Assembly: GCA_014898425.1 (NCBI GenBank)
Contig: RCSZ01000016.1
Location: 372,001 to 436,000 of the forward strand
Source: Botryotinia globosa
Lineage: Eukaryota > Ascomycota > Leotiomycetes > Helotiales > Sclerotiniaceae
Reading direction: 5' to 3'
DNA: 64,000 nt
The notes under the pieces are model-generated. The model was not told the origin of the DNA and made no database searches. It worked only from the letters and a program-made list of their open reading frames with translations. Shown piece after piece: positions 1 to 64,000 of this stretch; the first letter of the stretch is position 1; every line of letters begins with the position of its first letter. Both the position numbers and the translations under genes were made by a program.

Positions 1-826
1 TTTGCTTTGTTTCTAGTGGTATGCATTGCTGGCAAAATCCTACTGGTATTGTGCGAATTCCTTCGACTTCAATCCCAGGAGAAGTGAGATACCGAGTCAG
101 TGGAGGTGAAACACAGTTGATGATTTAAATAGACATTATACTCACTAGACTGAATGGGGCAGTTCGCAGACGCTGTCTGGAAATGAGCATCAGAATGCGC
201 TGCGCAAGCACCGTCGGAGAAGCCTCTAAGATTGACAACCCAAAAAAATGTTCGGGGAGGGGCAGTTGTGAAAGTCGAGAAATAAGTCTCATAAGGACAG
301 CGAGTGGAGAGGATAGGAACAGATTCGAAAAGTCGTCCCAGAAAAAAATGACTAACGATGTTCCTTGTACTTTTGACATCTTCTACCCTCAAAATAGAGC
401 AAACTCAGCATTTCACTTCAAACCAGCTTCGAAAATTCCAAAAGCCGCCAGCGTGGTCAAATAAGAAGGATAGTCGTTTATGTGCAGCCAAAGTATTATC
501 ATTAGTGACTCGAGGATTACACACACGGTAAATTCAAAACGCCAGCAGCCTGTACCATAAATAAACGCCCCGAGCTGATAAGCTCAACCCATCTACTCCG
601 TTTCCATTTTCAGTGGCTCCATTCCCATATTTCTTGCTCTATATTCGCTTTTGAGTTCCATTCAAAAGATTAAGGCAGCTGAAGAACCGAGGTCAGTACG
701 TGGGCTAGATAATAAAGATATTGAATCTTCTTTGCTGTTTGATTGTTTTCACACGCACCTATGGCCATGGTATTTTCATAATGCCAATACTGTATCTTTA
801 TTCATTATATCTTTCGACCCAAAGCA
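1..826. other. No gene supported (left edge)
   Basis: Several overlapping frames of 70-110 codons exist on both strands, but none has a recognisable domain, a good splice pattern or natural-looking composition. I see no RNA gene. This may hold the 3' flank of the minus-strand gene that ends at 827. Confidence 0.4.
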
Positions 827-1548
827 TCAATTCTCTCCCCTACCACAAGGGCAATCTGTATATTGCCTGTGATAAGAGTAGCCGCGGCAGCCTTGCGTTC
901 TCTCCATGGGAACTCCACCCATTGCTATACCACCCGTAGAAATACGTCGGGGGGTGAAGCCACAGGAGCATTGCTGCAAAGGTCCTGCAGCAGAAGACAG
1001 GTATTCGTGGTGGGCGTAGCCACGGCAGCCTTGTGTTCTCTCCATGGAAACACCACCCATTGCTATACCGCCCGTAGAATTACGCCGGGGAGTGAAGCCG
1101 CAGGGACATTGCTGCAAAGGTCCTGCAGCAGAAGACAGATATTCATGGTAACTGTTGCCACGGCAGGCCGTAGTTCTCTCCATTGGAATACCGCCGACCG
1201 AACTACCATTCACTAAATTATTTCTGCCGTCCGTGACACCAGTACCTTGTTGTTGCGAGTCGGCGGCGAAACCCGAAGAATTACCGTCATTGTCTGCGAC
1301 AGTTTGTTGATTTACGGATGGGCGTGGGGACTAGGGACACATGCTGTTTTAGTAATCAATCCAAACATCTTCAGGGTTACCGAGATCCAGGCTCTACACT
1401 TCTCGGCGACACAAGGAATGAATGCCAATGATTCAATAACATTGTTTGTCGGAGATGAAAATTTTCAGTAGTGCAAAGTGCAAGAATCAATTGTACTTAC
1501 AAGAGGTGAAGACGATTCGTCCCTTTGATTGTTGCCGTTTTGATTCAT
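827..1548 (-). CDS. Cys-containing tandem-repeat protein, unknown function
   Basis: Two exons on the minus strand: 1548-1501 (16 codons from ATG) and 1330-827, separated by a 170-bp intron (1331-1500) with a strong GTAAGT donor and a CCTAG acceptor; phase 0. The protein is 183 aa. The first 60 residues are Asn/Gln/Ser/Gly-rich and look disordered; no signal peptide is visible. The rest is two full and one partial copy of a 46-residue repeat. Each unit has a core YLSSAAGPLQQC, then CGFTPRR, then STGGIAMGG, then MERT..CRG, giving three cysteines per unit. The repeat conserves both protein and DNA, which points to recent duplication. I do not recognise the family. Dibasic RR in each unit recalls repeat peptide precursors, but without a secretion signal that is speculation. 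Confidence 0.6.
880..1205. repeat. 138-bp in-frame tandem repeat (about 2.3 copies)
   Basis: Copies begin at about 880, 1018 and 1156, so the period is exactly 138 bp (46 codons). The first two copies differ by scattered substitutions only. The array lies inside the coding exon of the minus-strand gene at 827-1548 and keeps its frame, so copy-number change would alter protein length without a frameshift. Confidence 0.85.
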
Positions 1549-2564
1549 TGTTGTTATTGTCAATTCGTTGTTTTTACTGTCGTAATTGATTGGTGTCGTT
1601 ATATTTTGGTGTTTCGAGAAATTAAAAATGTATCAGTTACGTAGAAGCAGAAGAAATTCGTCAAGAGGAAAGGAAGCGAATGCCACTAAGCCATAGTAGT
1701 AGAGATTTAAGTCTTAAAGTCACATGAGCTCTCTAGATCCGAAGAGTCGAAGATACTAGACAGCGGAAGGATACAAACGTGACACCACGAAAAGAATATT
1801 TGCCATTCTGTAATCATACTCCCTCTACAACTCTATCAGAATATAGATCACTCGAGATTTACTTCATTCGTAAGAAGTTTGCAATGGGTATTTGATGTGT
1901 CTTTCATAGACTCCATATTTGCATTGGGAAACTTCAATGCTCATGATTTTGCAAATTTTCTAATATATATTGGAGAAAACCTCACATAATCTGCAGGCAA
2001 AAGTCATGATGAAAGCATCTCCAAATCTGTACCGAAATTTATTATAGAGGTCTTTTCTTATTCTGTATGCAGACAAGTTCGCAAATGAGTTTTCCTATCT
2101 CCAGAGAATTATCTACAGAAAAGTTGAGAGAGCTATCTAGTTAAGATACCGAGAAGTCGGCCTCACGATTGCAAGGTTTCCTCCATCCAGCAGCAAATCA
2201 AAACTATCTTTCTCTTAATTCACGAGGGTAGGTCAGACCAATAATCCCGGTAAAACTTCAAATCTTAGAACTGAAAGTAGCAACGCAATCTGACCGTAAG
2301 GGTACCACTAAAGGACATGGGGTATCATAGAAGGGAATAGCCAAGCCGTGAAACTGACACTATCTACTCAATTCCTTTCATTTGCTGCCAGTATTTTCAA
2401 AATATCTGTAATAAAAACTTTTTTTGGTGTGCGGTGGGCTCCTATTTATCGCTGGAGAAGGTGGAAACAATTTGTTGGTGTAACATTTGGCCTTGTATTG
2501 AGATCTGGGAACTTCTCTCAGAGATCTCTCTTTTTTTGATGTTGACGACTACCTGAATTCCACT
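1549..2564. other. Intergenic, no gene seen
   Basis: About 1 kb of AT-rich sequence. It would contain the promoter of the minus-strand gene starting at 1548 and the terminator of the gene ending at 2565. No convincing reading frame, RNA gene or repeat. Confidence 0.5.
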
Positions 2565-4157
2565 TCACAAGGAATATCTGTTCCATTCCTGCATCGTTTC
2601 TGGCCTATGTGTGTAACCGGTTTGTGGTTCACAAGGAGAGAACGAAGGGCTGGTTGGTGACTCAGAGGACTGGCCACTTCCTCTTTCGGACCCGAGAAAT
2701 CCATGTAAAGAAGAAGGGGATGCGGTGGCAGAATTTCCATTTGTTACCTAGAACAAGTCAGTTATTGCGGGATTACTTATCTTGAGTTATATGTGTGCTT
2801 ACAGTCATGTACTGCTGAGTCTCAAAACCCTGTGTCTGAACGGCAGGCATTCGAAATTGATCATGCGATTGATTAGATAGAGTGTCGGTTGCTAGAGGTG
2901 CCCACAAGTTTCTCTCTGGGAACAGCGGCGAGTGTGGTATATCAAGAACTGATATGTGATTGAAGGGATACAACTCCCAATCATGACATGTATGGCCCAT
3001 TTGCTGGAAAGAATAATTTGGCTGTTGGGTTCTTATGAGTTGAGATGACGGGAGAGATTGGCAATGGCTATGAAACTGTTGCACTTGATGCGTCAATGGA
3101 CCAATCATTCCCTGGCCCATGTGCTGGAAAGATGTCGCGTTTGGGGTTATCTCTCCCATTTGGCCCGTGTACTGGATAAAGTCTACACTCTGAGGCACTT
3201 CTTGTGCTTGGCCCACTTGCTGGAAAGAATCTGCCTCCTCAAACATCCAGCACTGGGTTGATTCATCATGATCCAACTGATATTCCTGATAGACTTCAGA
3301 AAGGCCTGATCCACTGTACTGAGCTTCACACTTTACCATGAATCCTTCCAGACTTCCAGAATATTTATTTCCCTTTCGTTTAGTTGGTTTCTTTTGAATG
3401 ACCTTAGGAGCTAGTGGTTTTGAATTGGCTTGTGTAACTCCTAATTTTCCAGCATGCTTCTTGTTGTGCTCTTCAATTATTTTGTCGATACTGTTCTTTT
3501 CTCTGCGACGAATAGAAGGTCTTGGTGCCATCAAAGAATGAGACAAGTCTACCCTGTGCTTAAATTCGTGTCTTGGTGCTATCATAGAATGGGACAAGTC
3601 TTCCCTGTGCCTGTGTTCATGTCTATTATCCTTATCTGACAATAAGGAGAATGACAAAGCAGAAGATCGTTCAGGCACAGCTGGTTGTCTTATGATGTTG
3701 GAGATTTTGTTGATGGAAGGCGACATTGTTGCATAAGTGGAATGATTTTGGTAATATTGTGATGGCATACCAGGAGAATCAACAAGAGAGCGTTGAGCCA
3801 AGGATAGTGATGTCTGCTTAAGATCATTAGTTTCTTGTAAGTTAATGGAGAGAAAGGGGTGCTATGTACTGTAGAACATTGACCATTCCCAACATTCTCA
3901 TTGAAGTTTGTGCCAACTGGCATTATCAATCGAGTTTGTGCCTCCTGATCTCTTCCTATTCTTGTAGATGAGGAATAAATGTTTTCAGAAGGCTGAGCTT
4001 CGAGGTGTACCATAGCAGTGTCCTCATATTCCTTAATCCTGTCTTCTTGAAGAACAATGGGACTTTCTTTGAGCAGGTCAAGGGACTCATCATCGTCGTT
4101 TGCTTCTAGCAGATCAAAGCACTGCCGTTCTCCCCAAATGTCCTCGAATAATGACAT
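2565..4157 (-). CDS. Hypothetical Gln/His-rich disordered protein
   Basis: Three exons: 4157-3870, 3813-2803 and 2747-2565, giving 493 aa. Intron 2 (2748-2802) has GTAAGC/CTAG borders. Intron 1 (3814-3869, GTACAT donor, CTAAT branch, CAG acceptor) is the least certain; without it the frame breaks in a run of Cs. Residues 1-95 are acidic (MSLFEDIWGE start). The middle has a duplicated basic segment (REDLSHSMIAPR / RVDLSHSLMAPR) and a Lys-rich stretch (KKPTKRKGNK) that could be a nuclear localisation signal. The second half is Gln/Met/His-rich with repeats such as SFQQVGQ, SFQHMGQ and SFQQMGH. The composition suggests a nuclear regulatory or scaffold protein, but no domain is recognised. The 3' exon is Ser/Pro-rich. 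Confidence 0.6.
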
Positions 4158-4976
4158 GATGATTTGATGAAATTTGAAAGTTGATAACAAAAGGATTTTT
4201 GAGGGAATGAAAGCAAAATTACTTTCGAAAGTGGTGGTCAATGAAGGTGGAACCAGAGCCGACTTAATCCACCAGTCAAACATTAATCAAATTTTCCTCT
4301 CTCAAAAATTAACGAAATTCACCTTTGTGGCAGTGATTAACGAGATATAATTGGAGGGTAGTTCATCTCATAATCATAGTTTTTTTTGTCTTTTTCTAAA
4401 CCAAAAAACATTCATTGATGTGGTGAGATTCTGTCACATATCCCACACATCAAGATTCGGAATATCCGTTTCACAAAAGAGTTCACTCAACACCTACTTG
4501 AAGTATGTTTCAACTCTTCAAAGAAATTATCCTACATTTAGGAAAGTGGAAAGTGGAAAGTGGAAAGAGCTCTAATAGAAGTCTTTAGAATTCTGTCTTT
4601 AGAATTCTGAATGCTCTGTTGGAGAACCCGTTTAATAGATTAACAGAAAGGTTGAACACATGAGTCAATCCTGAAGATAAAGATACTATTCAGAGAAAAA
4701 AGGCTAGAATAGTCGTAGCCATAGGTACATATTCATGTATTTTCTAGAACCTCTCATAAACAAATGAGAGAACACATTGTTGTATTATCTAACTGCCTTG
4801 GCAAAATCATCTCTAATTTGGTACACAAGTATTTCGAATGGATATTCGTTATATTGAGACCAGAACAGAACCCTCTCTGGTTCTCTTTATATTCTAAAAC
4901 GTCGCCATATACTCATAAATTCGTCAAACAGCCACCAAAACCTTAGAAATCCCACTAAATATCCTAAACCAGTATC
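4158..4976. other. Intergenic, no gene seen
   Basis: About 0.8 kb between two minus-strand genes. It has a short GTGGAAA triplication near 4547-4566 but no convincing reading frame. Confidence 0.5.
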
Positions 4977-6067
4977 CTACGCAGCTTTTTCTGCACATGA
5001 TATATAAGTCCAGCAGTGTCTCAATGGACTAGAAAAAGAAACAAATCGACCCGATTCCCGATATTTTTGATGTCGCAAAAGCTCTGTATCTCCTCTGGTC
5101 GGTCGTGCACCATTTATTTTAATACCGTTCATGTGTAAAAGTAAAACATCTTCGCTAGATGGGTATATAAATCTACCAGGTCCTCTGGGCATACGACGGC
5201 GTCTGCTCTCAGCTTTCTTGGCCAGGAAGCGTGTGACCCAGGTTCTGGATAGCTTCTTGCAAGAGCTCTTCTCTGATGCTGCTTTCGGGTTGGTTGAATT
5301 AGTCGGGCTAGCATCGTAGTTGTTTTCCTGATCCTCAAGTGATTGTAGTGGGTTGCTAAATAGATGTGCTGCAAACTGAGGTTCGTTCTCTTCTGAAACT
5401 CCTTCTGTCTGGTCATTTATGTACTCAAACATTCCCTCTCGAAGATTCTCGTCGTATAAGAAGTAATCATCGTCGCTCAATTCCTCTTCACAATCGAAAT
5501 ATTCCTCCCAGTCATCGTCTCCATCGTCTTCGACACCTTCATTTTCTTCATCAGAGTCTTTCAGAAAGGCGGCTTCTAGCTCAGACTGTTGATCCTTCGC
5601 CCCCGTATCTGCTGTTGACTCCATTTGATCAGCACTTTTGTCGTCGTCCTTTCTTTGACCACCAGTGAGAACTTGTTTAAGAGCATGTTGAAGAGCTTCA
5701 TAGTTGAATCTGTTGTACTTTTCTAGATTCCCCCATTGTCCAAGAACATTCGGCATTTGAGATGAGTGTGATTCAGCTGCTGGTTGTGGTGATTCTAGGG
5801 ACCATGAGACATGTGCTTGGCGTGGTAGTAGTGGTGACGTTGAGGTCAGGAAGTTTCTCGGCGATTGTGTTCTCTCAATCTAATGAATAATCAATTTTGA
5901 TCTCCACTATTGAATCATGCGGGAATTCTTTGTTTGCTTACCGAATTCAAAACTCGCGAAACACGCGCTTCTTCAATCATCTCATTCTCCTCATTCACGA
6001 TCAGTTGGTTGAGTTTTGCAATTTCTTTGTCAACCCACTCGGCATCCACTTCAGTATGATAAGACAT
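4977..6067 (-). CDS. SPLR-motif family protein (member a)
   Basis: Two exons: 6067-5942 and 5879-4977, with a 62-bp intron (GTAAGC...CATTAG, phase 0); 342 aa. The N-terminus begins MSYHTEVDAEW, with a short helical stretch of acidic residues. Residues about 130-200 are very acidic (runs of D/E). A basic segment follows: TWVTRF, then RRRRMPRG. The last 60 residues carry LLL....GIKI..A and then SSPLRHCWTYI, with 11 residues after it. The TWVTRF block recurs in the neighbour at 6589-7827, and the SPLR-C-W-T block in several other genes here. I do not recognise any named domain. An acidic region followed by a basic one suggests a nuclear or nucleic-acid-associated protein (inference). Confidence 0.65.
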
Positions 6068-6232
6068 ACTGGCCAAATATAATGCAAGATGAGTGATTGC
6101 GTTTTCTCTTAAATAGCTTGGTCAACCAGAAGATGGTATGGCGAAGCCAACGCTGTTTCTTGAACTTGAAAGTCAAGCAAATCGATTCTTATATCATTGA
6201 CATCAAATTAAGCAAATACTGAAGGCTGTCTT

Positions 6233-6425
6233 TTATGAGCAAGAAACGGTCTGAGAGATAAGTTGTGGAACTAGATATATAAAAAATCGATGCTCGCTGT
6301 ATGGCCTTATGAAATCACCTACGGCTTCCACGTATTGATAGCTTGAATAATATGTTTTGAAGAATTTGAACGCATCCCAGGTACCAGTAATTCTCCTCAA
6401 AGCTGATTGGCCTGGAGGAAGGTAG
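6233..6425 (-). pseudogene. Possible relic 3' exon of an SPLR-type gene
   Basis: Just after a good acceptor (CTTCCTCCAG), a minus-strand frame reads QSALRRITGTWDAF and continues for about 60 residues to a stop at 6233. The SALRR..TW string resembles the SxLRxCWT signature of the neighbouring genes, especially the longer tail of the 9087-9893 protein. No matching upstream exon is visible before 6588. It may be a relic or chance. Confidence 0.2.
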
Positions 6426-6588
6426 ACGATAATAGCCAATAACATCAAACGGTTGATTAATACAACTTATGGAACAAATCATGAGAAGCGTGATTCGCTG
6501 ATTGATTTAACTAACATCTAAGTTTGGAATGACATAACTCGCTGTATGCAAATGCGGAACTGATTATACAAATCATTAAGATTGTAAC

Positions 6589-7827
6589 TCAAACACCGAG
6601 ACACAAAGCTGCAGCGCGTACTGTACCCCAACGAGAAAACCACTGCCTATGATCACGCGCCCACGAACTTCCAAGGTCAGATACTGTATCTTGAATCTGC
6701 TTAAGATACGTCAAGCAATAACGCAGGTTAGAGCAACCCGGCTTGGGCTTCCTCGTCTTAGCGACTCTCAAATCTACTGCCATATGATCTAGTGGTTTCC
6801 AATCTGCTCTCCTCACATCCGCATACGATAGTTGTATCCCAAGGTTTTTGTATTCTAATCTTCTCAAGACACGCTTTCTAATGCTACTTTTGGGAGATTT
6901 CGTATCGTATCTTCGTCTTCGATGAGGGTTGACTGGCTTCTGAGAATCTTTGAAACGAGTCACCCAAGTTTTAGTGAGCTGACCGGATGTGAGCTCTTCA
7001 TTTCTAACTACACTTTCTAATGCCGTCTTTAATAGAAGAGGAAACGAGGCAACGTGACTTCCATCGGCTCTGCTGGTTTTGTCTGTAACATTTCCTCCGC
7101 CTCGAATCGTAGTATTTGCATGCTTCACTGGATTCGTGATTGCTTTCTACATTATCAGTTAGCTCGGGATTTTGTTCAAAACTCCAGGTTTCATGTAATC
7201 CGAACTGCAGTCAATATTCAGAAAGCAATCGGATGATGCTCTGGGTTCTTGGATCTTGACTTCATTCCAAGCAGGAAAGTGGATTCAGAGCTCCAAAGTC
7301 TCCAATCCTTCTGCCAGCCCAAACTGTTGAGGAATCTCGAAATACTTAAATGGAGTGCTTACTGAACTTTGCCGACCATCTTGATCACATATTGACTTTG
7401 CTGTATTGTCTTCTGCTAAGAAACCATTCGAATTTCTAGAATTTTCCGTTTTGGATGCATTATTTACCGTCGTCGGGCTTGCTGGCAATGCAAAGCGACA
7501 AAGCCTGTTATTATTGTCGTCGAACGCTAGGCCATTGTTTCGAGTGCTGCTAATCATCAACGGCAAGTTTTGATCGTCTGCCGTAACTCTCTCTTGCCGA
7601 CCAGCCTCATTGGCGCCAACAGACTCATTCGACACATTCGGTTCGTTGCTGGAAATTGAATTAGAACATCTCGGACGGAAGCAGCGAAACAACCTTAATT
7701 TCAGACGTCTCAACTTCACGAGAGGAGCCCACCATGGTGACGGTAATTCGCTTGGGCTGTGTGGGTTGGACAATGTGCGAGCTTCCTTGCGAGCACGGTG
7801 ACGTTGACTGAATCCATAACGCGTCAT
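6589..7827 (-). CDS. SPLR-motif family protein (member b)
   Basis: Three exons: 7827-7363, 7204-7129 and 7082-6589; introns 7205-7362 (GTAAGC...TGCAG) and 7083-7128 (GTGAAG...TTACAG, 46 bp); 344 aa. Read without introns, the locus shows a stop at 7285-7287 and looks like two genes; both introns are phase-consistent and remove the problem. The N-terminus is basic (MTRYGFSQRHRARKEAR, then a K/R-L-rich stretch) and the middle is Asn/Ser-rich. The third exon carries KTWVTRF, then HRRRRY as in the neighbour at 4977-6067. It continues with GIQLSYADVRRADW, and then CSNLRYCLTYL followed by 42 residues. The IQLSY..V..ADW block matches IQVSF..V..SDY in the protein at 20708-21715. Function unknown. Confidence 0.6.
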
Positions 7828-9086
7828 ATTTTACCAGATTGGTAGATTCTCGCTTTTCAGTTGCTCGTGAATAAAATGATTATCAAGCTGTATTCTTGTG
7901 GTCCCAAAATTGACATTAATTAATGATATAGATGAGATGATGTTGACATGGGTGACCAGAAATGCTTTGCTTGAGAATCCGAAATCTGTGCATAAAACTT
8001 CAGCTATCAAGCTTTCGGCAACGTCAATGGAAGGTTCTTGCTTTTTCTATATTCTGGTCCTCTGGAGATTATGCTCCTGCCGTGCCAATTCTCAGTCATT
8101 TGGGATGATTCGTCAACATAATGACGTAAATAACATCAAACCATTATTGATGAGCCGTAGTGAATAACATCCCGATGTGTTGTATGATATGCCCTCAGCA
8201 GCCAAGTATTGGATACGGTTTAATTTTGTGCTGTACAAAACTTCGTTATATTGGATCATCACGATATGCCTAGGTAATTTGGTTACCATGTAGTACAATA
8301 ATAAGCCTTACGATGTTATAACTACTAGGAGCTTTGATGTTGGCGATAAATGTAGATTTACAATAGACAAGCACTCCCACTTTGCTGCATGAATTCGTCA
8401 GCAAGATAACCTCATACGGCCCTTGAGGCCGTTGGCAGGATGTTGTGGGGCGCGAACTGATAGCACTTCTTCTAACTTCACTAGATAGTTGTAATAGATC
8501 GTTTAAACTTGATAACACCTTTTTACATTCCATGTTGTTACTATTTTAATATCTTCAGAATTCATCGAGAGCTTTACATGCTTACCATGCTGATCTGTAA
8601 TTTGGCATTTTCTCACGCATTTGATATCTTGGTCAAGTTGGTTTACTTTGCCCTCATCTCTGGGTATTCCGCTGGTCAAGCAAATGTCGCAATTTTCATG
8701 TCACCCTTTTCAAGTGTCATTGCAGGATGTGAGGGTGACATAGATGTTCGTGCATACGTAATATTACGAATTTTTTTTGGAGGAAATCACTCATTCCTAC
8801 AACGCCTTCCTTTCAAATCAGATTATACATGCTTCAATCAGTATAGGGTTTTGAGAGCAATTGCACCAATTTTTGGTTTGTTGGTAATTTGATCAGACTG
8901 CACATCGTCAGATAAGGGGATGGAAACATTAAGCGAGTTAAAGTGGGTCCATTAAGCTGTCATCCGACAAGTACAAAAACGACCTCCGAATACATGTGAA
9001 CGCTGATGAAAAACAATCAAATGAATCCCCCACCAAACATATGCCGTGTACGAACGAGATTTCCCATGACAATACTAGTATTCCAA
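7828..9086. other. Intergenic, no gene supported
   Basis: About 1.26 kb. A plus-strand frame near 7940-7960 happens to read LTWVTRN, echoing the TWVTRF block of the two neighbouring minus-strand genes, but nothing around it looks coding. A minus-strand frame at 8270-8533 and a plus-strand frame at 8509-8892 have no domain or splice support. Confidence 0.4.
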
Positions 9087-9893
9087 TTATGTTCTGAAAT
9101 CAACTTTTGTATCAACCCCAGCCTCCTCCGCGCCGTAATCATTCACAGCCACCAATGTATTCTCCAAATACTCGTCAAAGATATCATATGGAGTCCAGCA
9201 TTTTCGGAGAGATGATGGCATCTTCGAGATTCGTCGCCACCATATCCCCGGTAATTGTCTTAACGTTTCTTCTGCGGCCGTAAGACACGTATCATGCATG
9301 CGAACCTTTCTGGCGTTGATCCTGGTGGCGTAACGAGTTGGATCATCGAAAAATGACATTTCTGAGACTGATGGGCTGCCAGGACTAAGGGTGAACATTG
9401 GCAGAAGTTTCAAGACCGGTGTTGGGGGTGGCGAGTATGATGGTGGTGATGAAGGTGAGCGAAGAAGCAATGGCGCTACATCATCGGCAACCTTCAAAGG
9501 CTCTTCCATGTCCAAATCTTCCTCGTCACTATACTCGGACTGAGATGCTTCCTCATCTTCGGAGATGTTGTTGTGGTCTGATGAAGAAACAACGAAATCG
9601 TTGTCGCGAATGAATTCGGTGTCACGAACGGGATCTATGTTGCGAGTGGGATCGTTGTTGCGCATCAACTCGGAGATATCCATCAAATTGATACCCAAAG
9701 CATTTCCAAAAGCTCCTCTAATGCTTTGAAAATCATGCACTGTCTCTTCTGCCTGTCTGGGGTCCTCATTTGTATCCAAAACTTGATTGTCATTGGCAGC
9801 CTCGACTCCTGCTGTTTGTCCTTCAACATTTGATTGTTCAAGACATATTTCAAGGGACAGTTGTGGATCAATACTGGGGTTTTCGTGCGACAT
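9087..9893 (-). CDS. SPLR-motif family protein (member c)
   Basis: Single exon from ATG at 9893; 268 aa. The N-terminal 150 residues are acidic and low-complexity, with a degenerate R-N-N-D-P / R-D-N-D repeat around residues 78-100 and an acidic run near 110-130. A Ser/Pro-rich linker follows (SPSSPPSYSPPPTP). The C-terminal part is globular-looking: ARKVRMHDTCLTAAEETL, then MPSSLRKCWTPYDIFDEYL and 30 more residues. The SSLRKCWT string is the family signature. It has no signal peptide or membrane segment. Function unknown. Confidence 0.65.
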   Translation of the reverse strand: MSHENPSIDPQLSLEICLEQSNVEGQTAGVEAANDNQVLDTNEDPRQAEETVHDFQSIRGAFGNALGINLMDISELMRNNDPTRNIDPVRDTEFIRDNDFVVSSSDHNNISEDEEASQSEYSDEEDLDMEEPLKVADDVAPLLLRSPSSPPSYSPPPTPVLKLLPMFTLSPGSPSVSEMSFFDDPTRYATRINARKVRMHDTCLTAAEETLRQLPGIWWRRISKMPSSLRKCWTPYDIFDEYLENTLVAVNDYGAEEAGVDTKVDFRT

Positions 9894-10746
9894 GACTGAA
9901 AGGAAGGGATAGGCGCTGGTAAATTATCGGGCTTTATTTGCAAGAAGACTCAGTTTGCTGTCTTAACTCGAGGCATAAGACCACCAGGGTTTCTGTCAAA
10001 ATCATTAGTATAATTTGACGACGGTATAATTCGTGGGTAGTTTGTTCACCTTATGTTCACTGCACTTGTCTTCGAATTGATGGATTATGCGATTTCGAGG
10101 ATTCAGTAGAGTTTAAAAGAGAATGTTGAAAATATTGAGGGGTTTGTGCGAGAACCAACCTGTTTATTCAAAGAATCCTTGTTTGAAAGTGTAGTGAATA
10201 TTGAGAGGTAAAATTTTCATCCGCGAGTTATCTTGTGATGTTCCGAATTGGCGTGATTGAATCTTTCTTGTGATATCTAGGTAGTTAACAATATCATTGC
10301 TTTAGTTTTGTTTCTCAGAAAATAATACTAGAAGAGACACAGTGGAATCGATTTTATGGATTGATACTTGAGATAGCCTTTAGTATGTCTTGGAGGAGTT
10401 GAATAATTCACAGCAGTATTATTGATGATATTACCACAAAGACACCAGATTAATAAGAATTCACAGGAAATTTAAAAGTCAATACACTCTGTGATTGGAA
10501 GAAAGAGTGTTGAAGTGAAGTGAAGTTTATAATTCACAATTTCCTACTCTGCCAGCTTATCAAAAACAAGGTGAGGTATCCTAGAACGCAATTGCCATTT
10601 CATATCTGTGCTTTCCTCCACCACCCACACTTTCCTCCAAATTCTTATGCATCCGACATAGGTAGTTTTTGTAGAAACCGTCATCTTCTGATTTGTATCA
10701 TGTAGTCTATTCTCACACCAGGCATTGTTCTGAGCAACCTTTTATG
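9894..10746. other. Intergenic, no gene seen
   Basis: About 0.85 kb separating two minus-strand genes. No supported frame, RNA gene or repeat. Confidence 0.5.
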
Positions 10747-11244
10747 TCATAATAATTCATGTGACTTAGAATATTCTTGCGACCATCGAAGTGGGCTAAA
10801 CTTTCGACATCTGTATTTCAATGACTTCTCTGTTGCAGTGGCCAGACGAACGCTTATTGTGATCCCATGGCGTTGAAGCCTTCTATTGCGAGCAAGTAAA
10901 ACCTTGTGTACCCGACTGTTGTTCGAAAAGCGCGCTGCAAGCACTGGGACTGGTACTAGTAGTGATTCTCCACATTTTCTGGAAGTTGAAGATTTGGTTG
11001 GCGCCGGTGATAGTGGTAGTGGTGTTCTGTCGGGTGTGTTGGATGCGGAAGGCCAAATAATGTTTTCGTCGCACAAAGCTTCGATGGGGTTTTGATTTCG
11101 TATATTCTCCTTTAGCTTTTCTACGATGATACGGATTTCATCCTGCTCCGCGAAAAGCTCCACCTTGGTCGCATTGGTTTGATCCATTTTCGATTTCGAG
11201 TTCAAATGTGAGTCTGGCTTGTGATTTGGAAGTTTCTTCGACAT
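10747..11244 (-). CDS. Small basic SPLR-motif protein (member d)
   Basis: Single exon from ATG at 11244; 165 aa, pI clearly basic. Residues 25-55 are charged and probably helical (VELFAEQDEIRIIVEKLKEN). A Ser/Pro/Thr linker follows. The last 60 residues are Arg-rich: LLARNRRLQRHGITISV, then RCRKFSPLRWSQEYSKS with a short tail. It keeps the GI.I and SPLR elements of the family but not the Cys-Trp-Thr that usually follows, so it is a divergent member. Function unknown. Confidence 0.55.
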   Translation of the reverse strand: MSKKLPNHKPDSHLNSKSKMDQTNATKVELFAEQDEIRIIVEKLKENIRNQNPIEALCDENIIWPSASNTPDRTPLPLSPAPTKSSTSRKCGESLLVPVPVLAARFSNNSRVHKVLLARNRRLQRHGITISVRLATATEKSLKYRCRKFSPLRWSQEYSKSHELL

Positions 11245-11939
11245 TTCGTGGTAAAATGAAGTTTGTACCGGATTTGATCAATGAACTCTCTGCTGAAGAT
11301 TTTCTCAAAAAATGCCTCGCTTCTTATATGTCTATCATTGTTGGCTCTGTGATTAGCGCAGTCGCCTACAACAGGCTAGTCTTTCTAATTAATGGCCAAT
11401 CTGAAGCTAGTGAATAGTTCGGCTCTAGCTAGGACTACTTATTATGACCGTAATGTAGTTCATCTCTTACAAATACGAGAAAAGTTGATTCCATAGAGTT
11501 TCTAAGCTTGATTTGTGGTTCTCATCGTCTATTTGGGTGTTTCCAAATGCCATCGGTTAATTGTCATAATCGATGGGATATTGAACAAGCGTGAGAGCAC
11601 ACAGAACTCGATCCTTTTCTGTAAACTTACCACGGACTTCTCTTTCTTTGATACAGAACACATTGTCACACATTACGCAAGTCTATGATGTGGTGAGTTG
11701 AAGATATAAATTATGCGAACTGTCTTGAACTAAAAAAGGCTTCCCTTTAGATTTATTTAGCCCAACGTCCCCACGATAGCTTCTTCCAGAACTCGCTGTG
11801 ATCTCCGTCTCGCTGAAAACCCCGATAGTCTGATTATGTCATTACTTTTTGAATAATTTAGCTTCTGCCCAAGGTAAGAATGAGCGCTCAAACTCGAGTC
11901 CTGTGAGAATTGAATCTACTCAACCTTTTAACTTGATGC
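11245..11939. other. Intergenic, promoter side of the 10747-11244 gene
   Basis: About 0.7 kb up to the retrotransposon. A plus-strand frame at 11256-11417 (53 codons, one hydrophobic segment) lies head-to-head with the minus-strand gene, but it has no other support. Base composition is normal right up to the left LTR. Confidence 0.4.
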
Positions 11940-11944
11940 CCTCT
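11940..11944. repeat. Left target-site duplication CCTCT
   Basis: Five bases immediately outside the left LTR. They are identical to 17689-17693 outside the right LTR, as expected from LTR-retrotransposon integration. Confidence 0.85.
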
Positions 11945-12114
11945 TGTTGATATCAACTTGGTTGATATAAGTGTAAGTACTTAGTTCTATATGGTTATAT
12001 TTGTTTTTGATCATTATTAATTATAGGAAGCTAAATATTAAATATATAAAAAAATGTTAGTGTGATATTAATTAATATAATATTCTTTTTGATTATATAA
12101 TTGATATTTTGATA
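11945..12114. repeat. Left LTR, 170 bp
   Basis: It begins TGTTGATATC and aligns along its whole length, without gaps, to 17519-17688. Its outer (left) half keeps G and C; its inner half is nearly all A/T. Confidence 0.85.
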
Positions 12115-15100
12115 TTAATAATTTTTTAAAAATAAATGTAATTATATGTTTTAATTTATAATCTATTTTAGATATAATATTCTTTTAATTTTATTTGGTT
12201 TTTATATCACTATTCTTTTTCTATTTAATATATTATTTTAATAACTATTTTATTAATATTAATTAAATCTTTTAATATTTGATATATACTATTTTTAGTT
12301 ATAATATTTGTAGGGTTTGATTTTCTATTAATTTATTTAATTTCTATAATCTTTTTATTCTTATAATATTGTTTTAAAGCTATAATATCAATTAGAAACT
12401 GTTTTTCCGTATTTGTATTGAATTTAATTAATAGATTATATAGTAATTTTGAGTTTGTATAAAATATAAGTAATATTAGCTTTTTAGATTTAAAAATAAT
12501 ATTAATAATATTTTTAATAATAATTTCGATATCGAAATCTAGAATTAATATATATAATTTAAAAGTTAATATATTTTTAATAATTCTTTTATATTTAATT
12601 GATATTCAACATATAATATTAATATTATTGTATTTATTTATTAAATAGATTATATAGTTAATTTATAATAATAAATTAATATTATTAATAAATGATGTGT
12701 TAATAAAAATAATTAATTTAATAGAATCTATATTTAGAAATATAAATATAAATTCTTTTTTTGAATTATTTATTTGTTATTTGATGATTTTATTAAATTT
12801 ATTTATATTTTCTTTTTTTAGATCTATTATCTAAATAGTAATAGAAAAATGGTAAAATATTTTTAATTGATATATAATTATAATATATATTTTTTTTGTA
12901 TATTGAATAATATATTGATTCTTTAAAATAATATTTTTCTGAATTTTTCTTTTCATTCTATATATATCGATATTTCCAATTATAATTATTCTAATATTAT
13001 TATATTGTTTTTTTTAATTAAAATAGATTTTATTATTTTTAAAAATAATTAAATAATTATTAAATCTAAGTGAATAATTTTCTATAAATTATTTTTTATT
13101 TTTAGTTATAAAGTTAACTTTATTTAATTATTTTTATTTTAAATATATAAATCTTTTATTTATAATTATAAAAATATTATTGATTTGAAATTTTATAATA
13201 TTAATATTATTAATTAATTAAAATAGATAAAGATTATATATAAATTATATTATATTCAGTTTATTTTTATAGTGATTATAATAGATTTCAAATCAATAAT
13301 TTTCTATTTCAAGGATATTATATAAAGGTTTTATAATATATAGAATATATTTGTTTTCAAATCCAATCTTTTTTAATACTTTTATATAAATAGATTTATT
13401 CAAAATTATAATCGATTGAATATATATTTATATAATATTCTATAAATAGATTTGAATATATTTATTTGATATTTATAAAATAATATTAAATATAAGAATA
13501 ATATACTAATTGATATATTAAATAATAAATAATTATATTAAAACAATAATTTTATTTTTATTTTGATATACTTAAACTATTAATTATAATTTTATATATA
13601 TCTTGTTAATATTCTCTTTTTTTATTTCATTAATAAAATATAATTTGAAGAATTTCATTTTAAACAGAATATTATCTTTTGAAACAATTTTGAAAATTCT
13701 ATTTTCTATTAATCTATCAACTTTTTTATATTGTAATTCTATATATTTTATAAATATATTATCTTATAAGAATATAATCAATTGTAATAATTTCATAATA
13801 TATTCTTTATTAATATTTATCATATTGATTATTCTAATTAAATTGCTTTTTATATAATAATATAATTGTACATCTAATTACATTACTAATAATAATATTT
13901 AGGATTATAATATTTCTATATATAATATATCAACAATTATAATATCATTATTATTATTATTTATATAATCGTTTTTTAGTTTTATTCCTTTAAATTTTAT
14001 ATAAAAAGATTATATAAATATAAATCGAAATTTAGTTAATTTATTGAAAAATTCCACTTTATATATCTTTCTATTTATTCTAATCAGAATATACAATCTA
14101 ATCTATTTATCTAATATATTATTATCTTTTCCCTCTTTTTATATTAAAACTTTTGAATTCAATAATAAAATAAAAATAAATATTATAAACAATCCATTCC
14201 TTAATTTCAATATTTCTATAATTTATCTTTTAACTCAAATATAATATATTTTTGTTATAGCTTTTTTTATAGTTTTTGTATATTAAATGATTATTATAAT
14301 TAATAAATTAATATTACTTAATCTAAAATATATTTTATAAATTAGTAATATAAAAACAAATCTATTTAATCTTATTATATTATTTATAGTTTTTATTATT
14401 ATTTGAAGAATTATTATTTTAATTAGATTGTTATTTTCAAATTCTTTTATTAAAATCTTATATATATAATATAATAGATAATAATATTTTTCAATAATAT
14501 TTATAAAATTATATATTTCAATAAATATATTTTTGATAATAATTAATATAGATTTTATATTTTAAATAAATTCTTTATTTATAAAGTTTTTTTTAATATT
14601 ATAAATAATATAATCTAATAATTTAATATATATATTAATCTAATATTTCCTGAAATTATTGAATATATATTTAACAAAAATGTTTTCAAGAAATCAAATT
14701 ATTTAATAATATATTATTTCATTAATAATATATAAAACTGAATTATCTATAATATATATAATATCAATATAAATAATATAATTGAATTCAATATTTTCTA
14801 ATAAAATAAACCTGAAATATTCTAATAATTTGCTATATATTTGATAATGCTTATAATATTTAGTAAAATATTTAATAATATTATTACTCTCATTATAATT
14901 TATTTATTATAATATATTATAAAAACATTGTATCAATAAATAATCAAATTATTGATATAGATATTATAGTTTTATAATTATTAAATAATAATCATTCTAA
15001 TAAATCGATTTTTAAATAAATTGATTTATATTCATTTTTTATATTAAAAATATATACCCATATTTTCTAATAATAAAGTATTCATCCTTTGATATAATAA

Positions 15101-17518
15101 ACTAATTAATAATATTATTGTAAAACACTTTAAAACGATTTATATTTTTAAAATTTAATAGAAATAAAATATTAATATTTATAATATAAAAATCGATATC
15201 TCTAAATAATACAATAATTTGAAATAATTTTATTAATATCATAATCCTCTTTTCGAAATATATATTTATGGTTTTTATTATTAATAGATTGTATTCAATT
15301 AAGCAAATCTATTTTTATACATAATATTATTCAATTCTAATTATTGATTTTTTTATATATATTATATTAATATATATACCAAAGAATTCTTTACTCATAT
15401 AACTTACATAAAAAACATTTATTATATTTTTTATAAATAAAACTATTTCAATAAAGTTTTTAATTATTATATATAATATTATATTAAATAATAATTAATT
15501 AAATATTTCCTAATTATTAATAAACTCAAAATTCACAAAAAATATTTTATTTACATTATCTTCAATATCAAGATCTATAAAAAATAAATTCATTTCAATC
15601 TTTAAATCAAACTCTACATTAATAATCTTTCCTTTATATTCAATTATTTATTAATTATAATATTTATTAAATATATTATTATTATTATTTTTAATCTTCT
15701 TTTTATACTCATATTTATTCTTATCTTATTCCTTTTTAAAATGTTTTGTTAATTGATATCCTTCTTTTTTATATATTCAATAACAATTATATTAATTAAA
15801 AAAACCTGAATATTATTATTTATTATATAAATTGTTTCTAAAGTTATTATTATTTCTAAAATCCCTAAAATTACTCTAGTTATTGCTATAATTGTTATTA
15901 TTATAGAATTTTCTATTAATAAATAATATTATATCCCCTTTATCCTTATATAATCTCTCCTATATACTAATAGATTGTTACAATTGATTAATTAAATTAA
16001 ACATTTTTTTCTTAGAATTAAAATAAGCTAAATTGTATATCTTTATATTTTTGTAAATAAATATAAATTTATTATAAAAATAGAATATCTATTATATAAT
16101 AAAATCGAATCAATATTATAATATATATAATTATTTGATTATAATTATAAAACATTTATTAAACAATTTATTTCTATATTTCTTTTTGCTCGATTTCAAA
16201 ATAATATTATTCTATTTTAATAATATATTTCATTAATATTTATTTCCTTTAAAATTATTCTATATATAAATACAAAGTTTTTTGAATATCAATAATAATA
16301 AATTATAATTAATATAAAAGAATTGAAATATATTTTCTTTAAATATAATTGGAAATACTTTATAATATATATTTATAAATATTTTTGTATATTATAAGAT
16401 TTTATAAAATATCAAAAACTTAAAATCGAAATTGTTATTATTTCTATTATATTTCTTATTATTGATATAAAATTTCAATAAATTAATAAAAAATTATATA
16501 TTGAAATATAATATTAATATTTTATTTTTTCAGGATTTACAATCTTTATTATCTCTATTACTATTACTATCCTTATTATTAGAATCTCCTATATCTTTAT
16601 TTTTATTATATTCACTTCTATTGTTTTCATTTATATATTTGAAATCGTTTTTAATAAATTTATAAATAATTTTAGATTTGAATTTAGATTCTTTGATATT
16701 AATATTTTTTAAAGTTTTTTGAATTCATATTTTTATTTATTTATTAATAATAATCTTATAAAATTATTCGAATAAAATTATAAATACTTCAATATCTATT
16801 CTTAATAAATATATTCCTCAAATATATAATATTATATATAATTTTTATACATAAATCTAATAGATTTTCAGGAATTATATAATTATAAATATTCTGAAAT
16901 TATAATAAAAGATTTTTATCAAATTATTATTATTAATATCCTTATAATTGTATTATTTATATTTGAATTTGATATATTTAATAAACTTCTTATTATTAAT
17001 AATAATAACTTTTTTATCATCTAATATTACTTTTAATAAATTGAATTATTCCTCATACTTTTCCTCTTCCTTTTCCATATATATATTCTTATTAATAATA
17101 TTCTTAATAATTAAAATGATATTGCTTTCCAATATATTTGTATATATAAATAAAAGTATTTCAAAAGTTATTATAAATATATATATATTTATATATATAA
17201 AAAAATCTCTTACAAATATAAAAAATAATAAAAGTCTTTATTTTATCTAATACAATATACAATACAAAAATAAATATATAATAAATACAAAATCAATTTA
17301 TTACACTTAACAAAACCAAACTTTTTAAATATATCTTTCCAATACAATTATTCAAAGTATACTCTCTAACATTACAAAAAGAAATAATACACTATACCTA
17401 ATACAATAACATCTTCTCTATAATCTTTTCAGAATTTCTATCAATTCTAAATACTACATAAAAACACCTAATACTTTTAATAAAATCCAAAACCCTAATT
17501 TATAATATTATTAATTAA

Positions 17519-17688
17519 TATTAATATCAATTTAATTGATATAAATATAAATATTTAATTCTATATAATTATATTCGTTTTTAATTATTATTAACTATAA
17601 AAAGCTAGGTATTAAATATATAAGGAAGTACTAATGCAATGCTAATTAATATAGTGCCCTCTTTGATCATATAATCGATATCCCGACA
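17519..17688. repeat. Right LTR, 170 bp
   Basis: It aligns gap-free to 11945-12114. Its inner (left) half is mutated (starts TATTAATATC where the left copy has TGTTGATATC). Its outer end is well preserved (ends TATCCCGACA where the left copy has TATTTTGATA). Terminal TG...CA is reconstructed from the outer ends of the two copies. Confidence 0.85.
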
Positions 17689-17693
17689 CCTCT
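17689..17693. repeat. Right target-site duplication CCTCT
   Basis: A perfect copy of 11940-11944. Confidence 0.85.
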
Positions 17694-17702
17694 CGCCATT
17701 CC

Positions 17703-18134
17703 TCAAAAGTAAAACGGAGTCTGGGTATCCTCCAAATAGTTTCGAATACAGCCAAACTTCTTTCTCACAGGTCCACTGTCTTGCTCTCCCTTCTCTGGTG
17801 TCTCGGTACACCATTCACAGTAACAATCTTCAAATATTTGGGGACCTTGGCTCATGAGAAAACGACATCTGATCACCTCCTGACTAACTTCCTCCTTTGG
17901 GATAGAATAGTACCTGGCAGTATCAATTACAAGTTGCCACATAATGGCTTTTCGTGAAGTCCTCGAATAATCTTCATTTTCTCTATCTTCGAACGCCGCA
18001 TACTCTCTTGGGAGTTTCATTTCAAGCACATAACCGAATGAATTGGTCTTAGACTCGGATTCTTTAGCTGTAGCCATGTTCTCATCGGTAGTTTCAAATT
18101 TGGTTGAGAAAATTCTTCTCGTTTCGGTCGTCAT
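17703..18134 (-). CDS. Hypothetical protein beside the retrotransposon
   Basis: Single exon from ATG at 18134; 143 aa. The N-terminus is Thr/Glu-rich. A probable helical region follows, with IMWQLVIDTARYYSIPKEEV and a Cys cluster ECYCEWC-like (CYCEWC at about residue 105). The C-terminal 30 residues are basic, then end TPFYF. The stop codon lies only 10 bp from the target duplication of the LTR element, so the transcript's 3' end must lie inside or beside the element. No family recognised, and the SPLR signature is absent. Confidence 0.5.
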   Translation of the reverse strand: MTTETRRIFSTKFETTDENMATAKESESKTNSFGYVLEMKLPREYAAFEDRENEDYSRTSRKAIMWQLVIDTARYYSIPKEEVSQEVIRCRFLMSQGPQIFEDCYCEWCTETPEKGEQDSGPVRKKFGCIRNYLEDTQTPFYF

Positions 18135-19086
18135 TACTGCTTGCTAATAAGACTGATTCTTTATAACTTGGATATATGAAGCAATTAAGGATGTAATTGA
18201 GGTGATTATGAAAGTATTTTTGAAAGATATACGATTGAGAATACCCCCGAAAGCTCTTTTGAGTTAGTGTTGGAATTGAGCTACTATTTGGAATGCCCAG
18301 ACTTTTGATGGAGCTAATGAGTACTAGTTGCTGAGTTCTACTAATAACAGTTACTACAAACTTAATCTGACAATCACCCATGCAAAGATCCTTGTGACAT
18401 CTTGATTTCCAGCCCTGAATTTTGACTTTATCGCATTTGCATCTAATCATCAATTATTTTACTATTAATAAATCTTAGATTACAGATATATATCTATACA
18501 TTTGAGTAACTTCAGAGTCTTTCCATACACATGTACAAAGAAGCCTTGACAGTATGAAAATCTTTGATTTTTGTATTCAGTAATAATTAATAGACAAACT
18601 TGTGTCCCCATTATAGATTTATTCAAAATCTAGGATGTTACCAAAGATGATTTTGATTAAACGAGTTATAAGAATGGTGTGGAGAAGTTCCTCGAAGGTA
18701 GTTTACTTGACATTGTTTTAGTCTACTTTTTCACCATAGGCAATCATTAACTTACTTTCAGTTCACAAGGGCAGCAAATTATCCCTCAATTTTAGAAGTC
18801 TCACAGCTATGTTTCTCGGGTATTGATTCAATCTATTATTATTAATTATAAATTATCGCTTTCTGCTCTTTCGCCATATCCTAAAAGCTAAGTCGCTAAA
18901 TTAAGTTCCAGTCGCAGACACTGTTATATGCCACTCATATATTGGCTCAGGACTATGCGGATGGTTGAGGGAAACTCGTAGTCTAGGAACGAAGATATAG
19001 ACTTATAGCAACTAGTATAGTTTGGAGTGCCACATCTTGCTCCACAGTTCGAACTTACTTCGATTCTCGCGAAGTCGTCCGTATGT
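18135..19086. other. Intergenic, no gene supported
   Basis: About 0.95 kb. A Cys-rich minus-strand frame near 18350-18450 (RCKCDKVKIQGWKSRCHKD) has no continuation or splice sites that I can defend. Confidence 0.4.
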
Positions 19087-20048
19087 TTAGACTGCCTGCC
19101 AACTTCCCGGTCTAACAATATGTGGACGACGTGCTCTTTCAAATGGTCTGCAAGCAATCATGGATTTCCAGAGTCCCGATTGAGCCGCAATAACAGCCCG
19201 AGCCGTAGAGCCTGTCTTTTCAACTCCATTCAAGCCATGCATTGTGTTTGTATCCTCGATCTCGACAAATCCGGAGTCGCATCCACAAGAACACTCTTCT
19301 TTGCAAATTTGATTTGATGGAACCGCGGCTTGCTCATCGAACATTGACACTAAGCTATAACCAAGATCGGAATCAAAGTCACTGTCAGCGTCCTCTTCAT
19401 ATGTGCGCACGCCCGAATCTTGGATCGATTCCATCGCCATGTCGACTGTATCCCATTTGTAACTACCGGAACCTTTTTCTTTCTCAATGTTTTCTCCCTG
19501 CAAAATGCTGCAAGACTTTAAGCCATTGCCAGATTCTGCTTCACATGCGCCATTTTGCTGTAAAGGTCTTGAAAACCAATCATCGCAGAATTCAAGTGGT
19601 TCGTCACTCCCCTCGACTGTGCAGCCATCTTCCTCGTCTTCCCCAAACTTTCCAACTGCCTCATCAATCTCGACATGGTTCGCATTGTTCTCATAGTGAG
19701 AGATTCCTAAGATTGCGGCTCTGCGAGCAGCTCTGAGCTTTTCTTGTTTCTTCTTCTTTTCTTCCGCTGCAATAGCTCTTGCGCCTTCATGGGTATACTA
19801 TTTGTTGCGAGACTAGTTAGCATGTGATCGCGCATGATACCAAGCGGCTCTCTCATTTTTTCCTTGACGAATTGACTTACTGGACATGGTTTCACTGGTT
19901 CTGGGTATGACCAGAAATCGCGTTCTTCATCCGGATCCCCAAAATGTCTGAGTTCATTCTCCAAACCCCCAACAAGAACTGCGCCATCGTAGTCTGTATT
20001 TGTGACAGTGCGCCATCCAATAGCGCGCAGGATCTGAGGTGAGAACAT
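19087..20048 (-). CDS. Hypothetical protein with Lys-rich helix and Cys cluster
   Basis: Two exons: 20048-19881 and 19797-19087; intron 19798-19880 (GTAAGT...AAATAG, phase 0); 292 aa. The start MFSPQILRAIGWRTVTNTDYDGA is preferred over an upstream in-frame ATG at 20186, because the region between is Ser/Lys-rich and untypical. Exon 1 has an ordered-looking GLENELRHFGDPDEERDFW stretch. Exon 2 begins with a charged helix (AIAAEEKKKKQEKLRAARRA), followed by acidic low-complexity sequence and a CKEECSCGCDSG cluster near residue 210. The tail is Arg-rich. The helix resembles chromatin- or RNA-binding coiled regions only in composition. No family recognised. Confidence 0.6.
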
Positions 20049-20707
20049 TGTAATGGTAAATTTCTTTTGTGAGTGCGATTTGTTTCTGTTTTGTTTGCGC
20101 TCGAAGTTTTGTAGATAGCAAGTGAGAATGGATGGCTTTCTAGATTTATTCGAGGGCAGGAAGGTAGCTGATATAGATAGAGACATTTCGTACGTTCAAG
20201 TTGATGACCTTGATACATTGGTAAAATACCGTAAGAGCCGCAAAAACTGTAGAAAACGTAAAAACCGTAATCGTATATTAATTTCCAGCTCTTAGTCTAT
20301 CGAATTGGAAAACAGTGAATTAAGATCACTACCGTACGTGAAATATCATTGAAGTCAATCTGCCGTAGTTCAAGTAAGTTGAGAAAAAATGGCAAAAATG
20401 GCAACAATCACTATCAACAAGGAAGGAACGGATAATAATATGAATTTCTCAAATTGCAGAATATCTCAATAATCCTAAAACTAAAACTATATTCATCTTC
20501 ACTTAAGATCCTAACTTCACCACCCTATTGCTATGTCTCTGTCTTAATATTTCCCAATTCCAATTCCAATTCCAAGAAACTTGAAAATTGGTCATTTTAC
20601 TTCATCAGGGATACTTAACTAGAATTCATCTCTAACTCCTGCCGTGAAAATTATTGCACCAGATAAGGAAAGGCCCCTCGTCACATACAACGATTCTTCT
20701 AAACAGC
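20049..20707. other. Intergenic, no gene seen
   Basis: About 0.66 kb between minus-strand genes, AT-rich, with no supported feature. Confidence 0.5.
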
Positions 20708-21715
20708 CTAGATATAGCATCTAGATCCCTCCTCACGAATGACTGTCTGACAGTGTCTTAAATTTGATGGAGTCCAGCCCCAAGTTGTTGGTTCCTATGA
20801 AGTCAGAATGTCAGCACTGCATACGGTGACGAGGCTTTAGATGAAATCATGGGAACAGGCTATTATTATAAGATAATTTAAGGTGATTCAACCCTGAATC
20901 AAGTGTACGAAACCATGAAACATGCAGACTTACAGAATTACGATAGAACACTCTTGTAGGATGAGCTTCATAGTCACTAGCCTTTACTGCCGTGAAGGAT
21001 ACTTGAATGCAAACCACGTCTTTTCCCATTAGCGGGTGATCAATTCGAACATCTTCTTCAACCTCCTCGAGCTCAGAATGATAACTATAAGTTGAATCAC
21101 TATCCCAAGCGTCGAAGCCACCAAATTCAGGGACGCTTTGAGCCGACTCGACTCCCAAATCACAATCGTCCATTACAATAGGGGTATCGCCTTGCCAGTT
21201 ATCAAGAGTACGCTCGGTGACTGTTGTAATTTGATTATTATCTTTATCCTTGGATTCTTCGATTTCAGGAATGGAGTCGAGGAATGTATTTGCATATGAG
21301 GATTGGCCAGAGTAGGGTACTGCCTTAGGAATTCTGGATGTCATGTTTGTGCCTAGCTTTCTGTTCTTGGGAGAAATGGTCTCTTCAGGAACGGTGATTA
21401 CAGCAGCGCTGTCTTCATTCGACAATGTCTCGACTTTCAATGCATAGTCGTAAGAGTCGATGGTATATTCGTCGTCAGAGAAATCAAGAGTCTGGAGTGG
21501 TTAACATTAAAAGTGTATTCGAATAGTTTGTGAATCATTTATACCTCATAGTCTCTGAAATCAGATGCTTCTCCCATAACCATATCACTATCGAATTTAG
21601 ATGTATCAACAAAGTTTCTAGTAGGTGGAGCATCGATGCATTGCTCTTCGAATTCGTCGTTGGCTTCGTCGGCCCAGGATTTGGTCATTGGTGGTAATAA
21701 GTTCGCTAAAGGCAT
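20708..21715 (-). CDS. SPLR-motif family protein (member e)
   Basis: Three exons: 21715-21545, 21491-20934 and 20794-20708; introns of 53 bp (GTATAA...CTCCAG) and 139 bp (GTAAGT...TCATAG), both phase 0; 271 aa. The N-terminal two thirds are acidic and disordered (DSDSTYSYHSELEEVEEDV). Then comes an ordered segment KDVVCIQVSFTAVKASDYEA, which aligns with GIQLSYADVRRADW of the 6589-7827 protein. The small last exon adds WTPSNLRHCQTVI and ends 12 residues later. The last exon was found because the second exon ends at a perfect GTAAGT. Function unknown. Confidence 0.65.
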
Positions 21716-22519
21716 AGGTGGAGAAATATTATTTTGTGAGTTAAAGGTAGCGAGCGGGTGTATATATCTGAGATAGATATAGTGGTAGAATTCTCGATAT
21801 AGATCGTTGATCTACTAATTTCTGTGTTAATAATAAGTCGTTGTAATTATTAGTTGTTTTAAAGGAGAGAGTCAGTGGCCTGATATTCGTTTTTAAAAGT
21901 GTTTGATTTGGGGGAAAACCCTGATTTGTAGTGAATTGATTTATGTGTATTTAGAATTTGATTCACGGAATGAGAAGCTCGAATATATATGAGCGGATGA
22001 GAGTGGCACACTAATAACATTTAGTAGTACTATCTGTATCTCGAAAAACTTTAGTGATGAAGTAGCCGTATATCTACCGCTTATTGGTAAGCAATGTATG
22101 CTACGAGATCATATAAAGCAAATAAGCACAATTATGTAATGGATTTGGGTAGCAGTAGTCATGATGTAGTGTCAAGGAGTGTTTTGAACATTAAAATATT
22201 GAAGTTTACACATCAATGATGGTACTTACACGGCTATGGATGCGACAATCCTCTAAATTCACGAGGTACGGTCTTTTGAATCAGGCAAATCTTCACTGCG
22301 GCTCAGAAACCAAATGGAGAACGTATGGACTTAATTTCGCTATCTAGTCAAGGTGACCTGGGATACGTCGTTGAATGTGATAGAATCACTGGTACCCATA
22401 CTGTGCATGATAACCGTACATCCACATCTGAAATACCATTCATGCATCCGATATAACTATCAAAGCATCTTCATCGGCGGTCTTGTGAATTCCCCCATCC
22501 TCTCTCCTTCCTGTCTTTC
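21716..22519. other. Intergenic, no gene seen
   Basis: About 0.8 kb, promoter side of the gene at 20708-21715. No supported feature. Confidence 0.45.
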
Positions 22520-23060
22520 CTACGCGAACATGACTTGTCTCAATGGACTCTGTTTCTTGACTCTCAACGGAGTCTCGCTCTTAACTCTCCACTCTTCACC
22601 ACCTGGCCACAATAATGCTTCTCGCAACTTAGCCTCCTTAGCCTACTACTCTGTCAATATCTTGTATGGCTATTCTCAGTCGTAAGACTCTCACCTCTTC
22701 TGTTTCTTCTTTCATTGCCATGTTCAATTTCTTGTAGAATGTAAGACCGGATTGGCTCGTTCCACAACCAGCTTTTCCATTGGTATCCGTTTGAAGTTTT
22801 GTCGTATCCTTGAGAGAATCGTCGAGGTTACTTTTGTCGCTCGTACGGTCTGACGATTTGCCCGCGGCAGCCTACGAATTCGTGGTTTAGTGTTTTTGCT
22901 TCATCATGATTGTAACGTCTTCTTAAACTATCATGGGAACTGGGGAAAGAAAGATGACAGGCGGAGGGAAAGACGCAAAGTTCAAGTAACTTACTGCCTC
23001 GTTGGTATCATCTACCCTATCGAAAGTCATCTTCGCTTTTTTATTTTCGCTGCTGGTCAT
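22520..23060 (-). CDS. Small SPLR-ending protein (member f)
   Basis: Three exons: 23060-22995, 22871-22695 and 22642-22520; introns 22872-22994 (GTAAGT...TCGTAG) and 22643-22694 (GTGAGA...TAGTAG), both phase 0; 121 aa. The start MTSSENKKAKMTF resembles MTSVENQ of the gene at 24002-24301. The middle is Ser/Asp/Thr/Lys-rich, with one TFYKKLNMAMKEE helix. The last exon reads LREALLWPGGEEW and ends KKQSPLRQVMFA. The SPLR comes six residues before the end and is not followed by Cys-Trp-Thr, so family membership is tentative. Each exon is too short to stand out on its own, but the splice sites are strong. Confidence 0.55.
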
Positions 23061-24001
23061 TGTGTATTGACGAATGTAAAATCACGTTTGAGAATAATTT
23101 TGCAGTGGAATACCTATGGTATTTAAAGGAAATGGGAAACAAAAAGCTAATACACCTCACATTTTAGTTTGGAGTACTAAAACTTGGCCAGATGCCACTG
23201 ATATCACCAATGATTCGGTTATTGAAGCTTTCAAGGGGCTAGACACTCTTAGTGGGGAAATATATTTTCGCTTATCACCTAGTATACGTACCAAGAAGTC
23301 TAGTGTCGTGCCTATGGAATTGATCTTGTCTGGAATCAATGAAAGACATAACATACTATGGAATTCTCATCATCAATTTGCTGGTCACCAGGTGCCACTT
23401 GCCCCTACTATAATCTAAAAGCTCTAGGGGACCACGTGAGTCTCAGGTCTAGGTCGATCTCAAAAAGCTCACTTACACAAGGAATTGTTAAGCACCTCAA
23501 AACCAGTGCACCTGAATCCATGCAACATATCTGAATAATACTTACGAGAACCAATTGAATGACATTATAGATGAAGAAAAGCTATAATTTCCAGTAATGA
23601 TTGTTGATGTGGGAAGTGACAGACCCTCGATGAAACGAAAAACTACTGCTCAATTTCTGCAGCGATAAATTGTGATCGAACTTTTGAAGAATTCTGAATT
23701 TACTAAAGCCATTGGACATATATAATAAACATAGCTAGGAAATTCATGGTATGCCCTCTACTTCTCTCGCAGAATATCGAATTCCATCTGCACACACATC
23801 AAGCACAGCACAATCATGAACTAGCCAAAAAGAAAGTACGAAGCTTTGAATGCTTCTCAAATTGCGCAATATTTACCACCTATACCAACCTATGCGTTGC
23901 TATATCCCAACCACCTCACCAATCTCCCACCTGTAATCCTCAATATTCATCTCCAACCAGATCGCCGAATCCGCCTTATCCCCAAGAGTCCCCCAGCAAT
24001 C
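23061..24001. other. Intergenic, no gene supported
   Basis: About 0.94 kb. A plus-strand frame at 23116-23418 and a Pro/His-rich plus-strand frame at 23846-24163 (antisense to the next gene) are judged chance frames. Confidence 0.4.
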
Positions 24002-24301
24002 TCAATCACTACCCTCTCCTTCATCCTCACCTATCTTACTGCCCTCCTCAACCAGAGTCCAACATTTTCTCAAAGGGCTCGGATTCGCACAATGAAAGTT
24101 TCCATATTTTCCATCCGCTTCCGTTTGCTCCGCTTCCGTGCTCTTGATACCATACACAATTAAGAGAAGCTCATCCTTTCGTTTCTCCTTTCGTTTCTTT
24201 ACTCTCTTCTGCCTAGCTTTGTCGCGGGCTGATAGTTTTATTGTTTCTGATGTCGACTCGTCATTCTCCATCATAATTGATTGATTCTCAACCGAAGTCA
24301 T
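24002..24301 (-). CDS. Small SPLR-motif family protein (member g)
   Basis: Single exon from ATG at 24301; 99 aa. The N-terminus MTSVENQ is followed by an acidic Ser/Thr stretch and then a strongly basic helix (ARDKARQKRVKKRKEKRK, a likely nuclear/nucleolar signal). After that comes ELLLIVYGIKSTEAEQTEAD, which lines up with VLLLHMNGIKING.A..T..D of the 4977-6067 protein. The signature NPSPLRKCWTLVEEG follows, with a Glu/Gly tail. It is the shortest complete family member here and may show the minimal domain. Confidence 0.6.
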   Translation of the reverse strand: MTSVENQSIMMENDESTSETIKLSARDKARQKRVKKRKEKRKDELLLIVYGIKSTEAEQTEADGKYGNFHCANPSPLRKCWTLVEEGSKIGEDEGEGSD

Positions 24302-24520
24302 TGATGTTCTGATCTCAGGTCGTTATCTCTGAATTGCAGATAGGTTTGGATAGACAAGATTCTGCTACGATAGAGACTTTAGTATGTTTTCTTCTTCAAT
24401 AGTGGGCAAGGTGAGTTCTAACTGGAAATCAATTTTATTCTGAATCAGATAGGTGAAGTAGATGAGAACCCAAAATTGTTCTTGAAATCAAAGTTTTGTA
24501 CTGAAATTGTCTAGTTTTTT

Positions 24521-24818
24521 TTAATCAGACTGGTCTATTTGTATAAATTTGTGTTTCTTCTCAGCAAGATGCTTTATACTTATACCTGGGGATTTGACAT
24601 CCGAGGCTATTGTACTGCAGCTCAGATTCACCACTCCTATCACATAACATTTTTTCTCAATCTTTAGACCTCTTGTTGGATGGCCCCTGGTCCTCTCGAG
24701 CCACTCTTTGACAGTGAATTCTGTTCCTAGTGATTGGAGAACAATGATTTGGTGACTTCTGTGGCACCAGTTGCTGTACACATCCACAAAACCTCTTCCA
24801 ATGCTGACCTGAATCTAG
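24521..24818 (-). CDS. Hypothetical short coding exon (partial)
   Basis: An open minus-strand frame of about 99 codons without an in-frame ATG follows a possible acceptor (GTGGCTAG, 24819-24821). It ends at a stop at 24521. Composition looks natural (GFVDVYSNWCHRSHQ..., EWLERTRGHPTRGL...). No upstream exon with a start was found before the dehydrogenase gene at 25070. It could be a gene fragment, or a real gene whose first exon I cannot place. Confidence 0.25.
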
Positions 24819-25069
24819 CCACAGTACAGGATTCTACTATCTCGTATGACTGGGGTTTTTCATGGCTTTAGTGGTACAGTGAAGCTCTGAGATCAACGAA
24901 CTCCGGCTCCTTTAAGAACATGATCCGCTGTATCCAGCTAGCATACTTGGAGATTTTCACGTGGGCAAGCATCGAGGAAGGATCACAAAGTGCAAATACT
25001 TATTCATTCGTGTAATCACAATAGATGATAGGTAATATTAAGAGAAGATAGATGAGGCGCTTCCATTGA

Positions 25070-26045
<976 letters not shown>

Positions 26046-28214
26046 TTTAACTTAAAGCTGTGATCTAAAGCGAGTTCTAGGGATTGTATAAACAGTGGAA
26101 GTGCTTCACCAGAAAGGTTGAAGAAAGGAGTTTATGATCTGAAGTTCTGGCAGATGTTATAAGTAACAGCGCGGCGGACCGCCGGTAGTACAATAACATC
26201 ATGGGCTCATTCCGTACGCCCATGAAGTGATTCTGCCGAACATAGAGAGAGGGGTAAATAAGATTCGCGGGGTCAATTATCTACCCCACACAAGCCCCAT
26301 GTTACAATGCGACTCCCTATTGGTCACTAGCTAGAGCAGTGTGCCTGTGCGTAGTATATGTCGGATCACTCTGTCAGAAACACGAGTACTGGTCATCCCT
26401 TGGAAGAACGTAGGCCGCCGGTGAGCTCGGAGATTGATGATTGATGACAATTATATACTAGGATCTATTCTATTGTGGAGAGACTTCGTTGCTAGAATTG
26501 AAGAAAGTCATCACATGATTACTTAGATACACAGCTAGCAGATCTGTTCATGCTTCCCTTGCATACCAAAAAGACGAGAGTCACACATTGTTCTACAACT
26601 CATTCGTGTCGCCAAAGTCGTTACACCATCACCTCGGGGCTCTCGACTCCATTCATTGAACTCCCCAAGTACCAATTTACTCTCCATCTGTGGTACCAAC
26701 GACACTTAAGGTTATATATAGATCCGGATTTTCTTCCGGGGCCCAGATTCGATATCGAAGTTATGAATCTTGTTTCAGATGACAGTATCTCGTGTTTCCT
26801 CTCACAGCAGGGTTGAGATAACATGGTAATGCTGCCTTGACATAATCTTACATCTTTCTTTACCCTACCTATACCATCATAACTAAACAGCGTTGATTAT
26901 GATTATATCAAGCACCACAGATCTGCTAATCGACACGGCTCCCAGAAGCCCAACTGAAGACTGCTGAGAAGGCTAATTCATAGACGAGCAAGTAAACATC
27001 GATAGCCTGATACTGTATCAGCTGAGCATTCGATAGAGCCAGCGAGCGGAGCAAAAATGCCAAGATCTCACACGATCCAATAACCCGTCATTTACTCCAA
27101 GATGCCGTCGAACACCCATATGAATCACTTCAGTGATGAAGGAGAATGAGTGAATGAATAGATATAAAGCCTTACGACATTCCTATAAATACCTCGCGCA
27201 AGACTTCTCACATCAAATAGTCGCAAGAGAATCTTTCCAGCACTTGGGCTATGGTTACCAGAAAGCTGGCGAGCCACCTATTCTCAGCCTTTGAGCGAGG
27301 ATTTGCGCTCGAAAATTGGGTTCGAAAAGGGCGAGAATAAAATGCAATGAGAGGTAAAATATTCATCCAACAATAATTATTAGGCATTGGACAAAACGCC
27401 GTTGTCGCTTTGTCGTATATACTGTCGATTTCTACCTCTTGCCCTCGTCTCTAGAAGTCTACACTACACTGATCAGCTTGAATCTTTCTTTGCCTAGTTA
27501 CGAGGGTTTCCACAGTGAATTTCGCAGGAAAGTCTGATATTTTCTCAGACAGTATCTACAGTTGACATATATATAAAAACAAATTGCCATGAAGAATCTC
27601 ACGAAACGACCCTTCCGAGAATAAGCAAACCCAAACCTAACAAGAGATACCTACCTAGCTAGCTAACCCCCAAGCCTCCCCAGATCAACCACTCACACCC
27701 CACCGGAAGAACTAAAACCCATCCACCAAAACCTCCCAAAATTACAAGGCTCTGCAAAGATCAATCAACATCAGCCGACATCCCCGCCACACCTCGTGAA
27801 GTTTCATCTGATCGGAAATGATCCTATTGGAGCTCACCCCCAACACGAACAGGAACACCCATGAAACATCCCCAGCCCTGTTTCAACCCACCCAAGAACC
27901 CCGGATCCCCTTCCGTAAGAGGCTACCAACCACACTTTGGGGATCCTAAACCATGGAAGCTAAGTCGACACTATCGAGAGGCCATCAATACCATTGTGCA
28001 ACCCTCTTTCCCTTGTGGGAAGCTCTCGCATCCGTACTGCTGACCCGGTCGGTACTGGTCTTTTCGTTGCACGTCTGTGATTTAGCTCCATCTATTTGTG
28101 TACTAGTCTCGCTATTCATTCGCTCGAAGACGGGGAGAACGATCCAATTCTCACCCTCTTGCACGTGCGTGGTAGGTAAAACATACTACATTATTTCTTA
28201 TATATTTTTTTCAT
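26046..28214. other. 2.2-kb intergenic region, no gene supported
   Basis: It lies upstream of the dehydrogenase and downstream of the hydrate dehydratase. Frames at 26550-26824 and 27861-28258 have no support. A short inverted repeat GGATCCCC...GGGGATCC (about 27901-27946) could form a stem with a 28-base loop, but it is probably incidental. Confidence 0.4.
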
Positions 28215-29377
28215 CTATAACTTGGCAACTGAGTCATCGGAATCGAGAAGATTTGTAAATGCCGCGAATACTTCTTCAGTAAGGTCACTGGCTTGTAGAC
28301 TTCTACCCTTTTTGGCAAAGGCCAGCCTCGAGCTTTCCTATCATAGATTAGTATTTGCAAGTGGGGATTATTTCTGGGAACTCTTACTCTTGTGATACTA
28401 CTGCCTCCAAAAGCCGCCAACGCTAATGATTCAATATCATCAATGTCTCCCTCATGCTCCCATAATCTATCCAAATACGCCTTTCTCCACCCCAAGAACG
28501 TTGCCAGGCTACCCGTCAACGTATCACCTTGTCCACCACTTCTCTTCAGCCCTCCTTCAATATCACTCACGTACGTCTTCTCCCCATTAGAAATATAATC
28601 CTGCGACCCCTTCTGTATAACCGTAACCCCTCCAAACGCCCTCGCCAATTTTTCCGCCCCCTCCGCCCCATCCAACCCTTCAACATCAATCCCCTTACTC
28701 TTACACAGTCTCCCAAACTCCACCACATTCGGCGTCAATATACACTCCTTATACCCCTGCACCAATTCCGGTTTCGTCTGCACTAGCTGCAATCCATCCG
28801 CATCCAGCACAAACGGCATATTCTTCTCCCTGGCCGCCTCCAGAACCTTCGCACACGTTTCCTGCATCAATTTGTCTCGTCCCAATCCCGGTCCCACAAC
28901 GATCACATGTAATCGCGGCAGCATATCAATAACGCTCTGCGCGATCGAGCTCGCCGATTCCGTCATCTTCGCATGCGAAGATTGTCGCATCAGCGGGTGA
29001 ACCATGAGATTCGGAGAGTACGTCTTGATGACTTGTGCTGCACCAGGTTCGCAGATGACATGACTCTGTGCATTTCAGTGTTAGTGAAATCGCCATTGGT
29101 GTGAGAGGTGGTAGGGAAACTCGTACCATGTCTGCCCCGAGTCTTGCGCTGGCCATTGCGGAGAAATATGGCGCGCCGGTGTAGTCTTCACTACCCCCAA
29201 TAACAGCTATCCTACCCATTTGTCCTTACATGTGTCAACTGATTGTATATTTACGCAATATTCAAGATGTAGGTAGGTACCTTTGTGAAATTTACTCAGC
29301 ATTGGTGGCACAATCTTTTTGACTTTCGCCAGAAGGTCTTTCGTCGTTTTCGACATGGCTTGTGTGTCTTCTGACAT
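28215..29377 (-). CDS. ATP-dependent (S)-NAD(P)H-hydrate dehydratase
   Basis: Four exons: 29377-29281, 29224-29127, 29065-28388 and 28337-28215, with introns of 56, 61 and 50 bp; 331 aa, the size of yeast Nnr2 (YKL151C) and animal CARKD/NAXD. The enzyme repairs damaged NADH and NADPH by ATP-driven dehydration of the S-hydrate (family knowledge). Visible motifs, in order, are [20 protein letters not shown] (ribokinase-like start), [45 protein letters not shown] and the catalytic/phosphate loop [10 protein letters not shown]. The start at 29377 is the first ATG after in-frame sequence without homology; no clear targeting peptide is seen. It looks intact and single-copy. Confidence 0.93.
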
Positions 29378-30176
29378 TTGAATTTTGAGGAACAATTACA
29401 GATTATTCGTAAACAGGTTGGTTAAAATGTATTATCGTTGCGAATATCGAAATTGAAAAAGGTGGTGAAAAGACCGTTGAGGAAATGAAGGAGGGGGTGG
29501 AATGCTCTCTCTCTCTTTCACGATGACGTAGGCCATCAATAATCTCCTTATCGCCAAAATTTCCACATTTTTCGGCTTCATTAGCACGCCGAATTGTAAC
29601 CTCATGGCAACGTCACCTATATATCATACCACTCCGTCACCTCTTCATATTACTAGATCCAATTAACAGAGGTGGAAACTCTCAAGATGTTGCCTCGCAT
29701 CGCACGATGCAATCTCATCTGTTTGCATTGCTACGATTCAGCTGGGTCAAGATCACACGATTTATATACTTGAGGACAAACATGATGGGAGACCATTTCT
29801 TTCCTTTTCTGCATCCTATGTCAATAACCCATATTCGAGCTTAATATATAATCATGTCACACAGGTCTCGATGGCCAGCTTCGTAAGTACGTTCGCAAGC
29901 AAATCGAAGTGTTTAGATGATAAAGCAAGTGTATCTTGTAATTTTCATCTCGCTTCGAAGATCATAAAATTCCCGTCAACATTTCAATGAGAAAGCAATG
30001 ACGACTAATATCACCGCTTGTTCTATGATAACGCTGCGTTATTTGACTCCTACTAAGTCCATTCCCATCAATTCCCTTTCTAGGCGCGAAACACCACGCA
30101 TTCATTATCTGAAGCTTTGAGGCACCAATATTCTCTCCAGGGGCTTTTAGATATAGCAGCATAATTGGATCAATAT
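29378..30176. other. Intergenic, promoter of the hydrate dehydratase gene
   Basis: About 0.8 kb. A CTCTCTCTCT stretch near 29501-29517 and GTAGGTAGGTACC near the gene start are the only simple sequence. No supported frame. Confidence 0.45.
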
Positions 30177-33100
30177 CTAAGACTTGAAGACTTGACCGAG
30201 ATCCTGACCATCGTTATAGAAACCAACACCATCCATCTGCGCTAACATGGTACATGCGGGTTTGATGAGAGCGTTAGAAACTTTCTTTGCTGCCAGATCC
30301 TGAACCGTCCATTGTACCTCTTCGCCAAGCTCGAGTGTCATATTCTGTTCAAGAAGTTTATCCATTGCCACAGATGCAATGGAAACTTCTTGCCAATTCG
30401 TCTCGACGTTGAGATCTCTTTTCTCCTCTTGAAAAACATACACCAGAATTCCTTGGTCTTTAACCTGCAATTCGTGACCACGAGATTTATCTACCTCTGT
30501 GATATTCAGTTTAGAGTTTCCATCAGAACTAATATAACTTCTAGTCTTGCGAATCTTAAGATGATAGATAATAAAATGGTCCATGATATCCTTCGGGAGT
30601 TTAAGGGCGTGGTTTGGTTTCTCGTTTCCAGGACTGGAACATAGAAGTCAGTTCGAGTTTCCAATCGATTGGAATTTCAAACTTACGGAATGTAGAGAGT
30701 TTTTTGCATCTCTGTCGCTAGTTCGTCATAACCAGGCCAGTTACTTCGGATATCTTCTTCATCTTCGATTCCCTCGACATTGAGCTGCAGATCCCAGTGA
30801 CGCATTGTACCATGGACATACGTTCCGCCACATTTTTTCAACACCACAATGTGAGTTTCGAACGTCTCTGCATCGATCTCAATGGTGAATAATTTGTCAG
30901 TACGTAATTCTAGGCATGTGAACTCGTAGTTAACTTTCCACTCGGAACACTTTTCGGACCAGAGACGAACACCTTTATTGTTTTTGAGATTAAGTAGGAA
31001 GGCGGTATCAGCTTCCAATGCTGTTAAACTCTTGGTGAACGCGACTTCAGGGCCATCTCCTTCTCTAAGTTTGCCGCTTGGTGGGGGGTACAGATGTGGA
31101 ATAATAAAATCCTCATCATATGGTTTGATTTGTTCTTCTTTCGAAACAATCTTCACCGGAAGATTACCCAGTAAGATTCTACCAAAGTCCATGTGCACCT
31201 TAACCTCTCCCTGAAAACCCCTCACTGGCGACATCAAACTACTAAGCACTACTTCGAAGTGCTTTAGGAATGACTCCTGTGGCATTGGCACGATAGCTGG
31301 CTTTGTCACTTCTTTGTTGATTGATGCTTTTTGACCCATGGTCTTGTGGAAAACTCGGGTACGAGTCTCATCCTCCTTTTGGCGGCGAGGCTGCGGCAAT
31401 TGATTTTCGCGACGAGCTTTTGAATATGAGGAGCCCACGCGTTGGGGAGAGGATAATATTGGCCAATTGCTAGGAGACGTCAAAGCGGGCTTCGATCCTG
31501 GCAGTTCGGGAAATGCCACTGAGTTCAAGAACTCATTGCTAGGATTCGATGCTGAATCTATCATTGAAGCAGGTGCCATATCCATCAAGCTCTCAAGCTC
31601 TTCCGACGGAAGCTGTGGCAATGCCAGCGACCTCAGCGAGTACGATAGGGCTGGCGGCTCCAAGGCCGCAAACTGTTGACTTCCTAAAGCATCCGAGCCA
31701 TCTGCCGTATCAAATATTCTCAAATTAGGGGATCTGGTTGGACTTGAGCTAATATCAACAAGCGTATTCTCCGTAGCCTTGTGTCTCAATGCGTTCCAAT
31801 CAAAATTCGCCAATTCCGTATCAATTGCAGAATCAAGAAGGCACGACTGCATAGTACTGGGTCTGCTTGCGACTCTGTCCGGTGAAAGCACCCCTATGCA
31901 TTTCATTAGCAGAGAATTTGGCTTTGGCACATCAAACTTCACGCACCACTTGACAGCTTTCTCTCTGATTCTGAGGGCATACCTCTATACTTTGCCGGAG
32001 TAGGAGGCATACTGAAGTTGGCTGTTGTCTCTTGATGAATCGTGTGATTCCAGCTTTCGGCGTTCGGCTTCTCGTATGCTACATTTGAATCCGATTTGGA
32101 GGCCATTGCCAAGCGGGCTAAAGAATTCAGGCTCGGGTCAATGGTTCCTCTCCAGTCTAGGATCTCGAATCCCTTCGAAGCATCGGTAGTAGTCGTGGCA
32201 TTTGCTACCCAGCCCTCAATATCAACGCATGTTGAACTGACATTTTCAATACTTGACTTGACATCTTCCTCTTCTCGTCTCTGAATTTCCTTCTTATATC
32301 CACCGGGAAAGTATTTCACGGGATCATTTTCTGGACTTCCTCGAGATTTCCAAACAAATCCAGCCCACGGCTTTGTTGCAGAGATTTGTGTACCTGGGCT
32401 TGGGACTGCAGGAGTGTACTTCCCGATCTTGAATGGAATAAATGTTACTTTTGCTGTACTCCATGGACAAGCTCTGACTGTAAATTTTGTCAATAGATAT
32501 CCGGGAGGATGCTCTTGTTCGAAAAGAGTAGTTTCAAGGTATTTCTTCTTGATCTCTGAAAAAGCTTTGATGATAAACTTGCACGATTCTACCTCTTCTG
32601 CATAGAAAATATGATGCTGCAAGGCATATATCGACTGCACATGTGGTCAGCTTCAAGACAGTCAACGAGAGCGAAAATCTTGAGATTTCACTCACACTGT
32701 ACTTCGCGATATTGTTGAGTTTATTGATAACTAAATCAATACTGCCATGCTTGTTTGAACCAATATAAACCTTCGATTGGCTAGGTGACGTTACAATTTT
32801 GCTGTCTGTTATTGTCTGCAACTCCAGGACTATGGCTAGTTTCAAAAACTCGTCAATCAACTCTTCTCCAAGATAGATCCAAATGTCGCGATAACTATAC
32901 TTCTTGATAGTATCTGGATAAAATGTGTCATCTGAAGATGAATTCAGTGAGCGCGTGTGTTGAGACGGTTCGTACTCATCCACTTTGACGATTAAATCGC
33001 TATGAAACTAACAGCATCTGAGCAATTATTACGAGCATATCGCATTGGAATTATCTACCTCAGCTGACCAGTCACTACGTGTATCTGCTTCTTCCTCTTC

Positions 33101-33689
33101 ATCCTCGGAATCTGCTTCTCTATCACCACGTTCTTGTGCCACTATTGCTTTCGTGATCTGATTCATCTCTTCTAACAGGGGTATGAGATGTCTTTCCGAA
33201 AAAAGCTTGAAGTGATGATCCTGATCGAGCCATTGAATATAGCCGTCCTAATATTCTGTCAGTGACACAAAAATTAAATGCCAGTGGCCATAGTGTATTG
33301 ATGAAAGAAAGCATGCAATGTCTTTTAAGGAGAAATCATCTGTGTTGAATCCGTAGATGGAAAGACACTCTGACGACCATATTTCGAATTTTCTCAAGAA
33401 GTGGTTGCAAGATGGAAACAAACTTTTGAACGCATGGCAGCATAAACAGAGCAGTGAAGTAGTTATATAGATCAAGAAGAAAGTCACTACTTACAGCGCG
33501 CATTCGATCTCTTTTCTCCGCGAAACGTTTCTCAACTTCCATAACTCCTGCTGGCTTGAAGTGCCATTCCGAAGCAATAATGACTGACGAGATTCCACTT
33601 CTCGCAAGAGTTCCTAGATCACTGGTATCGGACAATGCATCAGTAGCAGATGAGCTGCGCGCAACGCTTCCTTTAAAATGTGCGCTCAT
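30177..33689 (-). CDS. Large hypothetical protein, C-terminal DUF7905-like; one apparent frameshift
   Basis: Exons on the minus strand: 33689-33495, 33247-33059, 33007-32696, 32634-30687 (with a frame break near 32000) and 30633-30177. Introns are 247, 51, 61 and 53 bp. The N-terminus has Ser-rich sequence, then EWHFKPAGVMEVEKRFAEKR. A conserved-looking region follows (DGYIQWLDQDHHFKLFSERH, then RDIWIYLGEELIDEFL and a VNFT-type core around SKVYIGSNKHGSIDLV). The middle 350 residues are Ser/Pro-rich and disordered. The C-terminal 300 residues look globular (EGEVKVHMDFGRILLGNLP, WKVNYEFTCLELRTDKLFTIEI, FIIYHLKIRKTRSYI), a pattern I associate with fungal DUF7905 proteins; that name is from memory and should be checked. 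Between AKYRG and ALRIREKAVKW the frame changes and no normal intron fits, so this copy may be damaged. Confidence 0.6.
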
Positions 33690-34673
33690 GGTTGAAAAAT
33701 TGCTTTTGACGGCAGACCTTACTTTGTTGTCGGCGGTATATCAAAAGTCCCAGCAAATCCTTCGAAAGAAGATAAGGGAAGAGTAAAACTGAATGTGATA
33801 TCAGATCCACATGACTATGGGTTTGAAGATGAAATTGATCCAAGTGGTATTATTGTTGTTGTGTGCGTGGGGCAATATTGTGACGGGAAAAGAAACGGAT
33901 TTGGCGAGGTGAATGAGGAAGGAGGGAAAACAACAGACGATATCAAGAAGTGAGCTAGTGAGAAAAGGCGACCTCGTCAAAGGGACTGACGAAAAAGATA
34001 ATAACGCAGAGCATCTATCAGATGAACGGTGTTAATGGTTTAGGTTCATGTCATTTTACATAAACTCGATTGTTTGTTTGTCAGTGACGCGGGTGCCTGC
34101 ATGCGCCAGTGGCTGCACGACTTCACACTTTTGTTGCAGGCCACACAGTATCAAAGTAAGAAAAGACGACAACGGAGATAGGAGAACGGGCAAAACATCT
34201 CTTTACTTCTGCCTCAAGTTATGATATAAGATCAAAGCAGCTATTGCACAATAGAATCATTAAAAGAAAATCTAGTTCATTCAATCATCACCAATAACCC
34301 TGGCAAATCTAACTCTGATGAACTTCCCAGTGTTTGCCCCAATGTACAATTCCTAGATATGATGATCTCATATAGACACAAGAAAGAAACTCCTTAACAC
34401 CCTGGGCTTCATGGCCCAAGTTCAACCCGAGATACCCTAACCGCAGTGTCTAATGTACAAAAGCGCAGAAAATACAACTGTATCCAGTTTCTCCAATGCA
34501 ATGCAGTCTTTGATGTCGCTGGATCGCTCGAAGAGAATATCGTAATTTAATGTAACTCGAAAGTAGATGATTGATGTGAGTGTGTGTCGAGATTGCGGGA
34601 TTCAAGTAGAAAGAAAGTTTTTTGAGTCAGTGAAATATTTATGAGTCCGACTTGAAATTGGTTATCGGGCTTC
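33690..34673. other. Intergenic, promoter of the DUF7905-like gene
   Basis: About 1 kb with no supported frame. It contains the upstream region of the gene starting at 33689 and the 3' flank of the She3-like gene. Confidence 0.5.
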
Positions 34674-36173
34674 TTATTCGGCCTCTTTGACGTATTTTTT
34701 GACGTTGAGAGCCCATCTCAGCTCCCCAAGAACCTTCTGCGTCTCCAACATAATCTCCTCGTTGGCCTTCTGCTGTTTGCTTGCCATTTCTTTGATATCT
34801 GCGAGAGACTTCTCCTTCTCTGCCTTGTACTCCTCATATTTCCGATCAACGTCATCCTTTTCTCTCTGCAGTGTTTTGAGTTGCTCGGCTTGCTGTTCTG
34901 CGAGGCGTTTGAGCATGGTAATCTTCTCGTCGTCGGCTATCCTCTCCTTCACAATGATTTTGATCTCCTTCTCTAGCTTTGCTACTGTTCGATTGGCGGA
35001 CTTCTCCTGGTCCTTCCAATGGTTGGTCATGACATTGTTTCTTCCTTCGTATAGCTCTGCCCGGCTCTGGGCTTCTTCAACTTTTTCTTTGCATTCCATT
35101 TCCAATTTCTGCATCTCAGTCTTCCAAAATAGCTCCCCCTCAGTAGCTTTCTCGGCCTTGTGTCGTTCCGCATCGATTTTCTCTTTGGCATCTGCGAGTT
35201 GTCGCTCCCTCCTCTTTAGAACCGTTGAATTCATGGCAGCATCGCGCAACTTCCGCTCCCATTCTTCGTTTTCTTGGGCGAATCTGCTCTCCGCCAGTCT
35301 TGCTTGATCGAGAGCCTCTTCCGTTCTCAGCCTCTCGATCTTGACATCACGCTTCAACATGTCATTTTCCTTTGTAAGTCGCTCGATTACTCTCCCCGAC
35401 TTCCCCAGGTTTGCTTTCCCAATAGCGGAGTTAAAGTCTTCACCGTCATTCGCGGCCATATCTTCCACCACATGTACATTGCTACTCGAGTATTTGGTAG
35501 GGCCAAATTCGGTAGATATACTTCGGACAACTCCTCTGGGCATTCCTATCGCGGACGGATTCTGTCGACTGAGTGGTGGTTTCGAACCATTTATGGAATT
35601 ATAGCTAGCTGTTCTTGGGGTAATGGGTGTAGTGGGCTCGTTTTGTGATTGAGGTTGCGCAGTCGGACTGTCGTCGTAAGAATTTGGACCAAGTCGAGAG
35701 TCATCAGAGGGTACGGATCTAATTGTGCCCGTCGAGGATTTGAGTAAGGACGGATCCGTGTTTATGTGAGGCATGTTCATTGCGCTGGAAGAGAGTATCG
35801 TGAGAGGGGCATGTGCAGGACTTTGCATCCTGTTAATATGGGGGGACTCGGAATCTGGTAAGAATACTGGTTAGTCATTGTTCATGATCGCAATGAGCAC
35901 CAGACGTTTGTTTACTAAGTCGAGGGAGTTTTGCATAAAGAGACAAACAATTATTCAATGGACCAAGAATTGTTAATCTTTTCCCGGTGTTTCCAATTCT
36001 TCATTGACATCTATTAAAATTTCAGGTGCCGATCATGATATCTTGCGATAAGAATTCTGGATCATAATTAGAAATGCAAGCTTACCTGGAATACTTGGAG
36101 ATTCCGTATGATTATGGGTACTTTGTCTCGAAGATGTAATGTCCACTGGAGGAGTTTCTGCTCGAGTTGGCAT
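34674..36173 (-). CDS. She3-like coiled-coil protein (SWI5-dependent HO expression protein 3)
   Basis: Two exons: 36173-36086 and 35854-34674, with a 231-bp intron (GTAAGC...ACCAG, phase 1); 422 aa, almost the same length as yeast She3. Residues 1-165 are Ser/Pro/Thr-rich and disordered. From about 170 to 405 there is continuous coiled coil: GKSGRVIERLTKENDMLKRD, then long Glu/Lys/Ala heptads, then NNVMTNHWKDQE. It ends with LRWALNVKKYVKEAE. In yeast She3 couples the She2-mRNA complex to myosin Myo4. In filamentous fungi She2 is missing, so the role is probably a myosin or RNA-transport adaptor, but this is not established from sequence. An overlapping out-of-frame ATG lies at 36180. The gene appears intact. 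Confidence 0.8.
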
Positions 36174-36424
36174 TGCTCATTTCTCCTTTTTCGCAATCTA
36201 GGATAATCCTATCAAGCCATACACGACTTCCATGAGTTGCCCGTGTTTGACGTTATGTGCAATCTTTTATGCGTGTAACGAAAACGATGGTACGAGTGAC
36301 CGTCTCTCCTTGCGTTGGGTAGGTAATAGATATAACGAATGATGGGAAGAATGAACTTTTTACCTAAGTGGGCTGGCTGGCTGGCTGGGTATTTAATCAT
36401 GAAGATATCGACAATGCAATCAAT

Positions 36425-36456
36425 GTAGGTAGGTAGGTAGGTAGGTAGGTAGGTAG
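36425..36456. repeat. (GTAG)8 microsatellite
   Basis: Eight perfect copies of GTAG, upstream of the She3-like gene. Confidence 0.95.
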
Positions 36457-36640
36457 TCAGTCGCCTTTTTCCGAGTTACTGTATGTTTTTCTCAGTAATA
36501 GATGCTTTTCCAGTTTACCAGATAAAGGATGGAAAGCCCGTATGGCAATTCAGTCTCATCCAATGAATCTGGCTGACCGAGCAACGAATCATGTCAGTCC
36601 CAGTTGACAATGCCGGGAGGCGGGTAGGGGGTTGACAATA

Positions 36641-36825
36641 ATGTATGGTATGTATGGTATGTATGGTATGTATGGTATGTATGGTATGTATGGTATGTAT
36701 GGTATGTATGGTATGTATGGTATGTATGGTATGTATGGTATGTATGGTATGTATGGTATGTATAATGTCTATGGTATATATAATGTCTATGGTATATATA
36801 ACGTCTATGGTATATATAATATGGT
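36641..36825. repeat. 9-bp tandem array (ATGTATGGT)n with degenerate tail
   Basis: About 13.5 perfect copies from 36641 to 36762. Three 18-bp derived units (with GTCTATGGTATATATAA-like sequence) continue to about 36825. Because 9 is a multiple of 3, both strands are open over the array (Met-Tyr-Gly or Tyr-His-Thr repeats), but I do not believe it is translated. Confidence 0.92.
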
Positions 36826-37324
36826 CCCATATGCTCGCCATTTTCCTTTTTCTTCCCTTTGCAGCTTTGCAGGACGGACGGTGCCAGCATGTACGTCAGA
36901 GAACATGAAGTGGAGCGGGAAAAGTTATTTTGATATTGGAACATCCACGGTATACTTAGTTAGGTACCTAACCTAGCTTCTACAAATGCACTTGTCCTGC
37001 TAGCTATAAATTTACCCACGACGACTTTTCTAGATTTCAACGCTGAGCTCTATCTAACACTCATTAGTGCCTGGTATGTATACCTGTCAGTGCCAGTCAG
37101 TGTCATCAATGTCAGTGTCAACATGTCTTGTCTCTTACATAATCAATTTTAACGTTCAACTAACCTTACCACCATACCTAGGTAGGTAAATGAAATTGGG
37201 ATTTCCCTTAACTTATCATTATCCCATTTCGTTTGTCCAGAGTACGACCTGGTGGACCAATTAATGATGCTTACCTAATCAAGAGCATGAAGAAATAGAG
37301 AAAGGTAGGGTTTTGAATAGATTC

Positions 37325-37725
37325 ATGATAATTTATGGTAATTTATGGTTTATGGTAATTTATGGTTTATGGTAATTTATAGTTTATGGTAATTTATGGT
37401 TTATGGTAATTTATAGTTTATAATAATTTATGGTTTATAGTAATTTATGGTTTATAGTAGTTTATGGTTTATGGTAATTTATAGTTTATAGTAATTTATG
37501 GTTTATGGTAATTTATAGTAATTTATGGTTTATAGTAATTTATGGTTTATAGTAATTTATGGTTTATGGTAGTTTATGGTTTATAGTAATTTATGGTTTA
37601 TGGTAATTTATGGTAATTTATGGTTTATGGTAATTCATGGTAATTTATGGTTTATGGTAATTCATGGTTTATGGTAATTTATGGTAATTTATGGTTTATG
37701 GTAATTCATGGTAATTTATGGTATA
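37325..37725. repeat. AT-rich minisatellite of 10-bp and 7-bp modules
   Basis: About 400 bp built from two modules, GTAATTTATG (10 bp) and GTTTATG (7 bp). They mostly alternate to give a 17-bp unit, with variants such as TAATTCATGG and TAGTTTATGG. The higher-order mixture suggests repeated slippage or unequal exchange. It lies in the intergenic region upstream of the ABC transporter. Confidence 0.9.
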
Positions 37726-37868
37726 AATTATAATTAAGAATCTTCCTTTTCATTAAATTTTGGCCCTTGAGAATTCATCAACATTTTCAATTCCCGTGGA
37801 CCACCACCTAGGATACGATACTCAAAATCCCCTTGTTGGAGTCTTGAATACCCAAGACCATACATCCT

Positions 37869-37966
37869 TTTTCTTCTGCTTTTTCTTTTTCCTTTTCTCT
37901 CCTTTCCTTTCCTTCCCTTCCCTTCCCTTTCCTTTTCCTGCATTTTCTTTTTCCTTTCTTTTATCC
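37869..37966. repeat. Polypyrimidine tract (C/T)
   Basis: A nearly pure pyrimidine stretch with CCTTTCC and CCCTT motifs on the plus strand, 450 bp upstream of the ABC transporter start. It may be a promoter CT-box, common in fungal promoters, or simple sequence. Confidence 0.6.
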
Positions 37967-38420
37967 AGTCGATCTTGATTAGGAGTCGTGATATCTATCT
38001 ACAACAAAATCAATTGAATTTGATGAGTTTCGGTGTTCTTGGGCATCGGATATTTTCGGATATTTAGTTCCTTCACAACACCGGATATTTAACAATTTCA
38101 CCATTGGCCCAGTGGCCAAACAATGGAATACCTCCACTGGACTAGAATATCTCTTCCATAGATTTACTCTACCGTATCCATTACCGGACTGTCGCGTTGA
38201 AATCCTCAGTGGATTGCAGTGCTGTTCATAACCTGCTTTGTTACCCGTATATTTCATCACTTTGTAAGCTTTGTATCGTCGGACAATTTCTCAATATGAT
38301 ACATACAAACCAATTCATGTTCAGTGAGAAATATCTCAGTATGTTGCTACCGGCCTCTCGTTTTGTCTATCTTCATTGACACATTTTGGCATTGGATTCT
38401 CACGGTATTTGCGTGCTACG

Positions 38421-41400
38421 ATGAGTTCAGGATATACAAGCGAGGTAAGTAAGAGCTATCTCTTGTCTGGCTTTCTTTGCCTATAACAAGGATTCCATCC
38501 TCTCAGTTCGAGGAAGGGTGGCTAGAACCAATTCAACTGACAGTTCACTTCAAGGGTGAGAAAACCGATCAACAACATAACCCCTCGCAAAAGTTGCCCA
38601 TATATCGCCCGGAAGGTCGTTCACTTGGAGTCCTCTTTGAAGACATCACCGTTCATGGTGTCTCTGCTGGCGAAAAACGTGCTCAGGATCTCTTGCGAAT
38701 TTTTCAAGGTGTTTTCGTCAACTGGCCAACAGGCTTACTACGTAAACCAATACACCCCGGCCGCTCCATGCATCCCACAAGAAGATTGATACAAGGAGTT
38801 TCCGGTGTTCTGCCTCCTGGGGAAACGCTCCTAGTCCTTGGACGTCCTGGTGCTGGCTGTTCGACTCTTCTTAGTGTGCTTGCAAATCAACGTGCGCAAT
38901 TCGTTGACGTCGAGGGTAGCGTGCAGGATGGCGCAATCGGGTCGGATGAGATGAAAACTCTTTACGGCTCCGAGGTGGCCCTGAACAACGAGGACGATAT
39001 TCATTTTCCCAATTTAAAAGTCGAGGACACCATGCAGTTTGCACTACGCCTACGCAGGCCAAATTCCAATCCAAAGACAGATGCCGAGTTTGCTGAATAC
39101 TGGACTGACGAAATCCTCGATTCTCTGGGCATCAAACATACAAAATCCACAATTGTTGGTAATTCTTTTGTTAGGGGCCTATCTGGTGGCGAACGCAAGC
39201 GTGTATCATCGGCTGAAGTTCTCAGCGCTGCTCCTGCTGTCGTTACATGGGACAACCCATTAAGAGGTCTTGACAGCTCATCTGCCCTCGGCTTTCTACG
39301 ACTTCTGAAAAGCATGACAAGGGCTACTGGGATGTCCAATATTGTCACAGCTTACCATGCCTCTGAGAGTATCTATAGAGAATGTTTTGATCGTGTTCTG
39401 TTATTGTATGATGGATATCAAGTTTATTCTGGCCCCGCTGGCGACACTGCTAAACGTTATTTTACCGATCTCGGTTTTGAATGTCCCCCCGTCAAACGAC
39501 ACCAGATTTCTTGACAGCTATTACTTTGCCAGATGAACGCCGCGTCAAACTCGGGCATAGCCCTCCGCCACCACTTGATCCTGCTGGTCTTGCTGATGCG
39601 TCTCGAAAGAGCTCACATTACCAGGATCTTTCAAGAGAGATTGGACAATTCCGTGAAAAGTATTGTGACGTGCTAAGTGCCACGGCCTTCAAGTCCGAAG
39701 TAGCTGAATCCAAGCACAAGTTTACTCACCCGAAGGCTCTCGCGCTTAGGTCATTCCCTACTCAGGTCAAGGTCGCTATGCGACGACATTATCAACTTGT
39801 CTGGGGAGCTCGGAGGTCCCTCGCCATTATTCTCACCCTAAATGCGGTAAACGCTCTTATTACAGGCTCCGCATTCTATAAGAGGTCTCTAACAGCGACT
39901 GGAGCGTTCGAGCTCAGCGGTGCTGTCTTCTTCGCTCAGATATACTTCTGTCTAAACGCTTTAGGGGAAACAGTTTCCACGGTTAGTTCACGAACAATTC
40001 TCCAAAAGCAGTACGCACTAGACATGCTACATCCGGCCGTTTCGGCAGTTGCTCTCAATATTGCCGAGTTGCCGGTGCGTTTTGCACAGACCGTTCTTTT
40101 CGCTCTACCATATTACTTTCTCGTATTTGGAAACCCAACGGCGGCAGGGTACTGGTTCTTTGAGCTTTTGATCTTCGTTGTCTATGCCAGTCAGTGAGCG
40201 CTTTTCCGAATGCTGGGTGCATGGTCACCGAATATACCGGTCGCTCTCTTATTGGGTGGTGCAGCTATGCCGGTCGGTTTAAGTCATTCGGGTTATGGCC
40301 CAACATGGCCAACACTATTAAAATGGGATTCTTGGATCCGTCGAATCAGTCCAAGTCCATATTCACTGGAAGCAACAATGGGGTTTCTTATGAAAGATGA
40401 CATTCTTTACTGTAGCTCTGACCAATTAGTCCCAAATGGAATAGGATACGATGTAGGTGGCAAATGCTCTGAAATATCTTCTGCATTATTTTTGTTTCTC
40501 TACAAGACAAAAGCGTCAAATTAAGCTAATTATCTTAATAGAATATAACAATAGTCAATCAAGGCTGTCCTATCTCAGGAAGCACTTCCGGATCTTCTAC
40601 TGTACCAGGCTCAACGTATCTACTCACACATTTCGGCTATCGTCCATCTAATTCGTGGCGAAATTTCGGACTTGTCTTAGTCTTCTGGGCTATCTACACC
40701 GGTTTAACAGCTGTGGGTTTGACTTTGATGACGAAGAATCGGGGCGGAGGTGGTGCAAGTCGTGTATTCAAACGAGGAGCTGTCATCCCTGACGATATTC
40801 GAGGCGACGAAGAATTGCGCGAAAAAGAATCTAACTTAGAATCTCAAGGAAACCCATCCGCTATCCATCCTCAGGGAAATTCTCAGAGTCTTAATGACTC
40901 TAGCAGTACTTTGTCCGCAAATGTCGCTGATTGGACTTAAAATGCGAAAAGCAACTCTAGAGTGAGTTATACCCATGTCTTGTATTGCGAGAAATGGAAA
41001 GTCTCTACTAACACGGAGTAACAGCCCTCATTTATCTTCTCAAATGTCTCGTATCACGTCCAAGTCGATGGGGAGAATCGACAGCTCCTTAAAGATATAA
41101 GCGGATACGTCAGGCCTGGTCAGCTCACAGCCCTCATGGGAGCATCTGGTGCCGGAAAAACAACTCTCCTCGACACTCTTGCTCGACGCAAAGATACGGG
41201 TATCGTGACCGGTGACATGATGATTGGAGGTCAGCCTGTCGCCAATCTAGCAGCAAGATTCTCTCGGGCTTGTGGATTTTGCATGCAGCAGGATGTTCAT
41301 GATTCGGGAGCCACAGTCCGCGAAGCTTTGATCTTCTCGGCGATGATGAGAAGGCCATTGTCGGTATCGAACCAAGAGAAGGAAGCGCATGTGGAAGAGG

Positions 41401-42960
41401 TAATGGAACTTCTGGGGCTTAAATCAATCGCCGATGCTTTGATTGGAGTTCCAGGAGAGGGAGGTCTGGGAGTCGAGGAACGGAAGCGAGTCACGATAGG
41501 TGTGGAGTTAGCCGCCAATCCTAAAATTTTGCTATTCCTTGACGAACCAACCTCTGGACTCGATAGTCAAGCCTCATACCTGCTCGTCATGTTTCTACAG
41601 CGTATTGTAGCTTCTGGAGTACCCATCATCTGTACAATCCATAAACCTTCCGCAGTTATTTTCGAAATGTTTGACCATGTCCTACTTCTAACAAGGGGAG
41701 GGCGCACTATATATTTTGGCGAGACGGGTAGTAACTCAAGCATTGTTGTGGATTACTTTGCTCGCAATGGTACCACAATGGATGGCACTGCCAACCCAGC
41801 GGAGTTTATATTGGATGCTGTGGCTAGTCCTACAGGAAGTGATGAGTGGTCCAGAATATGGAGTGATTCACCCGAATGCCGCAATCTGCAAATCCAGGTA
41901 GAACATCTGAATTCTTCAGTCAATAGTAATTTAGAAGTCTCTACTACAGACGAAACGCCTCCATGGATACACCAATAAATATATCACCCTCACATCTCGA
42001 CATTGGCTAACCATATGGCGTAATGGAGTTTACAGCTTTAGCCGTCTTGTTAAAGCTATATTCATGGGTCTTTTCCTATCATTCATCTTCTACCAAGCCT
42101 CAGACACAGAGCAAGGAACCCAAAATTGTCTTATTGTCCTCTTTCTTCTACCATGGCTCATCCCCACTTCTGCAGATGATATCCAAGCGATCTGGTATTC
42201 CAAATGGGCACTCTACACAGCACGCGAGCGCTCCGGTGTCGTTTATCATCCACTCGCTCTATGCGCCGCTCTCGTCACAGTAGAAATTCCACTTGCCATA
42301 GTAATCTACACAATATACTTTCTCTGCAGCTGGTTTACTATCGGCCTATCAGAGCCTGGGTTCGGCTACCTCTTATTCCTCGCACTTGGTATATACGGAG
42401 TCGGTTTCGCCCTGGCAATCGCCGCGCTGGTTCCCAATAGCGAAGTTTCTGGGTTTGCAAACAGTCTTGTGTGGTGCGTCCAAACGACTTGTGTTGGAAT
42501 GGCTCTTACGTATAGCGACATGCCTTCATTTTATTCCGCGTGGCTTTTCTGGGCAGACCACCTACGATACTGGCTGGCATCTGCCATTTCGAATGGAGTT
42601 TACTCTGTCCCTGTGATTTGTTCTGCCAGCGAAATGACGATTGTTTATCCACCTGTAGGACAAACATGTGGACAGTATCTCGCGACCTACCTCTCGGGAA
42701 CTGGAATTGGTGGTGCAAGTATGGGATATGTCTCCAATCCTAATGCGACAGAAAACTGTAGCTATTGTCCCTATCAAGTGGGAGACGATTACGCGGCTTC
42801 GTTTTCGTATTTCTATAGCGAGAGAGTGAGGAATTGGGGAATATTTACGCTCTTTGGTTTTGGTACATTGGCGATTGTCTTTTTGGCTAGTTGGGGAAGG
42901 TTTTCAGATTTGAAAGGTCCTTCGCTGAAGGGTTTGGGGTTGGGGAAGAAGACGAAATGA
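38421..42960 (+). pseudogene. PDR-type ABC multidrug transporter, disrupted
   Basis: The architecture is a full PDR/CDR-type fungal ABC exporter, (NBD-TMD)x2, about 1440 aa if repaired. Exon 1 (38421-38444) joins exon 2 at 38507. Further introns are at 40453-40541 and 40962-41024. NBD1 has Walker A GRPGAGCSTLL, signature LSGGERKRVS and a degenerate D-loop DNPLRGLDSSSA; the Cys in Walker A is typical of this class. NBD2 has Walker A GASGAGKTTLL, LGVEERKRVTIG and Walker B ILLFLDEPTSGLDSQ. Six-helix membrane halves follow each NBD. Lesions: a frame change near 39495 in a run of six Cs (CPP|RQTTPDFL); an in-frame TGA at 40195-40197; an in-frame TAA at 40938-40940 (unless a weak upstream donor is used); and a frame change near 41972. 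Such pumps expel azoles and plant toxins at the plasma membrane; this copy should not make a full pump. Confidence 0.85.
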
Positions 42961-43714
42961 TTGGATTAGAATGGAGATGATGCGGGATACTTTTATGCAG
43001 GGAATGATGATAGACAATAGAAGGGCGTTGGCGTTAGGAACGAGTGTAAATCAGATTAGGGTAAGAAGAGAACATCAATAGACGATAGAAAAATGTAGTA
43101 CTTGGATTTCTTTTTTTGTAGAAAATTACATATTTGATACTAAACAATTCTACATTTGACAATGTGAAACTACGACTTCTGGTTCATCTACTTATAATTT
43201 TGCTTTGTGAAATAAAAACTCATCTGATACTTACTGTCTTGTAAATCTCCCTACTCCTCTCCTTGATAGAATCACCTCTCATCTACTAAACCCTCAGATC
43301 CCTCTCCAAAATGATACAACTATATGAGCAAAAAAGACGCACAGTACCAGATATTGATAAACAGTCTGGTGTGGAAACCCCGCCACTCACTTGCAGTAAT
43401 TTCATTCTGCTCTGAAATTTACATCTTTTATTCATAGAAGGAATGTAAGATAGATGTGCAATACTCCTACTTATCAATACGCGTACAGATAAAATACTTT
43501 GCATTTTCACGCCCATTCTATATTCTATGTTGTATGCTACTTCATGTTATACCTTCGGCTACACTACTCATACATCGCGGCACATCCACACCACATCAGA
43601 CCGTATCGTATTTCGAAAGATGACTATGTTCTGCACCTGCTTGCTATTATAGCCACATTTGCTGTTTGATTAACACATACTTCAAGCCCCAATAAAATGA
43701 TCCACGCTTATATG
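42961..43714. other. Intergenic between two convergent pseudogenes
   Basis: About 0.75 kb holding both 3' ends. No supported frame. Confidence 0.5.
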
Positions 43715-46115
43715 TCACAGCAAGCCCCACGGTACACCATTGCCATTCGACATACCATGATCCATAAAGATCTGACCGTTGACATCAGCCCATTGATTCG
43801 CACCTGTATTGCTGGAGCTGGTGAGGTTGTGATGTACTCCCATAATTTGAAGAAATGACAAAATCAAGACCAGGAGCGTTGTGAAGTGGACCCGAAGTGT
43901 TGACGGAAGGTGTTTCGGTGGCAGAATGCGGGATCGGTGTATTTCCAGTTGTGTTTGCGAGCCATGGGAACTGTCCAAGTAGTGTATCTAGCTCATTATC
44001 AATATTATTTACAGTTTCAGTACTCTCCTGGACGGGTTCATATAAAGGCGTTGTATTATAAGCAGCTGTTTCGTTGCCATCAGTTGCATCATCTGGGTTA
44101 GGGCCTTGCGCGGAGCGAAAAGCATCTTTGGCCACACGCATTATGAGTGAACTAAGCGTTCCCCCAATCTTAGGCCCAGGGTGCTCCATGAAACTCAAAC
44201 AACGAAGACCATCTTCCACAGCTTTGAACGTAGCTGCGACGTTACCAGCGCAACTCTTTTTAGGTCCACCTAAAACATCATACAGCAAGGTAAGACAAGC
44301 ACCCACAATATTATAGGCGACTCCAGAATCTTGCCTCATCCGAGTTGCACGCGTATTATAAGCATGAAGCGCGAGGGCAATGATTTTTTCGATGCTGACA
44401 TGGCTTTTTCGACAGAGTCAAATATATTGGTGAAGCCTAGTTCTTGGGCTGCGCCCAGAGCTTCCACCTTTGATGCATATTTACACACGAAGGCTATTGC
44501 TGGACGATGAATGAGAACGATACAATGATAGTAGTGTAATCCAAGATGTGTACGTTGAACTTCATGCCACAGATGAGGACTCGGAGCCATCGAAGAGTCA
44601 AAAAAGTGTAAGAAAGGGGGAAGGTCTCCCATCGCTTTTTCTAAAGCCAATTCACACTCGCGGGTAACATGGGGAATATTGGCGGAACAGTTGCAACTCC
44701 GCCATAGAAGTATATTCAATTATTAATACGATCGGCCACACGGCCTAGAGTGGCCATAGCACGGACATATGCCATGTCTGTAATTTCCTCTGGGTTATCA
44801 TTCTCCTTCTCCAGGCTTGGTAGATCTTCGGGGAAGGCAGTATCAATGAAGTCATCTCTTAAACAGGACGCCCGACCATCAAATAAAGACACAAGCTTCT
44901 CCGTCGAGTAAAGATTCCAAAATGTTACCCGGAGACGATTCATGTTGGGGCGGGTGCCGTTGGCGACCTGGGCCCAGTTCATGCCTAATGCAAGTGCGTT
45001 CAGCGCTGCATGACCTACGTAGAGATAAGCATCATTTGGACGCATTAATTCGATGCCATCTATTTATTTCAGAAGAAGTAGGTGAACACCCTTGAGGGAG
45101 GCGTCCTCGAAAGTCGAACCAGACAGCATTGCACGTGATGACATGTATGATGCCCATCTAGCCATAACCTTAGCATCTTTGTCAGGGGAAAGACTAGACA
45201 TTACGGCGCCAATCGCAAGCACCATAAGTACAATATTTTTCCGAGTTAATTTGCTACTATAATACGCGTCTCGTTCTGGTGGTGGAGGCTCCCAGAATGA
45301 TTCCCAATCTTCGCGAATCTCGCGCAATTGAAGGAAGGGCGACTGTGGATGAGCGACCTTGAAATAAGTGCCAATGAAACAATTCCCAAGGTTTTTACTT
45401 AGAGGAACGGGCAGAGATGTACCGCCCTCATTATGATGCTGGTATTCGGGACGCTCGGGTGGGAAGGCCTATTTGTCCAAGCCCCAAACGCGCATCGCGC
45501 CTAATCGTTCATTGCTTGAATTTTTGGTATGATAAATGGACTGGTAAATGCTTTGAAACAAAGCCAGGTTGGATGCCGGCCCATAATACTGAAATGCCCC
45601 AGTGCCAGTCTGGCATACTCCAATACCAGAAGAACGTAGCTCTCGACGTCTCTTGACTGCAAGTGGTCCGTTGTTGTCAGTCGCTAGTGGTCGATGAGCT
45701 TCTGGGCGCATCACGATAGGCGACTCTGTTGAACCATCCCTCAATCCCGGATCTTGTGTCTCCTCGAGAGGGTCCAAATCAAGTCGAGGTCTCTTTTTCT
45801 TCCTACCACGTGACTTCAGTGGCGTGTATGAGCACTCTCGATTGTGCTTCACACATGAATTGCATGGTCTATCACCAGAACATTTTTCTTTTCTATTTCG
45901 GCAATTCTGGCAAGTATTTAGAGTCAGTACAACAAAGCCAGACGAATTGAATGAGGATATACTTATGCATTGGCTACTCGATCCACTGCCCCCTTTTCTC
46001 TTCCTCTTTCTATACTGATACCACGATCAAGGGATGTATCTGGAGACGAGGTGATCTGTATTATTCCATTAGGCTTTGGCAGGCTTATGGGTGCTGTAGG
46101 AACTCTAGTTTTCAT
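43715..46115 (-). pseudogene. Zn2Cys6 transcription factor, disrupted
   Basis: It reads from ATG at 46115 to a natural end at 43715. Exon 1 encodes about 50 residues ending GAVDRVANA. The zinc cluster follows as CQNCRNRKEKC, then SGDRPC, NSC and VKHNRECSY, with perfect C-x2-C-x6-C-x5-C-x2-C-x6-C spacing and a basic linker RGRKKKRPR. The rest is a fungal-specific regulatory domain (YGPASNLALFQ, MRPNDAYLYVGHAALNALALG, RPNMNRLRVTFWNLYSTEKL, VTRECELALEKA). Lesions: no usable GT-AG junction between exon 1 and the first Cys (about 45935-45973); in-frame TAG at 45469-45471; in-frame TAA at 45064-45066; frame changes near 44710, near 44395 (run of As) and near 43830. It faces the broken ABC transporter, so it was probably that pump's regulator. 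No protein with both DNA-binding and regulatory regions can be made. Confidence 0.85.
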
Positions 46116-46688
46116 CTGATTAAGTTTATATTTAGTTTGTCATCCGCACGTCTGTGATTTTTTCCAGCTTTATGTTCTTCGATCATGATTCAGGACAAGC
46201 ACAGCTTAGTAAGTATGCACGTGATTCATATTAATTCACCTACCTAGTATCTGGGTATTTGATGGAGGAAAGACTCAAAAAATGGCTTTGGCTAATAAAG
46301 TGATGAAGTCTTATTGCATCTATTAATGGCCCCGCTTCATATGTCAGCCGTTGTGACGAGGGAACACAGCACAAAGTTCATCGCTCATAAATACATAGGT
46401 ACCTAGGCTCATATTTTCTGAACTTGTTGAATTGACCATGGTCAAAACTGCGATCTAACTGTAAATATTTAATAATTTATGTACCGCCCCGCATCAGTTT
46501 TTGACTCCCGGGAAACTCCTGATCATACAATAATGTGCGTATAGCATCCCCCCCCCCCCCCCCCCCCCCCCCCTAGCCCAGTCTTAACTCATGTCCTGTG
46601 AAATCCCTTATACGCCGATTGATGCTGGAATGCGAGCATTGCTAAAGTACAAGAAGGGCATATAAATTGAAATGAGAAACGAATGCAC
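46116..46688. other. Intergenic with homopolymer
   Basis: It contains the promoter side of the broken regulator, a GGTACCTAGG motif near 46398 and the poly-C run at 46548. No supported frame. Confidence 0.5.
46548..46573. repeat. Poly-C run, 26 nt
   Basis: Twenty-six consecutive C residues on the plus strand, about 115 bp beyond the stop of the PTA1 gene. Its length is likely to vary and is uncertain in any assembly. Confidence 0.9.
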
Positions 46689-49286
46689 CTAAGCGCTGAT
46701 GATCATGCCATTCGATTTCGTTTCTTCGTCGTCGCCCTTGAGTCGGTCCTCAAATCCTGGGCGCCATTTCTTGAGATATTTGGCGGCGATGGGTTTCGCA
46801 TTGTCGTCTTTCAAGGTTATTAGTATGACCACAACGAAGGAAGGGAGGGATAGAATCTTACAGGTGTTCCAAATATCTTCAACTGCATCAAGAGCCATAT
46901 CTCGGACCGGCGGCCGCATCATAACCAAATAAAGGAGACTGGTTATCGATAGAGTGACCATTGTTGGGTCTTTGCAAAGCCCTTTGATTTTGTTCAACAC
47001 CTCTGGACTCAACCCTGGGATCTCACTTAAGAACCTAGTGAGAACTCTGTCCTTCGCATCAAGGTAGATTGAAATTCCATCTAAAACCTTGAGTGTCCAT
47101 TTCTCATAATGTAGCACCGCTGAACCATCTCCAAACTTCATTTGTACTTTGTCGTTGTACCATTCTTCGCACAGCCAAGCGACGGCGATGTCGATTCGTT
47201 TCCTAAAATCTTCTAGGATGTAAACAAGCAGTGATTGCCGAATAGTGTCACTTAAAGATATCCGCTCGGTATCTGGCGACTCTAATTTGACAGCGTCTGA
47301 GGACTCTTCGAGACCGGCCCCAGCACGCGTTGCAAGGCGCGTAATGATAGTAATCCATGCATCTCGATCATAAGCACTAGCTGCTAGTCTATTTATGCCA
47401 GCCTTAGTCTTTCTTGCGGTGGGCTCTTCTAAGGTCTGCATCACACCGAAGACTCGGGACACGGTACCTTGGCCAACCAGAGTCACTTCCTCGGCATTTA
47501 GAGACGGAGGGGGTGGCAACGTGAACGGTCCAAGAGCTACATTTGCAACCTTTTCGATATCTACCTTAAGCTCTTCAGGTGGTGAACTGTCTAATTTGTT
47601 CAAAATTTGTTCTGTATCTTCGGCATTGTAGAAATCAGGCTCGTAGTCATCGTCGTCTTCTTCTACGCCCAGCGGAGCCGTTTCAGGGTTGATATCTTCG
47701 GGCTTAGGCTCTGAGAGAGCTTGAAGTCTTGCTTTCACACCCTAATTCCAGATAAGTAATCGTGCAAACATATCATTGAATTTGGGAAAACTTACGCTTA
47801 TAGCCTGTTCAATGGTGTCCGTATCTATCCTCTGGAGAATTGTTATACCAATCTTGACGACTAGGTCTTCCGATAAAAGTGCAACGTCAAAACCCTTTAG
47901 GGCTTCATCGGTGGTGATAGTAAAAAGCTCGGCGATTGTGTGGTTCCCAGGTGTTAGTGGTGGTATATGTAGTTGAGCAGATTTAACTTGCGCGCCTAGC
48001 TTTTGACGTTTGGCGGGATCTAGAGCGTCCACAGGTTCTGGAGGTCCACGCTTTCTATTTCCCTCGTCGAAGATTTCCGTTTTAGAGCGCATCATTCGTT
48101 CGACATACTGCTGGATTCGCCCATTGAGTGGATTGTGAGGGTCCCTACAACCATCAGCTTAGAACAAGCATACTTCACAGGGACAAAAAGACATACCGCT
48201 TGCTGATATGGATAAGTAATGATCTAGTAGTCTTTTCCATAGATTTAACCATAACGCGCAATTTAGGAGTCATTGGAGAATTGGCTAGTTTCAGGGGATT
48301 GAAGTTTAGAAGAACATTTAGAATTTTATTTGCAACATGGGGACGGGCTCGGATTAAGATGGAAAGGGAATTCAAAGTTGCATCAACAAGTACAGCATCG
48401 CTAGACATGTCAGTTCCTAGATTGGGGGGGTGAATGTGGAATAAAACGAGCTCGACATACCTGGAGTTCTCTTGGAAGACGCTGAGGAGTCTATCGAGAA
48501 GACCTGACGCTTCAGCTTCAAGGTTTCGGGGAGGAAGAATGGTGTGGTTCGGAGGAACCATGGATAGTGATACCTGAAGAGGATCGCCGCGCTATACAGA
48601 AAACACCATTAGCATCTTGCCTGTTGGGAAATTCTAGGTACCTCTCATACTCTAGAATCTGCGTCCGGTCCTGTTGTTTGCACCAACACAACCCTCTGCG
48701 CAAACTTAATACAGCATATTCTGATTCCTGGCTTCGCAGTATCCCACATTCGAAGTATGCGAGTTTTGATTGCGACCATGCGCTCCCAGGTTGGTATGTC
48801 GTAGGAATTGTTGATACTGTTTAGACACACGAGTTAGAACCAGCTCTAAGTTTGGCGCTTATTGCTTGACGCCATCCAAAGACATGAATATAGGAAGATA
48901 GGAAGGATGTTAAGTTCCGAATCATAGCTATAAACGGACAAAGATTCAACATACATCCATCGAACGACAAGTGGGTATATGCTAGCTGCTGTTTGCACTA
49001 TACTCTTAACTACTGCACTATCTTCGTGCGGGTTCTCGATCATGTCCTTCAAAGTATCAAGTACGACCAAACTCAATGTTTCTTTCTGTGACGAAGGTAT
49101 GGTTGGACTTGAAAACGTCTCTGCAAGGAAATCTGCGCCCCATCGTCGTAATTCAACCCTCGCGGAAGGTCCAATAATTGGTAGTATTCCTTGAATGATT
49201 TGAGTGTAATAGTTGGCATCCGATAGCACAAGTTTTCGAGCATCATTCAATTGATTGATTTGTTGTTCAACAGTCAAGGTAGCCAT
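46689..49286 (-). CDS. PTA1: Pta1/symplekin, mRNA cleavage and polyadenylation factor subunit
   Basis: Seven exons on the minus strand: 49286-48955, 48816-48651, 48591-48461, 48400-48197, 48144-47796, 47741-46862 and 46807-46689; 726 aa. The N-terminal HEAT-like region reads LNDARKLVLSDANYYTQII, then RRWGADFLAETF and WERMVAIKTRIL. The middle has VDATLNSLSILIRARP, LLNFNPLKLAN, MVKSMEKTTRSLLIHISKR and GRIQQYVERMM. A Pro/acidic linker leads to the C-terminal helical repeats and KPIAAKYLKKWRPGF. This is the pattern of Pta1, the yeast CPF scaffold and symplekin homologue, which acts in pre-mRNA and snoRNA 3'-end formation in the nucleus. Introns 48401-48460 (60 nt) and 46808-46861 (54 nt) are stop-free and in frame but have good splice signals. 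It is divergent with COA3 and intact. Confidence 0.9.
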
Positions 49287-49742
49287 GACGATGAGGATAA
49301 CCTTTCGAGGCTGTGGGGAAAGAAGTCGAATATGATCTACTATGGGTTGTACTGTGCAAGCTGCATGTGAGAAATACTACACCGATATCCACTATATTGA
49401 TTTGCTGAGTTTGTAGTCAAATTGACTCCAAACCATTCTGCGAAGCTGTTGTTGAAAGAATCAAGGTTGGCAAACAAATTGTGTTTCTTTGATGTGATAT
49501 TGGCTGAAGGTAAACGCGACCCTTTTTAAAGTTGCGGGATACTGGCAAGCACCAAATCTCTCTCAATGGACCTGTACTACTAGCTCACTAGATTACCTGG
49601 CTCGAGCTTGGTAGGCTTATTTCAAGGTAGCCTTATCGATAAGGCTGGTTCTCATAAATTCCATTACTTGGGAATTTCTTTTTGGAAAGTGGCGCCATTG
49701 AACCATATCAATATACCAATTGACAAAAGTTCACAAGTCAAG
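49287..49742. promoter_or_regulatory. Bidirectional promoter, PTA1 / COA3
   Basis: A 456-bp gap between divergent start codons must hold both promoters. A palindrome-like CTTATCGATAAGG lies near 49630-49645. No specific factor site can be assigned. Confidence 0.5.
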
Positions 49743-50084
49743 ATGCCGTTGTAAGTTCATATTTTGATTCTAGACAATCGAATGCCTTATACTAATAAAG
49801 AACAATTATAGAGTTCCTAAGTCTTCCTATTACGATAAGAATTACAAACAATCTGCTGCCCTCATTCGAGCGCGGAGACCATATCTTGTAAAGAATGCTT
49901 TGACAGGGGCTGGCATTGCCGCATTTGCCCTTGGAGTTTGTAAGTATCTGCGAGAGTATTTCAAGCCAGTTCAGGGTAATAACTTTGTACAGTTGCTTTC
50001 ACTATTAGAGCAGTTTCGCAAGACGACTTTGAAGATGTCAAAGTACCAGCTGCACCAACCACACCAACCACACGGGATTCTTGA
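49743..50084 (+). CDS. COA3: Cytochrome c oxidase assembly factor 3
   Basis: Three exons: 49743-49750 (8 nt), 49812-49939 and 49993-50084; introns of 61 and 53 bp; 75 aa. The protein has the Coa3 pattern: short N-terminus, SSYYDKNYKQSAALIRARRP, YLVKN, one membrane segment (ALTGAGIAAFALGVFAFTI) and then RAVSQDDFEDVKVP. The second acceptor (TTTGTACAG) was chosen over a later one because it preserves the full membrane helix and the AVSQDDF motif. Coa3 is a mitochondrial inner-membrane protein that, with Cox14 and Mss51, coordinates Cox1 synthesis and assembly. The tiny first exon makes this gene easy to miss. It shares a promoter region with PTA1. Confidence 0.92.
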
Positions 50085-50542
50085 CCGGATTGTGACGACA
50101 TGACTGAGATCAACAACAGTTCGCGTGGGCCAAATACCATATACGTGGAGGGGGCGACCTCATAACACCAACTTCGAGCAGACTAGGGGCAACAAAATGA
50201 CAAGTAGATGCAATGATTTTCATAGATTCAATGGGAGACGATTTGATGAAGGAAAACTCTTGGGAATCTCAAGGGCTTTAACTTTGTAGCTTTCTATATT
50301 TGAAGCCTCACAATATAAATACAGATAGAGCTAGTATTATTGCAATACCGCCTAAAGGCTGACGGGAATCATATACCATATGAATGGTAACCATCATATC
50401 ACAGAACGCCGAACCGAATGAATGCTTTTCTGCCGTAACACCCAACATGCACCTTGAACCATATATTTGCGCCCTCGTAATCATTAAACTTTACTTGTAA
50501 ACTCGAAACGTGAGTTTGATTTTGTGGAGATGCACGAGTCAC
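50085..50542. other. Intergenic between convergent 3' ends
   Basis: 458 bp between COA3 and the Sds3/Dep1-like gene. A GTGAGT directly overlaps the stop of the latter (50541-50546), so an additional 3' exon cannot be excluded, but none is recognisable here. Confidence 0.45.
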
Positions 50543-52889
50543 TCACGGTGGAGATATGCGGGTCATCTCTTGTACAACGTCCTGTAGTCCCGCGCGTGAT
50601 GTCTGGTGGATTTGATTACTAGCGACGGGAGGAGCCTGATGATTATGCTGCTCGTTGGAGATAGATAACAGTGGATGAGGAGGTCTAGTTTGCTTTGGTG
50701 ACAAAGATGGCTGTCGACTGCCCAATGGTGATGGCACGATGGTGTGTGAGTGCGAAGTAATGCAAAAAGGATTATGTGGAGAAACTCGTCCACCAGACGT
50801 CATGTATCCATTAGTGTGCTGTAATACCGATGTTGACATATTAGAGAAGGTTCCTGAGATAGGGCCGCCTTGTTGATGAGAATGGCGACGAGGCTGTACT
50901 TGAATTTGCGACAAAGGACTTGTGGTTCTTGGTGTTTGCTGGGCTGAAGACTGACGCTGTATCAAATGGGAGTTAGAAGGGTGCTGCGGATTCGCCCAGG
51001 GTGTTTGTTCAATGAACTGTTCTTCCGCCGGCCTATATCGCGATGTCGACCTTGCTGTTCGCAATGCCGCGAACTCTTGCAGCGAGAAGCTTGCAGGTTG
51101 ATGCACATTTCTAGTCCCCTGTGAAAAAGCCCCGTCAGCTTGCCTGTCCCCTTTTGGACAAAGGTTTCCTTTTTAGACTAAATCCAGCCATGGCTCCCAA
51201 ATAATGCACTTACTCCCATTGCATTAGTTACACCCATCTTCTCAAAGTCTTCTTCGAGCTCTGCAGGCGTTGCTTGCGACATCGAAGGAGCGGCTGGAAA
51301 TCCGACATGTTTTGCGATGCCCGAGAGAATAGAAACCTCGTTGGAATATGCTACCTGGTTCTGAACCTGTTGCGACCTTCGAGTGGGATAGTTCAGAGTG
51401 TACTCGGGTACGCCAGTGGAGTAATTTCTTCTATCATGTTGTATTTCGTACCATTGTTTACCTAGTTTCTCCATCTTGTTTTCTCGAATTTCTCTTGCTT
51501 CTTGTCGATATTGAATGAGAATCTGACTCCTCCTCGCGACAGCATAAGTTTTCAGAGTCTGTAGCTCATATTCACGTAATTTCTCTGCGACACGGATTCT
51601 CTCATCTCTCCGTGCCTCGACAGGCTTCATCTGTTCAAGGAGATCGGGGTGCGTTGGATGGTCTTGTCGGAGCATAGCCTCCTCTCGACTTATTTGCTCA
51701 AGGCGCGCATCGTATAATCTATAAACATATCAGCGGATGAAACGGTGATCATGAATGTAATCTGACCTGTCCCTAAAGACTGCGAAGTCCTTCTCAATGC
51801 CTCCAAGTTGATCAAACGCGCTTATCTTTTTCTCCACTGTTCGAATCTGCGTTAGAATAATTGTACATGTTTAATTTCACCTTCCTGCAACACCAACTCA
51901 CATTCTTCTTCTGTCTTTGATACGAGATCTGCTTCATCATCTTCCTCATTATCTACTTGGTCCTCCTCGCCGTTTCGTGTATCATCTTCGCCGTTGGTTA
52001 TGATGCCATTGTGCAAGCTGTCTGACTCGTCCTCAAGATTTATACCATTCTCCACAGCCTTTTTCTTCTTCCTTCCTCGTCTTTTAGGTGACGCCGGTAT
52101 GCCAGCGGTTTCGGTAGCTTCATCATCGGGAAGCATCGTCTCTGCCACCCCCGCAAGAGCCTGCTCCTGTGGTCCATCAACCTCTTCGCCTGATATATTA
52201 CCACTTATTGTATTTGATGCATCTTCTTCTACGGGTAATTCGTCGTCGATCGCAAAGTCGTCGCCTTGATTGATTATAGAGCCTGTCCGCTTGGGCAAAG
52301 GCTCATCAAAATCATCTTCGAGTCCACCGCTGCCCATTATTGATCGTTTGCGCTTTCTTGAATCGATTTCGGAAGTCGACAACGCTCTCTTTCCTTCGCC
52401 CGCAGAATCTTCTAATGATGTACGAGCTGTGACTGGCTTGCGATCTAGCTCACCATCATCGTGGTGAGAGCTTTTAGGGCTATCATTAGAAACTGCAATG
52501 TCCTCGTCATATAATTGGTCTGCATCATCTTCGTCATCTTCCCTCTCATCTGCCATGATCTGATTGTGTAGTTTGCTTGGGCTGCGCTCGTTCGAATCGG
52601 CGCCATTACGGGAATTAAGAATCACATTCTTTTGCACTCTTAGTTTGTGCGGAGATTCTTCTAGTCGCTCTGTCTCTGCTTCAGAATCGTCATCTTCAGA
52701 AGGGTTACTAAGGTCGTCTGATGCTTCGGCATCGTCGTCATGATCTTGCTCGGCATCTTTGTCTTCAATATCACTCAAACTGCTAGAGCGATCTTCTTCC
52801 ACGTCGAGATCACTAAGCTCGCCATCAACCGAGGCTTCGTCAGGTATGATAGTATCAACCACTGGCTTAACGTCAATTTCGCCACCCAT
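50543..52889 (-). CDS. Sds3/Dep1-like subunit of the Rpd3L histone deacetylase complex
   Basis: Four exons: 52889-51902, 51836-51767, 51718-51214 and 51118-50543; introns of 65, 48 and 95 bp; 712 aa. Residues 1-330 are acidic and disordered, with nuclear-type basic patches (KRKRS, KRRGRKKKK). The Sds3-like domain follows: KTEEELEKKISAFDQLGGIE, then AVFRDRLYDARLEQI, DLLEQMKPVEARRDERIRVA, RSQILIQYRQEAREIRENKM and KLGKQWYEIQHDRR. The Gln/Ser/Pro-rich tail is disordered. The second intron acceptor (GAACAG) was chosen because it is the only one that keeps phase and gives TEEELEKK. The start at 52889 (MGGEIDV) is preferred to one 23 codons upstream. This family (Sds3, Dep1, BRMS1) scaffolds Sin3-Rpd3 repression in the nucleus. 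It is divergent with NOP12. Confidence 0.85.
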
Positions 52890-53162
52890 CTTAAGAGTAA
52901 ATGAATTGTTGCAAAATTGTTGTGATACTCGTATTGCTATTGTCGCAAAACGAAGCATTAGGAATCAAGGTATAATTATCGGTAGATCCTCGGATGAGGA
53001 AAGGCGGTCACTAGCTAGTGGCAGTATCAGCCCCGCTGATCCCTGCAAGCTGCAGCTTTTTTATTTTTTTAATGAAGCCCCGAAACCTCAATATCTCGCG
53101 ACGTCGAAAGGTAACATATTACCTGCATTACTTATTCCCGACGAAAAAATAACTTAATCGCA
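52890..53162. promoter_or_regulatory. Bidirectional promoter, Sds3/Dep1-like / NOP12
   Basis: 273 bp between divergent start codons, with no room for anything else; it must serve both genes. A T-rich tract (TTTTTTATTTTTTTAAT) lies about 100 bp before NOP12. Confidence 0.55.
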
Positions 53163-55111
53163 ATGGGAAAACGTAGTCGCAAGGAGAGTAATAGCGGAGG
53201 GGAGAAAGCCAATGGTAAAGATAGTACTGGTAAATCAATTTTCAGTGAAAACAAGGCTGTCGACCCTACTCTAGCCTTGCTATTTGCATCAAGCGTAAGT
53301 CTGGAAATTCTGGCATCGCGCAATCTTGCTGATAAATTCTAGGCTGGCCCGGTACAAGCTCCTCCGAAATCTAGATATCAAGAAGCACCTTTGCCTCGTA
53401 GAATCGTCGAATCGCAGGAGGGAGAATCATCCGAGGTTTCTGACGATGATGAAGACGCCGAAGATATCGAAATGGGCGAGGGTGACGATGACTTGAGTAG
53501 CGTTGATGGTGATCTCGAGGATGCTGATATTTCGGGTCTATCTGCTGAGGAGGATGATACCCACGACATACCTGACGAGGTACCCGAATTGGATAAACTC
53601 ATCGAAGCCAAGAATGAGAAACCCGAACGAAAACGTAAAAGGAAGACCGATGAACCAGATCTTGAAGGAAAGTACCTTGAGAAGCTGGCCAGGGAAGAAG
53701 AAAAGGAAGAGGAAGAACGCCAAGCCGAAAGACGATTGAAACGCCAAAAGTTAGCTGCAGAGCAAAAGCCGGTTTCAGACGAAAATATGGAGGAAGATGG
53801 TTCTGATGAGGAGGACGAGGAGGATGCTCACCCTGATAGCGAAGCCGAGGCTGAGGATGGCACAGGAGAATCTGGTTCCGAGGAGACAAGCAAAAAGAGA
53901 AAGACGCCATCCGATGTTCCTTTACATGAATCCCTCGTACCAGATAAGGATGCTGCCGAGCTCGAAAAGGCATCGCGTACTATTTTTCTCGGAAATGTAG
54001 CAAGTTCTACCATATCATCTAAAGCAGACAAAAAGATCCTTATGTCTCATCTGTCCTCTTTCATTGATGATCTCCCTCCTCCCCCAGCTGGCAAACCATC
54101 TCACAAATTGGAATCTCTCCGCTTCCGTTCCACTGCCTACGCTACTGCCGCATTACCAAAGAAAGCTGCTTTTGCCAAAAAGGACATTATGACTGCTACA
54201 ACAAAAAGCACAAATGCCTACGCAGTTTACTCTACAGCATTTGCAGCCAGAGAGGCCGTTAAGAAACTCAATGGAACTATAGTACTAGATCGACATCTCC
54301 GCGTAGATGGCGTAGCGCATCCTGCGAAGACCGACCACCGTCGATGTGTCTTCGTTGGAAACTTAGGGTTTGTAGATGATGAGTCTCTTCTTGAACAGGA
54401 TGGGGAAAATAGCCGCAAACGGTCGAAAATACCCTCTGACATTGAGGAAGGCTTGTGGAGGCAATTTGGAAAGGCTGGTGAAGTAGAGAGTGTACGGGTT
54501 ATTCGCGACGAGAAAACTCGCGTTGGAAAGGGTTTTGCTTATGTACAATTTACCGTAAGCTTCTTTCATCGCTCAAAAATGTTCGAGCTCTTATTAATGC
54601 AGAAATATAGGACGCAAATGCAGTTGAAGCTGCCCTACTTTTCAATGAGAAGAAATACCCGCCGATGCTTCCTCGTGTCCTTCGTGTTGTCCGCGCCAAA
54701 GCTCAACACAAACAAGTCTCGTCCCGACCCACAGCTCGCCAACCAAAATCGTCAAAATCCTCCCAAATATACAATCCAAAGGTCGATCCAAATCAAGCTT
54801 CTTTGCAGGGTAGAGCTACCAAACTGTTAGGGAAAGCTGGTGGTGCAAAATTCAAGAAAACCGGGGCAAACGATACTACTTTGGGCTCCAGGGGAGACAA
54901 ACAAGCCAGTGGAAACGGGGAAGCCAGAGGTGGAATGGCCGGTATCAAAGCACCTGAGAGTTTTGTTTTTGAGGGCTATAGAGCTAGTGCAAGTAAGGGC
55001 AAACCGAAGGATCTCAAGCTGGGAGGAAAGGGTGGTGGAAAGAAGAAGGGTAAACCCAGAACAAGGTCGTCAAACAGAGGTGCCGAGTGGAAGAAGCGAG
55101 GCTCGAAGTAA
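53163..55111 (+). CDS. NOP12: Nucleolar protein 12, RRM protein of 60S biogenesis
   Basis: Three exons: 53163-53294, 53343-54554 and 54611-55111; introns of 48 and 56 bp; 614 aa. The start MGKRSRKES leads to [18 protein letters not shown], the conserved Nop12 N-terminus. Residues 60-250 are highly acidic with Lys/Arg clusters. RRM1 starts [20 protein letters not shown] and contains the lineage-typical [20 protein letters not shown] insertion. RRM2 has [11 protein letters not shown] (RNP2) and GKGFAYVQF (RNP1). The C-terminus is Lys/Gly/Arg-rich, ending [10 protein letters not shown]. In yeast Nop12 is needed for 5.8S processing within pre-60S particles in the nucleolus; RBM34 is the animal homologue. 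It is intact and divergent with the Sds3/Dep1-like gene. Confidence 0.92.
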
Positions 55112-55491
55112 GCTCGTGTTGTTTAGATTGTAATCAGAATAATGATATAGTAGAGTAGTAGTATTGGTGAACCAAACACCTGAGAATGGCAACTCTTTGG
55201 GTTGGTCTTGACTTTCATATTCTGAATGTACATCTATGGATACGTGAAACCGACTTAACCAAATTTGAAAGATACTGCATCCAAAACATTGCGTAGTCGG
55301 ATTACTACTTGCACAGTTTTGCAACGAACTGCTCTTCAATCATCACTCCAGCTTCTCTTGCTCCAAAAGTGCGGGGCTGTCTGTAATATACAACACACGT
55401 GATACCAAACAATTTTCATGGCCATTTTTTCTATTGAACAACCCAAGATTTTCCTTCCCACATCCACATTCTTCTGAATCCCGATTTCAAG
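55112..55491. other. Intergenic, NOP12 3' end and HPM1 promoter
   Basis: 380 bp between two tandem plus-strand genes. A CACGTG-containing stretch (ACACACGTGATA) lies near 55391-55402. Confidence 0.45.
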
Positions 55492-56626
55492 ATGTCTGGC
55501 TTCAGCTTCTCATTTGCAGGCGACGATATAGAGATAGATTCAACTCAAGATGCTCTACCATCTGTCTCCAACCAAGCTGCAGAAACCGGCACCCTTGCAC
55601 CACGGAAATCGAGCGGGGCATTTCCGGTAGCAGGACAACCACTTTTATCACCGACTTATCACACTTTGGAGGAATTTCTAAAGACATTACCATCTCAGAT
55701 TGCTTATTCCACGCTGGTTGTTAAGTTGGATGATGGTAAGGAGATTGGTATTCCAAGAAGGGAGTTATGGGATGTTAGAGCGCAGTTGATGGCTGAGGAT
55801 GAGGGAAATGGGGAAGGGCTTTTGGGATTGGGGAATGATGACGTGAAGACAGGGGTTTATGAGGGAGGGTTCAAAAGTTGGGAAAGTTCGGTGGACTTGG
55901 TTAAGGTTCTTAGTGGGAGGACAATTGTTGGGGAGGGGAGGAGGAGAGTTTTAGAGGTATGTGTTATTTTCATTGAGACTTTGATCACGTTCAAGTCGCC
56001 AAGAGAAATTATGCTGATAAATCTGATAGCTTGGTTGTGGAACTGCTCTTCCATCTCTAGCAGTCTTCCAATGGTTCCTAGAAAACACAACCTCTTCCAC
56101 ATCCGGACTGGATCTTGGACTTGCAGACTACAATCCTACAGTCCTACAGCTCGTCACCTTACCCAATATTCTCCTTTCCTGGGCACAAATCACAAAATCC
56201 GAGTCTTGGGAGGCAGAAGGCGAACTCGATATCGATGAGGCACTTGTCTCTGAGTTCATCTCTGCGCTGACTTCTCGCAACATCAATATATCACTCTTCT
56301 CCGGTGCTTGGTCCCCGGATTTTGTCTCTCTGGTCACTGATAAGTTGCATCTATCATGCGAGAACACAACCATTATTGGAGCTGAAACCATTTACTCTCC
56401 AACTGCATTGAAATCTTTTGCTGAAACTTTAATGGCATTGCTTGATTTAAGCACAGGGTCAAATAAGACGGCGTTAATAGGGGCCAAGAAGGTATATTTC
56501 GGAGTTGGCGGCTCAATAGAAGATTTTATTGAGGATGTTACAGGACGTGGAGCTCTTGTAAACCAGGTTAGGGAAGAGTCGGATGGTGTTAGAAGAGCTG
56601 TTATAGAAGTTGTGAAAGCAGGCTGA
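55492..56626 (+). CDS. HPM1: Protein-histidine N-methyltransferase (Hpm1/METTL18)
   Basis: Two exons: 55492-55956 and 56030-56626, with a 73-bp intron (GTATGT...GATAG, phase 0); 353 aa, close to yeast Hpm1 (377). The N-terminus MSGFSFSFAGDDIEID is typical. The methyltransferase fold reads YEGGFKSWESSVDLVKVL, then VLELGCGTALPSLAVF (SAM-binding motif I, spanning the splice site), DYNPTVLQLVTLPN (motif II) and SGAWSPDF. After these come ETIYSPTALKSF, KVYFGVGGSI and a C-terminal helix. The enzyme methylates a conserved histidine of ribosomal protein Rpl3, affecting 60S assembly and translation fidelity (established for yeast and human). It lies next to another 60S biogenesis gene, NOP12. The gene is intact. 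Confidence 0.93.
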
Positions 56627-58443
56627 AAATTAAAATTTTAATCATAAGTCATACTCATAAAATCCCCCAGCATTGGTGATTAATTTTCGGCCGTGTTAGC
56701 AGGATTGAGGAGTGATCTTTTTGTTAGTATCTTTGAATATTTCTCCTGCTCCCCCAGATCATATTCTGCTACGATAATAACTTGCATCGCCGCATGTTTG
56801 AATACGTATCAGGAAGTCTCAATAATTCATTTCGTTTTGATCATTTTCCATTTCTATTTATCGTCCCAATTACAACAAGCTTTGCTCTCCTACAACTCTG
56901 CAAATCAAATTCTGTCAGACCTCATCAGGGCACACATATAGTCCTATCTTGGAGTCATTCATAGTCAGGTGAACTTTAGCCGTATGCTCGATTATTAGCA
57001 AAGCTATCAAGTCCTCAACACCTTCAATGCTTTCTACTAACCTTACGGTTCCATTTTGACCCTTCTATCCACTTAGTATCTTACTCTTAAGCTAAATACT
57101 AACGCGTAACTACTCTAACTTTATTTTGACATAGAGTCACGACGTCGAAATTTCAACTTTTTGTTCCTTGAATGACGCTGTCTATCGATATTCTACAGAG
57201 AAAGAGGACAATTCTGAAAAATCTTGCCAGTTTATCCCACTCCACAGGGCACATCCAATTATCTGTTGTCCGATTATAACAAATTTGTCCAAAATATAAA
57301 AGAGCATCGAACTACAAATTGCATCTTGTATCCCCAGCCAGCCCATACACTATTCTCAGCGCATTCTGTACCCTCAGCGGTACAATAGAATGGATCCAGC
57401 CCATTCAAATGATAGCAAGCCTATAGTGAATCACAAAACAAGATGCTCTTCCATGTCAGCCACCATGTATATATCCATGGATACCCGTGGACATGCGCCA
57501 TTTTAAAAGAAGAGAAATTTCGACCTCGGGAAGCCAAAAAAGCGACGACAAAACATGTGAGTGGAACCCAACTCATAAACATAAACATCAACATCAACAA
57601 CAAAAGGTCTCCAGCCAAGTAAATGAGCCTTCAAAGGAAAACCGCCAGCAAGATATCAAAATATCAAAACACGTAACGCGGTGCTGATCAAGCGCTGAGA
57701 TATCCCCCAATCGTGTTCATGGCACAATACAAGTAATTAACACACAAGATTCTGCATCGGTTCGGATGTAGCTCGAGAGTCTGAAATTGAACCACTGAGC
57801 CACGATCCTCAAACCACTCACGCTGGTCGGCTGATGTGCTTGTCCTGCAGTCATACGATATCATATAAACTCGAATGAGAATTCTCGCCTATATATAGTT
57901 GAGTAATGCAAATTCATCTAGTATTTGAATCGACGGTCGCAAACGTATGTATTAAAGAGACATTTTTATTCCCTGGTCCAGATGAATATTTGTTTTGATT
58001 ATGATTTACCTTCAGCCTTGAATACTTAGTAGTTTCTACTTCCAATCATTAAAGCACCATCCTTGTGTTGTGCAGATCGCTGCGACGGAGAAGGAGTAAG
58101 CAAAGTTGGAGTATCTTTAGTAAGTGCAGATAAAGTTAGTATTTTAAAAACGGAGAGCTGATACTCGAAGTGATCATGATTCCGCCGATTTCAAAGAACT
58201 AGTTCACCCTGCGGTTCAAGCCCACGTCCGCGACCAGATTGTTGATGTAAGAAGTATACGACCGGCGTTACATGAGAAAAATCGGTAGAATCGCTTCGAG
58301 CCAATCTCAGGTGACTTCCAATAGCAGATGGGCTGCTTCAATCACGAGATGACAGATCCCTTAAAAAAAATTCTTAGCCCATCTCACATATCTTATTCAG
58401 ATATACGATCGCGATGAAAGTCGCATTGCAGGTGGGCATTCAT

Positions 58444-58914
58444 TTAAAGCTCAACGAATAAATACCTGAGTAATTTGCTATTCCTCATAATTTCACAGTT
58501 GTACCAGCGCGCTTTCACCGTTTTCAAACGCTTTATCGCACATTTCTCGCTATCGTTTAGAAGACTCTTCCAATCCCGTCGTTGATATATGGATTCAATG
58601 CTTGATTCGATGTAACGCATGAATGCCAATGCTTCTCTTCCTGTATTTTCCACATTTTTGTTCCGACCTATCTTCAAATTGTGTGCATCCTTTCCTGCGA
58701 GAGGAGGATCTTCCGCATTGTTTGGATCGTGAGAGAAGGACACTATCGGACGTAGACTGGAGGATTCTATACCTCGTTTCGTGAGACCAACATGCACCGA
58801 TAAGGAATCAAGCTCTGCCAGTGCAGTATAGATGAAGATCTTAAAGAAACTCTCATCCGCCACATTCATCACAATGACGCTGCTCTGCAGATATCTGACC
58901 GTGTTCGGCTGATC
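58444..58914 (-). CDS. Hypothetical coding fragment
   Basis: A minus-strand frame of about 156 codons is open from a TGA at 58917 down to a stop at 58444. The first ATG is at 58869 (141 aa from there). The sequence before that ATG (NTVRYLQSSVIV) also looks coding, so a missing upstream exon or a truncation is likely. The body is helical and mixed-charge (SFFKIFIYTALAELDSL, REALAFMRYIESSIESIY), with a basic C-terminus. No domain recognised. It could equally be a gene remnant. Confidence 0.35.
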   Translation of the reverse strand, partial: DQPNTVRYLQSSVIVMNVADESFFKIFIYTALAELDSLSVHVGLTKRGIESSSLRPIVSFSHDPNNAEDPPLAGKDAHNLKIGRNKNVENTGREALAFMRYIESSIESIYQRRDWKSLLNDSEKCAIKRLKTVKARWYNCEIMRNSKLLRYLFVEL

Positions 58915-61372
58915 TCATGAATCCTTCAGCTGCAGACAAAAGGAGCGCATAGCCCTATCAGACAAAGTCGCCGATCACTCGGTATATCCGAATATAATAC
59001 TATGCGGTTTCAGTGCGAAAATCCGTCACTTGACATGATGAGTATTATGCGTCTATATCGACGATTTGATTCGTCAAATAACAATTGACGTCTCTCGCTC
59101 AACTGCCAAGCATGTGGACGAAACCCAAATATGAGCCTACGGAGAATAAGCTGCCAATACGTCAAGCTAATGTAGCGCACTGCAATAATGCATATGTACA
59201 ACCTACAATCAACGCAATACAATGCATGCAGTACTATTGCGTTGCGCATCACTAGCAAGTACCCATGCACGTTAGATGGATATATAAAACCATGTAAGAT
59301 GTGATATCTCGGCTTGGACGGCACATTATAAGAACGTCGGGCTCATCAAGTGCTAAGGATCTGAAATTACTGCTCAATCCGCTGGGTGCTCATTTCATCC
59401 TTCATTTCGCTCACGCCGATCGAAGGGACACACCCCCGGATTGAGCCGACTACTTGCGATAGGCGCGCATACCCTCGACAGCCAGCCTTATGCATGGCTT
59501 GATGTCAGCCATTCATCGCCAAGAATGCCAAAACGTGCCATGCCCGCGATGTGCTCACGCCACTGAAGTGATGGCGCAAATTATGGCTGGAAGGAAGGAG
59601 CCGCCCTGTCGGGACATAGACATACGGGCATATTACACGACGGCAGGCATCCACCTTTGTCATATTTGTGAGACAGTTTGGTAGACGGGCAAAGTATATG
59701 CTTGAGATGGACGTCTCCTATTTCGAGGCCTGCGCACGTGGGAGATAGGGTTCGGAAGAGTTATCGAAGCGAGATTTTGCCGACCAGGAGAAATTCCGCC
59801 GAAGTAGATTGGTGTATAAGCAATACGGTTCAGGTGATGGATAGATTATCGATCTAATTGCAAACTCTTATCAATGCTGTTTGTCAGAAAGCATCAAAAT
59901 GGCAAGGAAAAGACAAAGTCGGTCACCGTACAGATGCAGGGACTGCAGCCTCACCGATATTCCCAGGACATGCATTCATCCAGATTATGAGTTGCCCCAC
60001 CCGGCCGCTAGAGCCAACGCTTAATCCAAACTCCGGAAAACCTGTGAAAAGTTGAGAGACAAGAACGTGTTGTTTTCTCGCTACATGATTGGTTCACTCC
60101 AACCTCATCTTTCAACAATGAAGGGGAACCAAGAAGAGATAGAACGCGAGTCCAAATTTACATTCGACGTGAAATCCGCCAAGTTCTTCTTATGCAGGAC
60201 AGTAAAAAGAGTTTTATCTGACAGATTTCTTCGATGGAAACTGTGCCGTCTTAGAGAGGAAAGCTTGTGCTAGTGAGAACTCACCCAAATGCTTCAGAAG
60301 GGAAAAGTATCGCAACAACAACCATCCATAATGTCAAAAGACGGTTGCAAAATGACAGCTACAATATAAATTGATTATCTGGGGCACCCGCACATGGTCT
60401 CTGATTCTACTCAGCGGGGGATAGTCACAACTTGAATAATAGTGCACAGCAGGTAAGTGGAGAAACATGCCGTTTTTCATCTTGACAGAAAGAATGGCAA
60501 CGATTTGCTACGAGGCCCCCCATGAACATTGATTTCAAGCCAGGGTTTTGGATAATAGACCCGAGGAGGACTCGGAAGTGCATGCTCTCCTCACTGCTCA
60601 GTCATGCCTCGGAGCAGACAAATTTAAGAAGTTACCGTGGCTGGCTCCGTGTTGTCCGATTTGGGCGTTTAATTCAAGAACAAAGTGGGGGACGTGGCCT
60701 TCACTGTGGCGGATTTATCGTTCAATTTCACAATTGATACCTATCAAGTAGGCTGGCTATATGTATAGGATCAACGAGAAGCTACTAATTGTGGCATCAG
60801 AACACTTGAATCCATCAAGTTTGAATCCAATTGTACACTTGCTACAAAGTATTTGGTATGACAGAACTCGACAAATCTCGGGGAGTTATCTTGGTATTGG
60901 TGTTCCGGATCGAGGAAGATGATTTATGACGAACCAACTGGTTGTGGGAAGTTCCTGCTCTCCTACTGTGCCTATCTAGGTAAGCTACTTACTGTATGTA
61001 TTCACAAGCGAAAGTTACAGCATCAATCTAGACCAACGACTAGCTGCTGCATCTCGAACCAAAAAAGAACAGTTATTATTAAACGGCCAAAATTATTAGA
61101 ATTTACTATACGAGTACTGTACCTACCTACCTCATATGTAGCTACATAGCACTAGATGATGCATTGATTTATTTCATTCTCGATACATAGTAATAAAATA
61201 ATCGTCTCAACTCTCAAGTCTAAAGTGATTTTAGTTACCTAGGTAGGAGGTATCTTTAGCTCAATTGATATTCGCATCACGACCCAATCAAACGTCATGC
61301 TCCTTCACTATAAGTCCCTGTTCAATCCCATCTGAATTGTCTAGACTGTATTGGCACGTGACTAAGCATCAT

Positions 61373-61374
<2 letters not shown>

Positions 61375-61413
<39 letters not shown>
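61375..61413. repeat. 7-bp microsatellite (AAAATGG)n
   Basis: Five and a half tandem copies, 580 bp upstream of the transporter gene. Confidence 0.92.
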
Positions 61414-61989
61414 AAGGGATCAGACTGGAATGATCATACCTAGTACCCCGGCCTACCTAGGTAAGTAATGGCACATGTGGCAAATTCAAATCGAGTTCCA
61501 CCACCGCCCCAGCCATATAATAAATCAAACGACGCAACGACCAGAAGCAAAAAGACAAGTCAACTTGATCCGATTAAAATATATCCACCACAGTAACTAA
61601 ACCAATCTGAGTTAGATTGATTTTCCTCGGTATCTTGAAAAATCCCACCCAGATTTCGAAAATGTCCACTTTGCCCCGCCTGAAAGTTTGATGACCCACT
61701 TCGGAGTACTCCTAGGTACTTGATCCATTTTTTTCATGCTACCAATCTACCTAGGTAGATACCGACCTTCCCTGGTACATGAACATGGACCACCGTAGTG
61801 AAAAAAAAAAAAGGTAGGCTATGATCTAATTCCTTATTTATTTCATCTTCCCCCAATTGCTCTTTCATTTCCTTTCTCTTCATCGACAAATTTCTCCATT
61901 TCCCCCTTCATTGCCCAAGCAATAAGGGTTTCGTCGTTAAATTCCTCAAAACTCTCACCCTTTGGAGGTATCGGTCGCCAATTCTCAAC

Positions 61990-64000
61990 ATGGCGAATCC
62001 TGTTCACACCCACGGACATCACAATCCTACCAATATGGGGATCATTGGTCTTCCTCATGGTCCGGAAACCGGTGATGACCATGTGTCGATATACGATCTA
62101 GGAGCTGATGAAGCTGTTTTCAACGAGTTTCTCTACCCCGATGATATTTTCACAGCCGACCATGTTTATTGGGCAGATCTCAAATTGACAGACAAAATCT
62201 CCTTCATCACTAGAACCGAGGGAGCTGATGCAAAGAAAGAGATCAAGGCAATCTTGGCAATGATGAAGAAGGACCCTCTCAGTCCTGTCAGTTGGTATTT
62301 CAGCAATGCCGTTCTCCCTGGTGCTGGTTTGGGTCTTGAAGGGTATGTCAATTTTCGTGATTTATGTTTCCAGTACTAATCATCTCTTCAGATACGTTCT
62401 CTTCTCTATCGGAAACTTGGGACCCCTCTTCTCAGCTGTTTGGCCGCATTGCTGGAAAACTTTCGAGGTTTGTAGCGAGCAATGGACCTATGCTGTGACT
62501 TACTTGGAAATTATTGGTATTATTGTTGGTCAAATCTTGGTCGGATACTTGGGTGACAAGATTGGCCGCCGTTGGGGTTTGATCCAAGATGCTGTCATTA
62601 TGTTTCTTGGTCTGGTCATGCTCATCGCTTCTTGGGGTGTTACTCTCAATGGCTGGGTTATTTGTTATGCCTGGTCATTGTTCTTTTATGGTATTGGTGT
62701 CGGTGGTGAATATCCAATGACAGCCACTGCTGCTATGGAAAGCGCCACTGCATCAAACCGCCAAACAACCAAGATGGACAGACTCCACCGTGGCCGCAAG
62801 GTAACCATGGCCTTCCTTATGCAAGGTTGGGGCCAATTCTTCAATCAAGCCATTCTCATCCTCTTGCTTCTCATTTTCCATCATGGAAGCGGAAACCCAC
62901 CTTACTCCAAAGTCTCAGCACAATGGCTGTTCAGAGTCTCATTCGCCATCCCCGCTGTCGGTACTCTCTGGCTTGTCTATTACCGCATGTATAAGATGCC
63001 CCTCATCTCCAAAGGACTCGATATTGCCAAGAAGACTACAAACGTCACTGGATACGACAAGGAATCTCTGTCCTTGACAGTCAAGCATTTCTCAGGTCGC
63101 TTGATTGCTACAGCCGGAGCCTGGTTTTGTAACGATGTCTTCTTTTATGGCAACAAACTCTTCCAATCTCAATTCATCAAGGTCATTTCTCCAGGCTCAA
63201 CTTCAATTATGGAAGGGTGGTTATGGAACTTGTGTAACGTCGGAGTATCTCTCGCCGGTTATTATTGCGCATCGTTCCTCATCGACAACAAGCTCTACGG
63301 ACGAAAGTGGATGCAACAAGTTGGATTTGCCTTGGATTTCATTCTTTTCGTCATCCCAGCTTTCCATTACGCCCATTATACCAGTATCGCCGGTATCAAG
63401 TCTTTCCAGGCCATGTACTTCTTATCGTCGTTCTTCAACCAATTCGGTCCAAACAGTGTTACTTTCCTCGTCGCTGCAGAGGTTTTCCCCACACCTATCC
63501 GCGCTTCCGCGCATGGATTTTCAGCAGCTGTTGGTAAATTGGGCGCTTTATTTGCATCGGTTCTTTACAATTTCATTACAACCCAGCAAAAGTTCTACGT
63601 CGTCCCATGGTTCGGTCTTGCTGGTATGCTCCTCACAGCCGTCTTCCTTCCAGATACCACCGGTCTCGATCTCAAGGAACAAGAACGAAGATGGAAGTAC
63701 ATCAGATCCGGCAGGGAATCTGAATATCATGGTATCGCTATTCATCCAGCACATTTGTCTCTATGGGAAAGATGGATGAAGGCTGGCAAGAACTATGATC
63801 CTAAATTGGATGCTGGAGACAAGATTCTTGAGATGCGTCAAGAATGGGAACTCAAGCAAACCGAGAAGGGAAAGAACGAGGAGGATATTGCAACTTACGA
63901 CGATGACTGGAGCCAGGAAATTCACCAATATTTTCGTTCTGATAACAGCCCAAGAAGAACTCGCGCGCCAACTCGTGTAGAGCCGAGTTCCGAATCTACG
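61990..64000 (+). CDS. MFS transporter, phosphate/glycerophosphodiester (Pho84/Git1) group; 3' end outside window
   Basis: Two exons: 61990-62342 and 62392 to the window edge; intron 62343-62391 (49 bp, GTATGT...CTTCAG, phase 2). 654 residues are visible with no stop yet. The cytosolic N-terminus is long (about 115 residues) and His-rich at the start (HTHGHHN). The first helices carry the MFS signature GYLGDKIGRRWGLI and the family block GIGVGGEYPMTATAAM, equivalent to GGxYPLS in phosphate:H+ symporters. Later blocks are GAWFCNDVFFYGNKLFQ, NQFGPNSVTFLVAAEVFPT and the A-E-x-FPTPxRA motif. After the twelfth helix comes a hydrophilic tail with ERRWKYIRSG. Pho84 takes up phosphate, and Git1 takes up glycerophosphoinositol or glycerophosphocholine. 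Which applies cannot be told, and the conserved LEGY/N-terminal half is shared. The gene is intact as far as seen. Confidence 0.88.

Follow-up and report, generated by a model that had tools for sequence, protein, structure and literature searches.

The 64,000-nt stretch of Botryotinia (Botrytis) globosa DNA analysed here (the window) contains a cluster of neighbouring genes, all on one strand (Table 1). A first-pass annotation had noticed that the products of seven of them (g1 to g7) end in similar strings, and had proposed that these belong to an undescribed C-terminal domain attached to unrelated, disordered N-termini. All seven strings are encoded at the minus-strand positions that it reported; the g6 product ends in KQSPLRQVMFA, where 24 nt are duplicated in tandem (TPLR, SPLR). 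One gene model from B. fragariae (P0045) fuses the counterparts of g9 and g4.

Public entries that are family members or relatives, namely EAF00_010687, BCIN_02g03730 (g3 group) and BCIN_02g03740 (g2 group), are uncharacterized Sclerotiniaceae proteins. They are deposited as hypothetical, and the names we have seen make no connection among them. Literature searches by gene names and prefixes and by motif strings found no paper.

Table 1. Genes of the cluster and their tail modules (window positions)
Feature	Position	Strand	Description
g1	4977..6067	-	Two exons, 342 aa; model agrees fully with public protein EAF00_010687
g1 module	5001..5147	-	Residues 287-335; VLLLHMNGIKINGARPTRGD...SSPLRHCWTYI
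g2	6589..7827	-	325 aa in public model EAF00_010688
g2 module	6703..6843	-	Residues 242-288; LGIQLSYADVRRAD...CSNLRYCLTYL
g3	9087..9893	-	One exon, 268 aa; alignment with 23 related proteins
g3 module	9186..9332	-	Residues 188-236; YATRINARKVRMHD...PSSLRKCWTPY
g4	10747..11244	-	165 aa; marginal member; 8 related proteins
g4 putative degenerate module	10783..10866	-	GITISVRLATATE...FSPLRW; kept in 8 related proteins
g9	17703..18134	-	Cluster neighbour lacking the tail
g8	19087..20048	-	Cluster neighbour lacking the tail; approximate model
g5	20708..21715	-	Three exons, 271 aa; alignment with 13 related proteins
g5 module	20738..21017	-	Interrupted by intron 20795-20933; VVCIQVSFTAVKASD...PSNLRHCQTVI
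g6	22520..23060	-	Three exons predicted; family membership unsupported
g7	24002..24301	-	One exon, 99 aa; alignment with 11 related proteins
g7 module	24050..24169	-	Residues 45-84; LLLIVYGIKSTEAEQTEAD...PSPLRKCWTLV

Composition of the tail

The two-part module is 40-49 residues long: a 13-residue GI...D element comes first, and a linker joins it to the core S-x-L-R-x-C-x-T. The upstream GI element had been described loosely in the first reading of the sequence. It is correct and can be defined more sharply, as a register of 13 residues, the last of which is D in five genes and E in g4. The description of the N-termini as unrelated needs a correction for one pair, since g1 and g2 have in common a [KR]-[TN]-W-[VI]-[ST]-R-F stretch some 40 residues upstream of the GI element; otherwise, the parts before the tail are divergent.

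Relationship among the tails

A profile of the tails of 12 g1-group proteins, searched against the 1,987 six-frame ORFs of the window, placed g1, g2 (E 2e-4) and g7 (E 5.5e-4) at the top, the last exon of g5 fourth (E 0.92) and g3 11th (E 4.4). The E-values for g2 and g7 are corrected for all ORFs of the window. The reverse search was weaker, the g2 profile, built from three sequences, matching g1 at E 3 only, which is not significant. Leave-one-out searches were run against 6,502 ORFs drawn from the window, 70 kb of flanking sequence and 130 kb from 13 other contigs. The left-out gene was the best non-member for g1 (E 0.019), g2 (0.84) and g7 (1.2e-4), and the third-best for g3 (0.60) and g5 (0.85). 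Tail alignments were also compared with hhalign in 21 pairs, each with 100 column permutations. Eight of the ten pairs among g1, g2, g3, g5 and g7 scored above every permutation, the exceptions being g2-g3 (score reached by 3 of 100 permutations) and g2-g7 (2 of 100). Mutual similarity is strongest in g1-g2, g1-g7 and g3-g7, and weaker for g5, g2-g3 and g2-g7.

At least g1, g2, g3, g5 and g7 share one homologous module at the C-terminus, and their status as a single tandem paralog family is well supported. For g4 and g6 the picture is different. In the leave-one-out search g4 ranked 254th among the 6,502 ORFs. Its six hhalign pairs comprised one above all permutations (g7-g4), one reached by 1 of 100 (g4-g6) and four reached by 18-70 of 100, and its membership of the tail family is only weakly supported. 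The membership of g6 is not supported: it was absent from the best 12 leave-one-out matches listed for the same ORF set, none of its six pairs, made with a single g6 sequence, exceeded all permutations, and its score against the five core tails was reached by 8-79 of 100, so that its profile similarity to the core is not significant. The tail claimed for seven genes is thus found in five, marginal in g4 and unsupported in g6.

It could be argued that the resemblance arose by chance, and that similar short strings were simply selected by eye. The core spans few residues, g4 and g6 lie at or close to noise, and the leave-one-out E-values of g2, g3 and g5 exceed 0.5. Against this stand the window-corrected E-values of g2 and g7, the first or third leave-one-out ranks of five genes among non-members, the conservation of the core inside each ortholog group and the restriction of LRxCWT in this context to the cluster, as judged with a genome-wide DNA pattern. 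As an account of the whole set, chance seems to us very improbable. It is already disfavoured for the five genes; for g6 it stands.

Searches for further members

The LRxCWT DNA pattern gave 12 matches in the genome and its reversed control gave 10, and a genome-wide expansion of the motif was rejected. Three of the 12 correspond to g1, g3 and g7; judged by eye, the ORFs surrounding the remaining nine show no likeness to them. No further genomic copies of g1, g2, g3, g5 or g7 were found at E <0.48 besides their own loci, in a search whose first step would overlook paralogs this divergent. Additional members in the flanks were also discarded, the weak L022 matches lying within a lipase-like gene, in frames other than its own. 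Traces of duplication at the DNA level were limited to repeats of 19-22 nt, which are indistinguishable from chance.

Distribution and conservation

The family had been suspected to be lineage-specific, and this is borne out by the homolog list (83 rows, 11 of them without a name), in which every named homolog comes from Botrytis/Botryotinia, Sclerotinia, Stromatinia, Monilinia or Ciborinia. For g3, g5, g2 and g1, relatives exist in other genera of the Sclerotiniaceae. Judged by locus tags alone, gene order is the same in several Botrytis species; in B. porri, for example, EAF01_008416, 8415, 8414, 8413, 8410 and 8408 follow the order g1, g2, g3, g4, g5, g7. An exception is B. convoluta, where the g7 entry belongs to contig series BCON_0018 and those of g3 and g5 to BCON_0041.

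In all five ortholog groups, the module has a higher mean identity to the reference than the remainder of the protein (0.82/0.69, 0.72/0.60, 0.83/0.60, 0.82/0.72 and 0.85/0.65), and with gaps disregarded the S-x-L-R-x-C-x-T core reaches 0.90-0.99. Other observations, like the weak g2-profile match to g1, weigh against the docking-tail reading proposed below. The module is never the best conserved window of its protein, ranking 25/294, 37/279, 11/220, 12/225 and 6/60 in the five groups. Two B. cinerea g1 entries (P0009 and P0011) end before or within the core, and two g2-group entries (P0065 and P0067) have no tail; these may be model errors or real losses.

By hydropathy analysis, the first 35 residues of all seven proteins are free of hydrophobic stretches and none of the seven has a membrane-like stretch, and the proteins are apparently non-secreted. 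This bears on the suggestion that they are host-directed effectors leaving the cell by unconventional export, with the tail as a sorting or host-binding signal. Such a role would suit lineage-restricted, fast-evolving proteins of plant-associated fungi, but the missing hydrophobic N-terminus in 7/7 and an ordinary gene order, conserved across the family, speak against it, and we consider it unlikely.

Fold and domain databases

No Pfam family reached its cut-off in the proteins scanned, in agreement with the earlier impression that no named domain has this pattern, and a profile search of the PDB gave no match with E <0.38. The mutual profile search proposed in the first-pass annotation thus left its central idea standing: the tails match one another, and no described domain accounts for them at the Pfam cut-off. 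The word domain, if taken to mean a fold, is not supported, as AlphaFold2 yielded no confident structure for g1 (confidence 39.5) or g3 (41.0) from shallow alignments of 12 and 24 sequences. With alignments of this depth, the apparent disorder of g1 and g3 could reflect a failure of prediction. Taken together, the results support a lineage-restricted, undescribed C-terminal module on divergent, largely disordered proteins.

Two known domains deserve comparison. The tail could be a diverged L24e-like element (ribosomal protein eL24/RLP24; Pfam PF01246, Ribosomal_L24e), in which case the proteins would act on ribosomes or ribosome assembly. The g1 profile aligns with eL24 in the PDB across the whole module (E 0.76-0.99, the best being 0.76), and hhalign of an L24e set with g1 scored above 100 of 100 permutations. 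The likeness is confined to g1; for g2, g3, g4, g5, g6 and g7 the score was reached by 28-67 of 100 permutations. Moreover, the g1 match was chosen after a database search whose top match (E 0.38) is an unrelated helicase, and Ribosomal_L24e is listed for none of the proteins scanned. We regard this origin as extremely improbable.

The second candidate is a nucleic-acid-binding remnant. According to this reading, a pogo/Tc5-type (CENP-B-like) transposase would have supplied the DNA-binding domain (Pfam PF03221, HTH_Tnp_Tc5) from which g1 and g2 derive. What is left of it would be the W-[VI]-[ST]-R-F stretch and the arginine-rich sequence that follows, and the cluster would be a domesticated regulator family. 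Genuine Tc5-type domains in the same genome (L042 and L043) have a comparable W-x-x-[RK]-F at their end, the motif in g1 and g2 is followed by basic stretches, and a weak HTH_Tnp_Tc5 match (E 0.019) covers residues 488-507 of P0008, a member of the g1 group, where the match is listed for 2 of 12 proteins. However, its score of 15.4 bits falls below the cut-off of 22.2, it spans only positions 40-59 of 66, in the last third of the domain, none of the three g2 tails matches, and the stretch is missing in g3, g5 and g7. On this evidence, we find the transposase origin improbable.

Proposed explanation and significance

The explanation that we tentatively prefer, and that may quite possibly be right, is that of an old tandem family whose disordered and apparently non-secreted products share a docking tail at the C-terminus. 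The cluster genes would have arisen by tandem duplication before the radiation of the Sclerotiniaceae, and the sequence outside the module would since have diverged mostly past recognition. These are probably intracellular, intrinsically disordered proteins, and several are strongly acidic. Basic clusters ahead of the module in g1, g2 and g7 hint at a possible nuclear location. In this scheme the tail (GI-x-x-[NS]...D, then S-x-L-R-x-C-x-T) would serve as a two-part docking motif, bringing differing acidic or proline-rich bodies to a single common partner protein or complex. A bolder and rather doubtful version holds that an undescribed protein-interaction module was born in a Sclerotiniaceae ancestor and that its multiplication gave rise to disordered regulators clustered in collinear order, all reporting to one conserved partner.

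Short linear docking motifs are brief conserved stretches on disordered, fast-changing proteins. The cluster tail resembles them in this respect but is two-part, and at 40-49 residues exceeds their usual length.

Genes that lack known relatives usually stay 'hypothetical', each on its own. In this cluster, a tail of 40-49 residues reveals at least five neighbours as one old family. Nearly everything except the tail has diverged, and annotation has therefore left these paralogs unconnected, which makes the cluster a clear example of its kind. In this important group of plant-associated fungi, the tail gives a handle, with one bait and one expected partner, on the function of a conserved, lineage-restricted cluster.

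A C-terminal module shared by five clustered genes

The first-pass annotation proposed that seven small minus-strand genes, g1 to g7, share an undescribed C-terminal domain. All seven terminal strings lie at their claimed minus-strand positions, and the common tail holds for g1, g2, g3, g5 and g7; g4 is marginal, and g6 is not supported. The module has two parts joined by a linker of varying length. Its first part, the upstream GI element noted in five genes, is indeed present there as a 13-residue register (GIKINGARPTRGD in g1, GIQLSYADVRRAD in g2, ATRINARKVRMHD in g3, CIQVSFTAVKASD in g5 and GIKSTEAEQTEAD in g7), and the g4 counterpart reads GITISVRLATATE. The second part, the core, is S-x-L-R-x-C-[WLQ]-T in the same five genes; an intron separates the two parts in g5. 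The two-exon model of g1 is 100% identical to EAF00_010687 of Botryotinia globosa (342 aa).

Features of the window and its left flank
Feature	Position	Strand	Remark
ORF, 167 aa	827-1330	minus	138-bp tandem repeat, 2.2 copies
ORFs left of g1	2773-4286	minus	22-nt unit recurring at spacings of 48 and 120; without Pfam match
g1	4977-6067	minus	
g2	6589-7827	minus	
g3	9087-9893	minus	
g4	10747-11244	minus	
Low-GC island	12000-17600		10-18% GC, about 5.6 kb, inside cluster between g4 and g9
g9	17703-18134	minus	no tail; between g4 and g5
g8	about 19087-20048	minus	no tail; between g4 and g5
19-nt near-repeat	20446-20464 and 23854-23872		downstream of g5 and of g7
g5	20708-21715	minus	
g6	22520-23060	minus	
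24-nt tandem duplication	22538-22589		within g6; [ST]PLR string twofold
g7	24002-24301	minus	
Dense short tandem repeats	36641-37723		ATGTATGGT, 17.7 copies; TTTATGGTAA-like units, about 21 copies
ORFs	38453-42960	plus	resembling a PDR-type ABC transporter
Left flank of cluster	L022 (flanking DNA piece):429-7564		presumably PEX6-like AAA protein and lipase-like protein (from translations)

A profile search among the members, named at the outset as a possible refutation, gave mutual matches. With E-values corrected for every one of the 1,987 six-frame window ORFs, the g1-group tail profile (12 proteins) ranked g1 first. Second and third came g2, at E 2e-4, and g7, at E 5.5e-4; fourth place went to the final exon of g5, at E 0.92, and g3 stood eleventh, at E 4.4. 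In the opposite direction the signal was weaker, the g2 profile of three sequences reaching g1 at E 3 only. Leave-one-out searches covered 6,502 ORFs, drawn from the window, its flanks (50 kb on the left and 20 kb on the right) and 13 other contigs (130 kb). When g1, g2 or g7 was left out, that gene came back as the top-ranked non-member, at E 0.019, 0.84 and 1.2e-4 respectively; g3 and g5, treated likewise, were the third-best non-members, at E 0.60 and 0.85; g4 ranked 254th, and g6 was absent from the best 12 listed.

Profile-profile comparison took in 21 tail pairs with 100 column permutations each, and its figures are not selection-free, because the tails were picked after the motif had been noticed. 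Eight of the ten pairs within the five genes scored above all 100 permutations, the weaker ones being g2-g3 (reached by 3 of 100) and g2-g7 (2 of 100). Against the five, g4 exceeded all permutations in one pair of five (g7-g4) and g6 in none of five; the g4-g6 score was reached by 1 of 100.

Conservation and protein properties

With gaps set aside, mean identity to the reference was higher within the module than in the remaining sequence: 0.82 against 0.69 for g1, 0.72 against 0.60 for g2, 0.83 against 0.60 for g3, 0.82 against 0.72 for g5, and 0.85 against 0.65 for g7, and the core reached 0.90-0.99 across the five groups. The module is a high-ranking window, yet the top conserved one in none of the five groups. 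Two B. cinerea g1 entries (P0009 and P0011), which end before or within the core, and two g2 entries lacking the tail (P0065 and P0067) count against the reading of a shared tail.

The five proteins combine homologous tails with divergent remainders, but the claim of unrelated N-termini needs one correction: g1 and g2 have [KR]-[TN]-W-[VI]-[ST]-R-F and an arginine-rich sequence in common about 40 residues upstream, and are therefore related beyond the tail. Most of 23 proteins related to g3 carry a proline stretch, P-P-S-Y-x-P-P-x-T-P. The acidity ascribed to the N-termini applies to g1, g3 and g5 (net charge -41, -28 and -21 upstream of the last 110 residues) but not to g2 and g4, which have no such strong negative charge there.

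Structure prediction gave no support to a folded C-terminal domain: AlphaFold2 assigned the g1 and g3 tails no confident structure (alignments of 12 and 24 sequences; mean pLDDT 39.5 and 41.0), and in g1 an N-terminal helix alone reached about 70. Hydropathy revealed no hydrophobic N-terminus or membrane-like stretch in any of the seven proteins. Together with the low pLDDT and the charges, this suggests that the cluster proteins are intracellular and disordered; nuclear location, from basic clusters, is a guess.

The module matches no described domain in the collections searched. Pfam gave nothing above cut-off for ten proteins taken one at a time, nor for the proteins in the alignments of g1 (12 members), g2 (3), g3 (24) and g5 (13), and no PDB profile matched the g1, g7, g3 or g5 groups below E 0.38. 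The best Pfam lead, HTH_Tnp_Tc5 (E 0.019), is restricted to the stretch around W-V-T-R-F. A likeness of g1 to eL24 (E 0.76), checked on all seven tails, stands for g1 alone.

Distribution and gene order

Botryotinia belongs to the Sclerotiniaceae, as do Botrytis, Sclerotinia, Stromatinia, Monilinia and Ciborinia. The relatives come from three protein searches, with 12, 46 and 25 rows (two rows seen twice); 1, 6 and 4 of these were nameless, the window's own g7 among them. Every relative with a name falls in these genera, which agrees with the proposed lineage specificity. Relatives of g3 span them all; those of g5 occur in Botrytis/Botryotinia, Sclerotinia and Stromatinia, those of g2 in Botrytis/Botryotinia and Stromatinia, those of g1 in Botrytis/Botryotinia and Ciborinia, and named ones of g4 and g7 in Botrytis/Botryotinia only.

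Locus tags of the relatives, by gene
Species	g1	g2	g3	g4	g5	g7
B. porri	EAF01_008416	8415	8414	8413	8410	8408
B. calthae	BOTCAL_0031g00100	110	120	130		180
B. byssoidea	EAE97_006280	6279		6277		6272
B. aclada	EAE96_001480	1481	1482		1486	1487
B. sinoallii		EAF02_007405				7412
Stromatinia		EAF04_004981	4979		4975	
S. nivalis			OCU04_001246		1250	

The tags follow a single common order; judged by them, gene order in the cluster is kept, and unfilled numbers would fit g9, g8 and g6. The exception is a B. convoluta g7 entry, from a different contig series than its g3 and g5. Because a single B. fragariae gene model (P0045) spans g9 and g4, that species appears to lack the low-GC island. The near-repeat at g5 and g7 is either a duplication trace or chance.

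Across the B. globosa genome (27 contigs, 45,684,854 bases), a search blind to paralogs this diverged returned only the five genes' own loci, bar one g3 match at E 0.48. The LRxCWT pattern occurs 12 times, against 10 for a control; three occurrences are g1, g3 and g7, and by eye the ORFs at the other nine bear no likeness to the module.

Interpretation

We consider it very probable that g1, g2, g3, g5 and g7 form one family, which would have duplicated in tandem before the Sclerotiniaceae radiated. The tail may dock onto a common partner, since a shared partner most simply explains why disordered proteins that change quickly would keep a short C-terminal stretch; as a docking element it is a tentative candidate, and we rate the combined statement of family and docking just short of even. 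The module and the family are real, undescribed and lineage-restricted, with a putative function.
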